Assembly: GCA_949358305.1 (NCBI GenBank)
Contig: OX442314.1
Coordinates: 52,087,162-52,151,161 of the forward strand
Length of the DNA stretch: 64,000 bases
Source: Strigamia acuminata
Taxonomy: Eukaryota > Arthropoda > Chilopoda > Geophilomorpha > Linotaeniidae
Direction: 5' to 3'
Position 1 is the stretch's first letter. Each line of letters begins with the position of its first letter. The notes under the pieces are model-generated. The model was given only the letters and a program-made list of their open reading frames with translations. It did no database searches and was not told the DNA's origin. This document shows positions 1 to 64,000 of this stretch, piece by piece. The translations under genes and the position numbers were made by a program.

Positions 1-20
1 CGTTTTGGGATAGTCGCGGT

Positions 21-626
21 GTGGCTCTGGATGCACCCTTCGACCCCGAGCAGCCGTACGACACGGTGAGAATGTTGGTCTCTAGGATGGATGTGTTGTT
101 GAAGGCAGCGCTCAAAAATAAGTCGCTGGCTAAACAGAAACAGAAGTCTTATTACGATCAACATCGTAGCGACGATACATTTGAGGTGGATGATTTGGTA
201 TTGCTTCGAACTCACCCACTGTCGGTTAAAGCGCTCCGTTATGCTGCGTCGTTGGAAGATCGATTCGAAGGCCCGTACGTTGTCACAAAGGTCATCAGTC
301 CTTTGGTGTACACGGTGGCAACGCCGATTACGCTGAAATGTAAAGGTCCGGTAAATATTGTGAACTTGAGGCGGTATATACCACCCGAGTCCGCACCCAC
401 CTGGCCGGTAGCCGAGGATGCGGTGGAAACGGTTCCACCTGTTGAGGTCATCGAACCTGCAGCTGAGGGCCCGCCGCCAACTCCTGTGGCTCCGCCTACC
501 GAAGTAACCGGAGTTAAACGTAAAACGAAGCGTGCGAGGAAGAAACCGATGAGGATCTCCCCGCGACGCCCGGTTTTAGGTAAACGGCTACGTAACAAAC
601 CGTTGAGATTCCGTGATGACCATTAA
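21..626 (+). CDS. E1 pol C-terminus (integrase GPY/F region), partial
   Basis: The 201 visible codons are the end of a Gypsy pol polyprotein. The first part is the linker after the integrase core (a KQKQKSYYDQ-type stretch). Then comes the GPY/F module (RFEGPYVVTKV, near nt 261-293), typical of Ty3/Gypsy integrases and thought to help multimerisation or DNA binding. The tail is rich in Pro/Val and ends in basic residues. The reading frame is open to the window edge, so the true start is off-window. The stop is TAA at 624-626. The catalytic DDE core is not visible. Confidence in the family is high because of the GPY/F motif and the downstream LTR. Confidence 0.8.
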   Translation: MALDAPFDPEQPYDTVRMLVSRMDVLLKAALKNKSLAKQKQKSYYDQHRSDDTFEVDDLVLLRTHPLSVKALRYAASLEDRFEGPYVVTKVISPLVYTVATPITLKCKGPVNIVNLRRYIPPESAPTWPVAEDAVETVPPVEVIEPAAEGPPPTPVAPPTEVTGVKRKTKRARKKPMRISPRRPVLGKRLRNKPLRFRDDH

Positions 627-1089
627 CCACGTTTTCACGTTTCCGTGAAACCACGTGTTGATGACTGAGTCGCTGAAGTGACGTCACGGCATCTTCCGGT
701 GGACGCGTAGCCATGGCAACGATGGAAACATCGTGGCCGCTATTTTTCAAGCAAGTTATTTTGCTGAAATAGTAATTCCAACACATGTGGACATCTGGTG
801 GAAATGGTTTCCTGCAATAAACCAATTTTGTTGTGCTATTTTTCTTATCTTACGTCCCCATGGAATATTTTTCGATGGAATATTGGGATTGCCCCAATAA
901 AGGGGAGGAGGGGGAGCTAGGTCTCCAATCACAGGGCAGGGGTCGGGTATTGTTTAGACCCAAAGGCACTTGGTCGAGGGTTTTCACATCCTGTTTTCCC
1001 ATTCTGTGTTGAGTGTTTACACTGTCAACATCAGTTTTTCCCTCTCGTTTGCGCCGAAATTTTTCGCCGAGAAGTTATCTTTCTTCGCA
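627..1089 (+). other. E1 spacer between pol and the ORF3 leader exon
   Basis: No coding potential that I can defend. It holds a purine run at about 896-916 (AATAAAGGGGAGGAGGGGGAG) resembling an extra polypurine tract, and CRE-like CACGT and TGACGTCA words around 650-690. Confidence 0.4.
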
Positions 1090-1095
1090 ATGAAG
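1090..1095 (+). other. Candidate leader exon of E1 ORF3 (ATGAAG then GT donor)
   Basis: ATG AAG is followed at once by GTAAGA, a strong 5' splice site (GT at 1096-1097). Joining 1095 to 2662 keeps the ORF3 frame, adding Met-Lys to its start. This is inference from sequence only. Element E2 has the same arrangement, which supports it. Confidence 0.5.
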
Positions 1096-2661
1096 GTAAG
1101 ACTGGTTCGTTTTGGACTTTGTCCGTTCTTGTTTAACATCACTTGTTGACATTCGCTCATCCCTTGCCCCTCTCCCCTCATTCCGTCTCGAATTACGTTC
1201 ATCGCAATGCAAGCGGCAGCTTCGGCCGCCGTTAGCAGGCGCAGATGCAGGTTGGGAGTTTTTCACAAAACTGCACCGCATCTGAACTAAGTCACAGAAA
1301 CACTTAGGGAGAAATCTCAATTTGTGTTCTTGACTTGATTCCACAAACATTTGTGTGAGAAAAGCTAGGTTTTCCCTCGTTTTTCCGCACGGATCGTGTT
1401 CGGGCGGCGATCAGTTTCACTTTTTGTTCGCCACCGCGATCATCATTTCTCCTTCTATTTTTCCTTTTTTCCTTTTTCCTTCTTGTATTTTTTTTTTTAC
1501 ATGGGCAGTTTATTTTCTTTTTTTTCTTTTCGAGTCTCACGAATAGTTTTTCTTTTTTTTCTCTCATTCTATCACCGTTTTCCCACACCTTTCGTTAGTT
1601 TAGCGGGATGCGGTGGCGAATCTTGTGAGGAACCAATGCCGTTTTTATGGGTATCTGGGTCCCACAAAGATCTCGCGCGTTACCAGTATAAGATCCGACT
1701 TGTGGTCAGACTTGGTGGAGACAGTCAGCTTAGCGACGCCCCTCCAGTCATTGACCGCAAGCCGCAGAAACAATGCGGAAAGCGAGGAAAGGTCAACCGC
1801 GACGAGGGGGGATTAGTCCCTAATCCCTCGGCGGCGCGGTGTGATCTTCCAATCCCAACTTGTTCTTTAATTCCCTTTGCTTTTAGTTTTACTGTTTGTT
1901 GGGTTTCTTGCTTCTTTTTCCTTGATAGCTTGTTGTTTACGAGATATTACGGCAAGTGGGAGTTTATTCTTTTTCTCCTTCTGCTTCGCCATCTCAAGTC
2001 TTAAAAAATTTCGAACATTTCTTCTGAGGATCAGGTCTTAATTTATCTAGCTTAGTTTTTTACTTTCTAAATTTTCCCTTTCTCCGTTTTTCGAGTTGTT
2101 TTTCAGCCAGCGGCGGCGCACGGCCGGAACGGTTTCGACCATCCACCGATCGCCTGTTGCTGGTGTTGAATTGGCTTTCATTATTATCTTCAATCTCACT
2201 TGGGGATTCTGGGAACCAAGACGGCACGGATGATCGGCTCATTGCGGCACGTTGGCTCAGAACGCTCCGCCATGACAGTTGCGATCTCCGTAACGGCTGT
2301 GGTCCTATGATCCTCCCTAGTGGTCAGGAAGAAACGGCGGCGAGCAGTTTAAACACTCATCGCACTGCCGCTGCATCTCACATCGAAAACGTGCAACTGC
2401 TTCACCAGTCGTAGTTTTTCGATGGGACGTTATCAGGCGTAACTTCGAAGCAAACTTCCGATCGCTCGAAGACTCCGCCGATATTGTGAACCAGTGACGC
2501 AATGTGTTCTCACGCATGCGCGCTGACCGGACGCTGAGAAGCAGGTTTTACCGCGCTCTCGCGTCACTTATCTCAACTCCACTGTTGCCAGCTGCTCCTT
2601 GAGTGATTTTTCTTCTACTTTAATTATTGGTATTAATTTTACTTTATTGATTTTGTTATAG
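1096..2661 (+). other. Candidate intron inside E1
   Basis: It starts GTAAGA and ends TTTTGTTATAG. It contains long T-rich runs (1440-1570) that make spurious Phe-rich ORFs on the plus strand. If real it must be retained in genomic RNA and removed only to make the ORF3 mRNA. Confidence 0.45.
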
Positions 2662-4656
2662 AGACATTCGGGAGATCGCGAGGGTCGCAAGTGGGAGTGG
2701 TGGTGCATTTGCCCCATTTGCGTAGGTCAGTGCTGGATAGTCCAGCCGAATACGTGTGAGGCGCCGTGCCAGAACTGTTTGGGTTTCGGTCTCGTGCACT
2801 CCGCATTTCCGCTCCAGCGCTGGTTCCAACTGCACCAGTCTGTCCCGGGTGGTGATCGTTCTCGCCGGTCGGTGATATCGTGGGCAAGCACCCCGAACTG
2901 GGAGACACGTCTGGATACACTGGCTAACGCCGGTTTCTCCCGTGACGCTCCCCCAGAAGACTACACGCCCGTGGTGGACTTCGACAACCCGCTCCCAGGT
3001 CCTTCTCGAGCCGCCCAGCCGACGAGGTCTAGGCCCAGGACGCGTGGCGCAGCAGCAGCAGGGCTAGCGCAGCCCACCCCGAAGCGCCAGCACGTCAACC
3101 AGCCAGGCAGTAAGTGGGGAGAGGTAGAGGCCGAGAAGCTGCGTGTTGCCATGGAGGACTGGCGAAAGCAAGTCCCCAACGCGACGCCGGACCAGGAGCG
3201 ATACCAGTCCAAACACACGCGCAAACGGATTAAGGAGAATGCGAGGAAGGCCCGCGCCGCAGCAGCGCAGAGACAGGCACTGGCAGAGGCCGAGGCCGAG
3301 GTGCGCTTGATGCGGGACGACACCGCGTGGGATGAGGGTTCGCAGAGCTCAGGAGGAACCGTCGCCCAGGATGTGCCTATGGAGACGGAGGCGGCTATCG
3401 ACCGCCCCGAGCCACCACCCACCTACTCGCAAGCCATGGAGATGGAGCCGAGGCCGAGACGAGGCCCGATGACACCACCTCCCATGGACACATCGGACAC
3501 CCAGCAGGCAAATACGAGTATTGTGTCGCCAGTGGTGCCGGCACCCGAGCCAGTAGCGAGACTACTGCATGTGAGCGGTCTAGAGGGCTTGTCCCTTGGT
3601 GCCCGCGAACAGCAGCGGTCCGCCATACTGGGACCAGCGACGAACGGAACGACGCGGGAGGGTGGCGAGTCGGCGACGACCGCGACCCCCTTGGATCAGG
3701 GTACTGTGGCGATCCTCGAACCGGATCTCTGCAACCCACTACCAGGTATACGCTGGGAACCGCAGGGTACCCCGTACATCACTAGAGAGGGTATCATCAG
3801 CGGAGTGCCGCGCCTGGCCGCGGCATCCCCTGAGGTGATGAACCTCTGGTTAGCCGAGCTCAACCGGTGGAGGAGCCTCCATGTTGCATTTGTGGATGCG
3901 TTCAGGGACGAGGCCCGAACGACAGCCGCTTTGGCCGTAATCCGGCTTAAGATGTACATGTCGCTCCAAATCCCGGCAACCGCGACCGAAACATCACGGC
4001 TGCGCCGATGGGATGAGATCGTGCGGGCATTGAAGGCCTGCTTGGGCGAATCCGTGCAGAAGTGGTACATGCTTCTCCCTCCGCCCATGAGTGTACAGAT
4101 GTGGCCGATTCGACCTGTAGCCAAAGTCGACGTCACTCCCGCCGAGCTGGCGAACGAGGCAGAGGACATGGAAGCACTGCTCGAGCCGCTCTGGGGCGAG
4201 CGACCTTCAAGGAAACCGCCTGCTACGATTGAGGAGTTCATGGAGACCCTCTCACCAGAGATCGGTACCCCACAAGGTCAGATGACCCCGGAGTCTCAAT
4301 CGGAAGAGGAAACGGAAGCAAGGGCGGACGCCACTATGCTCCTCTCCTCCCCGTGCGAAGACAGCGACGTTCCGGGTGACATCCCGAGGACGCCAGGCAG
4401 ACCACACCGTTCCCGACGGAGGAAGGGAAGGAAGGCCAAGAAGTCTCGTACTTCTCCTTCGGCGTCAACATCGTCCGCGGTAACGGAGGAAGGAGCCAGG
4501 CTGGCACCACTCCCCGACCCGCGCATGGCAGTTAGGGAAGCGGAGAGTTTCTACCCGCCCCTTTTCGAGTCACCTGAAGTAATTGTCGTCAGCGACGAGG
4601 TCTCGCAAGAAACCTCGCATGAGGACCAACCATCGGAGGATGCGCCAGGCCCCTGA
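2662..4656 (+). CDS. E1 ORF3, large protein of unknown function with N-terminal Cys cluster
   Basis: Open from the splice acceptor at 2660-2661 to the TGA at 4654-4656, about 664 codons. There is no good ATG at the start of the open frame, so I start it at the acceptor. Residues coded at 2704-2778 form a Cys cluster, C-x-C-x2-C-x3-C-x7-C-x3-C-x2-C, which looks metal-binding. A Pro/Ser/Arg/Ala-rich region with charged helices follows. Near nt 3770-4150 is a more ordered, Trp/Leu-rich helical block; the tail is acidic then basic (about 4280-4480). No CCHC knuckle, capsid, signal peptide or membrane segment is evident, so it is neither a clear gag nor an env. It sits downstream of integrase, as E2 ORF3 does, and the helical block may be distantly related to that of E2 ORF3. 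Confidence 0.6.
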   Translation, partial: RHSGDREGRKWEWWCICPICVGQCWIVQPNTCEAPCQNCLGFGLVHSAFPLQRWFQLHQSVPGGDRSRRSVISWASTPNWETRLDTLANAGFSRDAPPEDYTPVVDFDNPLPGPSRAAQPTRSRPRTRGAAAAGLAQPTPKRQHVNQPGSKWGEVEAEKLRVAMEDWRKQVPNATPDQERYQSKHTRKRIKENARKARAAAAQRQALAEAEAEVRLMRDDTAWDEGSQSSGGTVAQDVPMETEAAIDRPEPPPTYSQAMEMEPRPRRGPMTPPPMDTSDTQQANTSIVSPVVPAPEPVARLLHVSGLEGLSLGAREQQRSAILGPATNGTTREGGESATTATPLDQGTVAILEPDLCNPLPGIRWEPQGTPYITREGIISGVPRLAAASPEVMNLWLAELNRWRSLHVAFVDAFRDEARTTAALAVIRLKMYMSLQIPATATETSRLRRWDEIVRALKACLGESVQKWYMLLPPPMSVQMWPIRPVAKVDVTPAELANEAEDMEALLEPLWGERPSRKPPATIEEFMETLSPEIGTPQGQMTPESQSEEETEARADATMLLSSPCEDSDVPGDIPRTPGRPHRSRRRKGRKAKKSRTSPSASTSSAVTEEGARLAPLPDPRMAVREAESFYPPLFESPEVIVVSDEVSQETSHEDQPSEDAPGP

Positions 4657-5393
4657 AAAGGCCGTGGTAGCTGCCTCGGTGGTGCGCTACTAATTGTACA
4701 GACGACGGACCATTTCGGTCCCGACCTTTTATTTGTTTCCCTAGGATCTTGCCGCAACCGGTGAAACATGGACGTCCGGCCATGGAAGCGTTGCGCCTCG
4801 TGCGTCACCGACGCCGCACCACTCCCATGAGCGACCGGTGAAGGGGAAAAGCCATCTGAGGTTTCTCATCTGAGGACCTCCCGGCCCATGGACCTAGGTC
4901 AGGTCCCGGCTGGTATTTTGTATAAACGTTTTTTTTTTTGATTAATTCTTTCTTTGATACGATTTGTTTAGCGTAAATTTTTTTATTTGAGGGGATTGAC
5001 CAACCTCTCCCATCCTTGTTCGATTTACACGTTTTTCTTTAATATTCAATTGTCATTACTATTCTTTCATCCCGGGTCTGTTACGCTCAGACTCGGTGAA
5101 TTGTTTTTAAATTTGTATGATTTTCAATAGTTGATTTTTGTTTTCGGCCAATCTAGGATTGGGTGAGTTCCGTTGTCCCGTGTTGCTACCATCAGGGGCG
5201 GGCGGTGCTGCAGTCTCCGGACGAGTGACACCAACCGCTAGCCCGATGCATGACGGTACCGTTACTCTCGAACTGACGGCGCCAGTCCGCATTCGGCAAA
5301 GGAAGTCTCGTGTTGTGTTTGCCTCGGTTCGCATGGCCCCGTTGGTGTTGTGTGTGGCCCCTGTGTTCCTTACCTTTTTCGGAGGGGGGGAGA
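4657..5393 (+). other. E1 3' untranslated region and polypurine tract
   Basis: Non-coding stretch after ORF3. It ends in a purine run (GGAGGGGGGGAGA) directly before the TG of the 3' LTR, as expected of a plus-strand priming tract. Confidence 0.65.
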
Positions 5394-5979
5394 TGTGACC
5401 GTCAGGCCACCTGGGGTGACCTACGTCACTGCCACACACCACCATACGGCCCCAAGATCACCCCCTGATTGGGCAGGGTGATCTAGCCCGGGGGAAGGAG
5501 GGAGCTAAGTGGTGTGGGGAGGAGTTGCAGAGAGAGAGAGTGCGGACACCGACCAGGCAGGTCGTGTGTTGACAGAGTTCCAGGGTGTTGGAGTAGACGA
5601 GGGGACAAGGCGTGTCCCGGCTGAGAGGACTCTGCACTCCTTCCCATTCACCACAGCGATGCTCAGTATCTGGGTTTTCCACCCAATACAGCCTCCATGA
5701 GTGGTCACTGCGGGCTGTAGGTAAGTACAGCATGAATGTAACGTTGAACCGACCACGTCACCCATTGGGCTCGCGCCCAGTGTGTGACGGGTTGGTTGCC
5801 GGTGCGGCGTGCCTTCGTGGCACCCCTGCAACGGGTAACGGGATTCCCCATACCCCTAGACAACACAATAAAGGCCAACCAACCAATATTGTGGGATTCC
5901 CCGTTATTTACGTGAAGTATGCGTCCCTACCCAGTGTTATCAGTCCCCTGACTACACTGGCGAGACCATAGCAGTCACA
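5394..5979 (+). repeat. E1 3' LTR
   Basis: A 586-bp segment starting TGTGAC and ending GTCACA, a perfect 6-bp terminal inverted repeat of the TG...CA type. It directly follows a polypurine tract. It contains an AATAAA signal near 5868. The partner LTR is off-window, so the borders rest on these signals alone. Confidence 0.75.
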
Positions 5980-6093
5980 TCACTTAACAATAAACATTGC
6001 AAAAATGTTCTAACAAAACTACAATGTTTGTTACCACATATTAAGAATTCAAATTTAACATTAAAATTATTGTTTCAATTAAGCTTGTCATAG

Positions 6094-7574
6094 ATCCATC
6101 ACCAGTTATCTATCATATCTCAAATATCTTTCCGGACATTTTTGCCAAAATAGAAGGCCTAAAGAATCAAGTCATTGCTACTGTGCAAAAAGTAAGGGAT
6201 ACGATAGAAGTAATAGCAATAACAGCTTAGTTAAGAAATTTTTAAAAATCAAAATTTAGAAAATTTGCAATTGTAATAACAATAAAATTTCAATCTTGTT
6301 TTAGTACCACTTCATTAATACCACGAGACAGCGGTGCAACAATAACTTACATGACTGCTTGCAACATTGTTTAGTAAAAACAATGAAATGCAGGTAAACA
6401 ACTTTCTAGAATTCGTACAAACAGTGGCATGGCCAGGGATGAACAACAAGAATCAGTTCTCAAATTATGGCCACCCTCGAATAATAGCCGCAGCCACTAT
6501 TCAAGAGCGTCAAATTTGCAGAACGGATATTTTGTTATTGATAAATGTAAAAAGAGACAATTATACTGTATACCCAAATAATGGTGTGAAGGTAACGTAT
6601 GCTGGACGTTGGATTGTTCGAATTATAAGACGCACCCATTGTTGGTTGACTTTTTAAAGTAAAAAAATGTGCACTATGATCCTCAAAATACGATGTTTGC
6701 AGCTTTCGCAATTACCGGATGCAACACATTAAATCACGTTATTGCACGATACAATTCATACAATGGTATGTTAAAGGAAAATACAAATGATTAAAACGTA
6801 ATTATTCTCTTAGATTTCCGTTTTACGAGGCAAGAAGCCTTCCGAAATGCAATAAAGCAGATAGCATTCTTCAACACAACATAACCTATGGATTTCTTCT
6901 TGAGAAAGATTTAACAACACACTGCAAATGCCTCAATTTGTGTGATGTAACGCAACAAAGCCTAACGTACAACCTACACGCTGGAAGTGAGGATATCGTT
7001 GAAATATTCATTGCCAACAATTACGTTCGAACGATGCAAGAAAGCTTTTCTTACGACATAATATATTTGTTATGCGACATTGGAGGCAACATCGGCCTCT
7101 ATTTCGGTATGTCTTGTTTAGCACTCGTCGAAATATTTATTCATTGCTGCAAAATGTGTTTGACCAAACTAAGCAAAACAACAAAAGCAAACGCCGAATT
7201 GAAAGAAAAAATTCCAATGATACTCGAAAAAATGCAGAAATCAAAAAAGAAATCGTTTGACAAAAACAAACTGAAAACCACTGTTTCATTAATACTGTTT
7301 TGCACTTCAGTTTATCAAACTTACAACTTGATCGACACTTACTTTCAATGTCCACTCACAAAAACTGTCCAAATAATTAGAGACAACGTGATTGAGTTTC
7401 CACTCGTTATTGCATGCGATGAAACTGTGAAAATACTACAAGCTAAGATACAATTATCTGCTAAAATGCAAACTGACTGTGGCCACTACCAACTCCTCGA
7501 TTTACTCCATCCATCGGCTGAATACGCCAATGAAACAGAGAAGTTATGGAGTGACTCCTCTGGTTATAACACCT
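6094..7574 (+). CDS. Tandem DEG/ENaC (pickpocket-like) channel gene, domain A end and domain B start
   Basis: Exons I can phase: 6094-6191, 6305-6393 and 6814-7574 (then interrupted by E2). The 6305 exon carries the Cys-rich C-x6-C-x3-C-x7-C segment and joins 6814 in phase. The third exon has HCKCLNLC before the pore, then TM2 of domain A (about 7055-7153) with the Gly-Met-Ser selectivity-filter triplet. After a Lys-rich linker of about 35 residues it continues in frame into TM1 of a second domain (about 7271-7345) and the FPLVIAC post-TM1 segment. DEG/ENaC subunits normally have two TMs and trimerise; here two subunits are fused. TM1 of domain A is not in the window, so the gene starts upstream of E1. 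The ORFs at 6411-6591 and 6701-6764 fall in introns under this model. Confidence 0.75.
7571..7574 (+). repeat. E2 target-site duplication, left copy (ACCT)
   Basis: ACCT directly before the LTR at 7575, repeated at 21082-21085. Confidence 0.9.
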
Positions 7575-8588
7575 TGTCGCGCCCCTACTTCGCTCTCGCT
7601 GACTCGTGGGTTGATTACTTAATTCGACTAACTCACTACCGCTTTGCTCAAGCGGTTTACCCAAAGAAATGATTACACAGATATAAAAGGTAAAATATAA
7701 TATAGATTTATTCTGTGGGACAATGTACAGATATATCTTATATATATATATGAAAGGTAAGTAAAAGGTAAATCGGAATGGGTGATGGGAATGGAAAGGT
7801 AAAGGTAAGATGAAAGCTGGCTGGAATCGGCGAGGTCGTCTGTTGTCTCGTTCGTGTCCAAGATGGCGTCCTTGTTGTGGCAACGTGATGTCGTCTTGGG
7901 CCGGCGTGGCAATATGGCGTCCTCGGCTCGTCTCTGGCTGGTCCTTCGGGCTCACGCTGGTCAGGCGCGAGTGAATGCTTAGTTAAAAGGCTTACTTCGG
8001 TCTGTTGTCTAGGTTTTTGTGTGGTGTCCGGCGATCACACAGCGGCGGACTCTTCTGGCTCCCGGCGGTCACACAGCGGCGGGAACGCTCGTCGTTGTTT
8101 TACTGCAGTTTAGGCTTGTGCGACCGTTTGTCTGCACAACTCGCTAAACTGTAGTGGTTTTTACTATTTCTAGCTGGTGTGCTAAAATAGTGTGGTAATC
8201 TTATCTCGCAGGTTACTCTGCGGAGTTTGACACTGACCAAACGTACTCACGGTAAATTGTCCTTTGTCCTTGGTCAATCCCAGTATATTTACTTGGGCCT
8301 GATCTTGTAGGACGACGGGTTTACGTGTGTTTCTCGTTTGATGGTTGTGTTGGTTCTGCCCGCTCAGTGCAAGGCACATTCCTTTGCACAAAGCGGGGTT
8401 GACAGGTGACCGGAATCACCCAATGGTGGGGTGGACGAGCCATCCCCACTCCCTCAGGGCAGACGCCTGTCCATTGACTAGATGTCAATGCACTGAGGGA
8501 AGGGAGACGCGCTTGCGGCTCCCCTTACACCCGAAACGAGGTCACGAGAGAAACTCTTCGTTGACCCCGGTCCAGTCGGGTCACCACA
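7575..8588 (-). repeat. E2 3' LTR
   Basis: 1014 bp, read on the minus strand as TGTGGTGACC...CGCGACA. It matches 20068-21081 with one difference seen. Confidence 0.92.
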
Positions 8589-8599
8589 CTTCCCCCTCC
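8589..8599 (-). other. E2 polypurine tract
   Basis: Minus strand GGAGGGGGAAG directly before the TG of the 3' LTR; the expected plus-strand primer site. Confidence 0.75.
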
Positions 8600-8624
8600 G
8601 AGCTCAGACCGTGGGGCTGAGCGA

Positions 8625-11390
8625 TCACTTCTTTTCTGGGGGACCCGACACTGAGTCCGTCACCTGGGCGTAACTCACTCCAGGGACAGGCGGTTGAGTG
8701 CCGGGTGGCGCGGGTAGATCGCCTACTAGCGCCGAGGACCGATCACGGGGGTCCTCATGCTCCGTAATGAAACATAATGCATGGCCGTCAACTGGCTCAT
8801 GCGGGGCACGCGTCCTCTCGTGTAACCAAACGCTCGGGATGTAGGCGGAGAAGCCGGTGTTCGTATGCCGGATGGCATTGGCTTCCGCTGGCGTCACTGG
8901 CGCACGGTGGGCTCTCAGCAACCTCTGGTGGAAGATGAGGTCTTTAGTCTTCCGGATCTGGTTGTGAAGCCAGATGAAGACCGATTTGCCTTTGTCCCGC
9001 TGCGCGAGGATAAACCTCCTGGTCGCCGTCGTCATCGAAAGATGGGGAAACTCGTCGATGATTCGCCCATAATAGTCTGGTGGAGGCGGTGCCGGCTTCG
9101 GCTTCTGGGTGGCCGCGGGAATCACTGCTTGCGTTGTTGTCGCCGCTCGGGCCGGTGGGGTCCCGGGCGGTGTCGGCTTCGTTTGCTCGACGGACCTGAC
9201 TGGTGGCGTTCGGCACAGCAAGCGCTTTGGTTTACCCGCCACTTCGAACAGGGCGGGTCCTTGCGGGGATATCTCCGCAGGCATCGGTGGCGGAATCGGA
9301 ACTCCGCTCGTCGGCGAGATCACCATGTCTACATCCTCTGCCGATTCTTCCGTCTGGATGGTCAAGGCGCGCAGTTGTTGGGTAGGCGCCGCTGTCCAGG
9401 TGGCGGAGGTGTAACGAAACGCCGTGCTTCGCAACTTGTACCCTTCAAATTCTGGGTTTACCACATCCCTGGTTAGCTCGTAGCGAGTCAACACAGGGTC
9501 GGGCAGAATGGAGCTCCACTCTGCGAGGAGTGCACGGGGAACCTGTACACCCTCTCTGTCCACGACAGACCATGCGGCCATCGACTGACGCCCTTCTCCG
9601 AAGAGTGCTGGGGTTAGCAGCTGCATCATGACCTTGGTCAATGATAACTGTAGGCTGCGACGATTCACTGGATTCGATCGCTCTGAATCCGCAGTGAAGG
9701 CACGCGAGAGCTTACTCATCATCGCGGTTGCCCATTCGATAAAATATCGCTGTGTTTGATCCACACCTCGCAAGGCGGGCGCGGAGACTCTTGGGTCTTC
9801 CATCACGAAGCGAAACGCTGAGAGCTCGGAGATAGTCGGGTTGGCGGCTTCTCTCGCGAGTCGCGCTTCTTCGTCTCGCCTCTCGAAGAACAGGGCCGAG
9901 GAACCGGGTCGGGGTCGGCTCGGTCTGTAAATGTCGGTCAAATTGGCTCGACATTCCTGCATAATGCTCTGTCCAACGGGGAGAAGGACTGAGCGGTCGG
10001 TGGGTAAATCCGGCGGATCGCTCGAATTCAGCAACGACGGCGGCGGCAGGTTCGGAGGCGGCTGCGTCTTGGTCGGCAGCGTTGGCGTCGGCAGCGGTGG
10101 TGGTGGCTGCGTCGGCGGTGGTGGCGTCTCCGTCGTCTGCACCCCAGTCATTGCGACTTGGGGCGCCGGGAGATGTTGTTCGGAGCTTGAGGGCTGCACG
10201 ATGGCGGTTGGCATGCCATCGGGTCGCGGTCGCGAATTTATGTAGTCTGCGAGCCACCTTGCCACCTCGTGTGGGGTCACCATTCCGTCGGTGACAACAC
10301 CCATCTTCCTGGCGTGTTTCATCGCGGGATCGAAACGCGTCAGTTTCGTCCGCTTCATCTGAGTCAGAATCTCGCGAAGGTCCCGCGTATCTGCCGCTGG
10401 GACGTTTCGCTCACCTGACTGGCTACCACTTCGTCGACCCGCTCTCTTGGAGATGTAGGCGGGTTCGGGGATGGGACGGCCCCGAGCTTCGCACCTCGCG
10501 AAGTATCGCTCCTTGCGATCTCTTTTCCGCTGCTCGCGATGAGTCAGCGGACGTCTAGAAGTGCTGGGACGAGAGACTCGCTCTTCGTCACCAGACATCC
10601 AAACCTCCTTGCACTCCTTACCGTCTTTAATCTGACGGTTTACGAAAATTCGCGGTCGGGAATACTGCGAAGGGTCACGCACCGTACTAGTGGATGGCCC
10701 AGCTTCGTTGCCTTCAGTCGTGTTTTGAGTGACACGCTGCTTCTTGGTTGTCACCGGGGAACGCGACTGGCTGTTCCCGGCGCCTTTGGAGCGCTTGCGC
10801 TTCCGCGGGTAGCTGCTCTTGGGCCCCAAAATCCCCAGGTGGTGGAGCTGCCACATCTCGGCTTGGGACGTTAAAATTCCCATCCGAGGTCTCCACTGGG
10901 GCGTACTCTCCCCCAATCGCAGTCTCTCAAACCACAGATGAATATCATCCGCGGTCATCCCCTCGTTTTGGAGGATGCGCTCGGCCACTGCCGTAGCTGT
11001 ATCCACCAGCTGTTGCCTATACTGCTGATAGATGGCCTCACGGGCCTCTTCTGTCTCGGCTGCTCGCCACGCATGCAGCACGTGTTCCTCCGCCGGGTTG
11101 CCAGTGTACTGACTTGACAATCCGGGGTGGAAAATTGGCGATTTCGGGTCATCGTCACGAGCTAACTCTGTGGCGATGCCTTCGCGCATCCCCTCCGGGA
11201 ACGTGTCCAGGAGAGTGCAGTCTCGTACCCAACGTCGGGCGATGCATCGGGAATGTAGTATTCGCAGGCGCCAAGGGTCGGCGTCCTCGCCGAAACATCG
11301 TCGGTAAAATTCGGGCAGCGCGCCTCGAAATATCCCGCCACGAGCGATGCACGCGGGGTCTAATGGTCCCCATGTTCTACGTAATGCCAT
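8625..11390 (-). CDS. E2 ORF3, 921-residue protein of unknown function in the env position
   Basis: The ATG at 11390 immediately follows a near-perfect 3' splice site (TTTATTTCTCCATCCTTCCAG), so I start here and not at the in-frame TTG upstream. Parts: an N-terminal Trp/Arg/Cys-rich region (residues about 1-190) with predicted helices; a basic KRKR-rich, low-complexity stretch (about 195-330); a proline-rich segment with PPPP runs (about 420-470); a second ordered helical block (about 520-690); and a Pro-rich tail. No signal peptide, TM helix or fusion motif is visible, so it is not an envelope protein. It has no zinc knuckle or protease motif. Layout resembles E1 ORF3 (low-complexity middle, then a Trp/Leu-rich helical block), suggesting one divergent family. 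Function unknown; a nucleic-acid-binding or particle accessory role would be a guess. Confidence 0.75.
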   Translation of the reverse strand: MALRRTWGPLDPACIARGGIFRGALPEFYRRCFGEDADPWRLRILHSRCIARRWVRDCTLLDTFPEGMREGIATELARDDDPKSPIFHPGLSSQYTGNPAEEHVLHAWRAAETEEAREAIYQQYRQQLVDTATAVAERILQNEGMTADDIHLWFERLRLGESTPQWRPRMGILTSQAEMWQLHHLGILGPKSSYPRKRKRSKGAGNSQSRSPVTTKKQRVTQNTTEGNEAGPSTSTVRDPSQYSRPRIFVNRQIKDGKECKEVWMSGDEERVSRPSTSRRPLTHREQRKRDRKERYFARCEARGRPIPEPAYISKRAGRRSGSQSGERNVPAADTRDLREILTQMKRTKLTRFDPAMKHARKMGVVTDGMVTPHEVARWLADYINSRPRPDGMPTAIVQPSSSEQHLPAPQVAMTGVQTTETPPPPTQPPPPLPTPTLPTKTQPPPNLPPPSLLNSSDPPDLPTDRSVLLPVGQSIMQECRANLTDIYRPSRPRPGSSALFFERRDEEARLAREAANPTISELSAFRFVMEDPRVSAPALRGVDQTQRYFIEWATAMMSKLSRAFTADSERSNPVNRRSLQLSLTKVMMQLLTPALFGEGRQSMAAWSVVDREGVQVPRALLAEWSSILPDPVLTRYELTRDVVNPEFEGYKLRSTAFRYTSATWTAAPTQQLRALTIQTEESAEDVDMVISPTSGVPIPPPMPAEISPQGPALFEVAGKPKRLLCRTPPVRSVEQTKPTPPGTPPARAATTTQAVIPAATQKPKPAPPPPDYYGRIIDEFPHLSMTTATRRFILAQRDKGKSVFIWLHNQIRKTKDLIFHQRLLRAHRAPVTPAEANAIRHTNTGFSAYIPSVWLHERTRAPHEPVDGHALCFITEHEDPRDRSSALVGDLPAPPGTQPPVPGVSYAQVTDSVSGPPEKK

Positions 11391-12235
11391 CTGGAAGGAT
11401 GGAGAAATAAACAATTAATAAAAAGTTAATATTAAATACGTAGATAAATGGTTGGTTTCGAGGGACGTTGCCGATACGTGCAGCCGTCCGTCGAGACCGA
11501 TTCCTGTCTATCGGTGCAAACGTAGGACGAATTGTCCCTCGTCGGATAGAAAAAGAGAAGTCATCACGTAAAAATCTGTCTCATGTCCAAAACGCACAGC
11601 GAGACGGAATCGAGCCTTTAATCCGGATTTTTATCATCAGATTTTACTTTAAATTAATTCTAACGTTAATTAGAACATTACTAATAATTAAATTAATAAT
11701 TATCAGTCATTCGTAAAAAGAATTCGTCGGGTGTAAATTATTACTAAAAATGCACAATAAATGTGCTTGTCGAAATTTTATTAAATAAATAAACCTAATA
11801 AAGAATTATTCCGAAGTCGGACTTTGTCTAATTTTTTAAAAGAAGTTAAAGTCAAATTAAATTTATCTAACACATCGAAAAATTCATCGTACGAATGTTA
11901 AGTTGCATCAATTTGATGCGTCAAATTACTTGTGGAGAAAAATATTCTTTTACAGAATATTCTCCCCTTGTCATAAAATTATTTATGGCTTGAGCCCATT
12001 GTCTCGCTCGTGACTCATGTCATGAGGAATTTTCGAGACGCGAGGCGACGTGAAGTCTGCGATCGCACCCCGAAAACAAATTAACAAGGAAAAAATACGA
12101 TCGTGTGAGCGATCGCGGTTAATAATTAATTATACGCTATTGTGAGTGCAAAGCACTCATGTCAGGTATTAGTTAAACAAAATTTCTTCTTCAGCAGCAC
12201 GGAACTAATTCTCATGTGCCGATGCCGACTTCTAC
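11391..12235 (-). other. Candidate intron upstream of E2 ORF3
   Basis: On the minus strand it begins GTAGAA (12235-12230) and ends CTTCCAG (11391). It is AT-rich with no other feature I recognise. Confidence 0.5.
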
Positions 12236-12325
12236 CTGATCGGGTTGGACTTGGTTTATATCATGGTCCCAGTTTGCCTCGTCATCGTGCTCGATGGCAA
12301 GCACGTCGTTCTCTTCCTCGTCCAT
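12236..12325 (-). CDS. Candidate 30-codon acidic leader exon of E2 ORF3
   Basis: The ATG at 12325 is in a strong start context (GCCATGG). Thirty codons rich in Asp/Glu follow, ending CAG|GTAGAA, a usable donor. Splicing to 11390 keeps frame, so ORF3 would gain an acidic N-terminus. Unspliced, this frame stops within seven more codons. E1 has the parallel ATG-donor-acceptor arrangement. RNA evidence is needed. Confidence 0.45.
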
Positions 12326-12817
12326 GGCGAGGAGCGCGCACAAAAAGCTCAATCACGATTGAAAAAGGATGATAAAACTATCTCAAAAAAACTCGGTAAA
12401 AACTTGGTACAAATGTTAAAAACGAGGATCACGCACGGACGCAGCGATCAGCTGTGAAAAGCGGAAGCCCGTGTGAACACGAGGTAATCGCGATGGATTC
12501 TGGGTAATATACTCCAGAACCCGGGTGTTTGAGACTAGTGCGCACCTACCCGTGCGCATGTTACGCTACGGGTCTCCTTTGTTTTCACTCCCGTGCGCGA
12601 TTGCTGCTACGGGGTCTTTTGCACGCGGTATTCGACCCGTGCCGATAATTTTGCTACGGGTCCCGCGTTTCCACGCCATCTCGTGACGCGAATTCGACCG
12701 ATATCCGCTTTGTTGGACTTAGCGAAATTTTCAGAGTCTCGGATTTTGATGGCTAGCGCTGCCGATCGGTCATTTTTTTTTTTGTTTTTCAGCGTCGCCA
12801 TCGACTCGTAACGTTTT
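12326..12817 (-). other. E2 spacer between pol and ORF3 leader
   Basis: No gene seen. It holds four or so copies of a CCCGTGC / GCTACGGG-type short motif (12550-12660), apparently a small degenerate repeat. Confidence 0.35.
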
Positions 12818-15800
12818 CTACTCCTTTCCTACGACCTTTCCGTCTTTTATAAACGGATTACTTCTACGAGGCCGCAGGTGATGTGCTGAGACAGGTACGA
12901 TATTTTTTGTTGTTTTTTGTGTCTGTACCTCCTCATTATTGCTTTCTTTTTTATCCGTGTTTTTTATGTTTGTTTCAGGAGTTTCTCCTGTTTCCCCCCC
13001 GACCAAAATTGGATCCGGAACGGATTCAACTATCTCGTTTACCGGAGGTGAAGGGGCGTCGAAATACTCCTCGTTGTCACTTGGCGGTGCTTTTTCCGAC
13101 TCGCCAGCGAACATATCGACGATTTGGCCGTCAGTTTTAGACTTGACTTGGCCTTTGGCCCACATTTCTTGCGGGAATTCCGGAATGTACGGAGTTAACT
13201 CTCGTACTTGTATCGATTTATGCTCGGTATTGTCCTCGAGCTTACGTAATTTATACGCGTTACCGCCATGCTTGCCGATGATCACATACGGACCATCTCT
13301 CTTGTCGGCCAAGCTGGCGGTGATTCCTCTCGCTGCATTTGAGAGGGTGTGTGCATCTTTCCACACCAAATCATTGATCTCGAAATTCACGAATTTTCCA
13401 CCGCTTTTATCTTGTAAAATGCGGTCGCGCATGTTAAAAATGTGCGCCATCATATGTTTGTATGTGCTCGAAATTGTTTGCTCCAATTTATACACATACT
13501 CATGTGGTTTCTCTGGGTCCACCACATTTACCGACTCTGCCACTCGTGGGTCCCAAGGCACTCGTAGCTCTCGGGCGAAGTTGAGGTAGGCCGGAGAAAA
13601 ATCTCTCGTCCTCGAGACTGTTGTTCGTATGCTGAACGCGATCTCCCTCAAGTATTCATCCCACCTATTGTGGATGTCAGTGAATATACTTAATGCATAT
13701 TTAATGTCCCTGTTGAGTCGCTCAACGGGATTTGTTCTAGGATTGTAGGTCGAAGTATGTGACGCCACAATCCCGAATTTTTTACAAAACTTACCCCAAA
13801 TTTTCGAGATAAATTGGGGTCCGTTATCGGATATTATTTTACGTGGAAATCCGTAACGTAACGCCACGTCGTAGATACATTCAACGATTTTCTCTGCTGA
13901 AGGTCTAGCGACGGCGTACAACTCGGGCCAACGAGTCGCCACGTCCATTATAACGATAATGTACGCATTTTTATTTCCCGTAATGGGTTTTGGGCCCATC
14001 ACATCGACACTTAAACAATCAAAAGGCGCGTAAGGCCCTAAGAAGATAGTTTCGAATGGTGATTTACTCCTCGGCTTGCACGCTTGACATCGCTGACATT
14101 GGTGGACAAAAAGAGCAATATCTTTTTTCATCCCTGTCCAGTGAAAAAGCTGTGTAGCACGATAGAGTGTTCTGCTTACTCCCGCATGGCTCGCAAGCGG
14201 GTGCCCGTGTAACAACCACAGCACGCGACCGATTAAGGAAGCAGGTATTACTACCTTTACTGCGGTGTCCGATTCACTCAAGTCATCTTGGTGATTTGGG
14301 TGATGTTTCACCAAAAGGCCGTCATCCAATAGGTAATCTATGGATTCGTGTGCATAACGACGCTTCTGCCTTCTGGTTAAGTTGGGCGGATATTTTCCTG
14401 TCAGTACGAATCTAGCTCTGTCCTGACATTTTTTGTCTAATTTTTGTTGCACAATTATTTCCTCCCTTGTTGGGGGATTGCTTTTCATTTGCTTGCCGAC
14501 ATGAGCGTGGAAGGCGCTTAGAAGCGGGTCATTTATTCTCCGCTCTAGCTTAAATTCCTTCTTTGCATTTGGGTAATTGTCAGCAGCTGGTTGGTATAAC
14601 CGCGTCCAGAATCCACAGAATTTTACGTCTGCCGGAGACGCGGTGGGAATTTCATTCATCTTCCTTAAATCCCAACGGTGACAACTCGTAGGGCAATAAA
14701 TGATGCGGGAGTCATCCTCGCCATCATCGTCAGCGTCGATTGGATCTGACACTGGTGCCCGTGACAGAGCGTCAGCCACGACGTTATATTTGCCGGGCTT
14801 GTATTGAATGGTCAAGTCGCATGCCATCAGTTCTAACTGCCATCTGGCTAGTCGACCGGCTGGCTCCTTTAATTTCATCAGCCATTGTAACGCTTGATGA
14901 TCTGTGTGGACCACAAATTTGGTATATTCGAGATAATCTCTGAATTTCCTTATGGCCCACACAACTGCCAAACACTCCAACTCTGTGGCGTTGTAATTTT
15001 TTTCAGCGCCTTGGAGTTTGCGACTTATAAACATGCACGGCAGGTCTTGTTCGACTCCGTCGCGCACGTGTGTTTGGAGCAACGCCGCTCCTAACCCAAC
15101 TCTGCTGGCGTCCGTATGTAATATGAACGGCCGGTTTAAGTCGGGTAGAGGCATTACGCCGACTTCCGTCAGCATCCTCTTTATCGCATTAAATGCGATG
15201 TTGCACTCATTTGACCATACAAATTCGTTTTCATTCTTCAGGAGGTCGGTAACTGGGGCTGCCACTTCAGCTAGACCCGGTAGCAACCTGCCGAAGAAGT
15301 TTATCATTCCCATAAACCGTTGGACACCTTTAACGTCCTCGGGTGGTGGGAAACGATTAATCGCATCGATTTTTTCGGGGCCAATAGCTAAACCATTGAC
15401 TCCAATGCGATAACCCAGGAAGGCAAGCTCCTTTCGACAGAACTTGCTCTTGCCCGGGTGAACGTGTAACCCAGCTTTTGCCAGCCGGGTGAGCACTTGG
15501 TCGATGTGCTCAATGTGCTCTTCGAATGTTTTGGAGGCAATAACTATGTCATCTAGGTATGCCCACACAAACTGATGCAGGATATCACCCAATACGCTTT
15601 CGATTAGTCTCTGAAAGGTACTGGGAGCGTTCACTAAACCAAATGGCATGACGTTGAACATCAACCGTCCAATTGGCGAGTAAAATGCTGTTTTTATCTT
15701 ATCCTCTGGCCTCATCTCAACTTGCCAGTATCCCTTCGACAGATCCATCGTCGTAACCCAAGAAAAGGGGCTAAGCTCTCTCAAAATGGATTCGATAGAC

Positions 15801-16888
15801 GGCATCTGTATGGGATCTATTTCTGTCACCGCGTTTAATGGGCGGTAATCAATGCATAGGCGTGGGTCCGAGCCCGGGCGCATCACGAGCACAACTCGCG
15901 TCGCGTATTCTCCCTGGGCCTCGGAGACAATGCCACTGTCTAGCATTTCTTGGCACATTTTTTGCACTATTTCACGTTTTTGCGGGTTCATTCCCTTATA
16001 CGCAACTCGTATAGGTTTATTATCCGTCAATTTAATTTCGTGAATAGCCCTATTCGTTCGGCCCGGTTTTTTCGACAGGATCCCCTCATATTTAAGTAGG
16101 ACCCTTCGTAGGGCTGCCGCTTCGTTTAATTCTAAAGCGGCGTCGGCGACAAGTGTTTCCACTACATTGTCCCGTTGCAATTCTGTTACGAATGCTTTAA
16201 AATCGTAGTCTTGAACGAATTTCTTTAGGCCTTTCTCCCACTGTGTCTTGTCGGCCGCTTCTTTTACAAGAGCTGGTGGCACGACAATTGCGGGTCTTTC
16301 CTTATCATTTCTGATATAATTCCAAGATTTCGTTATTGGATTTGGTTGTATTTCCATTGACGCCATGAGGTCTAAGCCCAACAGAAAAATTCTGTCGCAT
16401 GTGGGCAGGACCAGGAAAGGGTGCTGTTCTACCCCTCCGAGCCACTCCATGGTCAATAATATAACTCCTTTTGGACGCGCCATTCCGTTGGCGGTTTTTA
16501 GACGTATATTTTTATTAACGCCTTTTATCTTATCGGTGAGACCCAATGATGCTACTATGTCTTCGGAAACGAACGAGCGATCTGCTCCCGAGTCTAGCAG
16601 TCCCATAATTTTTTCACGTTCTATTGTCATGGGCAACATGCATAGGCGGTTGGTGTATTCGACCGCCACGTTGCACATGAAAACACGAAATTCTTCTGTG
16701 TCTTCGACTACTTGAGGTAATTCTTCAAGCAGTAGGTTCGGTTCTTCCGCCTCAGCCTCAGCGTTTGCGGTAATTACCTGCAAAGCGTTGTTGGCCCTGT
16801 CTTGAATTTGGGCGTTAGCTATGTCACTACCCATTTCTTTGACTGGTGGCGGCTTATCGAACCCTTTGTTAAACCCCTTCTTCTTCAT
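12818..16888 (-). CDS. pol: E2 pol: protease, reverse transcriptase, RNase H, integrase
   Basis: 1356 codons. Order: aspartic protease (DSGADRSF, near residue 98); reverse transcriptase with LCIDYRPLN, MDLSKGYWQ and the YLDD active site; RNase H (HTDASRVGLG); integrase with an H-x-H/C-x2-C zinc region (HPLASHAG ... QCQRCQACK), then D (SVDVMG), D (SDNGPQF) and E (NPVERLN); and a GPY/F module near the C-terminus (RDGPYVIIG). The whole set looks intact. The frame is open upstream of the first ATG through the end of gag, and it is -1 relative to gag, so pol is most likely made as a Gag-Pol fusion by frameshifting at 16939-16957. Confidence 0.93.
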   Translation of the reverse strand: MKKKGFNKGFDKPPPVKEMGSDIANAQIQDRANNALQVITANAEAEAEEPNLLLEELPQVVEDTEEFRVFMCNVAVEYTNRLCMLPMTIEREKIMGLLDSGADRSFVSEDIVASLGLTDKIKGVNKNIRLKTANGMARPKGVILLTMEWLGGVEQHPFLVLPTCDRIFLLGLDLMASMEIQPNPITKSWNYIRNDKERPAIVVPPALVKEAADKTQWEKGLKKFVQDYDFKAFVTELQRDNVVETLVADAALELNEAAALRRVLLKYEGILSKKPGRTNRAIHEIKLTDNKPIRVAYKGMNPQKREIVQKMCQEMLDSGIVSEAQGEYATRVVLVMRPGSDPRLCIDYRPLNAVTEIDPIQMPSIESILRELSPFSWVTTMDLSKGYWQVEMRPEDKIKTAFYSPIGRLMFNVMPFGLVNAPSTFQRLIESVLGDILHQFVWAYLDDIVIASKTFEEHIEHIDQVLTRLAKAGLHVHPGKSKFCRKELAFLGYRIGVNGLAIGPEKIDAINRFPPPEDVKGVQRFMGMINFFGRLLPGLAEVAAPVTDLLKNENEFVWSNECNIAFNAIKRMLTEVGVMPLPDLNRPFILHTDASRVGLGAALLQTHVRDGVEQDLPCMFISRKLQGAEKNYNATELECLAVVWAIRKFRDYLEYTKFVVHTDHQALQWLMKLKEPAGRLARWQLELMACDLTIQYKPGKYNVVADALSRAPVSDPIDADDDGEDDSRIIYCPTSCHRWDLRKMNEIPTASPADVKFCGFWTRLYQPAADNYPNAKKEFKLERRINDPLLSAFHAHVGKQMKSNPPTREEIIVQQKLDKKCQDRARFVLTGKYPPNLTRRQKRRYAHESIDYLLDDGLLVKHHPNHQDDLSESDTAVKVVIPASLIGRVLWLLHGHPLASHAGVSRTLYRATQLFHWTGMKKDIALFVHQCQRCQACKPRSKSPFETIFLGPYAPFDCLSVDVMGPKPITGNKNAYIIVIMDVATRWPELYAVARPSAEKIVECIYDVALRYGFPRKIISDNGPQFISKIWGKFCKKFGIVASHTSTYNPRTNPVERLNRDIKYALSIFTDIHNRWDEYLREIAFSIRTTVSRTRDFSPAYLNFARELRVPWDPRVAESVNVVDPEKPHEYVYKLEQTISSTYKHMMAHIFNMRDRILQDKSGGKFVNFEINDLVWKDAHTLSNAARGITASLADKRDGPYVIIGKHGGNAYKLRKLEDNTEHKSIQVRELTPYIPEFPQEMWAKGQVKSKTDGQIVDMFAGESEKAPPSDNEEYFDAPSPPVNEIVESVPDPILVGGETGETPETNIKNTDKKESNNEEVQTQKTTKNIVPVSAHHLRPRRSNPFIKDGKVVGKE

Positions 16889-16911
16889 GAATGGCGCAGA
16901 CGGTCGAGAAG

Positions 16912-19900
16912 TTATTTCTTCGCCGCCTGCGCTGACTCGTTTTTTGACTCGTTTTTTGCCATGGCGAGTTTAATCTCTGCCATTTGCTTCATTATTGCGT
17001 CAAATTTAGCGTCTTCTTTCGCTGTTCTTGGGCACTCATTGGAGTAGTGGCCCGGTTGGTTACACTTGAAACAGCAAATATTTGATTTGTCTCTTGGGGC
17101 TTCAGTCGATTTTTTCTTTTCAGGGTCTGCTTTCGACGGTGGCGTGTAATTTTTCCGAAAATACTTCGGAATTCGGCCGGCATTTGGTTTTAACCTGGCG
17201 CGAAATTCTTCTACCGCTCTATCTCGATGGATGAGATGTACTAGCGGTCCTTCCTCATCGCAACCCGTTGATAAGGTATCGCGATAGCTTCGTATTTCTT
17301 CGTCCGTCGAATAATCGTCTTTTTCTTCTTTTTCGTCTGATTTTCCGGCATCTTGTCCGGCTTCCTCCCCCTCCTTGACCTCCTCCAGTGTCGCTTGCAT
17401 GGCTGACGCTGTCGGTGCCTTTTTAGGGGCGGCCAAAGGGTTGGAAGGCAGCGTGGATGTCAGTTTATTTTTTATTTGCAAACCAACGCTAGCTTCTGCC
17501 AGCTCCATTATACCGCTAAGATATTCAGTAGGGCGCATAATCTTATCTGTCGCCCCATATCTTTCCGCACTCAACTTGAGACGGTTCGCGGTCGCTGCTT
17601 TCTCCGCTTCTGGTAAAGCGGAATAATACCTCTTCTCGATATCTATCGTGTTCTCGAACAGGAAGGCGCTCATCTCCTCGTAGCTACCTCCTGTCGGTGC
17701 CCTTTCTTCAAGTAGCACCCTTTGCGAGTATTCCGACAAACCGCCGAGAAAGAAAAGGTTGAATCCCGTGGCGTGAAATTCCATCGGGGCCTTTTCGAAC
17801 AACAATCTGGCGCGAATGTCGTAATCCATTATGGTTTCACCAGGCATCTGGCGAAGACCTCGCATCTTTCGGCTCACCTCTTCGGGTGTCTCGCCGTAGC
17901 GCAGGTCGAATCTCATTAAAAAGTCGTCCCAATTGACGCCTTTCAATCCTTGGTACCACTCACGTGCCGAGCCTGTCATTAGCTCGACAATACCGTGGGT
18001 GAGCATGTCTCCTACGGTGGCTTTAGTGGCAGTCTTAATTCGAATTACTTCGTCAAGGAAGCGATCTCCCGCTTTCCATGACCTGTCGAAACGGTTCTGA
18101 ATATAAAATTGCCACCTAATATTCCCGGTAACACTCATGGTGTCACGTCGGGAGACAGCGTATTTTTTCTTTACGCGGTCACCAGTGCTACGATTACGAT
18201 CGTTTCGTTTGCTCAGATCGATTCCCTCGGCTTTTAACGAGCCGAGTAGGGCTCTTCCAAGCTCTCCCATCGTATACTGCCGACCCGTCGAATCGGTAAA
18301 CGCGCTTTGTCGGGGAAGGTCCTGAAACTCCTCCCGTCGGTGGTCGCTATTTTCCGATCGACGTCGTTTCTCTCTATCGCGCGGAGAGTTGGATCTCTTC
18401 CGGCGATTATTTGATTTATCCTTTCGTCTGTCGTCGTTGGATGAGGGGTCGGAGCTGGGGTCGGGAGACGGTGAGCGGCCTGGCGGGTTGCGCCGTGAAG
18501 AGTTTGACTCTTTCCGGCCCCTACAACGGTCGTCACGTTCCCTTTCCCTGCGTTCATCGCGTTCTCTTTCCCTTCGTCTTTCTCCGGAACCTCTCTCCGA
18601 ATCGTGATGACTGGGTGCATTTGACTCCAGTCCATCTGACGACGAATCACTATTTCCGTAGTGAAAATATTTCGGTCTTTCATCGCGTTTGCCTTCTTCT
18701 CGCGAAGAGGTGCGATCATGCGATTGTCTCCTTGACGACTCGTCGTCTTTAAGGATGGGCACTGGTTGTTGCCACTCAGTCCCTTGCGGATCATCATGCT
18801 GTTGGCTTGTGAGAGCTTGCTCTTCATTTCGCCTAGCATTATTAGCGTTGATTAACCGCGTTATCGCATTATTTGTGGCTGAATCGAGAGCTTGCATGCG
18901 GGGCCGAGTTTGTTGTTCTCTGGCCGACGCATCTCTCTTGCGCGGAGTAGCTGGTGTTGCCCTCTCCGGCTGGGGTTTGGGTTTGGCCTTCGGCGTGCGC
19001 TTTGGGTCTCCCTCTAGGCTCTCGTCGGACAGCTCGGATGAACTGATCTCTGGTTTGCGAACGGATTTCGGGTCATCTCGTCGCAATCTGGCCATAAATG
19101 CTCGCTCTGCTTCTTGTTGCGAGTGGAAAGCATATCGATGTGCTCTCAGGGCTCGGTCAACTATTTCTACCTCCTCGGGAGTAGTCGGATTGGGCTGGGT
19201 TCTGCCGTACTCGAGAGCTTGCGCTTCTCTTTCCGCCAGCTTCCTCCGTCTCTCGCGAATGGCTTGTCGAGCCTCATTCTCTGCATCCGCTTCAAATTGA
19301 GCGGAATCAACCAATTGTTGAGCGTGTGCACCTTCAACAATGGTGATTTGTGGGGATACACTGTGCGCTTTTAAAGCTGCACGTACGATTTGTAACGTTT
19401 CGTACACTGTAATCTTTCCCGTCGGAAGGGTGTATCTCACTCCCTCCGCTTGTGCCAACTGCATCGCGTCAATCAAGGTGCCCGAGACGCTGTAAGGCTG
19501 GCTCGAAACACGCTTGACAGAGGATGAGTTGGACTTGTGCCCTTCAGACATTACCGAGGCTGGTCGACTGTGCGTAATTGGCGTGTTTAGCGCTGAATTC
19601 GCTGTCGTGTCGGACGCCGTCCTTTGTATCGAAGACGTCGCTCTCGGATCGCTCACCTCGGTATTGTGCGTTAGACGAGGCGATTGGTTACGGGATAAAA
19701 CCTCGTTTCCGCTCGTCTCGCCGTCACGATTGGGACGCGGCGGTTTGGGGTGGGACGGATCCTCACTCCGCTCCGTCTCGTCTAATCGCTGCCTCGTCTC
19801 GGCGTGAGACGGGTGCGATGCCTCCGAAGCGCTTCGTCGGTCTGGCTTGGCCTTGCGGCGTTTTTGCCTAGACTCGTGCGCTGAGGCTTTGGGCAAAGGA

Positions 19901-19995
19901 CCTCCCGACCTCAAATGATAGTCGGTTCCTTTGCGACTACCGGCTCGTTTGTTAACGTCTGAGTCGGAGTCTGTTACTCGAGTATTATCTGCCAT
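16912..19995 (-). CDS. gag: E2 gag
   Basis: I start at the ATG at 19995 (MADNTRV); the frame is open a little further upstream from a GTG. The N-terminal 550 residues are highly charged, Ser/Arg/Glu-rich and low in complexity, with RERERD-type runs. Then comes a capsid-like helical region (about residues 610-800) containing the WYQGLKGVNWDDF motif typical of retrotransposon capsids. The C-terminus has one CCHC zinc knuckle (CFKCNQPGHYSNEC, near 17035-17075), which binds genomic RNA. At about 1027 residues it is two to three times the usual length, owing to the N-terminal extension. The tail overlaps the frameshift signal. Confidence 0.88.
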   Translation of the reverse strand: MADNTRVTDSDSDVNKRAGSRKGTDYHLRSGGPLPKASAHESRQKRRKAKPDRRSASEASHPSHAETRQRLDETERSEDPSHPKPPRPNRDGETSGNEVLSRNQSPRLTHNTEVSDPRATSSIQRTASDTTANSALNTPITHSRPASVMSEGHKSNSSSVKRVSSQPYSVSGTLIDAMQLAQAEGVRYTLPTGKITVYETLQIVRAALKAHSVSPQITIVEGAHAQQLVDSAQFEADAENEARQAIRERRRKLAEREAQALEYGRTQPNPTTPEEVEIVDRALRAHRYAFHSQQEAERAFMARLRRDDPKSVRKPEISSSELSDESLEGDPKRTPKAKPKPQPERATPATPRKRDASAREQQTRPRMQALDSATNNAITRLINANNARRNEEQALTSQQHDDPQGTEWQQPVPILKDDESSRRQSHDRTSSREEGKRDERPKYFHYGNSDSSSDGLESNAPSHHDSERGSGERRRERERDERRERERDDRCRGRKESNSSRRNPPGRSPSPDPSSDPSSNDDRRKDKSNNRRKRSNSPRDREKRRRSENSDHRREEFQDLPRQSAFTDSTGRQYTMGELGRALLGSLKAEGIDLSKRNDRNRSTGDRVKKKYAVSRRDTMSVTGNIRWQFYIQNRFDRSWKAGDRFLDEVIRIKTATKATVGDMLTHGIVELMTGSAREWYQGLKGVNWDDFLMRFDLRYGETPEEVSRKMRGLRQMPGETIMDYDIRARLLFEKAPMEFHATGFNLFFLGGLSEYSQRVLLEERAPTGGSYEEMSAFLFENTIDIEKRYYSALPEAEKAATANRLKLSAERYGATDKIMRPTEYLSGIMELAEASVGLQIKNKLTSTLPSNPLAAPKKAPTASAMQATLEEVKEGEEAGQDAGKSDEKEEKDDYSTDEEIRSYRDTLSTGCDEEGPLVHLIHRDRAVEEFRARLKPNAGRIPKYFRKNYTPPSKADPEKKKSTEAPRDKSNICCFKCNQPGHYSNECPRTAKEDAKFDAIMKQMAEIKLAMAKNESKNESAQAAKK
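16939..16957 (-). promoter_or_regulatory. Tandem A_AAA_AAC slippery heptamers (-1 frameshift site)
   Basis: Two copies of the canonical heptamer occur in the gag frame at 16957-16951 and 16945-16939. After either, the -1 frame is open into pol with no stop. A_AAA_AAC is an established efficient -1 site in retroviruses. The gag stop is 25-27 nt further on. Confidence 0.75.
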
Positions 19996-20047
19996 TTCTT
20001 GCTTTGGGTATGATGTAATCACAGGTTAGAATCAGTTATTCAACTTG

Positions 20048-20065
20048 ATCCCGGACAGGCCCCCA
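20048..20065 (-). other. E2 primer binding site (tRNA-Pro-like)
   Basis: Two bases inside the 5' LTR the minus strand reads TGGGGGCCTGTCCGGGAT. This differs at two positions from the tRNA-Pro complementary site known from murine leukaemia-type retroviruses. Confidence 0.6.
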
Positions 20066-20067
20066 CG

Positions 20068-21081
20068 TGTCGCGCCCCTACTTCGCTCTCGCTGACTCGT
20101 GGGTTGATTACTTAATTCGACTAACTCACTACCGCTTTGCTCAAGCGGTTTACCCAAAGAAATGATTACACAGATATAAAAGGTAAAATATAATATAGAT
20201 TTATTCTGTGGGACAATGTACAGATATATCTTTTATATATATATGAAAGGTAAGTAAAAGGTAAATCGGAATGGGTGATGGGAATGGAAAGGTAAAGGTA
20301 AGATGAAAGCTGGCTGGAATCGGCGAGGTCGTCTGTTGTCTCGTTCGTGTCCAAGATGGCGTCCTTGTTGTGGCAACGTGATGTCGTCTTGGGCCGGCGT
20401 GGCAATATGGCGTCCTCGGCTCGTCTCTGGCTGGTCCTTCGGGCTCACGCTGGTCAGGCGCGAGTGAATGCTTAGTTAAAAGGCTTACTTCGGTCTGTTG
20501 TCTAGGTTTTTGTGTGGTGTCCGGCGATCACACAGCGGCGGACTCTTCTGGCTCCCGGCGGTCACACAGCGGCGGGAACGCTCGTCGTTGTTTTACTGCA
20601 GTTTAGGCTTGTGCGACCGTTTGTCTGCACAACTCGCTAAACTGTAGTGGTTTTTACTATTTCTAGCTGGTGTGCTAAAATAGTGTGGTAATCTTATCTC
20701 GCAGGTTACTCTGCGGAGTTTGACACTGACCAAACGTACTCACGGTAAATTGTCCTTTGTCCTTGGTCAATCCCAGTATATTTACTTGGGCCTGATCTTG
20801 TAGGACGACGGGTTTACGTGTGTTTCTCGTTTGATGGTTGTGTTGGTTCTGCCCGCTCAGTGCAAGGCACATTCCTTTGCACAAAGCGGGGTTGACAGGT
20901 GACCGGAATCACCCAATGGTGGGGTGGACGAGCCATCCCCACTCCCTCAGGGCAGACGCCTGTCCATTGACTAGATGTCAATGCACTGAGGGAAGGGAGA
21001 CGCGCTTGCGGCTCCCCTTACACCCGAAACGAGGTCACGAGAGAAACTCTTCGTTGACCCCGGTCCAGTCGGGTCACCACA
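20068..21081 (-). repeat. E2 5' LTR
   Basis: 1014 bp, partner of 7575-8588. Followed on the plus strand by the ACCT duplication at 21082-21085. Confidence 0.92.
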
Positions 21082-21719
21082 ACCTACGTCTCAAATGGAA
21101 AAGTTCTAGGTGTAAGCTAAGCAAGCAAAATACTAAATAGTTAGGGCTATTTGTATTAAATTACTTACTATTTTTGTAGTTGGATAAAACTCTCCATGAC
21201 TTATTTTTTGCCAATTTATCAATTTTATCAACGACATTTGGAACATGCACTGTGTTTAATAAAAGTATCTGCAAAAGTAATATTTTTTATCTTCTTGTAC
21301 TTCGAAATGTTTCCGGATGACACGCCATTTTCACCAAAGCAAAATAAATTATGCTTTTTTGATGACTTCACGGAAGAAATTTGCAACGAATATCAAACTG
21401 TGAGATTGTTGACACATTCAGATTACATTGTTGTTTACTTGACTTCATCATGCATTTCCAGCATTTTGTTCTGCCGAAAAATCAAGCGTTTCATCCAAAA
21501 TATATATTTCACATTCCCACCAAACAAGACACCGCGATTGACATTTCTCGTCAAACGGTAATATCTAAAAGAAAACAAAAACCATTATTTTACATCTTAC
21601 TCTGTTTAGCTCGTTCGAGTGAACACAGCTAAAAGTCCTTGTCAACCAAATAAAGAAGTTTCTGAATGTGAACAAAAATGTTTTGCAACAAAATTATCAA
21701 AACAACTTCTCAAGTGCAG
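21082..21719 (+). CDS. DEG/ENaC gene continued: domain B extracellular exons
   Basis: The exon split by E2 resumes at 21086 and ends at 21111 before a GTAAGC donor. The next exon, 21180-21276, reads in phase and contains FGTCTVFN, the DEG/ENaC GTCxTFN signature. A further exon lies around 21300-21399, but its 5' border and phase do not resolve; a frameshift is possible there. Exons 21462-21557 and 21610-21719 join in phase 0. The last carries the Cys-rich C-x7-C-x3-C-x11-C segment matching the 6305-6393 exon of domain A. After 21719 the expected donor GT is AT (ATAAAA), whereas domain A has GTAAAC at the same point, so this splice site may be mutated. Confidence 0.65.
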
Positions 21720-21849
21720 ATAAAAATAATATTACTTTCACCAAAAAAAAATTGGAATTCCTTGAGGAGGGCAGACATCTTCTAATACAAGCTTCCAGTG
21801 CTGTATACTGTAAATGTTCTAGAAACCTATCTGTATGAAGTCTAGTAGC

Positions 21850-22264
21850 TATACTCTTGTTCGACTCAAGAGGGTGCCCTTCTCCCATTGGCCGAGCCGT
21901 ATCACTGGTGTAGTGATCCAAAAATGTAGACCCAAACACCCGAAATGCATTACAATGTACAGACATTGTAATCGATTGCCAAAAATTCAAACTTGTTTTC
22001 TTTCCAGACATAATACAGTAACCGATAAACAGAACAAACATGAGTTTTTGATTTATATGTTCATATAACTTTATTTCTTCAAAGGAAGTAACATTTATGA
22101 ATACAAATAATTGAAATTATATTAAAGTAAATGGTTATAGCAATCACAAATGATAATAAAAATAAAAACTACTTCTCCTAGTGGTAGTAATACAAACTTG
22201 AGGTAGGAGTAATGCGGCTCGGCCAATGGGAGAAGGGCACTCTCTTGAGTCGAACAAGAGTATA
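21850..22264. mobile_element. MITE with 50-bp terminal inverted repeats
   Basis: 21850-21899 and 22215-22264 are inverted copies with about one mismatch, ending TATACTCT / AGAGTATA. No coding capacity. It lies in the last intron of the channel gene. A TA or TATA target duplication is likely. Confidence 0.75.
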
Positions 22265-22379
22265 GAGTTGTTGTGAAATGCTGAGTTCGACTTCAGTAAA
22301 TTTTTTAAGAGACTAGTGGTATGTCATAAGTTTGGCTATTTTGTAATGACTGATTTACATTAGCAATGTGTGGCATATT

Positions 22380-22925
22380 TAGGGTTTCTCTACCGGTATT
22401 TACCGGTATCAAAAACCGATATTTTTTTTAAAAATACCGTTTACCGAATACCGTCTTTAGTTCGGTATTTTTACCGGTTTTTATTGGGAGAAAAATATAG
22501 AAAAAACCGCCAAAATATTTCATTTTAGGGATGGAAATAGTCGGTTTTTAACTATTTTTATTTTCAATTAATTATTATTGTTGTTTTTATATTTTTTTTG
22601 AGTAAAATTTCAGTCCAATAGTATTTTTTTAGGAATGTGAGAGGCACGTGCTTGAGGGGTTTGAGTCACTGAGGTTCCCCTTTCCCTTTCCCTGACCTTG
22701 TTTGATTGAAACTAGGGTTTAAAAGAGCAAGTAAATTTATTTACAAAATAACTTCTTTAAATAACTAATTTTACTTTATAAAAAAAAAAAATTAAAATAA
22801 AAATATTCAACATTGTAACTATTTTAGTTTACCTTATTACCGAAAATTACCGGTTTACCGGTTTTTTTGAACATTGAATACTGAAATACCGGTTTTTCAA
22901 AAAGTGCCGTTTTTGAGAAACCCTA
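22380..22925. mobile_element. hAT-like MITE
   Basis: Ends are TAGGGTTTCTC and GAGAAACCCTA. They are flanked by 8-bp near-duplicates GGCATATT (22372-22379) and GGCATGTT (22926-22933). An 8-bp TSD with TAGGG termini fits the hAT superfamily. Inner copies of ACCGGTATT/TACCGGTTT extend the inverted ends. Non-coding. Confidence 0.7.
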
Positions 22926-23326
22926 GGCATGTTGTAGTAGGAATTAGGGTCCGCACCAACATTTGAATTTCCAAATATCAGTTTTGGAGTAGAAATGGTA
23001 GTTTAACATGGGATCCTATGGTGGTGCAGACACTACTACAACAGTGGCAGCGAAATTTTGTTTCCTAAAGCATTCTCTCATAACAAATGTTCCAATGTTG
23101 CATCAGCATATCAGCTTCTCACACTCCTGCTGGAAGACTGATGCAGGTTGGTCCCTAGAACACTCACCTAGATGAGGAAGCTTGTACTAGAAGGAGTCTG
23201 TCCTCCAGAAGAGATTTCAGGTTATATTTGGGTATAATATATTAGAAATTAACATGAGGCGCACAATCTGGCACTAAATCTTTATATGCAAACCAAAAGA
23301 AATTTATTTGTTATCTTTCTAACTAG

Positions 23327-23669
23327 ACTACCGTTCATGAAAAACAGTACTTTAGAACTCTGCATGACATCAGACATAGCTAAAACAACCTACGAAACAT
23401 ATTTGCAAACTCAATTCAAGACCAACCCCCAGAAAGACTGTTCCTGTGCAACACGCTGCCGTGAAACCGTTTACAATGTCAAAGCAAAAGCATCCTTTGA
23501 GGGTGAAAATTCGATGACAACAGCTATGTACACTATTGAAGAGAACATTCGAGAAGTTATCGAAGAACAGGAGCTCATTTCTGTAACAAAACTATTGTGT
23601 AGCATTGGAGGTATTGTTGGTATTTTGACTGGTTTCTCAACATTTACTCTTGTTGACTATTTCATTTGA
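23327..23669 (+). CDS. DEG/ENaC gene, last exon: domain B pore and stop
   Basis: It starts after a TTTCTAACTAG acceptor at 23326, in the same phase as the equivalent exon of domain A at 6814. It encodes the CSCATRC segment (match of the C-x-C-L-P-x-C region), an acidic pre-pore stretch, and TM2 with GGIVGILTGFS, including the Gly-x-Ser selectivity-filter triplet. It stops with TGA at 23667-23669, leaving almost no cytoplasmic tail. Together with 7260-7574 and 21082-21719 this completes a second channel domain within the same transcription unit. Confidence 0.75.
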
Positions 23670-24592
23670 TTTTACATTATTATCAACATAAATAATAGCA
23701 ATAGTTTTCACTCTCCTGAAATGTGTTAGTATTTTGTGTCACCTGACCAATTGCATCGTAAAATCCCGACTGAGGGTCTCCCACCGCCAGGGTGAGTTGT
23801 ATGTAGGAGCACTGACCAACCACGTGACCTCTGGTCACTTCTCATGTGTAAACCTTGCGTGCGTGGTCGGTGTTCGTGTATTAACGCGAATAAACTGACT
23901 TCATCTTTATTAATCCATGCCATCGTCTACCCTAATTAATCTACAAAATGTTTGTTAACACACTGTGGTTTATGTAAAAAAAATCACTAATTAATGTTAT
24001 TTACCCATGCAAAAGCATAAATCAATTATTATAAAAATAGAAGATGCAGAAATGTGCTGCACTATGCAAAACTACCTAAAAAGCAGTTCCAAATTGTAGC
24101 CTTAAAACCTCAGTTTTTGTCTCATATCTTTTTTATCAATAAGACAAATGTTGTTATAGATTTTAAATCCTTTCCCTATTCATTCTTCACCATTCAATTT
24201 TAAAATTTTAAAATTTTATTAGCACAGTTAAGTAACAAAAGGAAATTCAAATCCATAATGTGGAAATTGACGGTTCCCATAAGTTCCCATAATGTAATTT
24301 ATGTTTGACCACTGGGGTGCAGGTGAGAACTCAGACCTGTGACCTGTAGTATGCTAATTCCTAGAATAAAGACTTAACCCTTTCTTTGTATTGTTCTGCA
24401 CAAGAATAAAAATGTAGTATGTTTTGTAAATGTAACCAGCAAGGTATGTTTTTCATGCATCTTCCAACATCAAGATAATTCTGACACCATCTGCTGTTTT
24501 TAAAGATAAGTTTTTTTAAATAATAATATTTATATTAATTATACGGAGTAATATTTTAAGTTGCAACTATATGGTGCCGAAATCCGGGAAAT
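23670..24592. other. Intergenic, AT-rich; possible short solo LTR at 23735-23943
   Basis: 23735-23943 starts TGTGTCACC, contains AATAAA near 23889 and ends CTACA, resembling a small LTR, but no target duplication was found. The rest shows no gene. Confidence 0.3.
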
Positions 24593-24605
24593 TCGAGAGT
24601 CATCT

Positions 24606-24685
24606 CTATTGAAGAGAACATTCGAGAAGTTATCGAAGAACAGGAGCTCATTTCTGTAACAAAACTATTGTGTAGCATTGGAGGT
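24606..24685 (+). repeat. 80-bp exact copy of DEG/ENaC exon segment 23533-23612
   Basis: The 80 bases match 23533-23612 exactly by eye, about 1 kb downstream. The copy is flanked by a 13-bp direct repeat TCGAGAGTCATCT (24593-24605 and 24688-24700). It cannot encode a functional product here. Confidence 0.85.
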
Positions 24686-25049
24686 CATCGAGAGTCATCT
24701 CATTATTAATTATTATTCACCATTGCGTCCTATTGGCTACTCTAACCGTCTCTGAAGGTGAACAAGAGTGGAGAACAGCCAGATGTTGGTTGACGTTAGC
24801 TGTTTCTATACAACTCTCACTCTCAGACAAGAAGTTGGGCCTTTTATAGTCCACTCATACTCTACTTAGTAAACTTCGCTTCATTTCTGCGCTCTAAAGT
24901 AATGGATAATATAGTTAAGACATTATTTTAAACTTCAGAGCTTGTGTGGATTTCAAACTTTACAATGGCAGACAAGAAAACAATTGAGAAAAATCTGTCA
25001 TTGTTATCGAAACAACAACATCCAGAAATATCCAGTCTAGTGAACTTAC

Positions 25050-25690
25050 ATCGAGAACGCAAACCACTCATTCGATGTCCCGTATATCTTTGACATTTTG
25101 CCCAATGAAGGCATGTTCGTTCAAATGCTAAACATTGGGAATCACTTTATCACGGTCGCAGGATATTTTTTTCCGAACAGGCCATAAATTTACCGTATTA
25201 CCCCGCTTATTGCCGCATGCCGGTGTAGTGCGAGTATTACCGGCATGCCGATAAACCCCGTTTTTAACGGCATGCCGGTTTAAATGAGTATGAATTTTTT
25301 TTTTACTTTCTAGCCCAAAACATGCTTAAAATGCATGTTTACTTGTCCAATATATAGGAAATGGGCCTAAATTTCGATCAATTGTCCCTAATATTTAGTT
25401 GTAATCTTCAGAATACCAAGAACACTTAAACTTTAGGCCCAAATTTTAACATAATTATTCATCTGGCCTCTTTTCAACAAAAAAACAAAAAATCAATTGT
25501 TTCACTTATACCGGCACTTTTCACTCTATACCGGCATGCCGGTATAGACTTTTTGGCTCAATTTTAAAATGGTCATAAACCCATGACCAACGGCATGCCG
25601 CAATAAGCGGGGTAATACGGTAGATGTGTACAATAGCCTAAATATTCTCTCAAAAAGTACCAAAAAGCCACATCAAAGCGACACCTAAAA
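25050..25690 (+). pseudogene. Ulp1-like (C48) protease fragment split by a MITE
   Basis: Before the MITE, a frame near 25053-25188 encodes NEGMFVQMLNIGNHFITVAG, resembling the catalytic-His region of transposon-type Ulp1 proteases (compare FVQICHVNNNHWNVVSG at about 40752-40800). After the MITE, 25623-25660 encodes DVYNSL, matching the VYDSL Asp region with Asp changed to Asn. No start, no clear Cys box, several stops. The similarity is short, so the call is tentative. Confidence 0.4.
25191..25622. mobile_element. 432-bp MITE with about 31-bp inverted ends
   Basis: Ends TACCGTATTACCCCGCTTAT and its complement at 25603-25622; the inversion continues through GCCGCATGCC. The GGCATGCCG word recurs inside. 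Non-coding; a TA duplication is possible. Confidence 0.75.
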
Positions 25691-25742
25691 GAAATTGAAG
25701 ATGCTTATCTGTAGTATTGTATTAAGTTGTTAGTGTTAGCGT

Positions 25743-27335
25743 TTAGAGTTTAGAACTCTGATGAAGAACACGGATACTTGCAACAAACGCATATCCACTG
25801 GCGGAACAATGCTGTGGACATTTGCGTCGTTTGCCAGAAGTATTTTTGTGAGAACTGCTGCCAAAAATGGGACAAGGCAGTCTAAAAGTGCAAGGAATGC
25901 GCGACGGAAGTTGGGTCGCTCGTGGCGTGCGACTATTCTTTGAGCGCATTTCGCAAAGCCAAAACAGGACTAACCGAATACCAGTCTCTCTTCAACCGCC
26001 ACAGAGAAGACTTCAAAGATTTCCGGGCCATCTACACCGACGGTTCCAAAAGTGATGAGAAGGTAGGAGCAGCCGCGACATGTTGTGGACGAAGCATTTC
26101 CAAAGTTTTAAATGGAAATGCATCGCCATTCGAGGCGGAACTCGAAGGATTAATCCGCTTGGCTCTGCAGCACGTCATGGACTGGAATCACGAAAAAGTA
26201 ATCATTTATACAGGTTGCTTAGACGTGCTTAAAGGTTCATTCCCGGGAATTCCCGGGAATTTTTGCAATTTTTCAATTCCCGATTCCCGGGAAATTTGTT
26301 TTGATTTCCCGGGTTTTCCCGGCAGTTCGACACGTGAATATGCGTCGAATACACGTTGTATAATGCAACGTGTAAGCAATGTGAATGCAACTTACATTCA
26401 CGTTGCATTTCTGTCGCATTCGCTTTGCATTCCCATCGCATTCCCGTCTCCTTCGATTCGCATTCCCGTCGCAATTCGCATTCTCTTCGCATTCCCATCG
26501 CATCCCTGTCGCATTTGCATCACATTCCCATCGCATCCCCGTTGCATTCACTTGGCATTCTCATCGCAATTCGTATTCTTTTGGCATTCTCGTCGCCTTC
26601 GCTTCGCATTCCCAACGCAATTGACATTTGTTTAGCATTCCCATCGCATTAGCTTCGCATTCCCGTCGCAATTCTTATTCATTTGGTATTCCCCCGTCGA
26701 AATTCTTATTCATTTGGTATTCCCGTCGCAATTCTTATTCATTTGGTATTCCCGTCGCAATTCTTATATTCATTTGGCATTCCCGTCGCCTTCGCTTCGC
26801 ATTCCCGTCCCCGTCGTATTTGTTTCGCATTCCCGTCGCTTTGTAAATAGCAATTTTGAACAACTAAACTTCTTTAATGGCAAGTTTAAATAACAAGATG
26901 TGTTTAACTGCAATTTTTGACAACAAAATGTGTTTAACTGCAATTATGGACCACAAAATATGAAAGATTGCAGTTTTAAACAAAAAGAAAATTCTTAGCT
27001 GCAATTAAAACGAGTGTGAACACATTGTGTTTACAGGTATACACTCGTTTGAATGACTTTAATGGGTTTTTTTATGTTTTCAATGCTGAAATATCTTATT
27101 TTGATAAATTCCCGGGAAATTAAATTAAAATTTCCCGTTTCCCGGGAGAAAAAAATGGCGGGAAAAATGAACCTTTGGGCTTGCTGCAGTATCTGATGAG
27201 TGCTCACAAACCTGAAGTGTCATCACTCATAGATTTACTATTTCAGGTTAGACAAGTCGGGTGTAACATTCGACCACAAAGGTATACTGAAAAATAAGAA
27301 GGCAGACGAGGCTGCAAGATCTGCACGACAAGTAA
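25743..27335 (+). pseudogene. Non-LTR retrotransposon RNase H domain, broken
   Basis: A Cys-rich segment (C-x2-C-x4-C-x2-C, about 25818-25862) is followed by a stop. A second frame (25922 on) has an RNase H domain: YTDGSK (first Asp) and FEAELEGL (Glu), then YTGCLDVL where TDS is expected, so the third catalytic Asp is lost. The domain is interrupted at 26231 by a palindromic element and resumes at about 27245 with DHKGILKNKKADEAA, the His/C-terminal motif. Typical of Jockey/I-type non-LTR elements; clade uncertain. Confidence 0.6.
26231..27176. mobile_element. Element with AAAGGTTCATT inverted ends, inserted in RNase H
   Basis: Termini AAAGGTTCATT (26231-26241) and AATGAACCTTT (27166-27176). 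Inside each end are CCCGGGAA repeats, including a perfect palindrome at about 26239-26260. The left half carries a degenerate minisatellite (26390-26840) built on CGCATTCCCGTCG-type units. No TSD is clear. No transposase. Confidence 0.6.
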
Positions 27336-27466
27336 GAACGATTAACTACACAATTTTTCATTTTTTTTTGTTTTTTTTCAGGGACAAACAGGTGGTTAAA
27401 ATCTTTTCTACCATTTTTCTCCTGTGATGGTTGCGACCTTGTCGTGGTGCAGGAGCTTATTAATGA

Positions 27467-27604
27467 GCGGCAATGGTATCAGATTCACAGTAACCGATTG
27501 CGACAGCATTACAGGCTCACAGATCAAATGCACCTTGTCTTTTTGCAACGTGCACGAACAATGGATGAGGATGTCGTGGGCCGGACACAACCAAACCAGA
27601 CAGT
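27467..27604 (+). repeat. Dispersed repeat, copy 1 (other at 42478-42596)
   Basis: Both copies share ACAGCATT, CAGGCTCACAGATCAAATGC and an ending near CCAAACCAGACAGT, with point changes. Copy 1 is open in two frames but I recognise no domain. Confidence 0.6.
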
Positions 27605-27875
27605 ACCAAAACAAAAAACCAAAAAAAAACAGAAATTTTCGAAAATATTAGACGTGGTCAAAGTTTCGTTTTTTACGGATTTTATCGTTTCTACAGTACA
27701 ATACAAGCGACCTAAGCTTAAGTATTGCGGTGCTGCAGTGAAGCACCAATGGGGAATTTTGTTATAAATGCAGTTTTATGTCACACTTGATCGCAGAAGC
27801 ACATGTATACGTATGAAATCTTGAATTGCAATTGATTTTTCATTGATTTTCCTAGGCGGATTTGCTCTCTGTATG

Positions 27876-28002
27876 TATGAAAGCTCGCTATAAAAATATC
27901 TGCACCATGTTTCTAATGACGGACGCCCAAGTTGCGAAAGAGAAGTTTCTGGTGCTCATCAATGATTTATTAGCATCTGGTGAAATTCCTGATTTCTGAT
28001 TT
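27876..28002 (+). pseudogene. Axonemal dynein heavy chain exon fragment
   Basis: After a TTTTCCTAG acceptor, the frame encodes [19 protein letters not shown] and then ASGEIPDF before TGA. This closely resembles the AAA-module motif (TDxQVxxExFLxxINxLLxSGEIPDL) of axonemal dynein heavy chains. No flanking dynein exons are visible, so I read it as an isolated fragment. Its first part is duplicated at about 45780-45842, where it is joined to kinase sequence. Confidence 0.6.
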
Positions 28003-28329
28003 GTAAAACACCAAAATTAACGTCACCTGGTAAAAAAAAGACTCAATCGTGCATCTCGTTTTCATAATTTTGATGGTTTTCTCAATAGGACTTCCACCAA
28101 CTCTTGAAAAGTAATACATAAATTCAAAGACTTAAACCCCAATGTTTACAATTATTAATTTACTTGCTTGCTGTAGATAAAAGCAAAATTAGAAGACGAT
28201 GGATCATTTCCGAAGATTGCATCAACCTGACTACGACGCATTTTAACTGAAAAAAATGGGTTTTAAATATAAATTCCGGGAAAAACCGGCAATTTTAATA
28301 GAATCCCAAGAAATTATTTTGCTTCGTAA

Positions 28330-28800
28330 ATATCGGCATCAAAATCGTTCTCCGTAATATTTATTAACCGACAAGACATGGGTTAACGCTGGTCATGTTG
28401 TTTCTCACACTTGGACTGACAGCACTATTGAAACAGCAGCTCAGGCAATAACATCATGCTTGACAACTGTATTAAAAAATCCATCAGGAAAAAGCTAAAG
28501 ATTAATTATCACCCATTGTGGCAATGAAAATGGATTTATGAACTGAACACTGCAGCTGTTTGAAAGTAAAAGCGATGGGGATTATCACCAGGATATGAAT
28601 GGAGATGTATATACGAAAATTGGTTTTCCCAATTATTGACTCTCATTCAACCAAACAGTGTTGTTGTCATCGATGATGTGCCATACAATATACGGTAGCC
28701 GACATTTTTACTCAATGGCTCCCCAGTAAACGCCTAGTGGTTATCTTTCCAATTTCAATAGATTACCTCATAATGGTTACATGAATTCACATAAGTGTCT
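28330..28800 (+). pseudogene. IS630/DDE_3-type transposase remnant
   Basis: Pieces in shifting frames match the family consensus in order: DKTWVNAGHVVSHTWTD (about 28365), a His-Cys-Gly-Asn stretch for the LIxHAG motif, FESKSDGDYHQDMNGDVY (about 28558), and SVVVIDDVPYN (about 28660), the second catalytic Asp region. Several stops and frameshifts show it is dead. An acidic end piece may lie at 29110-29250. Confidence 0.55.
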
Positions 28801-31273
28801 TTACTCATAGTTTTGTAAGTGTCTCTAGACGAGTCTATTACTATCTCATTATAAAAGAACATAAAATTTAGAAAACTTTGTGATGCAAGCTCATCGACAA
28901 CGTTTCACATGGAATTATGACTATCTCTTTTATGACTATTTTTAATTATTTTCCCGATATGTGAGGGTTACTGTCTTCTGAATGGGAATATTGTTTTATA
29001 AGTGCTCAGATAATACCTGTGACAGTAATTCGCTTCTTTTCTTTGCTATTTATTTGTTTATTACACACAGTTTGAGATTATTTCTATAAGGTATTGTGCA
29101 GAGCTTAGCCCTGCGTTTGTTCGTACTGCTAATAGAATGTTTTCTATCACTTCTCAACACATTCAACGTCAAACCACCATTCTCAATCGAATAATGTGCT
29201 TACAACACGAAAGTAGTCTGGAAATTGACGATGAATACGAACCAGACAGCTAATACAATAACACCAGCTTCAAACGTTTAACAATGGAGTCAGTGGAGAA
29301 AATGCTGAACAAGAGTGATGATGACATCATTCCTGCGACACCCCAAAAAGTTCAGACCATAAAAAGGAAATTTTAATCTTTTAAAAACTTGTTTGTGGTA
29401 TTGGTTATTCTGACCTGAATTGTAAAACATAGAAATTAATATACAAAAAAAAATACATTTTTCATTACAAATTATCTCTTCATAATAAATAAATAGGCCT
29501 ATAATGTTTCTCCAAAAAGATGCGGCAAAATTCCACAGGTTCCACACCTTCTACCACATGACATTTGTTACATTATTAACCCACAATTAAGGACTTTGTC
29601 CAGAAACAGTAAATATGTAAAAACAGTTCCCCTCCCTCAAGTAAGTGCATGAATGTTGTGTCTTCCCACCACATACTATGCATAACAATACATTAATAGC
29701 ATTGTACCAAGTTGCTAGGCAGTAAGTTGCCTAGCAACATCTTTCAGTATAATAAACAGTCTACTCCAAAATCCCACTTAACCCTTTTTTACCGAGCAGT
29801 CATGGCCGATCTAGGTTCCACATGGCCACTTTTATTTGCGACCACTTTCTTGGAGGTCGCCACAGCTGGAAATTCACAATTAAAACAGGTTCAACTTGTA
29901 AGTACGTAGCATTTTGAACCTATACACCGTAAGTGTCTAACAGATACCCTCTTATTATAAAATATATTATACGGACATTTATTATCCAATTTGCCAATTG
30001 GGAACCTATTCTTCAAGTAAACTGTCGTCATCACCAGTTCCGCCCATAGTTCATTAAAAATTAATAATAATCGGTTCTTGTTTTTTTATTTTTTATTTTA
30101 GGCGCTTCAAGCAAGCACGAGACCAAAAGTCCAGACAGGCGGCAAAGAAAGCTAATGTCGGCCGAAGCGCGGCCATGGCCGGGACCAGTGGCACTCGAGC
30201 CAGGTTTCAGCTTAGGGATCTGAGAGTGACCCTGACCGCTGGCGACCGATGGCAACCTCAGCCTCATTTTTTTTTTAAATATTCGGTTATTTGGTATTTT
30301 TGGTATTCGGTGCAATCCTAGTTTTGACATTTTGCATGCATTTTCTGGCGATTTTAAAGTTTTAAATATAACTTTTTCACAATTTTAATGTTTATAAATG
30401 TATTTTCTTAAAACTACCACATTTTTTATTAACTCCTAAAGGAGACGCCTCCGCCTACACTCCCACCGCCACCTGTCTTGGAATGGCCGGATAATGACTA
30501 TTCTGAGGAAGAATTGGCCTATTTTTGTTTGCCGTGATGGACGATCTAGAGCAGTATTACTAGCAGCAGCTGAATGCACAGCCTGCGCTGCTGTCGCCAC
30601 CACCGCCGCCTCCACCACCGCCACCGTAACCACATTAATGTCACGACTGTACAATTGCACCAAATACTGGTGAGTTTTGTTTAGTTGTTATGTTTTGTTT
30701 TTATTTTCTATATTATTTCAGCATTTGGTTCATTATTATGAATCGTTTGATTCATGATGTTTTGATTGTATGGTTTATTGCTTGTGATAACCAGGGATTT
30801 AGTAAGAAAATAATGTCTGATACTTGCATTATGTCAAGAGCACATTTTGTGACTGCTCGGAGCCTGTTGCTAAAACCGGTCACCCTCCCTCTTGAACATT
30901 CATCTTTATTAGCAATAGATATTAGCACGATGAATCGAAACAGAATCATCCGTAGCAACTTGGAAGTGTCGATGAATTTTCAACAGGGAAATGGATGATC
31001 GAAGATGTTTTCGTTGATGGACTACAACAAACAGCCCGATTGTGCCACTACTGGTTGTTCGGCGGTGTCGCCGGCGATCTCGACGTGCCGGCCGGCAAGC
31101 GAGCCATGGCGCGGAAGCACTTTCAACAGATTTCCTGCTACAAGTATGACTGGTGCTGAAGATGAGGCCATTTTTTGTGTATGTTTCCATGCATTTTTGC
31201 TTTTTACAATTTTCTTTTCTCCACATTTTTCTGGTATTTGTAAATTTTGTCACCTTTTTTTTAACGAGGTGTC
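28801..31273. other. Region without a gene I can identify
   Basis: AT-rich with short ORFs. 30440-30630 holds a CAG/CCG-rich stretch coding a polyproline run. 30960-31150 is open in one frame (a segment ending QQISCYKYDWC) after an acceptor-like TTATTTCAG at 30721, possibly exonic, but no homologue was recognised. Confidence 0.3.
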
Positions 31274-31303
31274 TATTTCCCCCAACGTTGGGGGAAATAA
31301 TAT

Positions 31304-31805
31304 TGTTACGCGGTAGAGCCGTACCGTGTATCGGCTGGCTCTGCTCGCTCTGTTTAGGCATTTAATACAATGAATTCTCACTAGACGGCGCTGTGCACCT
31401 AATTAGATGCACAGACCGTTCAACTTAGTTGATAGGGGGAATAGGAGTTTACTTAGTGAGTTGATTAAGCCAGAGAGCTCAGATCTCTTTTGAGTCTCAA
31501 CCTGTTACCTTCACCTACTACTGCCAGCCGGTTGACGGTCAGGCAGGACTAGGTTTTCTAAACTGAATTGAATTGACAACAGCATCATCCTTATTTAGTT
31601 ATTTATTTGATTTGAATGAATGATTTATATTTTAGGTTAATAAATGAACAAATGTAATAAGAGCTGTTGACCGAACATTTACATTAGTAAATGTCCGACT
31701 TTGAATAATAAAGCCAATAGGCATTTTACATATAAAACCCTGTGTCATTCTTGATCAAATTCATGTCACGTAGGACTAAATCAATCCCCATTTAGCCACG
31801 TAACA
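31304..31805 (+). repeat. E3 5' LTR
   Basis: Starts TGTTACG, ends CGTAACA. 502 bp, identical by eye to 39804-40305; AATAAA signal near 31707. Confidence 0.95.
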
Positions 31806-31807
31806 AC

Positions 31808-31821
31808 TGGTGGAGATGCGG
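31808..31821 (+). other. E3 primer binding site (tRNA-Ala-like)
   Basis: TGGTGGAGATGCGG, two bases after the LTR. Its first 12 bases complement the 3' end of insect tRNA-Ala (GCATCTCCACCA). A related site is at 43513 in the deleted relative. Confidence 0.6.
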
Positions 31822-32349
31822 TCTCGATTGTAGCCCGTTTAGATTTAAAATCCCATTAAAATTGGATTAAAATTGCCAAAATAATTTAATAAAAATCTAG
31901 AAATAATTAGTGAAAATTGCTGATTTTATAGCAATTATCTTGAATGACTCAGAGTTGGTAAAAACAAGTGAAGTCACAGCTTGAATATTTAATGTCATTG
32001 TGTGAAATAATTTGCATTTTGGAAATGAAAATAGAGTTTAATTGTTGATTAGGGATTAATAAATTGATTTACAATTGTTATATTTAGAATAAATAAAATA
32101 TATAGTGTATAAATACTAATTTTGATATTTATTTACAGGAAATTTTGTGAATTTATAGGAATTGAAAAAATTGTTTTGAAATGTTATTGATGGATTATTT
32201 TCTTTGTACTTTTGAGTGTAATATTTATGTATTATATGCTAATAACACTTTAAGTTTTCAGGTAAAGAATTCGTGTTAGTGTAGTCAGTGTTTAGAAAGT
32301 GAATCAGTGCTAGTGAAAGTGATAAAAAGCGCAATATAAAGGCTTTAGT

Positions 32350-33681
32350 GTGGCTAAGCCAATAAAATTGTCGCAGTTCAATACGGATAATCTTCAAGAT
32401 TTGCAAAATTGGGAATTGCCCGAACCGGATTTGAAATTTATCGCTACTAGAAAGAAAAGGAACACTGGATCTGAATCTGACACTGAACCTCAGAAGGAAG
32501 ATAAGGAAGTCCGATCTCAACCTCAATCAATCCTACAGAAGTTGGATTTCGCTACTCCGTTAATAAAATTAATTCCACAAAAAGGTTTAGAAGAAATAAT
32601 AAAGACATTTACACCAGTAAAGACTAAACCAGTTCCAACACCAATTGAACCAAATTTTCCAAAAATGACATCATCACAGACTCCAACGGACGTATTGACC
32701 GACTTACTGAAGAGTTTGGTAGTGCAGAAGCGACCTGTTGTCACTTATGATACAGAAAAGGGCAACATCGACCAATGGCTTGTGGCATATGAAGCTACAA
32801 TAGGAACAGATGATGAGAGAGTAAAACATCTAGCATTAGCCTTAAAGACTGATGGATTGGCATGGTTTGTGGAACAACTAAAGAAGAATCCGACATGGAA
32901 ATGGACGGATTGGAAACCACAGATCGAGAAAAAATTTAGAAGAAGCCAAGAAAATGTTTACAATACTCTCCACTTCATGAAACACAAAGAGGGTACAGCA
33001 GATGCCTTCATGAAGAAAGTCTTGGCCGAATGTGCGTTTATTCTACCAGAAATGACTGAAACTCAGAAAATAAATTATGTTTACCAAGGTTTGAAGCCTG
33101 CAATGCAGAAGATGATGATAACGGTATTTCCATCGACGTTAGAAGAAATGGAACAGAGACTTAAATTGTATGAAAGTCACAAAACAGAAGAACCAGCGGA
33201 TCTACTGCTCACAATGTTCAAAAAAGTTGTAGATGAAAAGGTGAACCCTACGACAACAGGTATACTGTCTGGAACAGGGGGATCCCCAGTAAGCTACGCC
33301 GAGTTATTAGCTGAAAATATCAAATTAAAACAGCAAAAGCTCGTAAGTGAGTCAGTAGAGCCACAACAATTGGTTCCATTATTCATACAAGGCGAGTGGT
33401 ATATTCCAGCATCGCAGCGCGGACAGAACTTTAGAGGTAGATACAACAGAGGTAGACAGCGGTCAAATAGCAGTCCGACAACAACGCGTCCATGTGGATG
33501 TTGGCATCGTTATGGTTGTGAACATAACACATCAGTGCCACAGGAGCAACAATCTCAGGAAAATAGAGGGAACCCAAACAATAGAAGGTGGTTTAAGAAG
33601 AAAAGGACACAAGGGGGTGGTAAAACTAACCCTAATCCTAAGCAGAACCCACAACAAGGTCAACAAGAAGAGGAAAACTAG
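32350..33681 (+). CDS. gag: E3 gag
   Basis: The open frame begins after stops at 32317-32322 and has no ATG for about 300 nt. GTG at 32350 is only the first near-cognate codon; the first ATG is near 32665. Either initiation is non-AUG or the first 105 codons are untranslated. Residues about 130-285 form a capsid-like helical domain (IDQWLVAYEA ... WFVEQLKKNP ... FMKKVLAECAFIL). The C-terminus is basic and Gly/Arg/Asn-rich, with a compact C-x-C-x5-C-x-H cluster (nt 33493-33525) in place of a standard CCHC knuckle. The stop is TAG at 33679-33681. Pol overlaps the last 40 nt in the -1 frame. Confidence 0.85.
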   Translation: MAKPIKLSQFNTDNLQDLQNWELPEPDLKFIATRKKRNTGSESDTEPQKEDKEVRSQPQSILQKLDFATPLIKLIPQKGLEEIIKTFTPVKTKPVPTPIEPNFPKMTSSQTPTDVLTDLLKSLVVQKRPVVTYDTEKGNIDQWLVAYEATIGTDDERVKHLALALKTDGLAWFVEQLKKNPTWKWTDWKPQIEKKFRRSQENVYNTLHFMKHKEGTADAFMKKVLAECAFILPEMTETQKINYVYQGLKPAMQKMMITVFPSTLEEMEQRLKLYESHKTEEPADLLLTMFKKVVDEKVNPTTTGILSGTGGSPVSYAELLAENIKLKQQKLVSESVEPQQLVPLFIQGEWYIPASQRGQNFRGRYNRGRQRSNSSPTTTRPCGCWHRYGCEHNTSVPQEQQSQENRGNPNNRRWFKKKRTQGGGKTNPNPKQNPQQGQQEEEN

Positions 33682-36600
33682 TGGGTCGGCCACAAAGAAG
33701 ATGTCACCATCAACAAGGAAGATGTTGCCATCCAAAGAAGAAAAGAAAAAGTAGAAAAGAAAAGATAATCGTAGTCGAAATGAACATTTCAGAATCTCTA
33801 TTGGAAATTCCAGTAATAGTGAACAACATGGAAGTCAAGGCAGTTATGGACACTGGAGGAAAACGCAACGTTATCAGCGAAGAGCTTGCTGAAGCTTTAC
33901 AGTTGAAGTACCCGCCAAGCCCAAATATACGATTACAAGGGGTAAGCGGAGAACTTGTGACTCCAATAGGAAAAGCCAAGATGAACATTACAATTGGTGA
34001 ATTAACATACAGGATCGAGGTCCTGATTGTTAAAGGATTTCATTATGAACTACTGCTAAGTGACCCATTCATGCTGTTCGCGAAGTGTGTGTTAGACTAC
34101 GACAAACAAAAAATCTTTGTGGGCCGAACTAGTGGAAAGGAAGTGTCATTTCCAATGAATAAAACTTTTGTTGATCAGAATTATGTTGCGAGGGTAATGA
34201 AAAACATCACAATTCCACCAATGCATGAGTGCATTGTTCCCATCTATTTGAATAAAGCAATAACATTGGACATGTTTGTACAACCATTACATAATGTCAC
34301 TGATAGATTTGCTGTGATAGGTTGTAAAACTTTAACAGATTTCAAGAACGGAAAAGGCATCATTCGAGTGGCTAACCCAACCAAGAAGACAGTCTTTCTG
34401 AAGGAGAAGTCAGCAATCGCAAAAGCTTATTATGTGGTTGATGTTGGGGTGTTTGACGAAAAACAGGTACACTGTTTTGACTTTGACTCCTCAATAGCAA
34501 AAGACAAAATGAATAAAGACCAACAAGAGCAAATGCGACAACTTCTTCAAAAGAATCAAGACAGATTTGCTGTTTCTGACAAGGATTTGGGAAGAGTTCA
34601 AGTGTATAAGCATAAAATCGATACTGGAGACCATGACCCAATACATTTGCAACCGTATCGTCGTTCTATGAAGGAAAAAGAAGTCGAAGCAGAGGAAACA
34701 AAGAAATTGCTTGATATGGGAGTGATAAGGGAATCAGAAAGTCCCTGGAGCGCGCCTGTATTGCTAATAAAGAAAAGAGATGGTAAGTGGAGATTTTGTG
34801 TCGACTGGAGACGTTTGAATGCGATAACAAAGAAAATGGTGTACCCATTGCCAAGAATAGATGACACTTTAGATCAGCTGGCAGGTGCACAATTCTTCTC
34901 CATGATGGATCTTATTCAAGGATATTATCAAGTCGAAATAGATGAACAAGATCGCGAAAAAACAGCATTTACCACTTCAAGCGGACATTTTGAGTTTAAC
35001 GTCCTAGGAATGGGATTATGCAATAGTCCAGCGGCTTTTCAAAAGTTAATGAATAAAGTTTTAGGCAACCTCCTAGGCAAAGTTTGTATAGCGTACATTG
35101 ACGACCTTATCATTTTCTCTAAAACATTCGATCAGCATTTGAAAGATCTAGACAATGTTTTCGACAAGCTTAGACAATCTAACTTAAAGGTGAAGTTGAG
35201 CAAGTGCACATTTGGGACAAACACCATTAAGTATTTGGGACATGTCGTGGACTCTGAGGGTATATCACCAGACCCTAGGAACTTGGAATCCGTCGCGAAG
35301 TTTCCAGTTCCTACTAACCTCAAACTTCTTCGAGGATTCATAGGGCTCTGTTCGTATTACAGGAAGTTCATTCCAAGTTTTGCGGACATATCCAAGCCCT
35401 TAGTCAATTTGACGAAGAAGGACGAGAAATTTGATTGGGGCCCACCTCATGACAAGGCCTTCAAAACATTGAGGACCGCCCTTATCACCGTGCCAGTGCT
35501 TGCGCACCCTAATTTTGAAGAACCCTTCATGGTATCGACAGACGCGAGCGCATATGGTCTTGGAGCAGTGTTGAAACAGAAGATAAACAAACAAGAACAT
35601 GTGATAGCTTATGCCAGCAGACTTCTCAGCCAAGCAGAACAGAATTACACAGCCACGGAAAGGGAATGTCTGGCTATTCTGTTTGGAATTGAAAAGTACC
35701 GACCTTATCTGTATGGTAAGAAGTTCCAGATAATTACAGACCATTCGGCACTTCAATGGCTAAAATCAGTCAAAAACCCCAATGGCAGACTAGCTAGATG
35801 GAGCCTACAGCTAGTAGACTTTGATTTCGATGTGATCTACAAGAGCGGAAAAGCGCACAAAGATGCCGACGCCTTGAGTAGGATTCCAGAAGATTTAAGC
35901 GAGGAAGAAAACAAAATAGTTCCCTCACTTTTACTCGAACAGCTCGACCTTCCTGCTGAGCAGCGTAAGGACAAGAAGCTACTGGAATTGATCACCGCAA
36001 TGAATCAAGTAGAGCAACTTCCGAAGAAGAGAAGACGTCCTCTAAAGCAGTTCGTCCTTCTCGATAACGTGTTGTTTAGGAAGAAAAATTCTCTGAATTC
36101 CCTAGACACGGAAGTAAATCTGTTATACGTTCCACAGCATTTGAAAACGGCCGTTCTTGAAGAAATGCATGATGGACTGACGGGTGCTCACTTGGGCCTA
36201 AACAAAACATGGAAGAGAATGAGAACAAGATTCTTCTGGCCCCGGATATATAAAGACGTTAGAAATTACGTACTTTCTTGTCCACATTGCGCGAGCTCGA
36301 AATCAATGACGACAGCGCCAAAAGGTTTAATGCAGCCGTGGTCTACGATATCTAAGCCTTTCGAGAGGATTGGAATCGACACACTGGGAAGTTTTCCGAC
36401 CTCCGACAAGGGCAACAAGTATGTTTTCGTAATGACAGATTATTTGTCGCGGACAGTGATTGCTAGAGCAGCTCCAGCATCAACAGCGTTGGAAGCAGCT
36501 AGAACTCTGCTTTATGAGTTAATGTTGAAGGAAGGCAGTCCGAGAGAAATCCTGAGCGATAGAGGCACAGAATACAGAAACAAAATGGTGGAAGAAGTAT

Positions 36601-37625
36601 CAAATATGTTTAAAGCCCTACATAAAACCACTTCAGGGTACCATCCAAGGACCAATGGCCTCACAGAAAGATTCAATGCGACGTTTGCAAAAATGTTGCA
36701 GATTTATGTTGATAAGGACCAGAGGGACTGGGATGATTTTTTGCCATTTTTGCTTTTCTCGTATAATACCGGTGTGCACGAGACAACAGGATATACACCT
36801 TATTATCTTTTGAAAGGATATGAAGTTGATTTGAACGTGGACGTAAACCTCAACTTACCTCAAAAAGAATTTACCTTGCGAACCTCAAAATTCATCAGAG
36901 AAGCTAGGAAAATAGCAAATGAAAGGTTGGAATGGCAAGGAGAAAAAAGCAGAAAAAGATTCGATCAAGGCCGAGTTCATGTGGAATTTGACCCAGGAGA
37001 ATTAGTATATCTCAAAACACCCAATAGAAAAGTTGGGTTAAGTGAAAAACTCCTGCCACAATTCTCAGGCCCATACGAAATAGTAAGAAGAACCGCGCCA
37101 AATGACTACGAAATTAGAAGTTCAAATGGAAAGAAAACAGATATTGTTAATATTGAACGATTAAAACCGTATAAACCCAGAGAAGAAATTCCAGCGGAGA
37201 TATTAGAAGAATTGACAGCTAAAAAAGTCACATTTGCTGATGAAACTGCAACACAAAGTGAAAAACAACAAGAAATTGAAGAAAACACGTCAATTTCGCC
37301 AATTCCGATCGCTAAAGAACGATTTATTAGCGATGACGATCAAATTTCGTTAAAAACACTCTTTGAACCTGAAGAAAATACAACAAAAGTGTCAAATTTC
37401 CCAATTCCAAGTGAAAAAGAGCGATTAAAAGCGCTCTATGGACCGAAAGAAATTATGGAAAGATGGCAAAACGAAGACGAACGGAAAAACAAAGAAAATC
37501 AATTGCAAAAACCGCCGACAGGTGTCGTTGACGCAGTCGATGACGCGTCGCCGCCTGAAATCGAGAGTTTCCGGTCACGTCGCCTTCGCAAACAGGCTCG
37601 TCGTGACTACAGTGGATTGTGTTAA
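33681..37625 (+). CDS. pol: E3 pol: protease, RT, RNase H, integrase
   Basis: The -1 frame is open from 33642, overlapping gag by 40 nt; the first ATG is 33781. No canonical X_XXY_YYZ heptamer is seen in the overlap; GGAAAACTAG is the nearest candidate slip region. Order: aspartic protease (VMDTGGKRNVIS); reverse transcriptase (FCVDWRRLN, MDLIQGYYQ, active site YIDD); RNase H (STDASAYGLGAVL); integrase with zinc region (HLGLNKTWKRMR ... CPHCASSK) and catalytic D (IDTLGSF), D (SDRGTEY), E (NGLTERFN); and a GPY/F-like module (FSGPYEIVR). The C-terminal 150 residues are charged. No inactivating change found. Confidence 0.93.
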   Translation: MGRPQRRCHHQQGRCCHPKKKRKSRKEKIIVVEMNISESLLEIPVIVNNMEVKAVMDTGGKRNVISEELAEALQLKYPPSPNIRLQGVSGELVTPIGKAKMNITIGELTYRIEVLIVKGFHYELLLSDPFMLFAKCVLDYDKQKIFVGRTSGKEVSFPMNKTFVDQNYVARVMKNITIPPMHECIVPIYLNKAITLDMFVQPLHNVTDRFAVIGCKTLTDFKNGKGIIRVANPTKKTVFLKEKSAIAKAYYVVDVGVFDEKQVHCFDFDSSIAKDKMNKDQQEQMRQLLQKNQDRFAVSDKDLGRVQVYKHKIDTGDHDPIHLQPYRRSMKEKEVEAEETKKLLDMGVIRESESPWSAPVLLIKKRDGKWRFCVDWRRLNAITKKMVYPLPRIDDTLDQLAGAQFFSMMDLIQGYYQVEIDEQDREKTAFTTSSGHFEFNVLGMGLCNSPAAFQKLMNKVLGNLLGKVCIAYIDDLIIFSKTFDQHLKDLDNVFDKLRQSNLKVKLSKCTFGTNTIKYLGHVVDSEGISPDPRNLESVAKFPVPTNLKLLRGFIGLCSYYRKFIPSFADISKPLVNLTKKDEKFDWGPPHDKAFKTLRTALITVPVLAHPNFEEPFMVSTDASAYGLGAVLKQKINKQEHVIAYASRLLSQAEQNYTATERECLAILFGIEKYRPYLYGKKFQIITDHSALQWLKSVKNPNGRLARWSLQLVDFDFDVIYKSGKAHKDADALSRIPEDLSEEENKIVPSLLLEQLDLPAEQRKDKKLLELITAMNQVEQLPKKRRRPLKQFVLLDNVLFRKKNSLNSLDTEVNLLYVPQHLKTAVLEEMHDGLTGAHLGLNKTWKRMRTRFFWPRIYKDVRNYVLSCPHCASSKSMTTAPKGLMQPWSTISKPFERIGIDTLGSFPTSDKGNKYVFVMTDYLSRTVIARAAPASTALEAARTLLYELMLKEGSPREILSDRGTEYRNKMVEEVSNMFKALHKTTSGYHPRTNGLTERFNATFAKMLQIYVDKDQRDWDDFLPFLLFSYNTGVHETTGYTPYYLLKGYEVDLNVDVNLNLPQKEFTLRTSKFIREARKIANERLEWQGEKSRKRFDQGRVHVEFDPGELVYLKTPNRKVGLSEKLLPQFSGPYEIVRRTAPNDYEIRSSNGKKTDIVNIERLKPYKPREEIPAEILEELTAKKVTFADETATQSEKQQEIEENTSISPIPIAKERFISDDDQISLKTLFEPEENTTKVSNFPIPSEKERLKALYGPKEIMERWQNEDERKNKENQLQKPPTGVVDAVDDASPPEIESFRSRRLRKQARRDYSGLC

Positions 37626-37712
37626 GGTTTTCTGAGACGAACCGGGTTTACTGTGTGACTCAAAGAAACCTAAAGCATTAATAACAGCAGCAGTTGATTT
37701 GTGTGTGATTCC

Positions 37713-38010
37713 GTAAGTGAAGAGAGTGAAATTTAGAACGAATTTGGCGAGCAAATAGCTTAAAAACGAAACGAATAACATCGCGAAATGGAAATTTAGG
37801 CTTAAATAATTGTGTTAAAACTTCAAAATGAAATTTTAGTGTGTGCATACATTATCAAGTGACTAATTAGTTAAAAAATTGTTAAATTTAGTGTAAATTA
37901 GTGCAACATGAAATTTTAAATGAAATAACGAATGGAAATTGAAAAATTTTTGTGAAAATTTTGAATTAATGAAGTAATTTATTTTATTTTCTTTTCAAAT
38001 AATATATTAG
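37713..38010 (+). other. Candidate intron upstream of E3 ORF3
   Basis: Strong donor GTAAGTGA at 37713; acceptor TATATTAG at 38009-38010, after a T-rich tract, 7 nt before the ORF3 ATG. A non-coding exon would precede it. Confidence 0.4.
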
Positions 38011-38017
38011 AATCCGA

Positions 38018-39391
38018 ATGGACGAAATGGCAAGCAAATTTGATCGGATGGATGTGCGTAGTGATAGTGACAGCGATGCGGATTCGGTTTGCTCGATGCA
38101 AGTGGGCGATCTTTTGGAACGTCAACTTAAGAAAGGCGATGACTTGGAAATTTATTTAGCAAATAAGCCGAGCACAAGTAAAACTTTGGACGAATTGGTT
38201 AACTGCCCACGCCCGTTTACAGAAGGAAAACAAAAGGCGGAGGAAGACAAAAAGAAATATGCAGGACCATTAACAAAGGGTGAAGAAGGCTTATTGCGTC
38301 GTCGTCGTAAAAATCGACAATTGAAACGAGATAAGAAAGCACAAAAGAAGAAAGTGTTTAATGAGCAATCGAAAAGAATCCGGGAAGAAGAAATGCGTCA
38401 CACCGTTGATCGAAACAAACGCCGATTAAATGATTTGCGAATGGAGCACCGGAATATGGTCAACGCCATTAGAGCCAGGAAATTAAAAGGAGTGATGGGA
38501 TTGCCCGACTATCAGTTGTGGAGAACAGGGGCGAATGCTTTGCTGATCCAGGAGGCGAAAATAAGGAAAAACATTTTAAAAGCCATCGCCTTAGCGAGAA
38601 GAGAGTCCTTCCAGGACCCTAGTGTAGTATTTCCTACTCCTATACGGGTATACCGTGTGGAGTTGGACGCTGCACGACAGGTCCAGGCTCTCGGACTTGC
38701 ATTAGACTATAGTAATGCGCCAAAATATGACTTAGCATTCGACGCCGTAGGTTGTCCGCCGATTAAAGTCATGAACTATCAGATGGCAGCATTAGGCGAC
38801 CTAACGCCGGGACGACAGAGCTGGACGTATGACAGCGTCGTTGATCATTACCTCCAACTGTTAGAAGAGCGATATCCCATATTGGCACCAATTCAATCTG
38901 AGTGGGTCTTCAAAATGGTGGACCCAGCTAAACGAAAGGAAGCGATCTATTGGCTAATGAAGAGACTTCCAAGTGCTCAAAAGAAGATTTGGGTGTTTCC
39001 AGTTCCTATTGAAGAGCATTGGCAGCTTTTCATAGTGGATTGGCGGAAAAAGCCAACCCAATACGTGCTTTATGACCCAAGTGGACCAATAGAGCGCACA
39101 TATCCAAAGTGGGAATCTTTAAGATACTCGTTGATGGATGCAGGAGTAAAGTTTCCAAACAAATTCATACGTTGGGACCCGCCACGTATGCACCAATTGG
39201 ATAATGACAGCTGTGGCCCAACCATACTCTACTTCGTTAGAAGATACGTTGAAGACCGGGACTTAATGCAGTTTGGGGAGCCGTGTGAGTTACGCTTACG
39301 ATTTGTGTATGAGATTGCAAATCGTGAAATTCTCCCATTCGAGTTGATCAAAGAAGAGGATAAGAAGGATCAAGCGGAAGGAGGAGAGTGA
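38018..39391 (+). CDS. E3 ORF3: Ulp1-like (C48) cysteine protease
   Basis: 457 codons with a proper ATG (GAATGGACG), 7 nt after a 3' splice site. Residues 1-60 are acidic; 85-150 are strongly basic and coiled-coil-like (RRRRKNRQLKRDKKAQKKK). The C-terminal part (about 265-430) is a Ulp1/SENP-type domain. Expected catalytic residues: His334 (EEHWQLFIVDW), Asp353 (YDPSG), Gln393 and Cys399 (QLDNDSCGP), with the family's Gln-x5-Cys spacing. Such proteases remove SUMO or related modifiers or cleave viral polyproteins (adenain). Here it sits downstream of pol in the env position. Its role could be processing of Gag, deSUMOylation, or host interference; the sequence does not decide. A deleted relative (43513-44160) keeps part of the same ORF. 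Confidence 0.85.
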   Translation: MDEMASKFDRMDVRSDSDSDADSVCSMQVGDLLERQLKKGDDLEIYLANKPSTSKTLDELVNCPRPFTEGKQKAEEDKKKYAGPLTKGEEGLLRRRRKNRQLKRDKKAQKKKVFNEQSKRIREEEMRHTVDRNKRRLNDLRMEHRNMVNAIRARKLKGVMGLPDYQLWRTGANALLIQEAKIRKNILKAIALARRESFQDPSVVFPTPIRVYRVELDAARQVQALGLALDYSNAPKYDLAFDAVGCPPIKVMNYQMAALGDLTPGRQSWTYDSVVDHYLQLLEERYPILAPIQSEWVFKMVDPAKRKEAIYWLMKRLPSAQKKIWVFPVPIEEHWQLFIVDWRKKPTQYVLYDPSGPIERTYPKWESLRYSLMDAGVKFPNKFIRWDPPRMHQLDNDSCGPTILYFVRRYVEDRDLMQFGEPCELRLRFVYEIANREILPFELIKEEDKKDQAEGGE

Positions 39392-39803
39392 AGTGAACTT
39401 TAACTTCTTTAAGTGAATAAGTGTAAAATCAACACGAACTTTGAACATTTTTTTTTGTGTGTGTGTTTTTTTTTTATTTTATAGAAAATTGAAAACTGAA
39501 AAAAAGTAATATAAAACAAAGAAAAACCAAAAAGTGTTATCATTGATGAAAAGTGTTAATTTTATTTAATTTTAAACTTTGAATATTATTTCCAATGTAA
39601 AAGTGTAATAAAAAGTGACTATGACATTTATAAACATTGAAAAGTGAGTTATATGATATTTTTGTAAAAATAAGGATGATGAAAAGAGATTCTCAAAATT
39701 GTAAAATTGAGTTTATGATTTGAATTTTTTAATGTGAAAGGAGATGCGTTAGTTAGAACAATTCATTGTTTTTCGAGAGACCGAAAAAATTAAAGGGGGG
39801 GGC
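39392..39803 (+). other. E3 3' untranslated region with polypurine tract
   Basis: AT-rich, no gene. It ends AAAGGGGGGGGC directly before the 3' LTR. Confidence 0.6.
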
Positions 39804-40305
39804 TGTTACGCGGTAGAGCCGTACCGTGTATCGGCTGGCTCTGCTCGCTCTGTTTAGGCATTTAATACAATGAATTCTCACTAGACGGCGCTGTGCACCT
39901 AATTAGATGCACAGACCGTTCAACTTAGTTGATAGGGGGAATAGGAGTTTACTTAGTGAGTTGATTAAGCCAGAGAGCTCAGATCTCTTTTGAGTCTCAA
40001 CCTGTTACCTTCACCTACTACTGCCAGCCGGTTGACGGTCAGGCAGGACTAGGTTTTCTAAACTGAATTGAATTGACAACAGCATCATCCTTATTTAGTT
40101 ATTTATTTGATTTGAATGAATGATTTATATTTTAGGTTAATAAATGAACAAATGTAATAAGAGCTGTTGACCGAACATTTACATTAGTAAATGTCCGACT
40201 TTGAATAATAAAGCCAATAGGCATTTTACATATAAAACCCTGTGTCATTCTTGATCAAATTCATGTCACGTAGGACTAAATCAATCCCCATTTAGCCACG
40301 TAACA
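39804..40305 (+). repeat. E3 3' LTR
   Basis: Identical by eye to 31304-31805; followed by ATAT. Confidence 0.95.
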
Positions 40306-40552
40306 ATATGTACCTTATTTCCCCCAACGTTGGGGGAAATAGTCGGCCCTCACTGGCCAGACTATTTCCCCCAACAACCTTTTTTTGTACGGTAGGGGGA
40401 AATAACATGTACCTTATTTCCCCCAACGTTGGGGGAAATAGTTGGCCCTCACTGGCCAGACTATTTTCCCCAACAACCTTTTTTTGTACGGTAGGGGGAA
40501 ATGCTTACGAACTAAGAAATGGAAATTTTTTAGTGATGATGCGGAAGAAAAT

Positions 40553-41221
40553 ATGGAATGGGTTGAAGTATGTTCGATTCCGCTAAACATGAAGCATTTA
40601 TCGATTTTAAGGGGCATTGCTTTTCTCGACGGTAGTATTATTGATGCAGCTATGGGTATGATGAAAAGAGATTACCCTTCTGTTCAAGGACTACAATCAG
40701 TAAGTTTTGGTGCTAGCCGTTTACCAACATTCAGTCCGTGTTCAGATTATTTCGTTCAGATTTGCCACGTGAATAATAACCATTGGAATGTTGTTTCCGG
40801 CAAAATTGGGGAAAGCGCTATCGTTATAAACGTGTACGATTCACTTCTGAGTGATGTACATGATAAAAACATTTCTGTTGTTAGTAGTTTGGTTCGGTTA
40901 TGTAATGACTCATTGAAATTGAATGTACAGGTACAAAGTTGTACAAAGCAAAAAAATTCACATGACTGTGGGTTATTTGCAATTGCAAATGCTTTGTTTC
41001 TCTGTGATAATAAGAATCCCAGCAATTTCAGTCCTAGCCACCCTGCTCTAAGAAAACATTTGGTAAAGTCTTTTTCGCAGCATAGTACGCGATTTGAATG
41101 TTTTCCATCCGATAACATTTCCGGATTAAAACCAAAGAAAAAAAAATGTTACGATAGGTTGTTGGGGGAAATAGTCTGGCCAGTGAGGGTTGACTATTTC
41201 CTCCAACGTTGGGGGAAATAA
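40553..41221 (+). CDS. Transposon-borne Ulp1-like (C48) protease
   Basis: The frame is open from the left inverted repeat (about 40442). I take the first ATG at 40553. The domain shows catalytic His (VNNNHWNVVS, about 40781), Asp (NVYDSLL, about 40838), Gln and Cys (KQKNSHDCGLFAIANALFLC, Cys at about 40967), again with Gln-x5-Cys spacing. The C-terminus runs into a KKKK stretch and reads into the right inverted repeat before the TAA at 41219-41221. It is a different subfamily from E3 ORF3: the Cys box here is HDCGLFAIA, the form common in DNA-transposon-associated Ulp1 genes. It appears intact, and is the only gene of the palindromic transposon. Confidence 0.7.
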   Translation: MEWVEVCSIPLNMKHLSILRGIAFLDGSIIDAAMGMMKRDYPSVQGLQSVSFGASRLPTFSPCSDYFVQICHVNNNHWNVVSGKIGESAIVINVYDSLLSDVHDKNISVVSSLVRLCNDSLKLNVQVQSCTKQKNSHDCGLFAIANALFLCDNKNPSNFSPSHPALRKHLVKSFSQHSTRFECFPSDNISGLKPKKKKCYDRLLGEIVWPVRVDYFLQRWGK

Positions 41222-41255
41222 AGTACATGTTATTTCCCCCAACGTTGGGGGAAAT

Positions 41256-41921
41256 AGCCTAGTTTATTTTCAGGTTTTTCATGCATCTTTTCGCTATCAC
41301 ATCATGCTTAGCCCTCCGAGTGCGGCTTTTGGATTAATTTTTTGTACTTTTTGGCTTTTTGATGTGTTGGAAGAAAATGTCAAAGCGAATGTCGTGGAAG
41401 CATTAGAAAAACACGTCAAGCGAATGTCGTGGATGTACCAGTATTAGAAGGAAATGTCAAAGCAATTGTCAATATTTATTTATGTATTATTTAATTAATG
41501 AAAATAAATATCAGCTTATATATTTTTTTTCCTTCTCCAACCCGGTCCTTGACGCGAGGCAAGTAAAACGCCACTCTCCGTGTTGTTTTTCTACACTTTC
41601 ATCTTCTTTGCCTTTCAGTTATCGCAATACCATTTGTTATTTTTAAGCTTTACCATTTTGCAGGTCTCACATTAGGTCTTTTCTTTGCTCTGCCATTGAG
41701 CTAGCTGATGTTTCTGGTGTTCCTGCAAGCCACTAGGACCAATAGCGCTCTGAATCATCCTATACTAACATGGCACATTCCGAATTCCTGGTGGTACAAT
41801 AGTTGTTAGCTTTTCCTTTTTTTTGTCGTGATTCGCGCTTCAATCTGTGCTTCCCTTCGAGTTTGTGTGCTTTTGCTACGTACCGTTTCTCCGTGTATTT
41901 CGTGCGCCAAACCACTTGGCC
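41256..41921. other. Region with small repeats, no gene identified
   Basis: 41370-41445 has a short duplicated stretch (AATGTCAAAGCGAATGTCGTGG type). Otherwise AT-rich with no recognisable gene. Confidence 0.3.
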
Positions 41922-42059
41922 ATGCAGAAAGCAACAGTTCCCTTGTCTGGTCACATTCCAATACTTGTTGCCGAGAACTATGAAAGTTGGCAGCAATCCA
42001 TGAAGGTTGGAATTCCGGATCAGGCTGTGAATTGTTCGCACGATATTCCAACGTGTTGA
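41922..42059 (+). pseudogene. Possible Ty1/copia gag N-terminus fragment
   Basis: The ATG at 41922 opens 45 codons including IPILVAENYESWQQSMKV, which resembles the N-terminal GxNYxxWxxxM motif of copia-type gag proteins. Nothing further of a copia element is seen. Short match, tentative. Confidence 0.35.
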
Positions 42060-42294
42060 ACCTCCAACTGCAGTTGATTACCGGTTTCCTGCAAAAAATG
42101 GAAAATAATAATAGTAGTAAATAAAATCGTATGGCAGCATTGGTTGATTCTACCTTGTGGTTACCATAAGCTGGAACCGGAATTGACCTCGCAAGGGACA
42201 AACAAGGTTTCCAAAAGCTTTACAACTCGCAAAGGTCCTAGCGTTTATTTACCCCATCGTTTGATAACTTATTTTTTTCTTTAACTTTGAATTT

Positions 42295-42466
42295 TTAACT
42301 CTTTGTATTTTAATTTAACTTTGTATTTAACTCTTTGTATTTTAATTTAACTTTGTATTTAACTCTTTGTATTTTAATTTAACTTTGTATTTAACTCTTT
42401 GTATTTTAATTTAACTTTGTATTTAACTCTTGGTATTTTAATTTAACTTTGTATTTAACTTTGTGT
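42295..42466 (+). repeat. Tandem repeat, 32-bp unit, about 5 copies
   Basis: Unit TTAACTCTTTGTATTTTAAT plus TTAACTTTGTAT repeated with few changes. Confidence 0.85.
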
Positions 42467-42477
42467 TCAAAATTTCA

Positions 42478-42596
42478 GCGGCAATGGCATCGCAGAAGCC
42501 AATTGTGACAGCATTTTCAGGCTCACAGATCAAATGCACCGTATCTTCTTGCTCGGTGCATGAACAATGCGTTGGGATCCAAACCAGACCAGACAG
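42478..42596 (+). repeat. Dispersed repeat, copy 2 (other at 27467-27604)
   Basis: Shares GCGGCAATGG, GACAGCATT, the AGGCTCACAGATCAAATGC core and CCAAACCAGACAG with copy 1. Confidence 0.6.
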
Positions 42597-42847
42597 TTCG
42601 TCTGTGGCGGCTGTCGCGTGAGTCCCGTTCGAAACTGCGGTAGGTTTTTAGTGTTATCTTACCTTCTCAGTTATTTGTTCGTTTTCATTAAACTAATTTC
42701 GAATTTTGCTATTAGGTGCTCCGTTTACTCAAACGTGACGAATAACATCACTCGCTTGTTCAAAATTTGCACCCAATACGTCTTAAATGTCCTCCGAGGT
42801 ACGTCGGAAAATTGGCGGATGGCCATGTTTGAGACGGGCGCTACCGA

Positions 42848-42940
42848 GCGGGCAACCATTCCGACTGGCATGGCAGCCATTCCACCTGACCGGGCAACCA
42901 TTCCGACTGACGGGGCAACCATTCCGACTGACCGACAAGA
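42848..42940 (+). repeat. 18-bp tandem repeat coding Ala-Thr-Ile-Pro-Thr-Asp
   Basis: About five degenerate copies of GGGCAACCATTCCGACTG, in frame within an open stretch 42567-43070 that has no recognisable domain. Confidence 0.6.
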
Positions 42941-43284
42941 GGCACTGATTAAAGACGACAAAGTAATATGGATTACAATCCTTCGTTTGTTCGTTCGTTT
43001 AAATGTCATCTCACCAAATCCACATTTCACAGCCAACGATTTGTTCACAGCCTCGAAGGAGTTCTCGTAGGGAAGCTAACCATAGTCGAACAGATTCTGC
43101 GCGAAATGGGGCGAGATTGTGACAAAAAAAATCGTGAAGGCGGTCATGACCCCGCAGTTTTTGGTCTGAATGATCGCGAAGATCGAGAAGATCGACCAGG
43201 ACCACGCGGACTTCCTTTGGTGGCGAACTTGGACCGCTCGCCGTAAGTGGTCCAATGCGATTATTTCGTCGACCATCTGACTAT

Positions 43285-44292
43285 GTTCCCTAATGTCGAC
43301 GCACATTGTGTGTCATTTACACATTAGCGTTGTATTTGTGTTGCCTTGATTTGATTTAGTTTGATTTATATTCTTTTGTGTATTATTTAGTATTTAGTTA
43401 GATTAAGAATAAAGATGTTTTTTATATTATCATCTTAACATTGAGTCCTTCTCAGTTATTTTCTAGCCAAGCATTTACTTGGTTCAAGTTACCTCTGGGC
43501 CACGTAACAAAGTGGTGGAGATGCGGGGCAATTAAAGTACAACATTGAAGTTTTAATAGTAAGAGGGTTCAATTATCAACTTGTGTTGGAAGATCCTTTC
43601 ATGGATTCTGCAAAATGTGTCGTCGATTACGATCCACAAAAAATCTTTGTTGGCCGAAATAGTGGACAAGACTGTCAAACGCAACGAACGACGTCTGAAA
43701 GAGCTCCGTCTAGAACAGCGCAGTGTGGTCGCCGAAGTAGAGAAAAAGCGATTAAAAGGCAAAGAAGGGAAAAAGATTTACGACGCCTGGTATGCTGCTG
43801 CGAATGAGTTGCTTAAGCACGAGGCCCTTATACGGAAAAATATTCAGAAAGCAAAGGCCCTAGCCCGTCGAGCATCATATGTAGACCCCAACATAGTGAT
43901 GCCAGTACGATTGCATTCATACGAGGTTCAACTGGATGAAGAGAAGAAATTGATGGCACTTCAAATTGCCCTTGATTATCTTTGGAAATCACTGGATGAA
44001 ATTGTATTCATTGTGTGACCCGATGATATTAATCAAGAACCATGAGATGGCAGCTTTGGGTTATTTGAACCTTGGGAAACAATCATGGGTCCACGGAAGC
44101 GTGGTAAACAACTATCTTGACATGCTTACGAAACAGCAAAAGAAAACATGTTTGAATTGACGCATCTGATGATTGAGTTGATTTAGTTAGATGAAGAATA
44201 AAGATGTGTTTTATATTATCATCTTAACATTGAGGCCTTCTCAGTTATTTTCTAGCCAAGCATTTATGTGGTCCAAGTTACCTCTGGGCCAC
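43285..44292 (+). mobile_element. E5: internally deleted relative of E3
   Basis: An LTR-like segment ends GCCACGTAACA at 43509, then a primer site TGGTGGAGATGCGGGG at 43513. It has a protease-region piece (43531-43665; IEVLIVRGFNYQLVLEDPF resembling E3 pol near 34017). At about 43665 it jumps to sequence matching E3 ORF3 residues 129-230 (KRNERRLKELRLEQ ... IRKNIQKAKALARR). The Ulp1 catalytic domain is lacking. A partial 3' LTR repeat follows (about 44173-44292). The 5' border is uncertain. Confidence 0.65.
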
Positions 44293-44460
44293 ATTCATTC
44301 AGGAATGCGGGCTTACAATACACTTATGTAAATGCCACATTCATTCAGGAATGCGAGCTTACAATACACTTATGTAAATGCCACATTCATACAGGAATGC
44401 GGGCTTACAATACACTTATGTAAATGCCACATTCATACAGGAATGCGGGCTTACAATACA
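44293..44460 (+). repeat. Tandem repeat, 46-bp unit, about 3.6 copies
   Basis: Starts at 44293, 44339, 44385 and 44431 (ATTCATTCAGGAATGCGGGC ...). The last five bases of the unit equal the end of the preceding LTR fragment (GCCAC), so the array may have grown from that junction. Confidence 0.85.
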
Positions 44461-45659
44461 AAGAACAAGGAAATGCTGCGTAAATTCAAAACCCAGGATA
44501 TAATGTTAAGAAATAGATATTAGAGGAATTAAAAATTGACCAGAGCTCTCTTCTGGTTTAACGTCAGACTAATTTAGTCATCAGTTTATCCAGGGGTAAC
44601 CACGTGGAGGTAGAGAGTTGGATTTTACACCCCCAAAGAAAACACTAAACTTGCTTGGTTGCATTTAACAAAGACCACATCATTAAATCGAAATGCGAGT
44701 AATCAAATGGAACAATTAAAAATAAGCATCTTTAGGTTTAAAAAAAAAATTAAATATTCCCGGAAATATTTTATAAGCTGAGATAATTGGACTTGTATTT
44801 GATAAATGTGTGAAAATCGTTCGGACAAATTTCAATTCGGTAGAACACGACTTACTAGAATTTGAAAACTTCTCTCGTTTTTAACGAAAACGCAATTCCG
44901 AGAAAGCGTGCATTTCGATAATAAAAAATGCTGGGATTGAAATTGAGGACAAGTGAAACAAATTAAAGCCATTTAAAGAAGAAAAAAGCATCGGGAATAC
45001 AACCAGATCCAATATGTCCGCCGTCTAAGCCTCCATCGTGCAACGACACGATTTATCGTGACGTGGACATTTCTCCAGTTTGTGACTAAAACGCAGCTTT
45101 GAGCATCCGTAAAACAAATTCTCGCACTGAAATTGAAGATAAACGAAACAAATTACTACAAATTAATGAGAAAAAGACCATCGGAAATACCCATCTGATC
45201 AAACGAGCCAGCGTGCCTCCAATGCGCAACGTACCATCGTGAGGAGTAAAGTCTACGGGGTTTACATTTGAAAAAAGCACGAGTTTCTCGTAAAGATAGA
45301 ACGAATCTTCAAAATAAATTAATTTATTGGATTTAGTCCTTTCGAGTTTCGACGTTTATAAATCCGTTCGTATCCATCCAAATTTTTTAAATTTTTTGTT
45401 TTATTTTTTTTTCACATTATCAATGTTAAAATATACATTTCTTTATGAAAAAAAGTTTTTTCAATTAAAAATAAATGACCATATCGCGTTAAGTTGCTAT
45501 TTAAAGAAATCAAAAAAGTGTTCTCAATTTCTCGACAAAAACATCACAAAAGTACGTCTATCGCCACAATTTTTGTAGCGACCCTCAAAGAGCCTGTGCA
45601 CTGATAAACACCCTTTTAGAAGACCCCACTATGCCATCATTGAAGCACAGATTGAAAAC
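44461..45659. other. Region with a diverged duplication, no gene identified
   Basis: About 44935-45030 and 45121-45220 are diverged copies (AATTGAGGACAAGTGAAACA versus AATTGAAGATAAACGAAACA). Otherwise AT-rich and non-coding. Confidence 0.35.
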
Positions 45660-45746
45660 TGCACTTTTCAGCTTCAAAAATGCACTTTTCAGCTTCAAAA
45701 ATGCACTTTTCAGCTTCAAAAATGCACTTTTCAGCTTCAAAAATGC
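45660..45746 (+). repeat. 21-bp tandem repeat, about 4 copies
   Basis: Repeats of GCACTTTTCAGC plus TTCAAAAAT, just before the dynein-like exon copy. Confidence 0.85.
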
Positions 45747-45779
45747 ACATGAATTGCAATTGATTTTTTATTTATTTTC

Positions 45780-46290
45780 CTAGGCGGATTTGCTCTGTGT
45801 GTGTGTGTGTGAAAGCTGGCTATAAAAATATCTGCACCATGTATGCTAAAAACTCCAAACTACACGAACGAAGTGGTGATGCAGTGGTATCGCGCACCGG
45901 AATTGTTGCTAGAGGCGACTGCAGTTATGGAACTTCGGTGGGCCAATGGAGTGTCGGGTGCATCATGGCCGAAATGTGGATTCGCATCCCGTTGTTTCCG
46001 GGTACGAACGAGCAAAGCAAAATCAATTGAAAGATGAAATTAATCCAAAATCTCTGCGGCTCAATTTGTGTAAAGAATTAACCCAATGTGGTCAAATTGC
46101 CTTTGTTCAAAGTGCTCCGTTTTTCTGCCGATCCTTTGCGAGTGATGGTCAAGATGAAGAGGTGGATTAAAGATGATCTGTGTTTGGATTTAATCGATAA
46201 TTTAGTAATGCTGGATCCTTACAGCGAGTCAATGCAAAAAATGCACTCGACCATGATTTCTTCTTTTTTAGCCCCTATCCTGCAGGTTTG
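45780..46290 (+). pseudogene. CDK9-like kinase remnant fused to a dynein-exon start
   Basis: 45780-45842 copies the start of the dynein-like exon (acceptor CCTAG, then the KxxYKNICTM coding), with a TG microsatellite. From 45843, shifting frames give kinase subdomain VIII-XI pieces in order: TPNYTNEVVMQWYRAPELLL, VGQWSVGCIMAEMW with PLFPGTNEQ, and (46160-46230) WIKDDLCLDLIDNLVMLDP. The GCIMAEMW and DLIDxLLxLDP motifs are closest to CDK9 kinases. Frameshifts and loss of the N-lobe show it is non-functional. Confidence 0.6.
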
Positions 46291-46689
46291 GATAGAATTA
46301 TTTTCAATCTTGACACATCCAATCTGCAGTATTTTTATCAGAACCCGAGTCAAACCTCATGTACTTTAACTTAGAATTACTTTTTGGTAAATTTTAATTT
46401 ATGTCCGTGCCCTTCATAACATAGCTTCGTCGATGGTCTCAATGGCGGCAGTTATTCTTTTCATTTATATCCCTTACTTTGTTTCACAATATCATCCGCA
46501 TAACCCCACAAGAAGAAGTCCAGGGGTGTTATGACTGAGTAACGAGGGCCACCTCAGATTCTTAAGGAGAACTTTGTTTCTTATGGAGTTGTCTATAATT
46601 TAAGATACCAGCCAAATTGAGGAGTGTGCAGAAGTGCATGAGTGCTTGAAGTACACCGGATTCGAACACTGGACCGTCAAGTGAACTCG
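46291..46689. other. No gene seen
   Basis: AT-rich spacer between the kinase remnant and the LRR gene. Confidence 0.3.
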
Positions 46690-48594
46690 TTAGTCGCCGA
46701 CGTCACCATCGTCGCTGTTATCGTCGATCTCATCGTCGCTCCAATCGTCGCTCTCTTCGCTGCTCTCATCGTCGATCTCATCATCATTAGAATCGGAAAT
46801 GAGTAGTAGCTTCACCCCGTATCGCTCAGCCGTTTGCTGCATCATGTGAGCGTCGAAAAGCTGCTGTCTTCTCGGCCCACCAAGGTCCAAACTCAAATCT
46901 AACTCGACCAGAGATTCGATTTTGCAAAGATTCTCAATCGCTGCCGGTCCCAATAAATCACCTTCAACAAGTTTCAAACGTTTGAGTTTCTTCTTCGCCA
47001 TAAACTTGACAAACTCGCGTACTATTTTATCGCTGAAACCCACCGCAGCAATCCCAAACTGAAAGCTGCTCGAGATTCGGACACATGTCCAACACCTGGA
47101 AAAAACGACCGGAAGAAACCCAAACATCCAAGGGACCGAGCATAGAAAATTCAACCAAATTCTCCAAACACAAATGACGCAAATTAAACAAAGTGGATTT
47201 GTGTCATCTATGGTGACACTTTCGCCCATACCAGCACTCAAGGAGGTCAACTCCTTGAATTTCGTCAAACTGTTGAGCATTTTGAGGGTGAAAACCTCCA
47301 ATTCGATGTATATTGTGCAAACTTTGGGACACGTGAGCACGGCGATGTCCAGCACATCTTCAATGCAGTGATCGCGGGGCCGGAGATACAATTTTCTCAG
47401 ATTGTATTGCTGTGGTGGCGAGTCAAGTGGCAAGAGAGACTTGAGCCACTCACTGCAATCTACACTTCCAATGTCTTCGATCGATGGCATCGTGTTCAAT
47501 ACAAAGCAGTAATCGGCTGAAATGTCGTCACCCTCAAGTTCGACTACTCGCAAGCTCTTCCTGAGTGAGGAATCTTCTCCGCACAGTTTTCTCACAAAAG
47601 CTTGTGTGGTTTCAAGGATACGAAGCTCTACGAGTGGCAGTTGGGCGATGTGTATGGCCGCATCGTCTTCGAAAGCAACGCCGGGAATATGAAGTGTCCG
47701 TAGATTTGGCATTATACGGCACATTTCTTTGCAAGCACTGGCTGTGAGGGGACTTTCCAAGGGAAATAAGATATAAGTCTGTCAGATTCTATATGATAAA
47801 TACAATTAGAAGAATTCAAACAATGTGCTCGAGAATTTTACGGACAAAATACATTTTACAACAGAAAATGCAAGTTTTTGTCGGATAAAGCATTTTTGTC
47901 CGAAACTTTTTTTTTCTTAGAATATTGCATTTTTTCTGCAAATCAATTTTTTTTTTACCTCAAAATGCTATTTTCTGTACGCAAATGCATTTTAATCTGT
48001 TTGCAAATGCATTTTTTCTGCAAATCAATTTTTTTTTTACCTCAAAATGCTATTTTCTGTACGCAAATGCATTTTAATCTGTTTGCAAATGCATTTTTTC
48101 TATTTGTAAATTAATTTTTTTATTTTTAAATACATTTTTCTATCTGTAAATGCATTTTTTCACCTCAAAATGCATTTAAAATTCTGCATAAGCACTTTTT
48201 TGATACTCACTTTCAACTTGTGGCCGCTAATTGTAAGTAAAAATTCCAAATCAAAATTTGGACTGCTAAACCTCATGTCAAGTATTCTCTGTTGCTCGTA
48301 GAGCAATGGAACGACGTCCCACGCTTCCGGCCTGCGAATTTCGAAGTCCCAAAAATCCTCCTCCTCATTCAAACTCGTCAGCATTTGGTCGCGAACGGTA
48401 TAAGCTAAATCGGACCGTGTGTTATTAATAATCACGAAATAAATTCACAAATTCAAGCGTAACTTACGTAGGTTGTCGAAATAAGCAATTAATTGCAACG
48501 TGTTTTTCATTTCAACGTCGTCCATTTCCTCAACGTTTCGTTGAATCATACGACCGAAAAGAATTCGAATTGCCAAGTCGCTTAATGTCTGCAT
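46690..48594 (-). pseudogene. LRR protein gene, copy 1, frameshifted
   Basis: Exon 1 runs 48594 (ATG, MQTLSDLAIRILFGRM) to 48468 with GTAAGT donor; exon 2 48404-48211 with GTGAGT donor; exon 3 47788-46690. Exons 1-3 join in phase. Exon 3 matches copy 2 (57056-58195) over its leucine-rich repeats and acidic Asp/Ser tail (DDWSDDEIDDNSDDGDVGD). It has a +4 nt difference near its start (about 47750) that shifts frame. A block at about 47040-47190 also reads correctly only in another frame (LCLENLVEF and VLDMCPNLE). The N-terminus is like the leader of F-box/RNI-type LRR proteins, but no certain F-box is visible. Probably a recent pseudogene. Confidence 0.6.
47878..48190. repeat. Intron 2 tandem repeats of LRR copy 1
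   Basis: An 80-odd-bp unit (TTTTTCTGCAAATCAATTTT ...) is present twice, followed by degenerate AATGCATTTTTT copies. Similar sequence in larger number lies at the same place in copy 2. Confidence 0.7.
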
Positions 48595-48599
48595 TTTTG

Positions 48600-49029
48600 A
48601 TTCTGCTCAAGAAATAAACAAATTAATAGTGACATTGTGGATTAGTTTTATATTTACCTGAAATTGAAGAGCCTACAAATTTTGTCCCCTAAACGTCTTT
48701 TTCTGTCATAATTTCCAACAATCGTTACTCTAGAAACAAGTAAACAAAAACGTGGAAGTATTTGACAAGAATGAAAGGTCATTTTACCAAACCAAAACAA
48801 TTAAAAAAAAAAGTTGTTGTGTTTATTGTAAAATTCCATTGTTGTTTGTTGCTGCTTGCTTCTTTTCTTGAATAATATGTGAATATGTTTTCCACTTTAA
48901 TCGTTTATCCTTGAATAAAATCATTAAAGACCACTCTTAACTCCAACAACCACATCCATCAACATCAAACACAAGACACAACAATAAGCTAATTATCAAC
49001 ATGTCAACTTCTTCACTACCAACAAAATC
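48600..49029. other. Upstream region of LRR copy 1
   Basis: AT-rich, no gene seen; would contain the promoter of the minus-strand LRR gene. Confidence 0.3.
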
Positions 49030-49236
49030 TATACTCTGGCCATGTGTAAGTTTGGCCTAACTCCGAGCCTCATTACTCACTCTGTGCCACAGTCTCTATA
49101 CTGTGCTCTGTGCTGCCACCAGGGAAAATAGTTCAGAGTTTAGTGTTTGCTTCTGGTGTTTGGATCTATTTTCTTGTATCACTACACCAGAGAAAAGGCT
49201 CGGAGTTAGGCCAAACTTACACATGGCCAGAGTATA
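49030..49236. mobile_element. 207-bp MITE with 40-bp perfect inverted repeats
   Basis: 49030-49069 and 49197-49236 are exact inverted copies, ending TATACTCT / AGAGTATA, the same 8 terminal bases as the MITE at 21850. Non-coding. Confidence 0.85.
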
Positions 49237-49698
49237 CAGCGAAGAACAAAAAAAACAATTAAAACGAGAATAAAAACGACATAATTACTGCAGCAACAAC
49301 AAGTAATAAGAAATAAACACACACAAGTAGAAAAATATTAATTATAATATTTTATTTTATTTTTTTAAAATCATAAAAATAAAAAAAAAATTGATAAAAA
49401 ATTATGAAAATAAATGTAACATTGCTTTGTGATGAATCGCGTTTCCAAGCTGATTTGGACGCGTTTGAAAGACGCCGCGATACAGAAAATCTTGGGAGCC
49501 TGGTCCTCCAGACCTGCCCAGCCGTGAATGCGCGCCTTATGACGGTAGCTAACGCACTCCAGATCCCGATCAAAACACGAATATTTATTTTGCCGGGTGT
49601 TCCGAGCAATTAAAATGGGGGACAGAAGTTGCTTAGCAATCATAAACGTCAGAAACAACACGAAACCTCACGAAAATGCGCTTTTCTCGACGCGTCGG
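49237..49698. other. Left flank of E4, no gene identified
   Basis: A 69-codon ORF (49404-49613, +) starts in a fair context but has no recognisable domain. The flank continues at 55701 after E4. Confidence 0.3.
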
Positions 49699-49936
49699 TG
49701 TGGTGTATTAACACCACAAGGAATTTATGCAGGCTTTATTGCATTGAATTAGTACATTGTATTGCCAATAATACAATGTACAAAGCAGCATGTAGCTTTC
49801 ATCTTTTTCCCTCTAGTGACAGTTGGTCAGGTTACTGACAAATAAATCTACTCTGTTTAGAAGAGTGGAGGATGAAGTTTTGGCCCAACTGGTCTCCTGT
49901 GTTTTATTTCCCATCTCCAGGGCAAAGATGGTAAAG
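49699..49936 (+). repeat. E4 5' LTR
   Basis: Starts TGTGGTGT. The 3' border lacks the usual CA (ends GTAAAG), so the end is fixed by comparison with 55463-55700. Confidence 0.9.
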
Positions 49937-49954
49937 TGGCACCCTGAACAGGAC
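49937..49954 (+). other. E4 primer binding site (tRNA-Lys-like)
   Basis: TGGCACCCTGAACAGGAC differs at three positions from the lentiviral-type tRNA-Lys3 site. Confidence 0.6.
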
Positions 49955-50606
49955 AGCAGAACCCTGGATTAAAGAGAAGTGAACCGTATCTTTAAAATTT
50001 TTTTTTTTGGAATGGATTCTGTCTTTCTTTTCCGTATTTTCAGATAGTTAGGCCTGGCTTAGGCCTAACTAGTATTACTTGGGACTTGCTAGGGTTACTA
50101 GGCCCAGTTAGGCCTATCTAGGGTTATTAAGCCTAACTTCAGATTTTGCCACCAGGAGGTCAACAATGACTCCAGCCATCGTCTGAGCAACAAAGGGCCG
50201 CAACAATGACACCAGGGAACAAAGATCCCAAAGAATGCCCCTGACAATGCCAACGCAACACTGTGTCATTATAAGCTCTCAGCTTAGGTAGTGCTAGGGT
50301 TTCCTTTTCCCACTAGGGTACGGTAAGGGGATAATAGCTGCACACATCAAGCCACCTCCCAGGAGAGGCTGGCCAGTGCTGAACCCAGCTTAGCTCCTCG
50401 GAGAAGTACCTACTGGGAAGGGGGTCAGGGCAGGTTTGGGAAGTGAGAGCACTCACTGAATTGTTGCACTTATCTGGATTGTTGGACCGGATTTCATCGC
50501 AATCACGGAGTCACGACTGACAAGTTACCCGGCGGCGGTGGATAGTGACGATGACCCGGAATTGGTAGCTGGCGTAAACCAGGAGTCGCAGACAAGCTTA
50601 TCTGGA
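49955..50606 (+). other. E4 5' leader
   Basis: Non-coding leader with TAGGCCTAACTAG-type short repeats (50045-50130). The gag frame is open from 50460 but has no ATG until 50607. Confidence 0.5.
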
Positions 50607-51668
50607 ATGGCGTCAACAAGCGGAGCTGGGACAGCCTATGTGGCGCACGTGCCCCCATTTCAAGGCAAAACCGAGACGGATTGGAGTTTGTGGGTTGAAC
50701 GGTTCGAGTTCATGGCGAAGCTACACAAATTCTATTCGGATAAAGATAATCTGAAGATGTTCTTGGTGGCCTCGATGGGCGCAGATACGCATGCCCTGCT
50801 ACACAAGTTGACTGCCCCGACAACGATTTCGGATATGACTTATGAGGACATAGTCGAAAAGATAAAGGCATACTTTAGTCCGGCGGTACCTCCAATTATT
50901 ATCCGGAACCGGTTACGAAAGCGAGTACGCCAGCCAAAGGAGTCGGTGGCATCGTATGTTGCTGTTCTCCGCGGTCTTGCAGAGAAGGGAGAATACGGAG
51001 ACTCTAAGCAGGTGGACTTTGCGGTCATGGACCAGTTGATTGAGGGACTGGGGAATGCCACGGCAACACAGTACATTCTCCTGCAAAAGCCCAAAACTTT
51101 AAAGGAGGCAATGGAGATGGCCATGGCATTCAAAGGCGCCGCAGCTGGTGTGGCGGACATGCAAGCCACTACATGTTTTGAACCAGATAATGGAAGGGAT
51201 ATGGTTTTACCCATGGTTCCCGCTAGCATGGTGGCTTACAGCTCTCAGCCCCCTATGGCCCATGTTTATACCAAGGGTGTGGTGTTGCCACAAAGGCCTT
51301 TTGTGAGCACTGGTCAGTCCACCCCTGTGCGCCCGCGAGGTGGTTTACCTTACGGTGCCTGTTGGTATTGCGGTGAAGTGGGACACCTGAAAAGAGATTG
51401 TCCCATGAGGCAACAGGTGCAACAGACGGGTCGTGGTCAACCGATGCAGATGCGGGATGCAAATGCAGGACCGTCTGGGACCCAACAGCGTGGTCAAAGA
51501 GGGCGTACCGGACGCGGACGCGCACGCGGTGGTGGTCAAAGGCCTGCATACCAGCCCTTTCAGCAGAGTTGCACCCCAATGAATTATGTTCCTTCGGTCA
51601 CTCAACCGGGATGCCAAATTCGGAATCCCGATTATGACCAGGATGACCCCTTCCGCATGTCAATGTGA
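50607..51668 (+). CDS. gag: E4 gag
   Basis: I start at the first in-frame ATG (50607, MASTSGAGTAY). The frame is open upstream, including a GTG at 50538, so a longer form is possible. A capsid-like domain (WSLWVERFEFMAKLH ... RQPKESVASYVAVLRGLAEKG) is followed by one CCHC zinc knuckle (CWYCGEVGHLKRDC, nt 51359-51400) and an RGRG-rich basic tail, both RNA-binding features. It ends with UGA at 51666-51668. Pol continues in the same frame right after it, so a share of ribosomes must read through to make Gag-Pol. Confidence 0.88.
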   Translation: MASTSGAGTAYVAHVPPFQGKTETDWSLWVERFEFMAKLHKFYSDKDNLKMFLVASMGADTHALLHKLTAPTTISDMTYEDIVEKIKAYFSPAVPPIIIRNRLRKRVRQPKESVASYVAVLRGLAEKGEYGDSKQVDFAVMDQLIEGLGNATATQYILLQKPKTLKEAMEMAMAFKGAAAGVADMQATTCFEPDNGRDMVLPMVPASMVAYSSQPPMAHVYTKGVVLPQRPFVSTGQSTPVRPRGGLPYGACWYCGEVGHLKRDCPMRQQVQQTGRGQPMQMRDANAGPSGTQQRGQRGRTGRGRARGGGQRPAYQPFQQSCTPMNYVPSVTQPGCQIRNPDYDQDDPFRMSM

Positions 51669-54600
51669 CTTGGTAAGATCCCCGTGGTAGCAACAGTGGA
51701 TACTGGCTCAAGATACTCGTTGATCTCCAGAGATACTTTAATGAAGTGGATGACCTTAAGCAACTTGACATGGCCTGTACAACCGACCAACATTACGTTG
51801 ATTGGTTATTTTGGCGAAAGGAGACCCGCACTTGGGGAGATCTACCTACCGGTTAGGGTAGGAGATGAAGAAGTGAAGTTGCGGTTCTTGGTCACTGCTG
51901 GTCAGGCCACAATACTGCTGGGCAGGGAAGCCACGAGGCAATCTCGTTCTGTGAAAACTTTCCTGATCAACAGGCTGGAGAGACAACAAGGGATGCACCA
52001 CGGGATCAATGGGTCAATGACCCCACAAGACTTAATTGCGGAGTTGGAAGAGGAGGACACTGTATTGAGACTGTTACTTCAGGAGTACAAGGATGTTTTT
52101 GAGGCCTCTTTGGGTTTATATACAGGTCCGCCTGTACAACTTTACCTGAAAGAAGGTGTAAAGCCGCGCTTCTTTCGCGCGAGGCCTGTACCTGTAGCCT
52201 TGCGTACAGCAGTGGAAAAGGAACTGGAAAAGGGAGTTGCGGATGGGATTTACCAACCAATCGCATTTTCGGATTGGGCAACCCCGCTGGTCATAGTTGA
52301 CAAGAAGGACGGTACAGTGCGGTTATGCGGAGACTACCGGTCAACTGTGAACCCAGCTATCTTACCGGATCCATACCCACTGCCTAGAGTTTCTGATATT
52401 ATGGCTAAGCTTGGAGGAAAGAAGTATTTTACCAAGCTTGACATCAGACAGGCGTACCAACAGGTATTGCTCACTCGGGCGAGTTCATTTATAGCTGCAA
52501 TCAACACTCATAAAGGACTCTATGCAGTTAACAGATTACCTTTTGGTACCATATCAAGCAGCGGAGTATTCCAAAGGATTATGGATACAATGTTTGCTGA
52601 CCTGGATGATGTCTCACCATATCAGGATGATATTTTGATTGCGACGGACACATACGAAGAACATGTGAAGGTGGTCAGAGAAGTCCTGAGAAGACTCAGA
52701 GGAGCGAATCTGCGACTTGTAAGACGGAAATGCAAGTTTTTTAGGACGCAGGTCGCGTATCTGGGATTTCAAGTGGACAGTAGAGGAATTCGACCATCTG
52801 GAGACAACGTCGCGGCGATTAAGAAGATGCCAGCACCCAACAACTTGCAAGAACTGCGCTCATTTCTGGGGATGGTCCAATTTTATCTGCAATTTCTACC
52901 GCATTTTGCGAAGGTCGCAGAACCACTGCGAGAGTTATTGCAGGGGAACGCATCCTGGGAGTGGACGCAAAGAAGAGCCACCGCTTTTAATACCATTAAA
53001 GAGATGATTACTAGTGAGAGCCTCCTAGTGCACTACTCACTCCATCATCCACTGGTCCTGGTTGTCGACGCCAGCCCAGTGGGAGTGGGGGCAGTGTTAA
53101 ACCACGTGTTGGACAACGGGGAGGAGCGGCCAGTCTTGTACGCGTCCAAGTCACTCTCGCCAACTCAGAGACGCTACAGCCAGACTGACCGAGAGGCATC
53201 GGCAATCATCTATGCGGTGCAGAAGTTTCACCAGTTCTTATGTGGGAGAAAGTTCAGGATTGTAACTGACCACAAGCCATTGCTCGGAATATTCGGAGTG
53301 ACCAATCCTACACCAAATATTATTAGCCCTAGGATGCTAAGGTGGACAATTATCTTGGCAGGCTACAACTACTCAATAGAGCACAGACCAGGTCTGGACA
53401 TTCCAGTGGCTGATGCATTGAGTAGATTGCCACTGCCAGCCACCAAGATCACGGAGCAATGGGAACAAGAACTGGAGGAAGAGCAGCATGTGCGCTTCTT
53501 AGTCGAAGACTCGATAATTACTCGTGAGCAATTGGAAATGGCCACGTTACTGGATGATGACCTGCACCACGTAATGCAATACGTGAGGAATGGATGGCCG
53601 GATAAGGTCAAGGCATCATTACAGCCATTTAAGTCGCGCAAGACAGAATTGGCAGTCCATCATGACATATTGCTATGGGGACATAGGGTGATAATACCAC
53701 CTAGTCTGCGCAAGAAGGCCATGGATTTGCTTCACGAAGGTCATCATGGGATAGTCATAATGAAGAACAAGGCGGCAGCAACAATATGGTGGCCGGGGAT
53801 AACAATGGCGATTGAACAATACGTGGCACAATGTGTTGTGTGTCAACAACACCAGCATGCACCGCCACGTGACAATCCCATTAGTTGGCCAAGACTTGCT
53901 AGACCTTGGAGCAGGATCCATATTGATTTTGCCGGACCGGTCAAGGGCAAGATGTTCCTCATCTTAGTGGACTCTTTGACCGGATGGATGCACGTAGACT
54001 TGGTACCAAGCACGTCATCGGCAGCTGCAATTGCTGTGATTAAAAGGAAGTGCGCAGATTTTGGTCTGCCTGACACAATTGTTTCAGACAATGCCACAAC
54101 CTTCACCAGCGAGGAATTTAAGGGATTTATCCGGCGAAACGGTTTACTACACTTGTTCTCACCTGCATTCCATCCACAGTCCAATGGACGAGCGGAGAGA
54201 GCGGTACAGACCTTTAAAGGCAAACTGGTTAAGATGGGAATGGTCAATATCCAGGAGCAATTGGATAAGTTCCTATTTTACCAGCACAGTACACCGGGAG
54301 CGGATGGAAAATCCCCAGCTATGCTGATGTTGCAAGGGCATTTTAAGACCCATCTGGACACACTGAAACCAACTGTGGGAGCGGCTCAAGAGGACCGGCG
54401 GCCACCTAAGAGGGTATTAGCCCCGGGACAGGAAGTGTGGGCTCGTTCATACAGGAAGGGAGACGCGACATGGATTCCGGCTATAGTGAAGACTAGGAAG
54501 GGGGATGTCGTGTATGAGACCCAGCGTATGGACACCCAAGAGGTTAACGACCGCCACATTAATCAGTTGAGACCGCGGCATCCACAGGCTGGGGAGCAGG

Positions 54601-55217
54601 TGATTGCACCCAGAGAAATCCAAGACACGATCGTACCTAATGTACCGTGGAATCCGATGCCTGAAGAACCCAGGCCAAGGAAGTTGGGAAGGCAGCACAC
54701 AGTGATCGTGACGAGGACGGTACCAGTTCCTGTTATGGAGCCAGTCCCCGTTGCGGGACCGGCAAACACAGATGAAAATGTGGTTTTACCAGAAGTGCAG
54801 CCGATCCCAGGTCCAAGCGGCTGGGCAAGGACCGAGGTGCAGAAGACCCCTCGGGTGGCCCCAAGGACAATGCGGGACAAGACTGCACCGGTCCGAAGGA
54901 TGCTTGCGCCGCCCCCATTCGATGTGACACCACGCACGAGGGCTCAGTTTGACTTGTTCCATCAAAGGAGATTGCAACAAGCAGCCAATGGAGTCACTGT
55001 CCCTCCAGCGGTGCAACCGACAGATGAACAGACGCAACCTGACATAAGATCCACCGATTCGGAGGAAGAGTATGATGACGCGGAAGAGGAAATTCAGGAT
55101 CCGAAAGACCCGGATTACCAACCATCGCGTCGGAGTTTAGACTATATAGATAGAAACCTTGGGAATCGGGCGGATGACATAGTGTTGCGTTCGCATTCGG
55201 CTGGAGGACCGCGCTAG
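51669..55217 (+). CDS. pol: E4 pol: protease, RT, RNase H, integrase (read-through of UGA)
   Basis: In frame with gag and separated from it only by the UGA at 51666-51668 (context AUG UGA CUU). No ATG precedes the protease, so independent initiation is unlikely. Order: aspartic protease (VDTGSRYSLIS, just 11 codons after the stop); reverse transcriptase (RLCGDYRSTVN, LDIRQAYQQ, active site YQDD); RNase H (VVDASPVGVGAVL); integrase with zinc region (HHGIVIMKNKA ... CVVCQQ) and catalytic D (IDFAGPV), D (SDNATTF), E (NGRAERAV). The C-terminal 250 residues are Pro/Arg-rich then acidic. Appears intact. Confidence 0.92.
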   Translation, partial: LGKIPVVATVDTGSRYSLISRDTLMKWMTLSNLTWPVQPTNITLIGYFGERRPALGEIYLPVRVGDEEVKLRFLVTAGQATILLGREATRQSRSVKTFLINRLERQQGMHHGINGSMTPQDLIAELEEEDTVLRLLLQEYKDVFEASLGLYTGPPVQLYLKEGVKPRFFRARPVPVALRTAVEKELEKGVADGIYQPIAFSDWATPLVIVDKKDGTVRLCGDYRSTVNPAILPDPYPLPRVSDIMAKLGGKKYFTKLDIRQAYQQVLLTRASSFIAAINTHKGLYAVNRLPFGTISSSGVFQRIMDTMFADLDDVSPYQDDILIATDTYEEHVKVVREVLRRLRGANLRLVRRKCKFFRTQVAYLGFQVDSRGIRPSGDNVAAIKKMPAPNNLQELRSFLGMVQFYLQFLPHFAKVAEPLRELLQGNASWEWTQRRATAFNTIKEMITSESLLVHYSLHHPLVLVVDASPVGVGAVLNHVLDNGEERPVLYASKSLSPTQRRYSQTDREASAIIYAVQKFHQFLCGRKFRIVTDHKPLLGIFGVTNPTPNIISPRMLRWTIILAGYNYSIEHRPGLDIPVADALSRLPLPATKITEQWEQELEEEQHVRFLVEDSIITREQLEMATLLDDDLHHVMQYVRNGWPDKVKASLQPFKSRKTELAVHHDILLWGHRVIIPPSLRKKAMDLLHEGHHGIVIMKNKAAATIWWPGITMAIEQYVAQCVVCQQHQHAPPRDNPISWPRLARPWSRIHIDFAGPVKGKMFLILVDSLTGWMHVDLVPSTSSAAAIAVIKRKCADFGLPDTIVSDNATTFTSEEFKGFIRRNGLLHLFSPAFHPQSNGRAERAVQTFKGKLVKMGMVNIQEQLDKFLFYQHSTPGADGKSPAMLMLQGHFKTHLDTLKPTVGAAQEDRRPPKRVLAPGQEVWARSYRKGDATWIPAIVKTRKGDVVYETQRMDTQEVNDRHINQLRPRHPQAGEQVIAPREIQDTIVPNVPWNPMPEEPRPRKLGRQHTVIVTRTVPVPVMEPVPVAGPANTDENVVLPEVQPIPGPSGWARTEVQKTPRVAPRTMRDKTAPVRRMLAPPPFDVTPRTRAQFDLFHQRRLQQAANGVTVPPAVQPTDEQTQPDIRSTDSEEEYDDAEEEIQDPKDPDYQPSRRSLDYIDRNLGNRADDIVLRSHSAGGPR

Positions 55218-55462
55218 CAAGTCAAGCCCAAGTCGTTTAAGCTTAAGTCGTTTAAGTGTTAAGCTTAAGTCGTTTAAGTGTTAAGCTTAAGTCGTTTAAG
55301 TTTTAAGCTTCTTTCGGATTTCAAAATCGCGAGTTAATGTATATCAGCAATTTCGATGTAGACCAGACCTAACTAGGGGTTTTTGTAGCTGAAAGCTGCA
55401 CGTGCTAATTTTGAAAGAATGTGCGATCTCTCTCGGTCTGGATCAAGAGAGAGGGGGAGCAC
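55218..55462 (+). repeat. E4 3' region with 23-bp tandem repeat and polypurine tract
   Basis: Three and a half copies of AAGCTTAAGTCGTTTAAGTG-type sequence (55230-55310). AGAGAGAGGGGGAGCAC precedes the LTR. Confidence 0.75.
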
Positions 55463-55700
55463 TGTGGTGTATTAACACCACAAGGAATTTATGCAGGCTT
55501 TATTGCATTGAATTAGTACATTGTATTGCCAATAATACAATGTACAAAGCAGCATGTAGCTTTCATCTTTTTCCCTCTAGTGACAGTTGGTCAGGTTACT
55601 GACAAATAAATCTACTCTGTTTAGAAGAGTGGAGGATGAAGTTTTGGCCCAACTGGTCTCCTGTGTTTTATTTCCCATCTCCAGGGCAAAGATGGTAAAG
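55463..55700 (+). repeat. E4 3' LTR
   Basis: Identical by eye to 49699-49936. Confidence 0.9.
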
Positions 55701-57055
55701 TCGGTAAGTCCAAGCTATGCTTGGCTATGCCCGGAGTCAAAAGCGGCACAAATTCGAGAAAGAATCGAGCTTTATCCCGACCACTAACGACTGCCTCGCT
55801 GTCGTTGTTTAAGCGAGAACTGCTTGCTAACACGTGCTTATGGCCCGCACGGTCACACAAATCCAAACTAAACTTTGATCTACGCCTAATTAAGCTTAAG
55901 CTTCCAATTTGGAGCGGCGAAACTAAGCTAAACGCGCGTAACATGAAATAAATTGACACATGGATTTCAGGTCGAAGGCCAAACAACTTTATTCGGCCAA
56001 AATGGCGACGCGTCACGGCGCTTAAAATGCAACAAAAAGAGGTGGAAAACAAAGGAAATGAGTGGCTTAAAAGCTGAGAATTAACTCGAATGACGATGAA
56101 AAAACCTAAAGCTGTGTTTCAGAACTTTAGGGCGAAACTAAACGACGAGTGCGCTTAGAAAAGGAGCTGAGACTCAGCCATGATCACTGGCTACCGAAGT
56201 AGCACCTACGCGGTCGGGATACTGAGCTCAACTGCCCAAAAAGCAGAAAAAAAGGGGAAAAGGTAAACTTGGACTCAACCAAGTTCACCCAATCACAGAA
56301 GAGTCAGAAACCAATCAGTACAGTCGGTGCATGCATACTAACGAGTATGACTCACGACGACGCGTACTGACCAGAATAGATATGCAAATAGGCTTGCATC
56401 AGAAAACATAAACTAAGATAGAAAAACTAGGAAGAGATAAGAGAGAAGTGAGAAAATGAAGGAGAGTTAGGAGTGAGTAAGAGAAAAGAAAGACAGAAAT
56501 GAGGAAAACTAGGCTAAATCAAAGATTAACTAAAATAGAATGAAAACAACACAAGGTAGGAACAAATTAGGGTTTATTACAAACACAAACACGAGGGAAA
56601 ATGCGTACAATTCGTACGCGTGAACACCGGACCGTGACAGCTTTTCCAAAGTAACTGCTACAAGTAATTTAAAAATTTAAAAAAGCAAAGAAATTAATTA
56701 AAAAACAGAATTTCAGTCCTACTGCAACAAGAACAGCTACTACAATGGAGTGTTTCCTATTAAAACTGTTGTGTCAGTTGATGAAAGGTGACAGTAAATT
56801 GAACAAAAAAAAATATTTTAATCCAAAGTGACAACACAAACTACACAAACACTCAAATTAGATGAGAATTGTTTCAAAACTTTTTCATTTAAGACAAAAT
56901 TCACCAAAAATTCTTTTCGTTGGTTCCAACGGTTACTGAACAAGTTTTGACATAATATTAAGTATTCATAGACATGGCATATTGACTTTTAATTTTGAAA
57001 TACAAAAAAAAAAAATATATCGATTTAATGCACACACGCAACCTTTGACAACTCG
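55701..57055. other. Right flank of E4, no gene identified
   Basis: Contains an AAGCTATGCTTGG palindromic stretch and, on the minus strand from 56639, TGTCACGGTCCGG with a later AATAAA, reminiscent of an LTR start. No partner or TSD found. Confidence 0.3.
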
Positions 57056-58195
57056 TTAGTCGCCGACGTCACCATCGTCGCTGTCATCGTCGATCTCAAC
57101 GTCGCTCCAATCGTCGCTCTCTCCGCCGCTCTCATCGCCGCTGCCGTCGTCGTCGCTCTCAATGTCGATCCAATCGTCGCTGAAGTCGCTCTCAGCGGGA
57201 AAGAACTGCAGCTGCAGGTGCACCCCGTGTTTATCGGCCGTCTGCTGCATCTTACGATCGTCGAAAAGCTTTCTTCTGATCTCGTCAACGTGCAAACTCA
57301 CGTCTAACTCGACCAGAGATTCGATTTTGCAAAGCCCCTCAATCGCTGACGGTCCTAACAAATAATAAAGTTGATTAAGTTGCAAACATTTGACTTTTTT
57401 CTTCGCCATAAACTCGACAAACTCGCGAGCTACTTTCTCGCTGAAACCGTGCCAACAGGTAAGTCCAAGCGACTCGAGATTCGGACACATGTCCAACATC
57501 TGGAAAAAAAGACCGGAGGAAACCCAAACGTCCAAGCGACCGTCCATATCAAATTCAACTAAATTCTCCAAACACAAATCACGCAAACTCAGTCGATCAA
57601 ACGCATTATTTCCGGGGACACTCCCGCTCATGCAAGCACTCAAGTAGGTCAACTCCTTGAATTTCGCAAAACTGTGCAGCATTTTGGGGGTGAAAAATTC
57701 CGAACTGATGCGGATGCTGCAAACTTTGGGACACGTGAGCACGGCGATGTCCAGCACTTCTTCGATGGAGTGATCGGTGAACATTGGCTCGAAATCCAAT
57801 TCTCTCAGGTTGTATTGCTGCGGTGGCGAGTCTAATGGCAACAGCGCCATGAACCACTCAGTGTAATCTAAAATTCCCATGACTTCGATCGATGTCATCG
57901 TGTTCAATACAAAGCTGTGGCAGTCCGCTGAAATGTCCTCACCGTCAAATTGGAATACTCGCAACGTCTTTCTGAGTGCGGAATCTTCTGCGCACAGTTT
58001 TCTCACAAAAACTTGCGTGGTTTGGTTGATGTAAAGCTTAACGAGTGACAGTCGGGCGATGTGTATGGCCGAGTCGTCCTCGACAACACCGCCGGGAATG
58101 TGAAGTTTCTGTAGATTTGGCATTATGCGACACATTTCTTTGCAAGCACTGGCTGTGAGGGGATTTTTCCGGGGCAGATATAACTCTGTCAGATT
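57056..58195 (-). CDS. LRR protein gene, copy 2, LRR exon
   Basis: A single long exon begins after a TTTATCGCACAG acceptor (58196-58197) with NLTELYLPRKNPLTASACKE and ends at 57056, 379 codons. It contains irregular leucine-rich repeats of about 25-30 residues (for example LCLENLVEFDMDG, MLDMCPNLESLGL, LCKIESLVELDVSL) and a C-terminal acidic tail of Asp/Ser/Glu. No frameshift, unlike copy 1. The upstream exons seen in copy 1 (48594-48211) have no counterpart in the 900 bp upstream; only the tandem array 58390-59060 is there. So the copy is either 5'-truncated or its first exons are further away. RNI/F-box-like LRR proteins usually act in protein recognition, but function is not shown here. 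Confidence 0.6.
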   Translation of the reverse strand, partial: NLTELYLPRKNPLTASACKEMCRIMPNLQKLHIPGGVVEDDSAIHIARLSLVKLYINQTTQVFVRKLCAEDSALRKTLRVFQFDGEDISADCHSFVLNTMTSIEVMGILDYTEWFMALLPLDSPPQQYNLRELDFEPMFTDHSIEEVLDIAVLTCPKVCSIRISSEFFTPKMLHSFAKFKELTYLSACMSGSVPGNNAFDRLSLRDLCLENLVEFDMDGRLDVWVSSGLFFQMLDMCPNLESLGLTCWHGFSEKVAREFVEFMAKKKVKCLQLNQLYYLLGPSAIEGLCKIESLVELDVSLHVDEIRRKLFDDRKMQQTADKHGVHLQLQFFPAESDFSDDWIDIESDDDGSGDESGGESDDWSDVEIDDDSDDGDVGD

Positions 58196-58389
58196 CTGTG
58201 CGATAAATACAATTAGAAGAATTAAAACAAAGAATGTCGCACATTTTCTATTACTGTGCACGCAAATTTTACAGACAAAATACATTTTACAACAGAAAGT
58301 TTTTGTCGGATAAAGCATTTTTTTCTGAAAGCTGTTTTTTTTCTTACAATATTGTATTTTTTTTTTACCTCAAAATGTATTTTTCTGAT

Positions 58390-59060
58390 AGCAATACATT
58401 TTTTTCATTTGCAAATGCAGTTTTTTCATTTGCAAATGCAGTTTTTTCATTTGCAAATGCAGTTTTTTCATTTGCAAATGCAGTTTTTTCATTTGGAAAT
58501 GCAGTTTTTTCATTTGCATATGCAGTTTTTTCATTTGCATATGCAGTTTTTTCTTTTGCAATTGCATTTTTTCATTTGGAAATGCAGTTTTTTCATTTGC
58601 AAATGCAGTTTTTTCATTTGCAAATGCAGTTTTTTCATTTGCATATGCAGTTTTTTCTTTTGCAATTGCATTTTTTCATTTGGAAATGCAGTTTTTTCAT
58701 TTGCAAATGCAGTTTTTTCATTTGCAAATGCAGTTTTTTCATTTGCAAATGCAATTATTTCATTTGCAAATGCAGTTTTTTCATTTGGAAATGCAGTTTT
58801 TTCATTTGCAAATGCAGTTTTTTCATTTGCAAATGCAGTTTTTTCATTTGCAAATGCAGTTTTTTCATTTGCAAATGCAGTTTTTTCTTTTGCAATTGCA
58901 TTTTTTCATTTGGAAATGCAGTTTTTTCATTTGCAAATGCAGTTTTTTCCTTTGCAAATGCAGTTTTTTCATTTGCAAATGCAGTTTTTTCATTTGCAAA
59001 TGCAGTTTTTTCATTTGCAAATGCAGTTTTTCTTTTGCAATTGCATTTTTTTAATCTCAA
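58390..59060. repeat. 21-bp tandem array, about 31 copies
   Basis: Each unit has a T6 tract followed by the palindrome CATTTGCAAATG (some units CATTTGCATATG or CTTTTGCAATTG). The 21-bp period is a multiple of three, which creates long false ORFs on both strands. It lies in what should be the intron before the LRR exon of copy 2. Confidence 0.95.
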
Positions 59061-62000
59061 AATGCATTTAACTATATTTTCTGTGTATATTGTGCTAAAA
59101 AAAAAGGTCTGTCACGTCTGGAACTCAAGTTGATGTTTTTCCATGGTTGACTAATTAATTTGCGCAGTTGTTAAGTTCGCGCAAATGGGTCGCAGGCTCG
59201 CGAGAACGTTCGTAACAATGCCGCCGCGCAATATGGACGGTTGGCGGTAAAACGCTCTCAACTCGCTGTTATTACAACTAATATTTTTACGACAGGTTAC
59301 TCTACTTACAGTTGATGTTGTTTGTAAGAATAAACGTGCACGGGGTCAAACTTCAACATGGGTGGAGAATGATAGCCAGGCATGGTAAAATATAGGAAAA
59401 GGCATTAGGTTTGCGCAATAGGACTAGTTTAGGATGAATGCGGTGTTTAGGCGCAAAGAGAGAGAGAGGTTTGACATTCTCGTTCCACTGAACCAGGTGT
59501 TGGCAGTTCAGATGGAAGAGGAGAAGTGTTGTTATTGTGGTCAGCAAAGCTATATGTAGCCTCTGATCAGGTGATCAGTGGGCCAAACTATTAGTGTGAA
59601 TAATTATTTCTAAGAGGAGGAGGAAAGTAGAATTAAATGTGATTGTTGGAAATAAATGAGATGCGCAAGGAACCCCATGCGCATATATTGTTAGAATGAG
59701 TCGGCATCAATGAGTCATCTAGGTTAAATAAAATAGGAAATAATATAAAATGTTGGAAGAGTCTAACTAATCAGAAAAAGAGAGGGGTAAGGTAAAAGAA
59801 ACATGATGCGCAAAGAATTATTTGCGCCCATTCAAAGTAGAATAACTTAGGAACACTGAAATGAAATAACAGAGAGACAAAGGTAGGAATTGTGTAAATT
59901 AAGAGAAATTAGAATGGGTTGTGAAAACCATGCCCATGACATCCCCCACCCTTTAAACTTTAATTACTTTGTTTGTAATTAAGGCAAAAAGAGAGAGCAT
60001 GCGCACTCAAACGATACAATCATCATCAAAATAATCAAAAATAATACAATGAAATTATAAATAATCAAAAATGAACATGTAACCAACTAAAATTACTTGT
60101 ATAACTCAAAAAGTATTAAGAACAATTCAATATTCTTTTGACAAGTGACAATGACATGACATGGACGATACGGGAGGACATGTACTTAAAGAGTTATGGG
60201 TCAGACATCACATGGACAGACTAAAAGGGACTCAAATCAATGATATTTTCATAAAATAAACAATAATAAAGGCATACCAAACCTAGAACATCAAATCATC
60301 AGAAATAACCATAAATGAAATTATAATGAATGAATTCTCGACCCGAGAATGGAAATGAAAAAATCTACTCGATGCTTTAGGTTGATGGCTATCACACTGA
60401 AAATCAGGATAAATGATAAAATTAAACAAAATAAATGAATGCACTTCAAAATAAAAGTCTTAATTGTTCGCTAACAGTCTTTTCGAAGCACAAAATCATA
60501 ATAACTAAAATTAAACACTTCACAACGTTGAATTATCACTGTGATGAAACTTATTTGCGCAAAAAACACTTACTGTTTCTAGCAGTTTGTAGAATATTAA
60601 CACATATGAACACAAAGTTATTTGTTGAACACAAAATTTACGGATTTGAATTTGGCGGTCCATCGCTGAGTGATAACCCACGTGATTTTAGCTATCCTCA
60701 AATGGTTTCTAGATGGGCCGGGATCCGTAAATGCTTCAAGGTATTGGAGGCAATGTTGACCACTATTTTCTGGGCCTTCTCACATGTGGTGGCCCCCCGA
60801 AGATTGATTTCAATTGCAGTGGTCGAAAATCATCTCACCATACCTTTGAAAGATCAAATCCAGGAATGGTTCCGTTTTGGTGGGTGGTATGCGCAAATCG
60901 GCATAGGCCAATGAGCGAAACAATTGCTTCTGCATATTGTTTAACATACCAAATTACATGCACACTCGGGTGCCCTGCGAGAAACTGCAAACAACTCCAG
61001 GTGCTGGTAAAGGGCCGGGCAACAGCTCAAGTGTGATGGTCGATTGGAAAGTCATCCCAACCGTGTGGTCCTTGAAAGACACTAACAGCTGGGGCAAACG
61101 TTGCATTGTAGGAAGCGGTGCTCTACATTTCTTTGTTGTTGTTGGGCAGCTTTCTTTGCAACGAATTTGGCAGCTTGTTTATCAGCAAACTGTCTGTATT
61201 CTGCCAATTGTACTTTATCAGTTGCGTTCTTGATGTCTTGTGGTCACTGTCACTCTTCATTCTTTATGCGCAAATACTCCATGGCTCTGTTGTTGGTGTG
61301 GTGAAAACACTACAGGTGACTAAGATACTGCGCAATGGGATTTGCGCGTATGTAATCGGTCCAGGTGTCGATTTCGAAATGCTCACTGTGGGGTTGTTAT
61401 AACACGGTGATGCCGTGACAACTCGTGGAACCTGTAGATGAATTCAAGTTATTAATTGCACTTGTTACTGGTTTAAGTGGTTATTGAGGTCGTTGAGGGC
61501 ACACGATGATCATTGGAGAGCACATTCGTTCTTGTCGCCTATGATGGGGCCAATTGATCCTTCAACAGTGCCGGCATTTGTGCACTTGACAATGGTCCTT
61601 TGGTCGTTGTTGATTGCTTTTAGCCAACGGATGGACTGGTTAATAATCTCGATCTCGATTTGCTGCACATCTGTGATTTCCGCAGATAGTAGATTCAATT
61701 GCGCAACCATTGTTCCAAGCGTTGTTTTTCCAGGAATGTATCTGGCACAAGTTCTGAATGTTCATTGGCGATGTCCTTGGTCCAGTTACAAGCAAAGGCA
61801 ACATTGGGAAAGTGTTCATGTATTTTTGCCCAATTTGATCATTCGGATTGATGTTGGCCATGTTGGTTTCCGCTCGAACGTGCCTATTTGCTCAACGACA
61901 TATTTATATGTGAACAATAAATTCAACCACACATCACAATCGTTATTCACGAGACACAAACAGAACACGCACACAACGTATAAAATATGTAGTTTGAAGA

Positions 62001-64000
62001 ATAATCACACATTTCTCAGCGCGAACGCATCAAGAAATTCTTATGAACTAATAGTTGTTATCACATGCACATATGTGAGGGGAAAATCATAAACAAGTTG
62101 TTGTTGAGATTAAATTTCTATAGTTTAGTATAGAAGAGAAACTTCTAGTGAGAAGATGTAGAAACTCAAAGAATGTTAAACTGTGAGAGTTGCTTACCAC
62201 ATATTTAAGTTTAGTCAGTTTAACTTGCGCTTGGAAACATAAAACATAAAAACATAAAACATTAAACATAAAACATAAAACGAAAATAATTTTTTGCGAA
62301 AATGAAAACTGCGCATAGTGCATCACATTCGGTTTTTTTTTTTTTTTTTGTATTGACATAAATATTTTAAACAAAATACTCGGTACGGCTTTTTGATTGT
62401 TGTAGCGTCGATGCTGTCGGTGGCATGGGCCCGAATCCACTACATTTTCCGACTGTCTGTCTCTAGCACTGGTTTTTGATTGACGATGTCCAACCCGAGG
62501 TACAAAGTTCAACCCCATCCAAGATGACATTAAAACGGGCTTAGGAGATGGGATTTGGACGTACACATTAGGTCCATTTGATCATCGGGTGGTGCTAGAC
62601 AGGATATTACTGACATTGATGTGGGAGTTGACATAGGTAGTAGTTGAACTCATGTTGGAATCAATGGAAATTAGTTAAGATGATGAAACAATGGGCAAGG
62701 GAAATAGTTCAAAAACAAGAGTAGGAAAGATTTAGTTACTTTGGTAACATAGAAAAATAAATTAAGATCCACGACGTTGGATTATCGTCGCGGGGTTTTG
62801 CGCAATTTACAACACAAACACATAGAAGTACACCTAGAAATTTTTAGGTTATTAAAGAAATATTTGCCCAATTGTAACACTTCACCAATCCGCAACACTG
62901 AACCAGCACACAAACCGCCATGTTGTTAAGCAACGAAAGTCTGTTGACAATACAACACTCGGTTGACGCCGCTAAGTCCAGTTGTCGTCGTGATTCGTCG
63001 GTGGTATTTCCAATCATCCCCATGAAACATCCTTGTCCCTAATTTAATCAATGCAAAAGTCAGAGTTCTATAATTACGCCATATTGCATCTAGATGAAAT
63101 TCAGGTTCGGAAATGCAAGCAGTCAGTCTCCGTGGGTATGCAGAGCAGCCATAGTTGTCTATTGGTCTGGCTCAGATGAGGCATCAACGACTGTGGGTGG
63201 ACTTAACACACTCAAAATGGTGGTGGTAATCGGAATGTTTAGATCTTTGGACATCACAAGTATTAATCACAGAAATAATGATGATTTCGTAGCTGTCCTT
63301 AAAGTTCAGGCATCAATGCAAACAATGCATCACATAGCAATGCTGTTGGGTGCTCCAATACAATTGCTGAACTTGTAAAACTGTTTGCTGATGTTAAAAG
63401 GCGATAATACATTACCTTAACACGGCACACAACACCAAACACACCTGACAAACGGTAGTTCAATATAGTGTTGCTCTAACCAGGATAGTATGCGCAATTG
63501 AAATTGCGCTTTATACAGGAAAAGAGGCTCCTATGCTCGTACGGCCGTCGCTTGACAGAGATCCAAAGGCAAGGCACCACTTGGCACTTTGCAGTAATGT
63601 TTGCATACACTATAAGCTCCAGAAGTGACCTCAGATATGGAATCCTTAGTAGCAAAGTTCAGTGTTCCTCACATTTATGGCACAAAGATTCAGAGAATGG
63701 CATACTGGATTCCAGTCCAGATCCAGAGCAAACCAATTATTGTTCAGAAATGAGATGTGGGTGGTCTGAAGTGATACCTGGGTGACAGCTAAGTACTTCA
63801 GTTGGTTTGTTCGCCCAAATGGGGTCTCTTGATGCACAATGAGTAGAAACAAAGCTGCGCAGTAAAATCATGACCTGCCGCATCCCTGACAGCACATGGA
63901 GTACAGTAGACTTTTAATTCAAAGTGAAACACCCAAATGCACGTCACAATGCTGATGGTCACCCTGAGCCGGAAACCTATAGTAGTGCTTACAGATTGTT
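59061..64000. other. Region without a named gene; TGCGCA-rich
   Basis: AT-rich sequence with 15 TGCGCA palindromes (59161 to 63861). On the minus strand between about 61870 and 60640 there are broken open stretches with a protein-like look, including a Gln/Ala-rich piece (EYRQFADKQAAKFVAKKAAQ, about 61200), but stops and frameshifts intervene and I recognise no family. No gene can be called. Confidence 0.35.

Follow-up and report, generated by a model that had tools for sequence, protein, structure and literature searches.

A Ty3/Gypsy retrotransposon lineage of Strigamia acuminata with a predicted C48 (Ulp1/SENP-like) peptidase gene in the env position

Ulp1-like cysteine proteases are known from both DNA transposons and non-LTR retrotransposons. 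In the sections of PMC4640811 that treat them, NeSL elements and one Utopia element (Utopia-1_TSP), non-LTR retrotransposons of nematodes, carry a Ulp1-like protease at the N-terminus of the reverse transcriptase protein. The DNA transposon Ginger1, as described in the corresponding part of PMC2836005, has terminal inverted repeats and combines a gypsy-type integrase with a Ulp1 domain at the C-terminus of the transposase, and the same text reports a Ulp1-like gene (ULP1) aboard Mutator-like DNA transposons. Enzymes also occur as the third open reading frame (ORF3) of LTR retrotransposons. In the bdelloid rotifer elements Vesta and Juno, the main text of PMC5408684 describes a GDSL esterase/lipase or a DEDDy exonuclease that stands in place of env, with intact catalytic residues, and is missing on some branches. 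Insect errantiviruses, which are gypsy elements with env, have gag, pol and a third ORF that is env, while Troyka elements have no env (relevant sections of PMC12440569).

Here we describe E3, a Ty3/Gypsy element that can be compared with each of these systems. As with NeSL and Utopia-1_TSP, a Ulp1-like cysteine protease is encoded by a retrotransposon, but E3 has LTRs and its protease is a separate ORF after pol. Like Ginger1, it unites a gypsy-type integrase with a Ulp1 domain, but E3 has direct LTRs, gag and reverse transcriptase; with the Mutator-like elements it shares the Ulp1-like gene, but those are DNA transposons. Its third ORF is in the env position as in errantiviruses, but it is of the C48 type and has no hydrophobic membrane-like segment. 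As in Vesta and Juno, an enzyme takes the place of env, but the enzyme is a different one. Enzyme ORF3s in LTR elements are therefore already known from the sources cited, and what would be new here is an enzyme of C48 type as ORF3. A preliminary description of this locus, made from its sequence, noted that Ulp1-like genes are cargo of DNA transposons, which Ginger1 and the Mutator-like elements bear out, and knew of no established LTR lineage with such a gene. Likewise, we saw none with a C48 ORF among the matches listed from the open-access PMC literature, nor in the relevant passages of PMC8220671, PMC6338049 and PMC7998251; in the main text of PMC5408684 neither 'Ulp' nor 'cysteine prote' occurs. 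With E3, the range of mobile elements that carry Ulp1, so far DNA transposons and non-LTR retrotransposons, would come to include LTR elements, and the env position can apparently hold an enzyme of the C48 kind.

E3 occupies positions 31304-40305 of the window, a 64,000-nucleotide stretch of contig OX442314.1, and all of its features are on the forward strand. The 5' LTR (31304-31805, TGTTACG...CGTAACA, ends TG...CA) and the 3' LTR (39804-40305) are identical at 502 of 502 bases, and the element is flanked by ATAT target site duplications (31300-31303 and 40306-40309). E3 is therefore a recent, complete insertion, as had been described. When the flanks were rejoined without the element, the junction was, by eye, one base off the junction between two adjacent copies of a 99-bp repeat downstream. 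A putative primer binding site, named from its position, is at 31808-31821 (TGGTGGAGATGCGG), and TGGTGGAGAT follows the 5' LTR in E3 as well as in all six LTR-paired copies of the related families B-E described below. The gag ORF (32350-33681) has a weak match to the gypsy-type Ty3 capsid (PF19259, E=7.6e-4, 19.4 bits, below the Pfam cut-off of 29.1). Its frame contains no ATG between 32326 and 32665, though the match to other families starts upstream of 32665. The pol ORF (33681-37625, in the -1 frame relative to gag and open from 33642) encodes aspartic protease, reverse transcriptase, RNase H and integrase, which by Pfam is the gypsy order, and the best relatives found for it are gypsy-type pols. 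At the 3' end of the spacer (37626-38017), a T-rich run is followed by an AG right before the ATG of ORF3, a putative splice acceptor. ORF3 (38018-39391, 457 codons) has a charged, basic N-terminal half and a C-terminal domain similar to C48 (Ulp1/SENP) enzymes, and a polypurine tract (39786-39803) precedes the 3' LTR. Between pol and the 3' LTR, open frames reach 462 codons from stop to stop, far above chance: none of 1000 first-order Markov resamplings gave more than 171.

Searched alone, ORF3 of E3 matched no Pfam family at E<=10, PF02902 included, so its C48 assignment needs a search of the PDB or a family profile. Against the PDB, the single sequence matched human SENP1 over residues 265-439 (E=2.2e-4); all 13 matches below 0.01 were SENP1, SENP2, SENP5 or Ulp1, and the first non-C48 match appeared at E=0.99. 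With a profile of 14 ORF3 homologues the SENP1 match improved to E=1.3e-11, and all 17 matches with E<=1 were C48 enzymes (SENP1, SENP5, SENP2, SENP3, Ulp1 and bacterial XopD, with SENP8 absent among the 17). Seven of the 14 family members also matched Pfam C48 singly at E<=0.1, the best at 1.2e-4. The preliminary description had placed His334, Asp353, Gln393 and Cys399 in a 457-codon ORF in the env position, and both residues and coordinates are correct: His334 is followed by Trp335 (39017-39022), Asp353 is at 39074-39076, Gln393 at 39194-39196 and Cys399 at 39212-39214. These residues are in order and in register with the catalytic residues of SENP1, Gln393 being the oxyanion-hole glutamine and Cys399 the nucleophile by analogy. 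Trp269 (38822-38824) and Trp335 align with SENP1 tryptophans that line the Gly-Gly tunnel. All six residues are invariant in the 14 aligned ORF3s, down to 32% identity; the families vary at Asp272, the counterpart of a SENP1 aspartate. Two AlphaFold models made without an alignment had low confidence (pLDDT 45 and 41), and Foldseek with such a model gave no match at E<=1e-3 and no C48 enzyme among the 50 rows listed, so the C48 fold rests on sequence. By these matches, ORF3 is a C48 (Ulp1/SENP-family) cysteine peptidase and is predicted to be active, in agreement with the earlier reading as a Ulp1-like protease.

An envelope protein was also considered and rejected: no 19-residue Kyte-Doolittle window exceeded 1.43 in any of 13 ORF3s, and the ORF matches C48 enzymes instead. 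All 13 ORF3s checked contain a K/R-rich stretch, putatively resembling a nuclear-localization signal, with 10-14 basic residues of 25 (in E3, 13 of 25 at residues 87-111, positions 38276-38350). Together with the lack of a hydrophobic segment, this suggests that the product of ORF3 is nuclear. In each of the 12 copies displayed, inspection by eye placed an AG after a T-rich stretch no more than about 50 bases before the start codon of ORF3. Such a putative acceptor would suit a spliced ORF3 mRNA, as for env. A search for SL1 RNA (RF00198) gave no match, and its controls were silent too.

In the same genome (237.5 Mb), ORF3 gave at least 94 match rows, 80 of them without an internal stop. At least 45 of these belong to the E3 family (family A, 91-100% identical), and the remaining rows are 33-76% identical. 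These copy numbers are lower bounds because 93 of 506 candidates were scored; the pol search scored 111 of 6204 and a further genome search 93 of 671. We fetched 20 copies (up to 10 kb each), and in 12, which include all five families (A-E), gag, pol and ORF3 were found in this order. The other fetched copies were cut by the fetched edge or had lost gag or parts of pol, and one (L025) was ORF3 alone. Compared with E3, families B-E are 32-42% identical in ORF3 and 68-78% in pol where a long match is present, and the pol frame is open over at least 1,000 of 1,314 residues in 11 of the 14 fetched copies examined. Six of the seven B-E copies with both ends fetched have LTR pairs that are 99.6-100% identical (509/509, 515/517, 388/388 where the fetched edge cut the LTR, 583/583, 576/576 and 512/512 bases); in the seventh (L026) no LTR pair was found. 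Five readable copies have 4-bp duplications, namely ATAT, ATAT, CTAT, GTAT and GTAT. In a pol tree of E3 and 10 of the 14 copies, the five families formed one clade with a support of 100/100, and the nearest other pols found were 52% and 50% identical. The ORF3 tree, from which L012 and L013 were left out for their interrupted frames, agrees with the pol tree on the five families and on the grouping of D with E, with the order of A, B and C not settled. From these comparisons, E3 belongs to a Ty3/Gypsy lineage of at least five families, all with a gene of predicted C48 type in the env position. A one-off capture of ORF3 is out, given at least 94 rows and the same layout in five families. The preliminary description had already held that ORF3 belongs to its family; further E3 copies with the ORF in place were found, and all five LTR families carry it.

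That description had relied on a decayed, internally deleted relative downstream of E3 (43285-44292, forward strand). This relative retains an LTR end, the same primer-binding site as E3, pol residues 106-155 (68% identical to E3) and two pieces of ORF3 (residues 129-231 and 247-285, about 49% identical). The retained part of ORF3 is real, but it is weaker evidence for a family than was claimed: since the catalytic core is missing and the frame changes between the two pieces, this relative cannot by itself show that the protease is conserved. Over 142 codons its ORF3 differs at 60, 45 and 96 sites at the three codon positions, which agrees with purifying selection.

Relatives of ORF3 outside this genome were not found in the collections searched. 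The whole ORF3 was compared with 5.8 billion proteins and none was found among the 7997 candidates scored, a search in which the lysine-rich N-terminus may have crowded out other candidates; the catalytic region gave 202 candidates from the same collection, none at E<=1. Viral contigs and prokaryote genomes yielded no ORF3 relatives, and viral contigs no pol relatives. This absence is weak evidence, since these collections may contain few animal genomes.

ORF3 is under purifying selection, about as tight as that on pol. In a codon model, omega was 0.065 for ORF3 (0.072 in the N-terminal half and 0.058 in the catalytic half) and 0.070 for pol, and fixing omega at 1 was worse by about 1015 log-likelihood units. 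Because synonymous sites are saturated between families, which left 5 of 11 ORF3 pairs unreadable, close pairs give the cleaner dN/dS. Conservation with dN/dS below 1, which the preliminary description had proposed to look for, was found in the six readable pairs, at 0.05-0.09 (0.06, 0.05, 0.06, 0.07, 0.09 and 0.07), and pol in the same pairs gave 0.06, 0.07, 0.12, 0.08, 0.12 and 0.07. The selection argument is based on this model and these pairs and not on the variants within the E3 family, where near copies have 52 synonymous and 20 non-synonymous variants: the 29 rows counted are 27 distinct copies (E3 is L001, and L002 is L009) and come from the head of a list ranked by protein match, which is biased to few amino-acid changes. 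That ORF3 is a captured host gene riding as a functionless passenger would fit the copies without a detected ORF3, but we reject this as very improbable on dN/dS, with the catalytic residues invariant in five families and at least 80 of at least 94 rows stop-free.

The families may also have exchanged ORF3. Between copies of families D and E (L024 and L027), DNA identity is 74-96% over positions 301-6000 (gag and pol), 62-68% over 6001-8100 (spacer and ORF3) and then 87% for 300 bases. The last 900 bases of the gag-pol stretch already fall to 84, 80 and 74%, and beyond about 8400 the LTR too has diverged over most of its length (65-72%), so the picture of a clean cassette is weakened. Between L017 and L019, identity drops from 95% to 86% past the end of pol, without recovery. 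Synonymous divergence was greater in ORF3 than in pol in eight of the nine pairs in which pol was unsaturated. Such an excess would not come from selection on the protein. The likeliest reading is that recombination between families carries ORF3, often together with the 3' end; L024/L027 and L017/L019 are possible mosaic elements.

Copies without a detected ORF3 are repeated in the genome. Among the 50 pol matches listed at 90% identity or more, 43 had an ORF3 match within 4 kb downstream and seven had none. Three of these seven have their 3' LTR 1170-1276 bases after the pol match, compared with 2310-2640 normally. Three, two of which are also short-LTR copies, retain in full the sequence found after ORF3 in E3, and by arithmetic about 430 bases separate the expected end of pol from that sequence. 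At 81-83% identity, 61 pol matches were listed, 20 with ORF3 and 41 without; in 13 of the 41 the LTR is at 1217-1755 bases, compared with 2894-2910 (ten copies) or 4075 (one) when ORF3 is present. In all, 16 pol matches have no ORF3 match among those listed and an LTR too close for ORF3 to fit, while the other 32, one of which retains the post-ORF3 stretch, are classed by absence among the matches listed. The copies without a detected ORF3 are known from their coordinates, and many have pol frames of 1309-1360 residues. The pairing of ORF3 with pol used 93 of the 94 ORF3 rows at first and later omitted further D and E rows; none of the 48 pol matches without ORF3 is a partner of any of the 18 rows left out. 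Both forms, with ORF3 and without it, evidently exist in these families. Since open-pol copies without a detected ORF3 are repeated, ORF3 seems to be an accessory gene that is dispensable in cis. This favors a role in trans or directed at the host and disfavors an obligatory step in maturation. Moreover, the natural ORF3-containing and ORF3-less versions in one genome make the benefit of ORF3 measurable.

SUMO is needed for silent chromatin in a wide range of settings. The likeliest function of ORF3 would be the deSUMOylation of host silencing factors, one of the roles suggested by the preliminary description and a reading that we hold to be about evenly balanced against all of its rivals together. 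The protein would be made from a spliced or otherwise separate mRNA and may enter the nucleus through its basic N-terminal stretch. There the protease, predicted to be active, would act on SUMO in preference to ubiquitin or another modifier and strip it in trans from host silencing proteins; silencing would be loosened and the elements transcribed more. For a lineage of at least five families with a C48 ORF3, we give this whole sequence of events an even chance. In yeast, Ty1 RNA increases when SUMOylation is reduced or when Ulp1 is freed from the nuclear pore or inactivated (PMC8585004), and in C. elegans silencing directed by Argonaute depends on SUMOylated HDA-1 (PMC8131101). The yeast analogy is ambiguous because a loss of Ulp1 function also raises Ty1, and the case for SUMO specificity is weakened because Asp272 is not conserved. 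If deSUMOylation of silencing factors is correct, a SUMO-type protease under constraint in several young families would arm them directly against SUMO-dependent silencing, and would offer a case, open to testing, of an animal transposon that encodes a suppressor of silencing. A broader scenario is more doubtful: a gypsy lineage would have swapped env for a SUMO protease that disarms silencing, its families would exchange this cassette much as viruses exchange env, and their ORF3-less relatives would use ORF3 in trans.

ORF3 might instead remove SUMO or ubiquitin from the Gag or integrase of the element itself, for protection, nuclear entry or integration. The C48 similarity and the basic, possibly nuclear N-terminus would fit this equally, and Ginger1 transposases pair Ulp1 or OTU with an integrase, for which a role in transposition was suggested (section on Ginger1 in PMC2836005). 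We nevertheless consider it unlikely, as several copies do without a detected ORF3 and the proteins of the element thus seem not to need it.

Somewhat less likely again is a different substrate, with the anatomy unchanged: ubiquitin or a ubiquitin-like modifier other than SUMO. NEDD8 or ubiquitin is the substrate of some C48 enzymes, and the variable Asp272 would be in keeping with this. However, the profile matches were to SENP1, SENP5, SENP2, SENP3, Ulp1 and XopD without SENP8, and both tryptophans aligned with SENP1 are invariant. We regard it as equally improbable that ORF3 serves maturation as an additional protease, cutting Gag or Gag-Pol in the manner of the adenovirus protease. Adenovirus-type proteases (adenain) cut capsid proteins, and ORF3 looks like a cysteine protease, is under constraint and belongs to a gag-bearing element. 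However, pol already encodes an aspartic protease, the closest matches of ORF3 are eukaryotic SENPs, and the repeated open-pol copies without a detected ORF3 suggest that particles mature anyway, unless ORF3 acts in trans. Gag processing, one of the roles suggested in the preliminary description, is thereby made less likely.

Directly downstream of E3, a second Ulp1-like ORF (40442-41221, 259 aa) is located between inverted repeats (40302-41243), and E3 is inserted at the edge of the repeat that carries it. This ORF matched Pfam C48 at E=8.3e-5 and OtDUB in the PDB at E=2.8e-5. Its relatives in the genome have frames of up to 1083-1212 residues, including nine that are equal-scoring, 1083 residues long and stop-free, and the repeat is probably a DNA transposon with Ulp1 cargo. 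An origin of ORF3 from this ORF was rejected, with no detectable similarity between the two (BLASTP gave E=0.20 for a stretch of 22 residues that is not catalytic). Further C48 domains were found in open frames of 1075 residues at six places (G000 C1:47590268 and five more) and of 1828 residues at two (C1:22252003 and C1:33635212), which are perhaps further mobile elements with Ulp1.

The window contains two other gypsy-type elements. One (7575-20367, minus strand) has identical 300-bp repeat ends, gag and pol, and an extra frame of 929 codons downstream of pol (8625-11414) that has no Pfam match. The other (49699-55701) has identical terminal repeats (239 bp seen) and frames for gag and pol; between its pol and 3' repeat, nothing of 150 codons or longer was listed as an open frame. 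Two related frames (46690-47781 and 57056-58369, minus strand) share DNA blocks that are 81-90% alike, one of them with weak leucine-rich-repeat matches and the other without. A fragment of a sodium-channel (ASC) gene is also present in the window.
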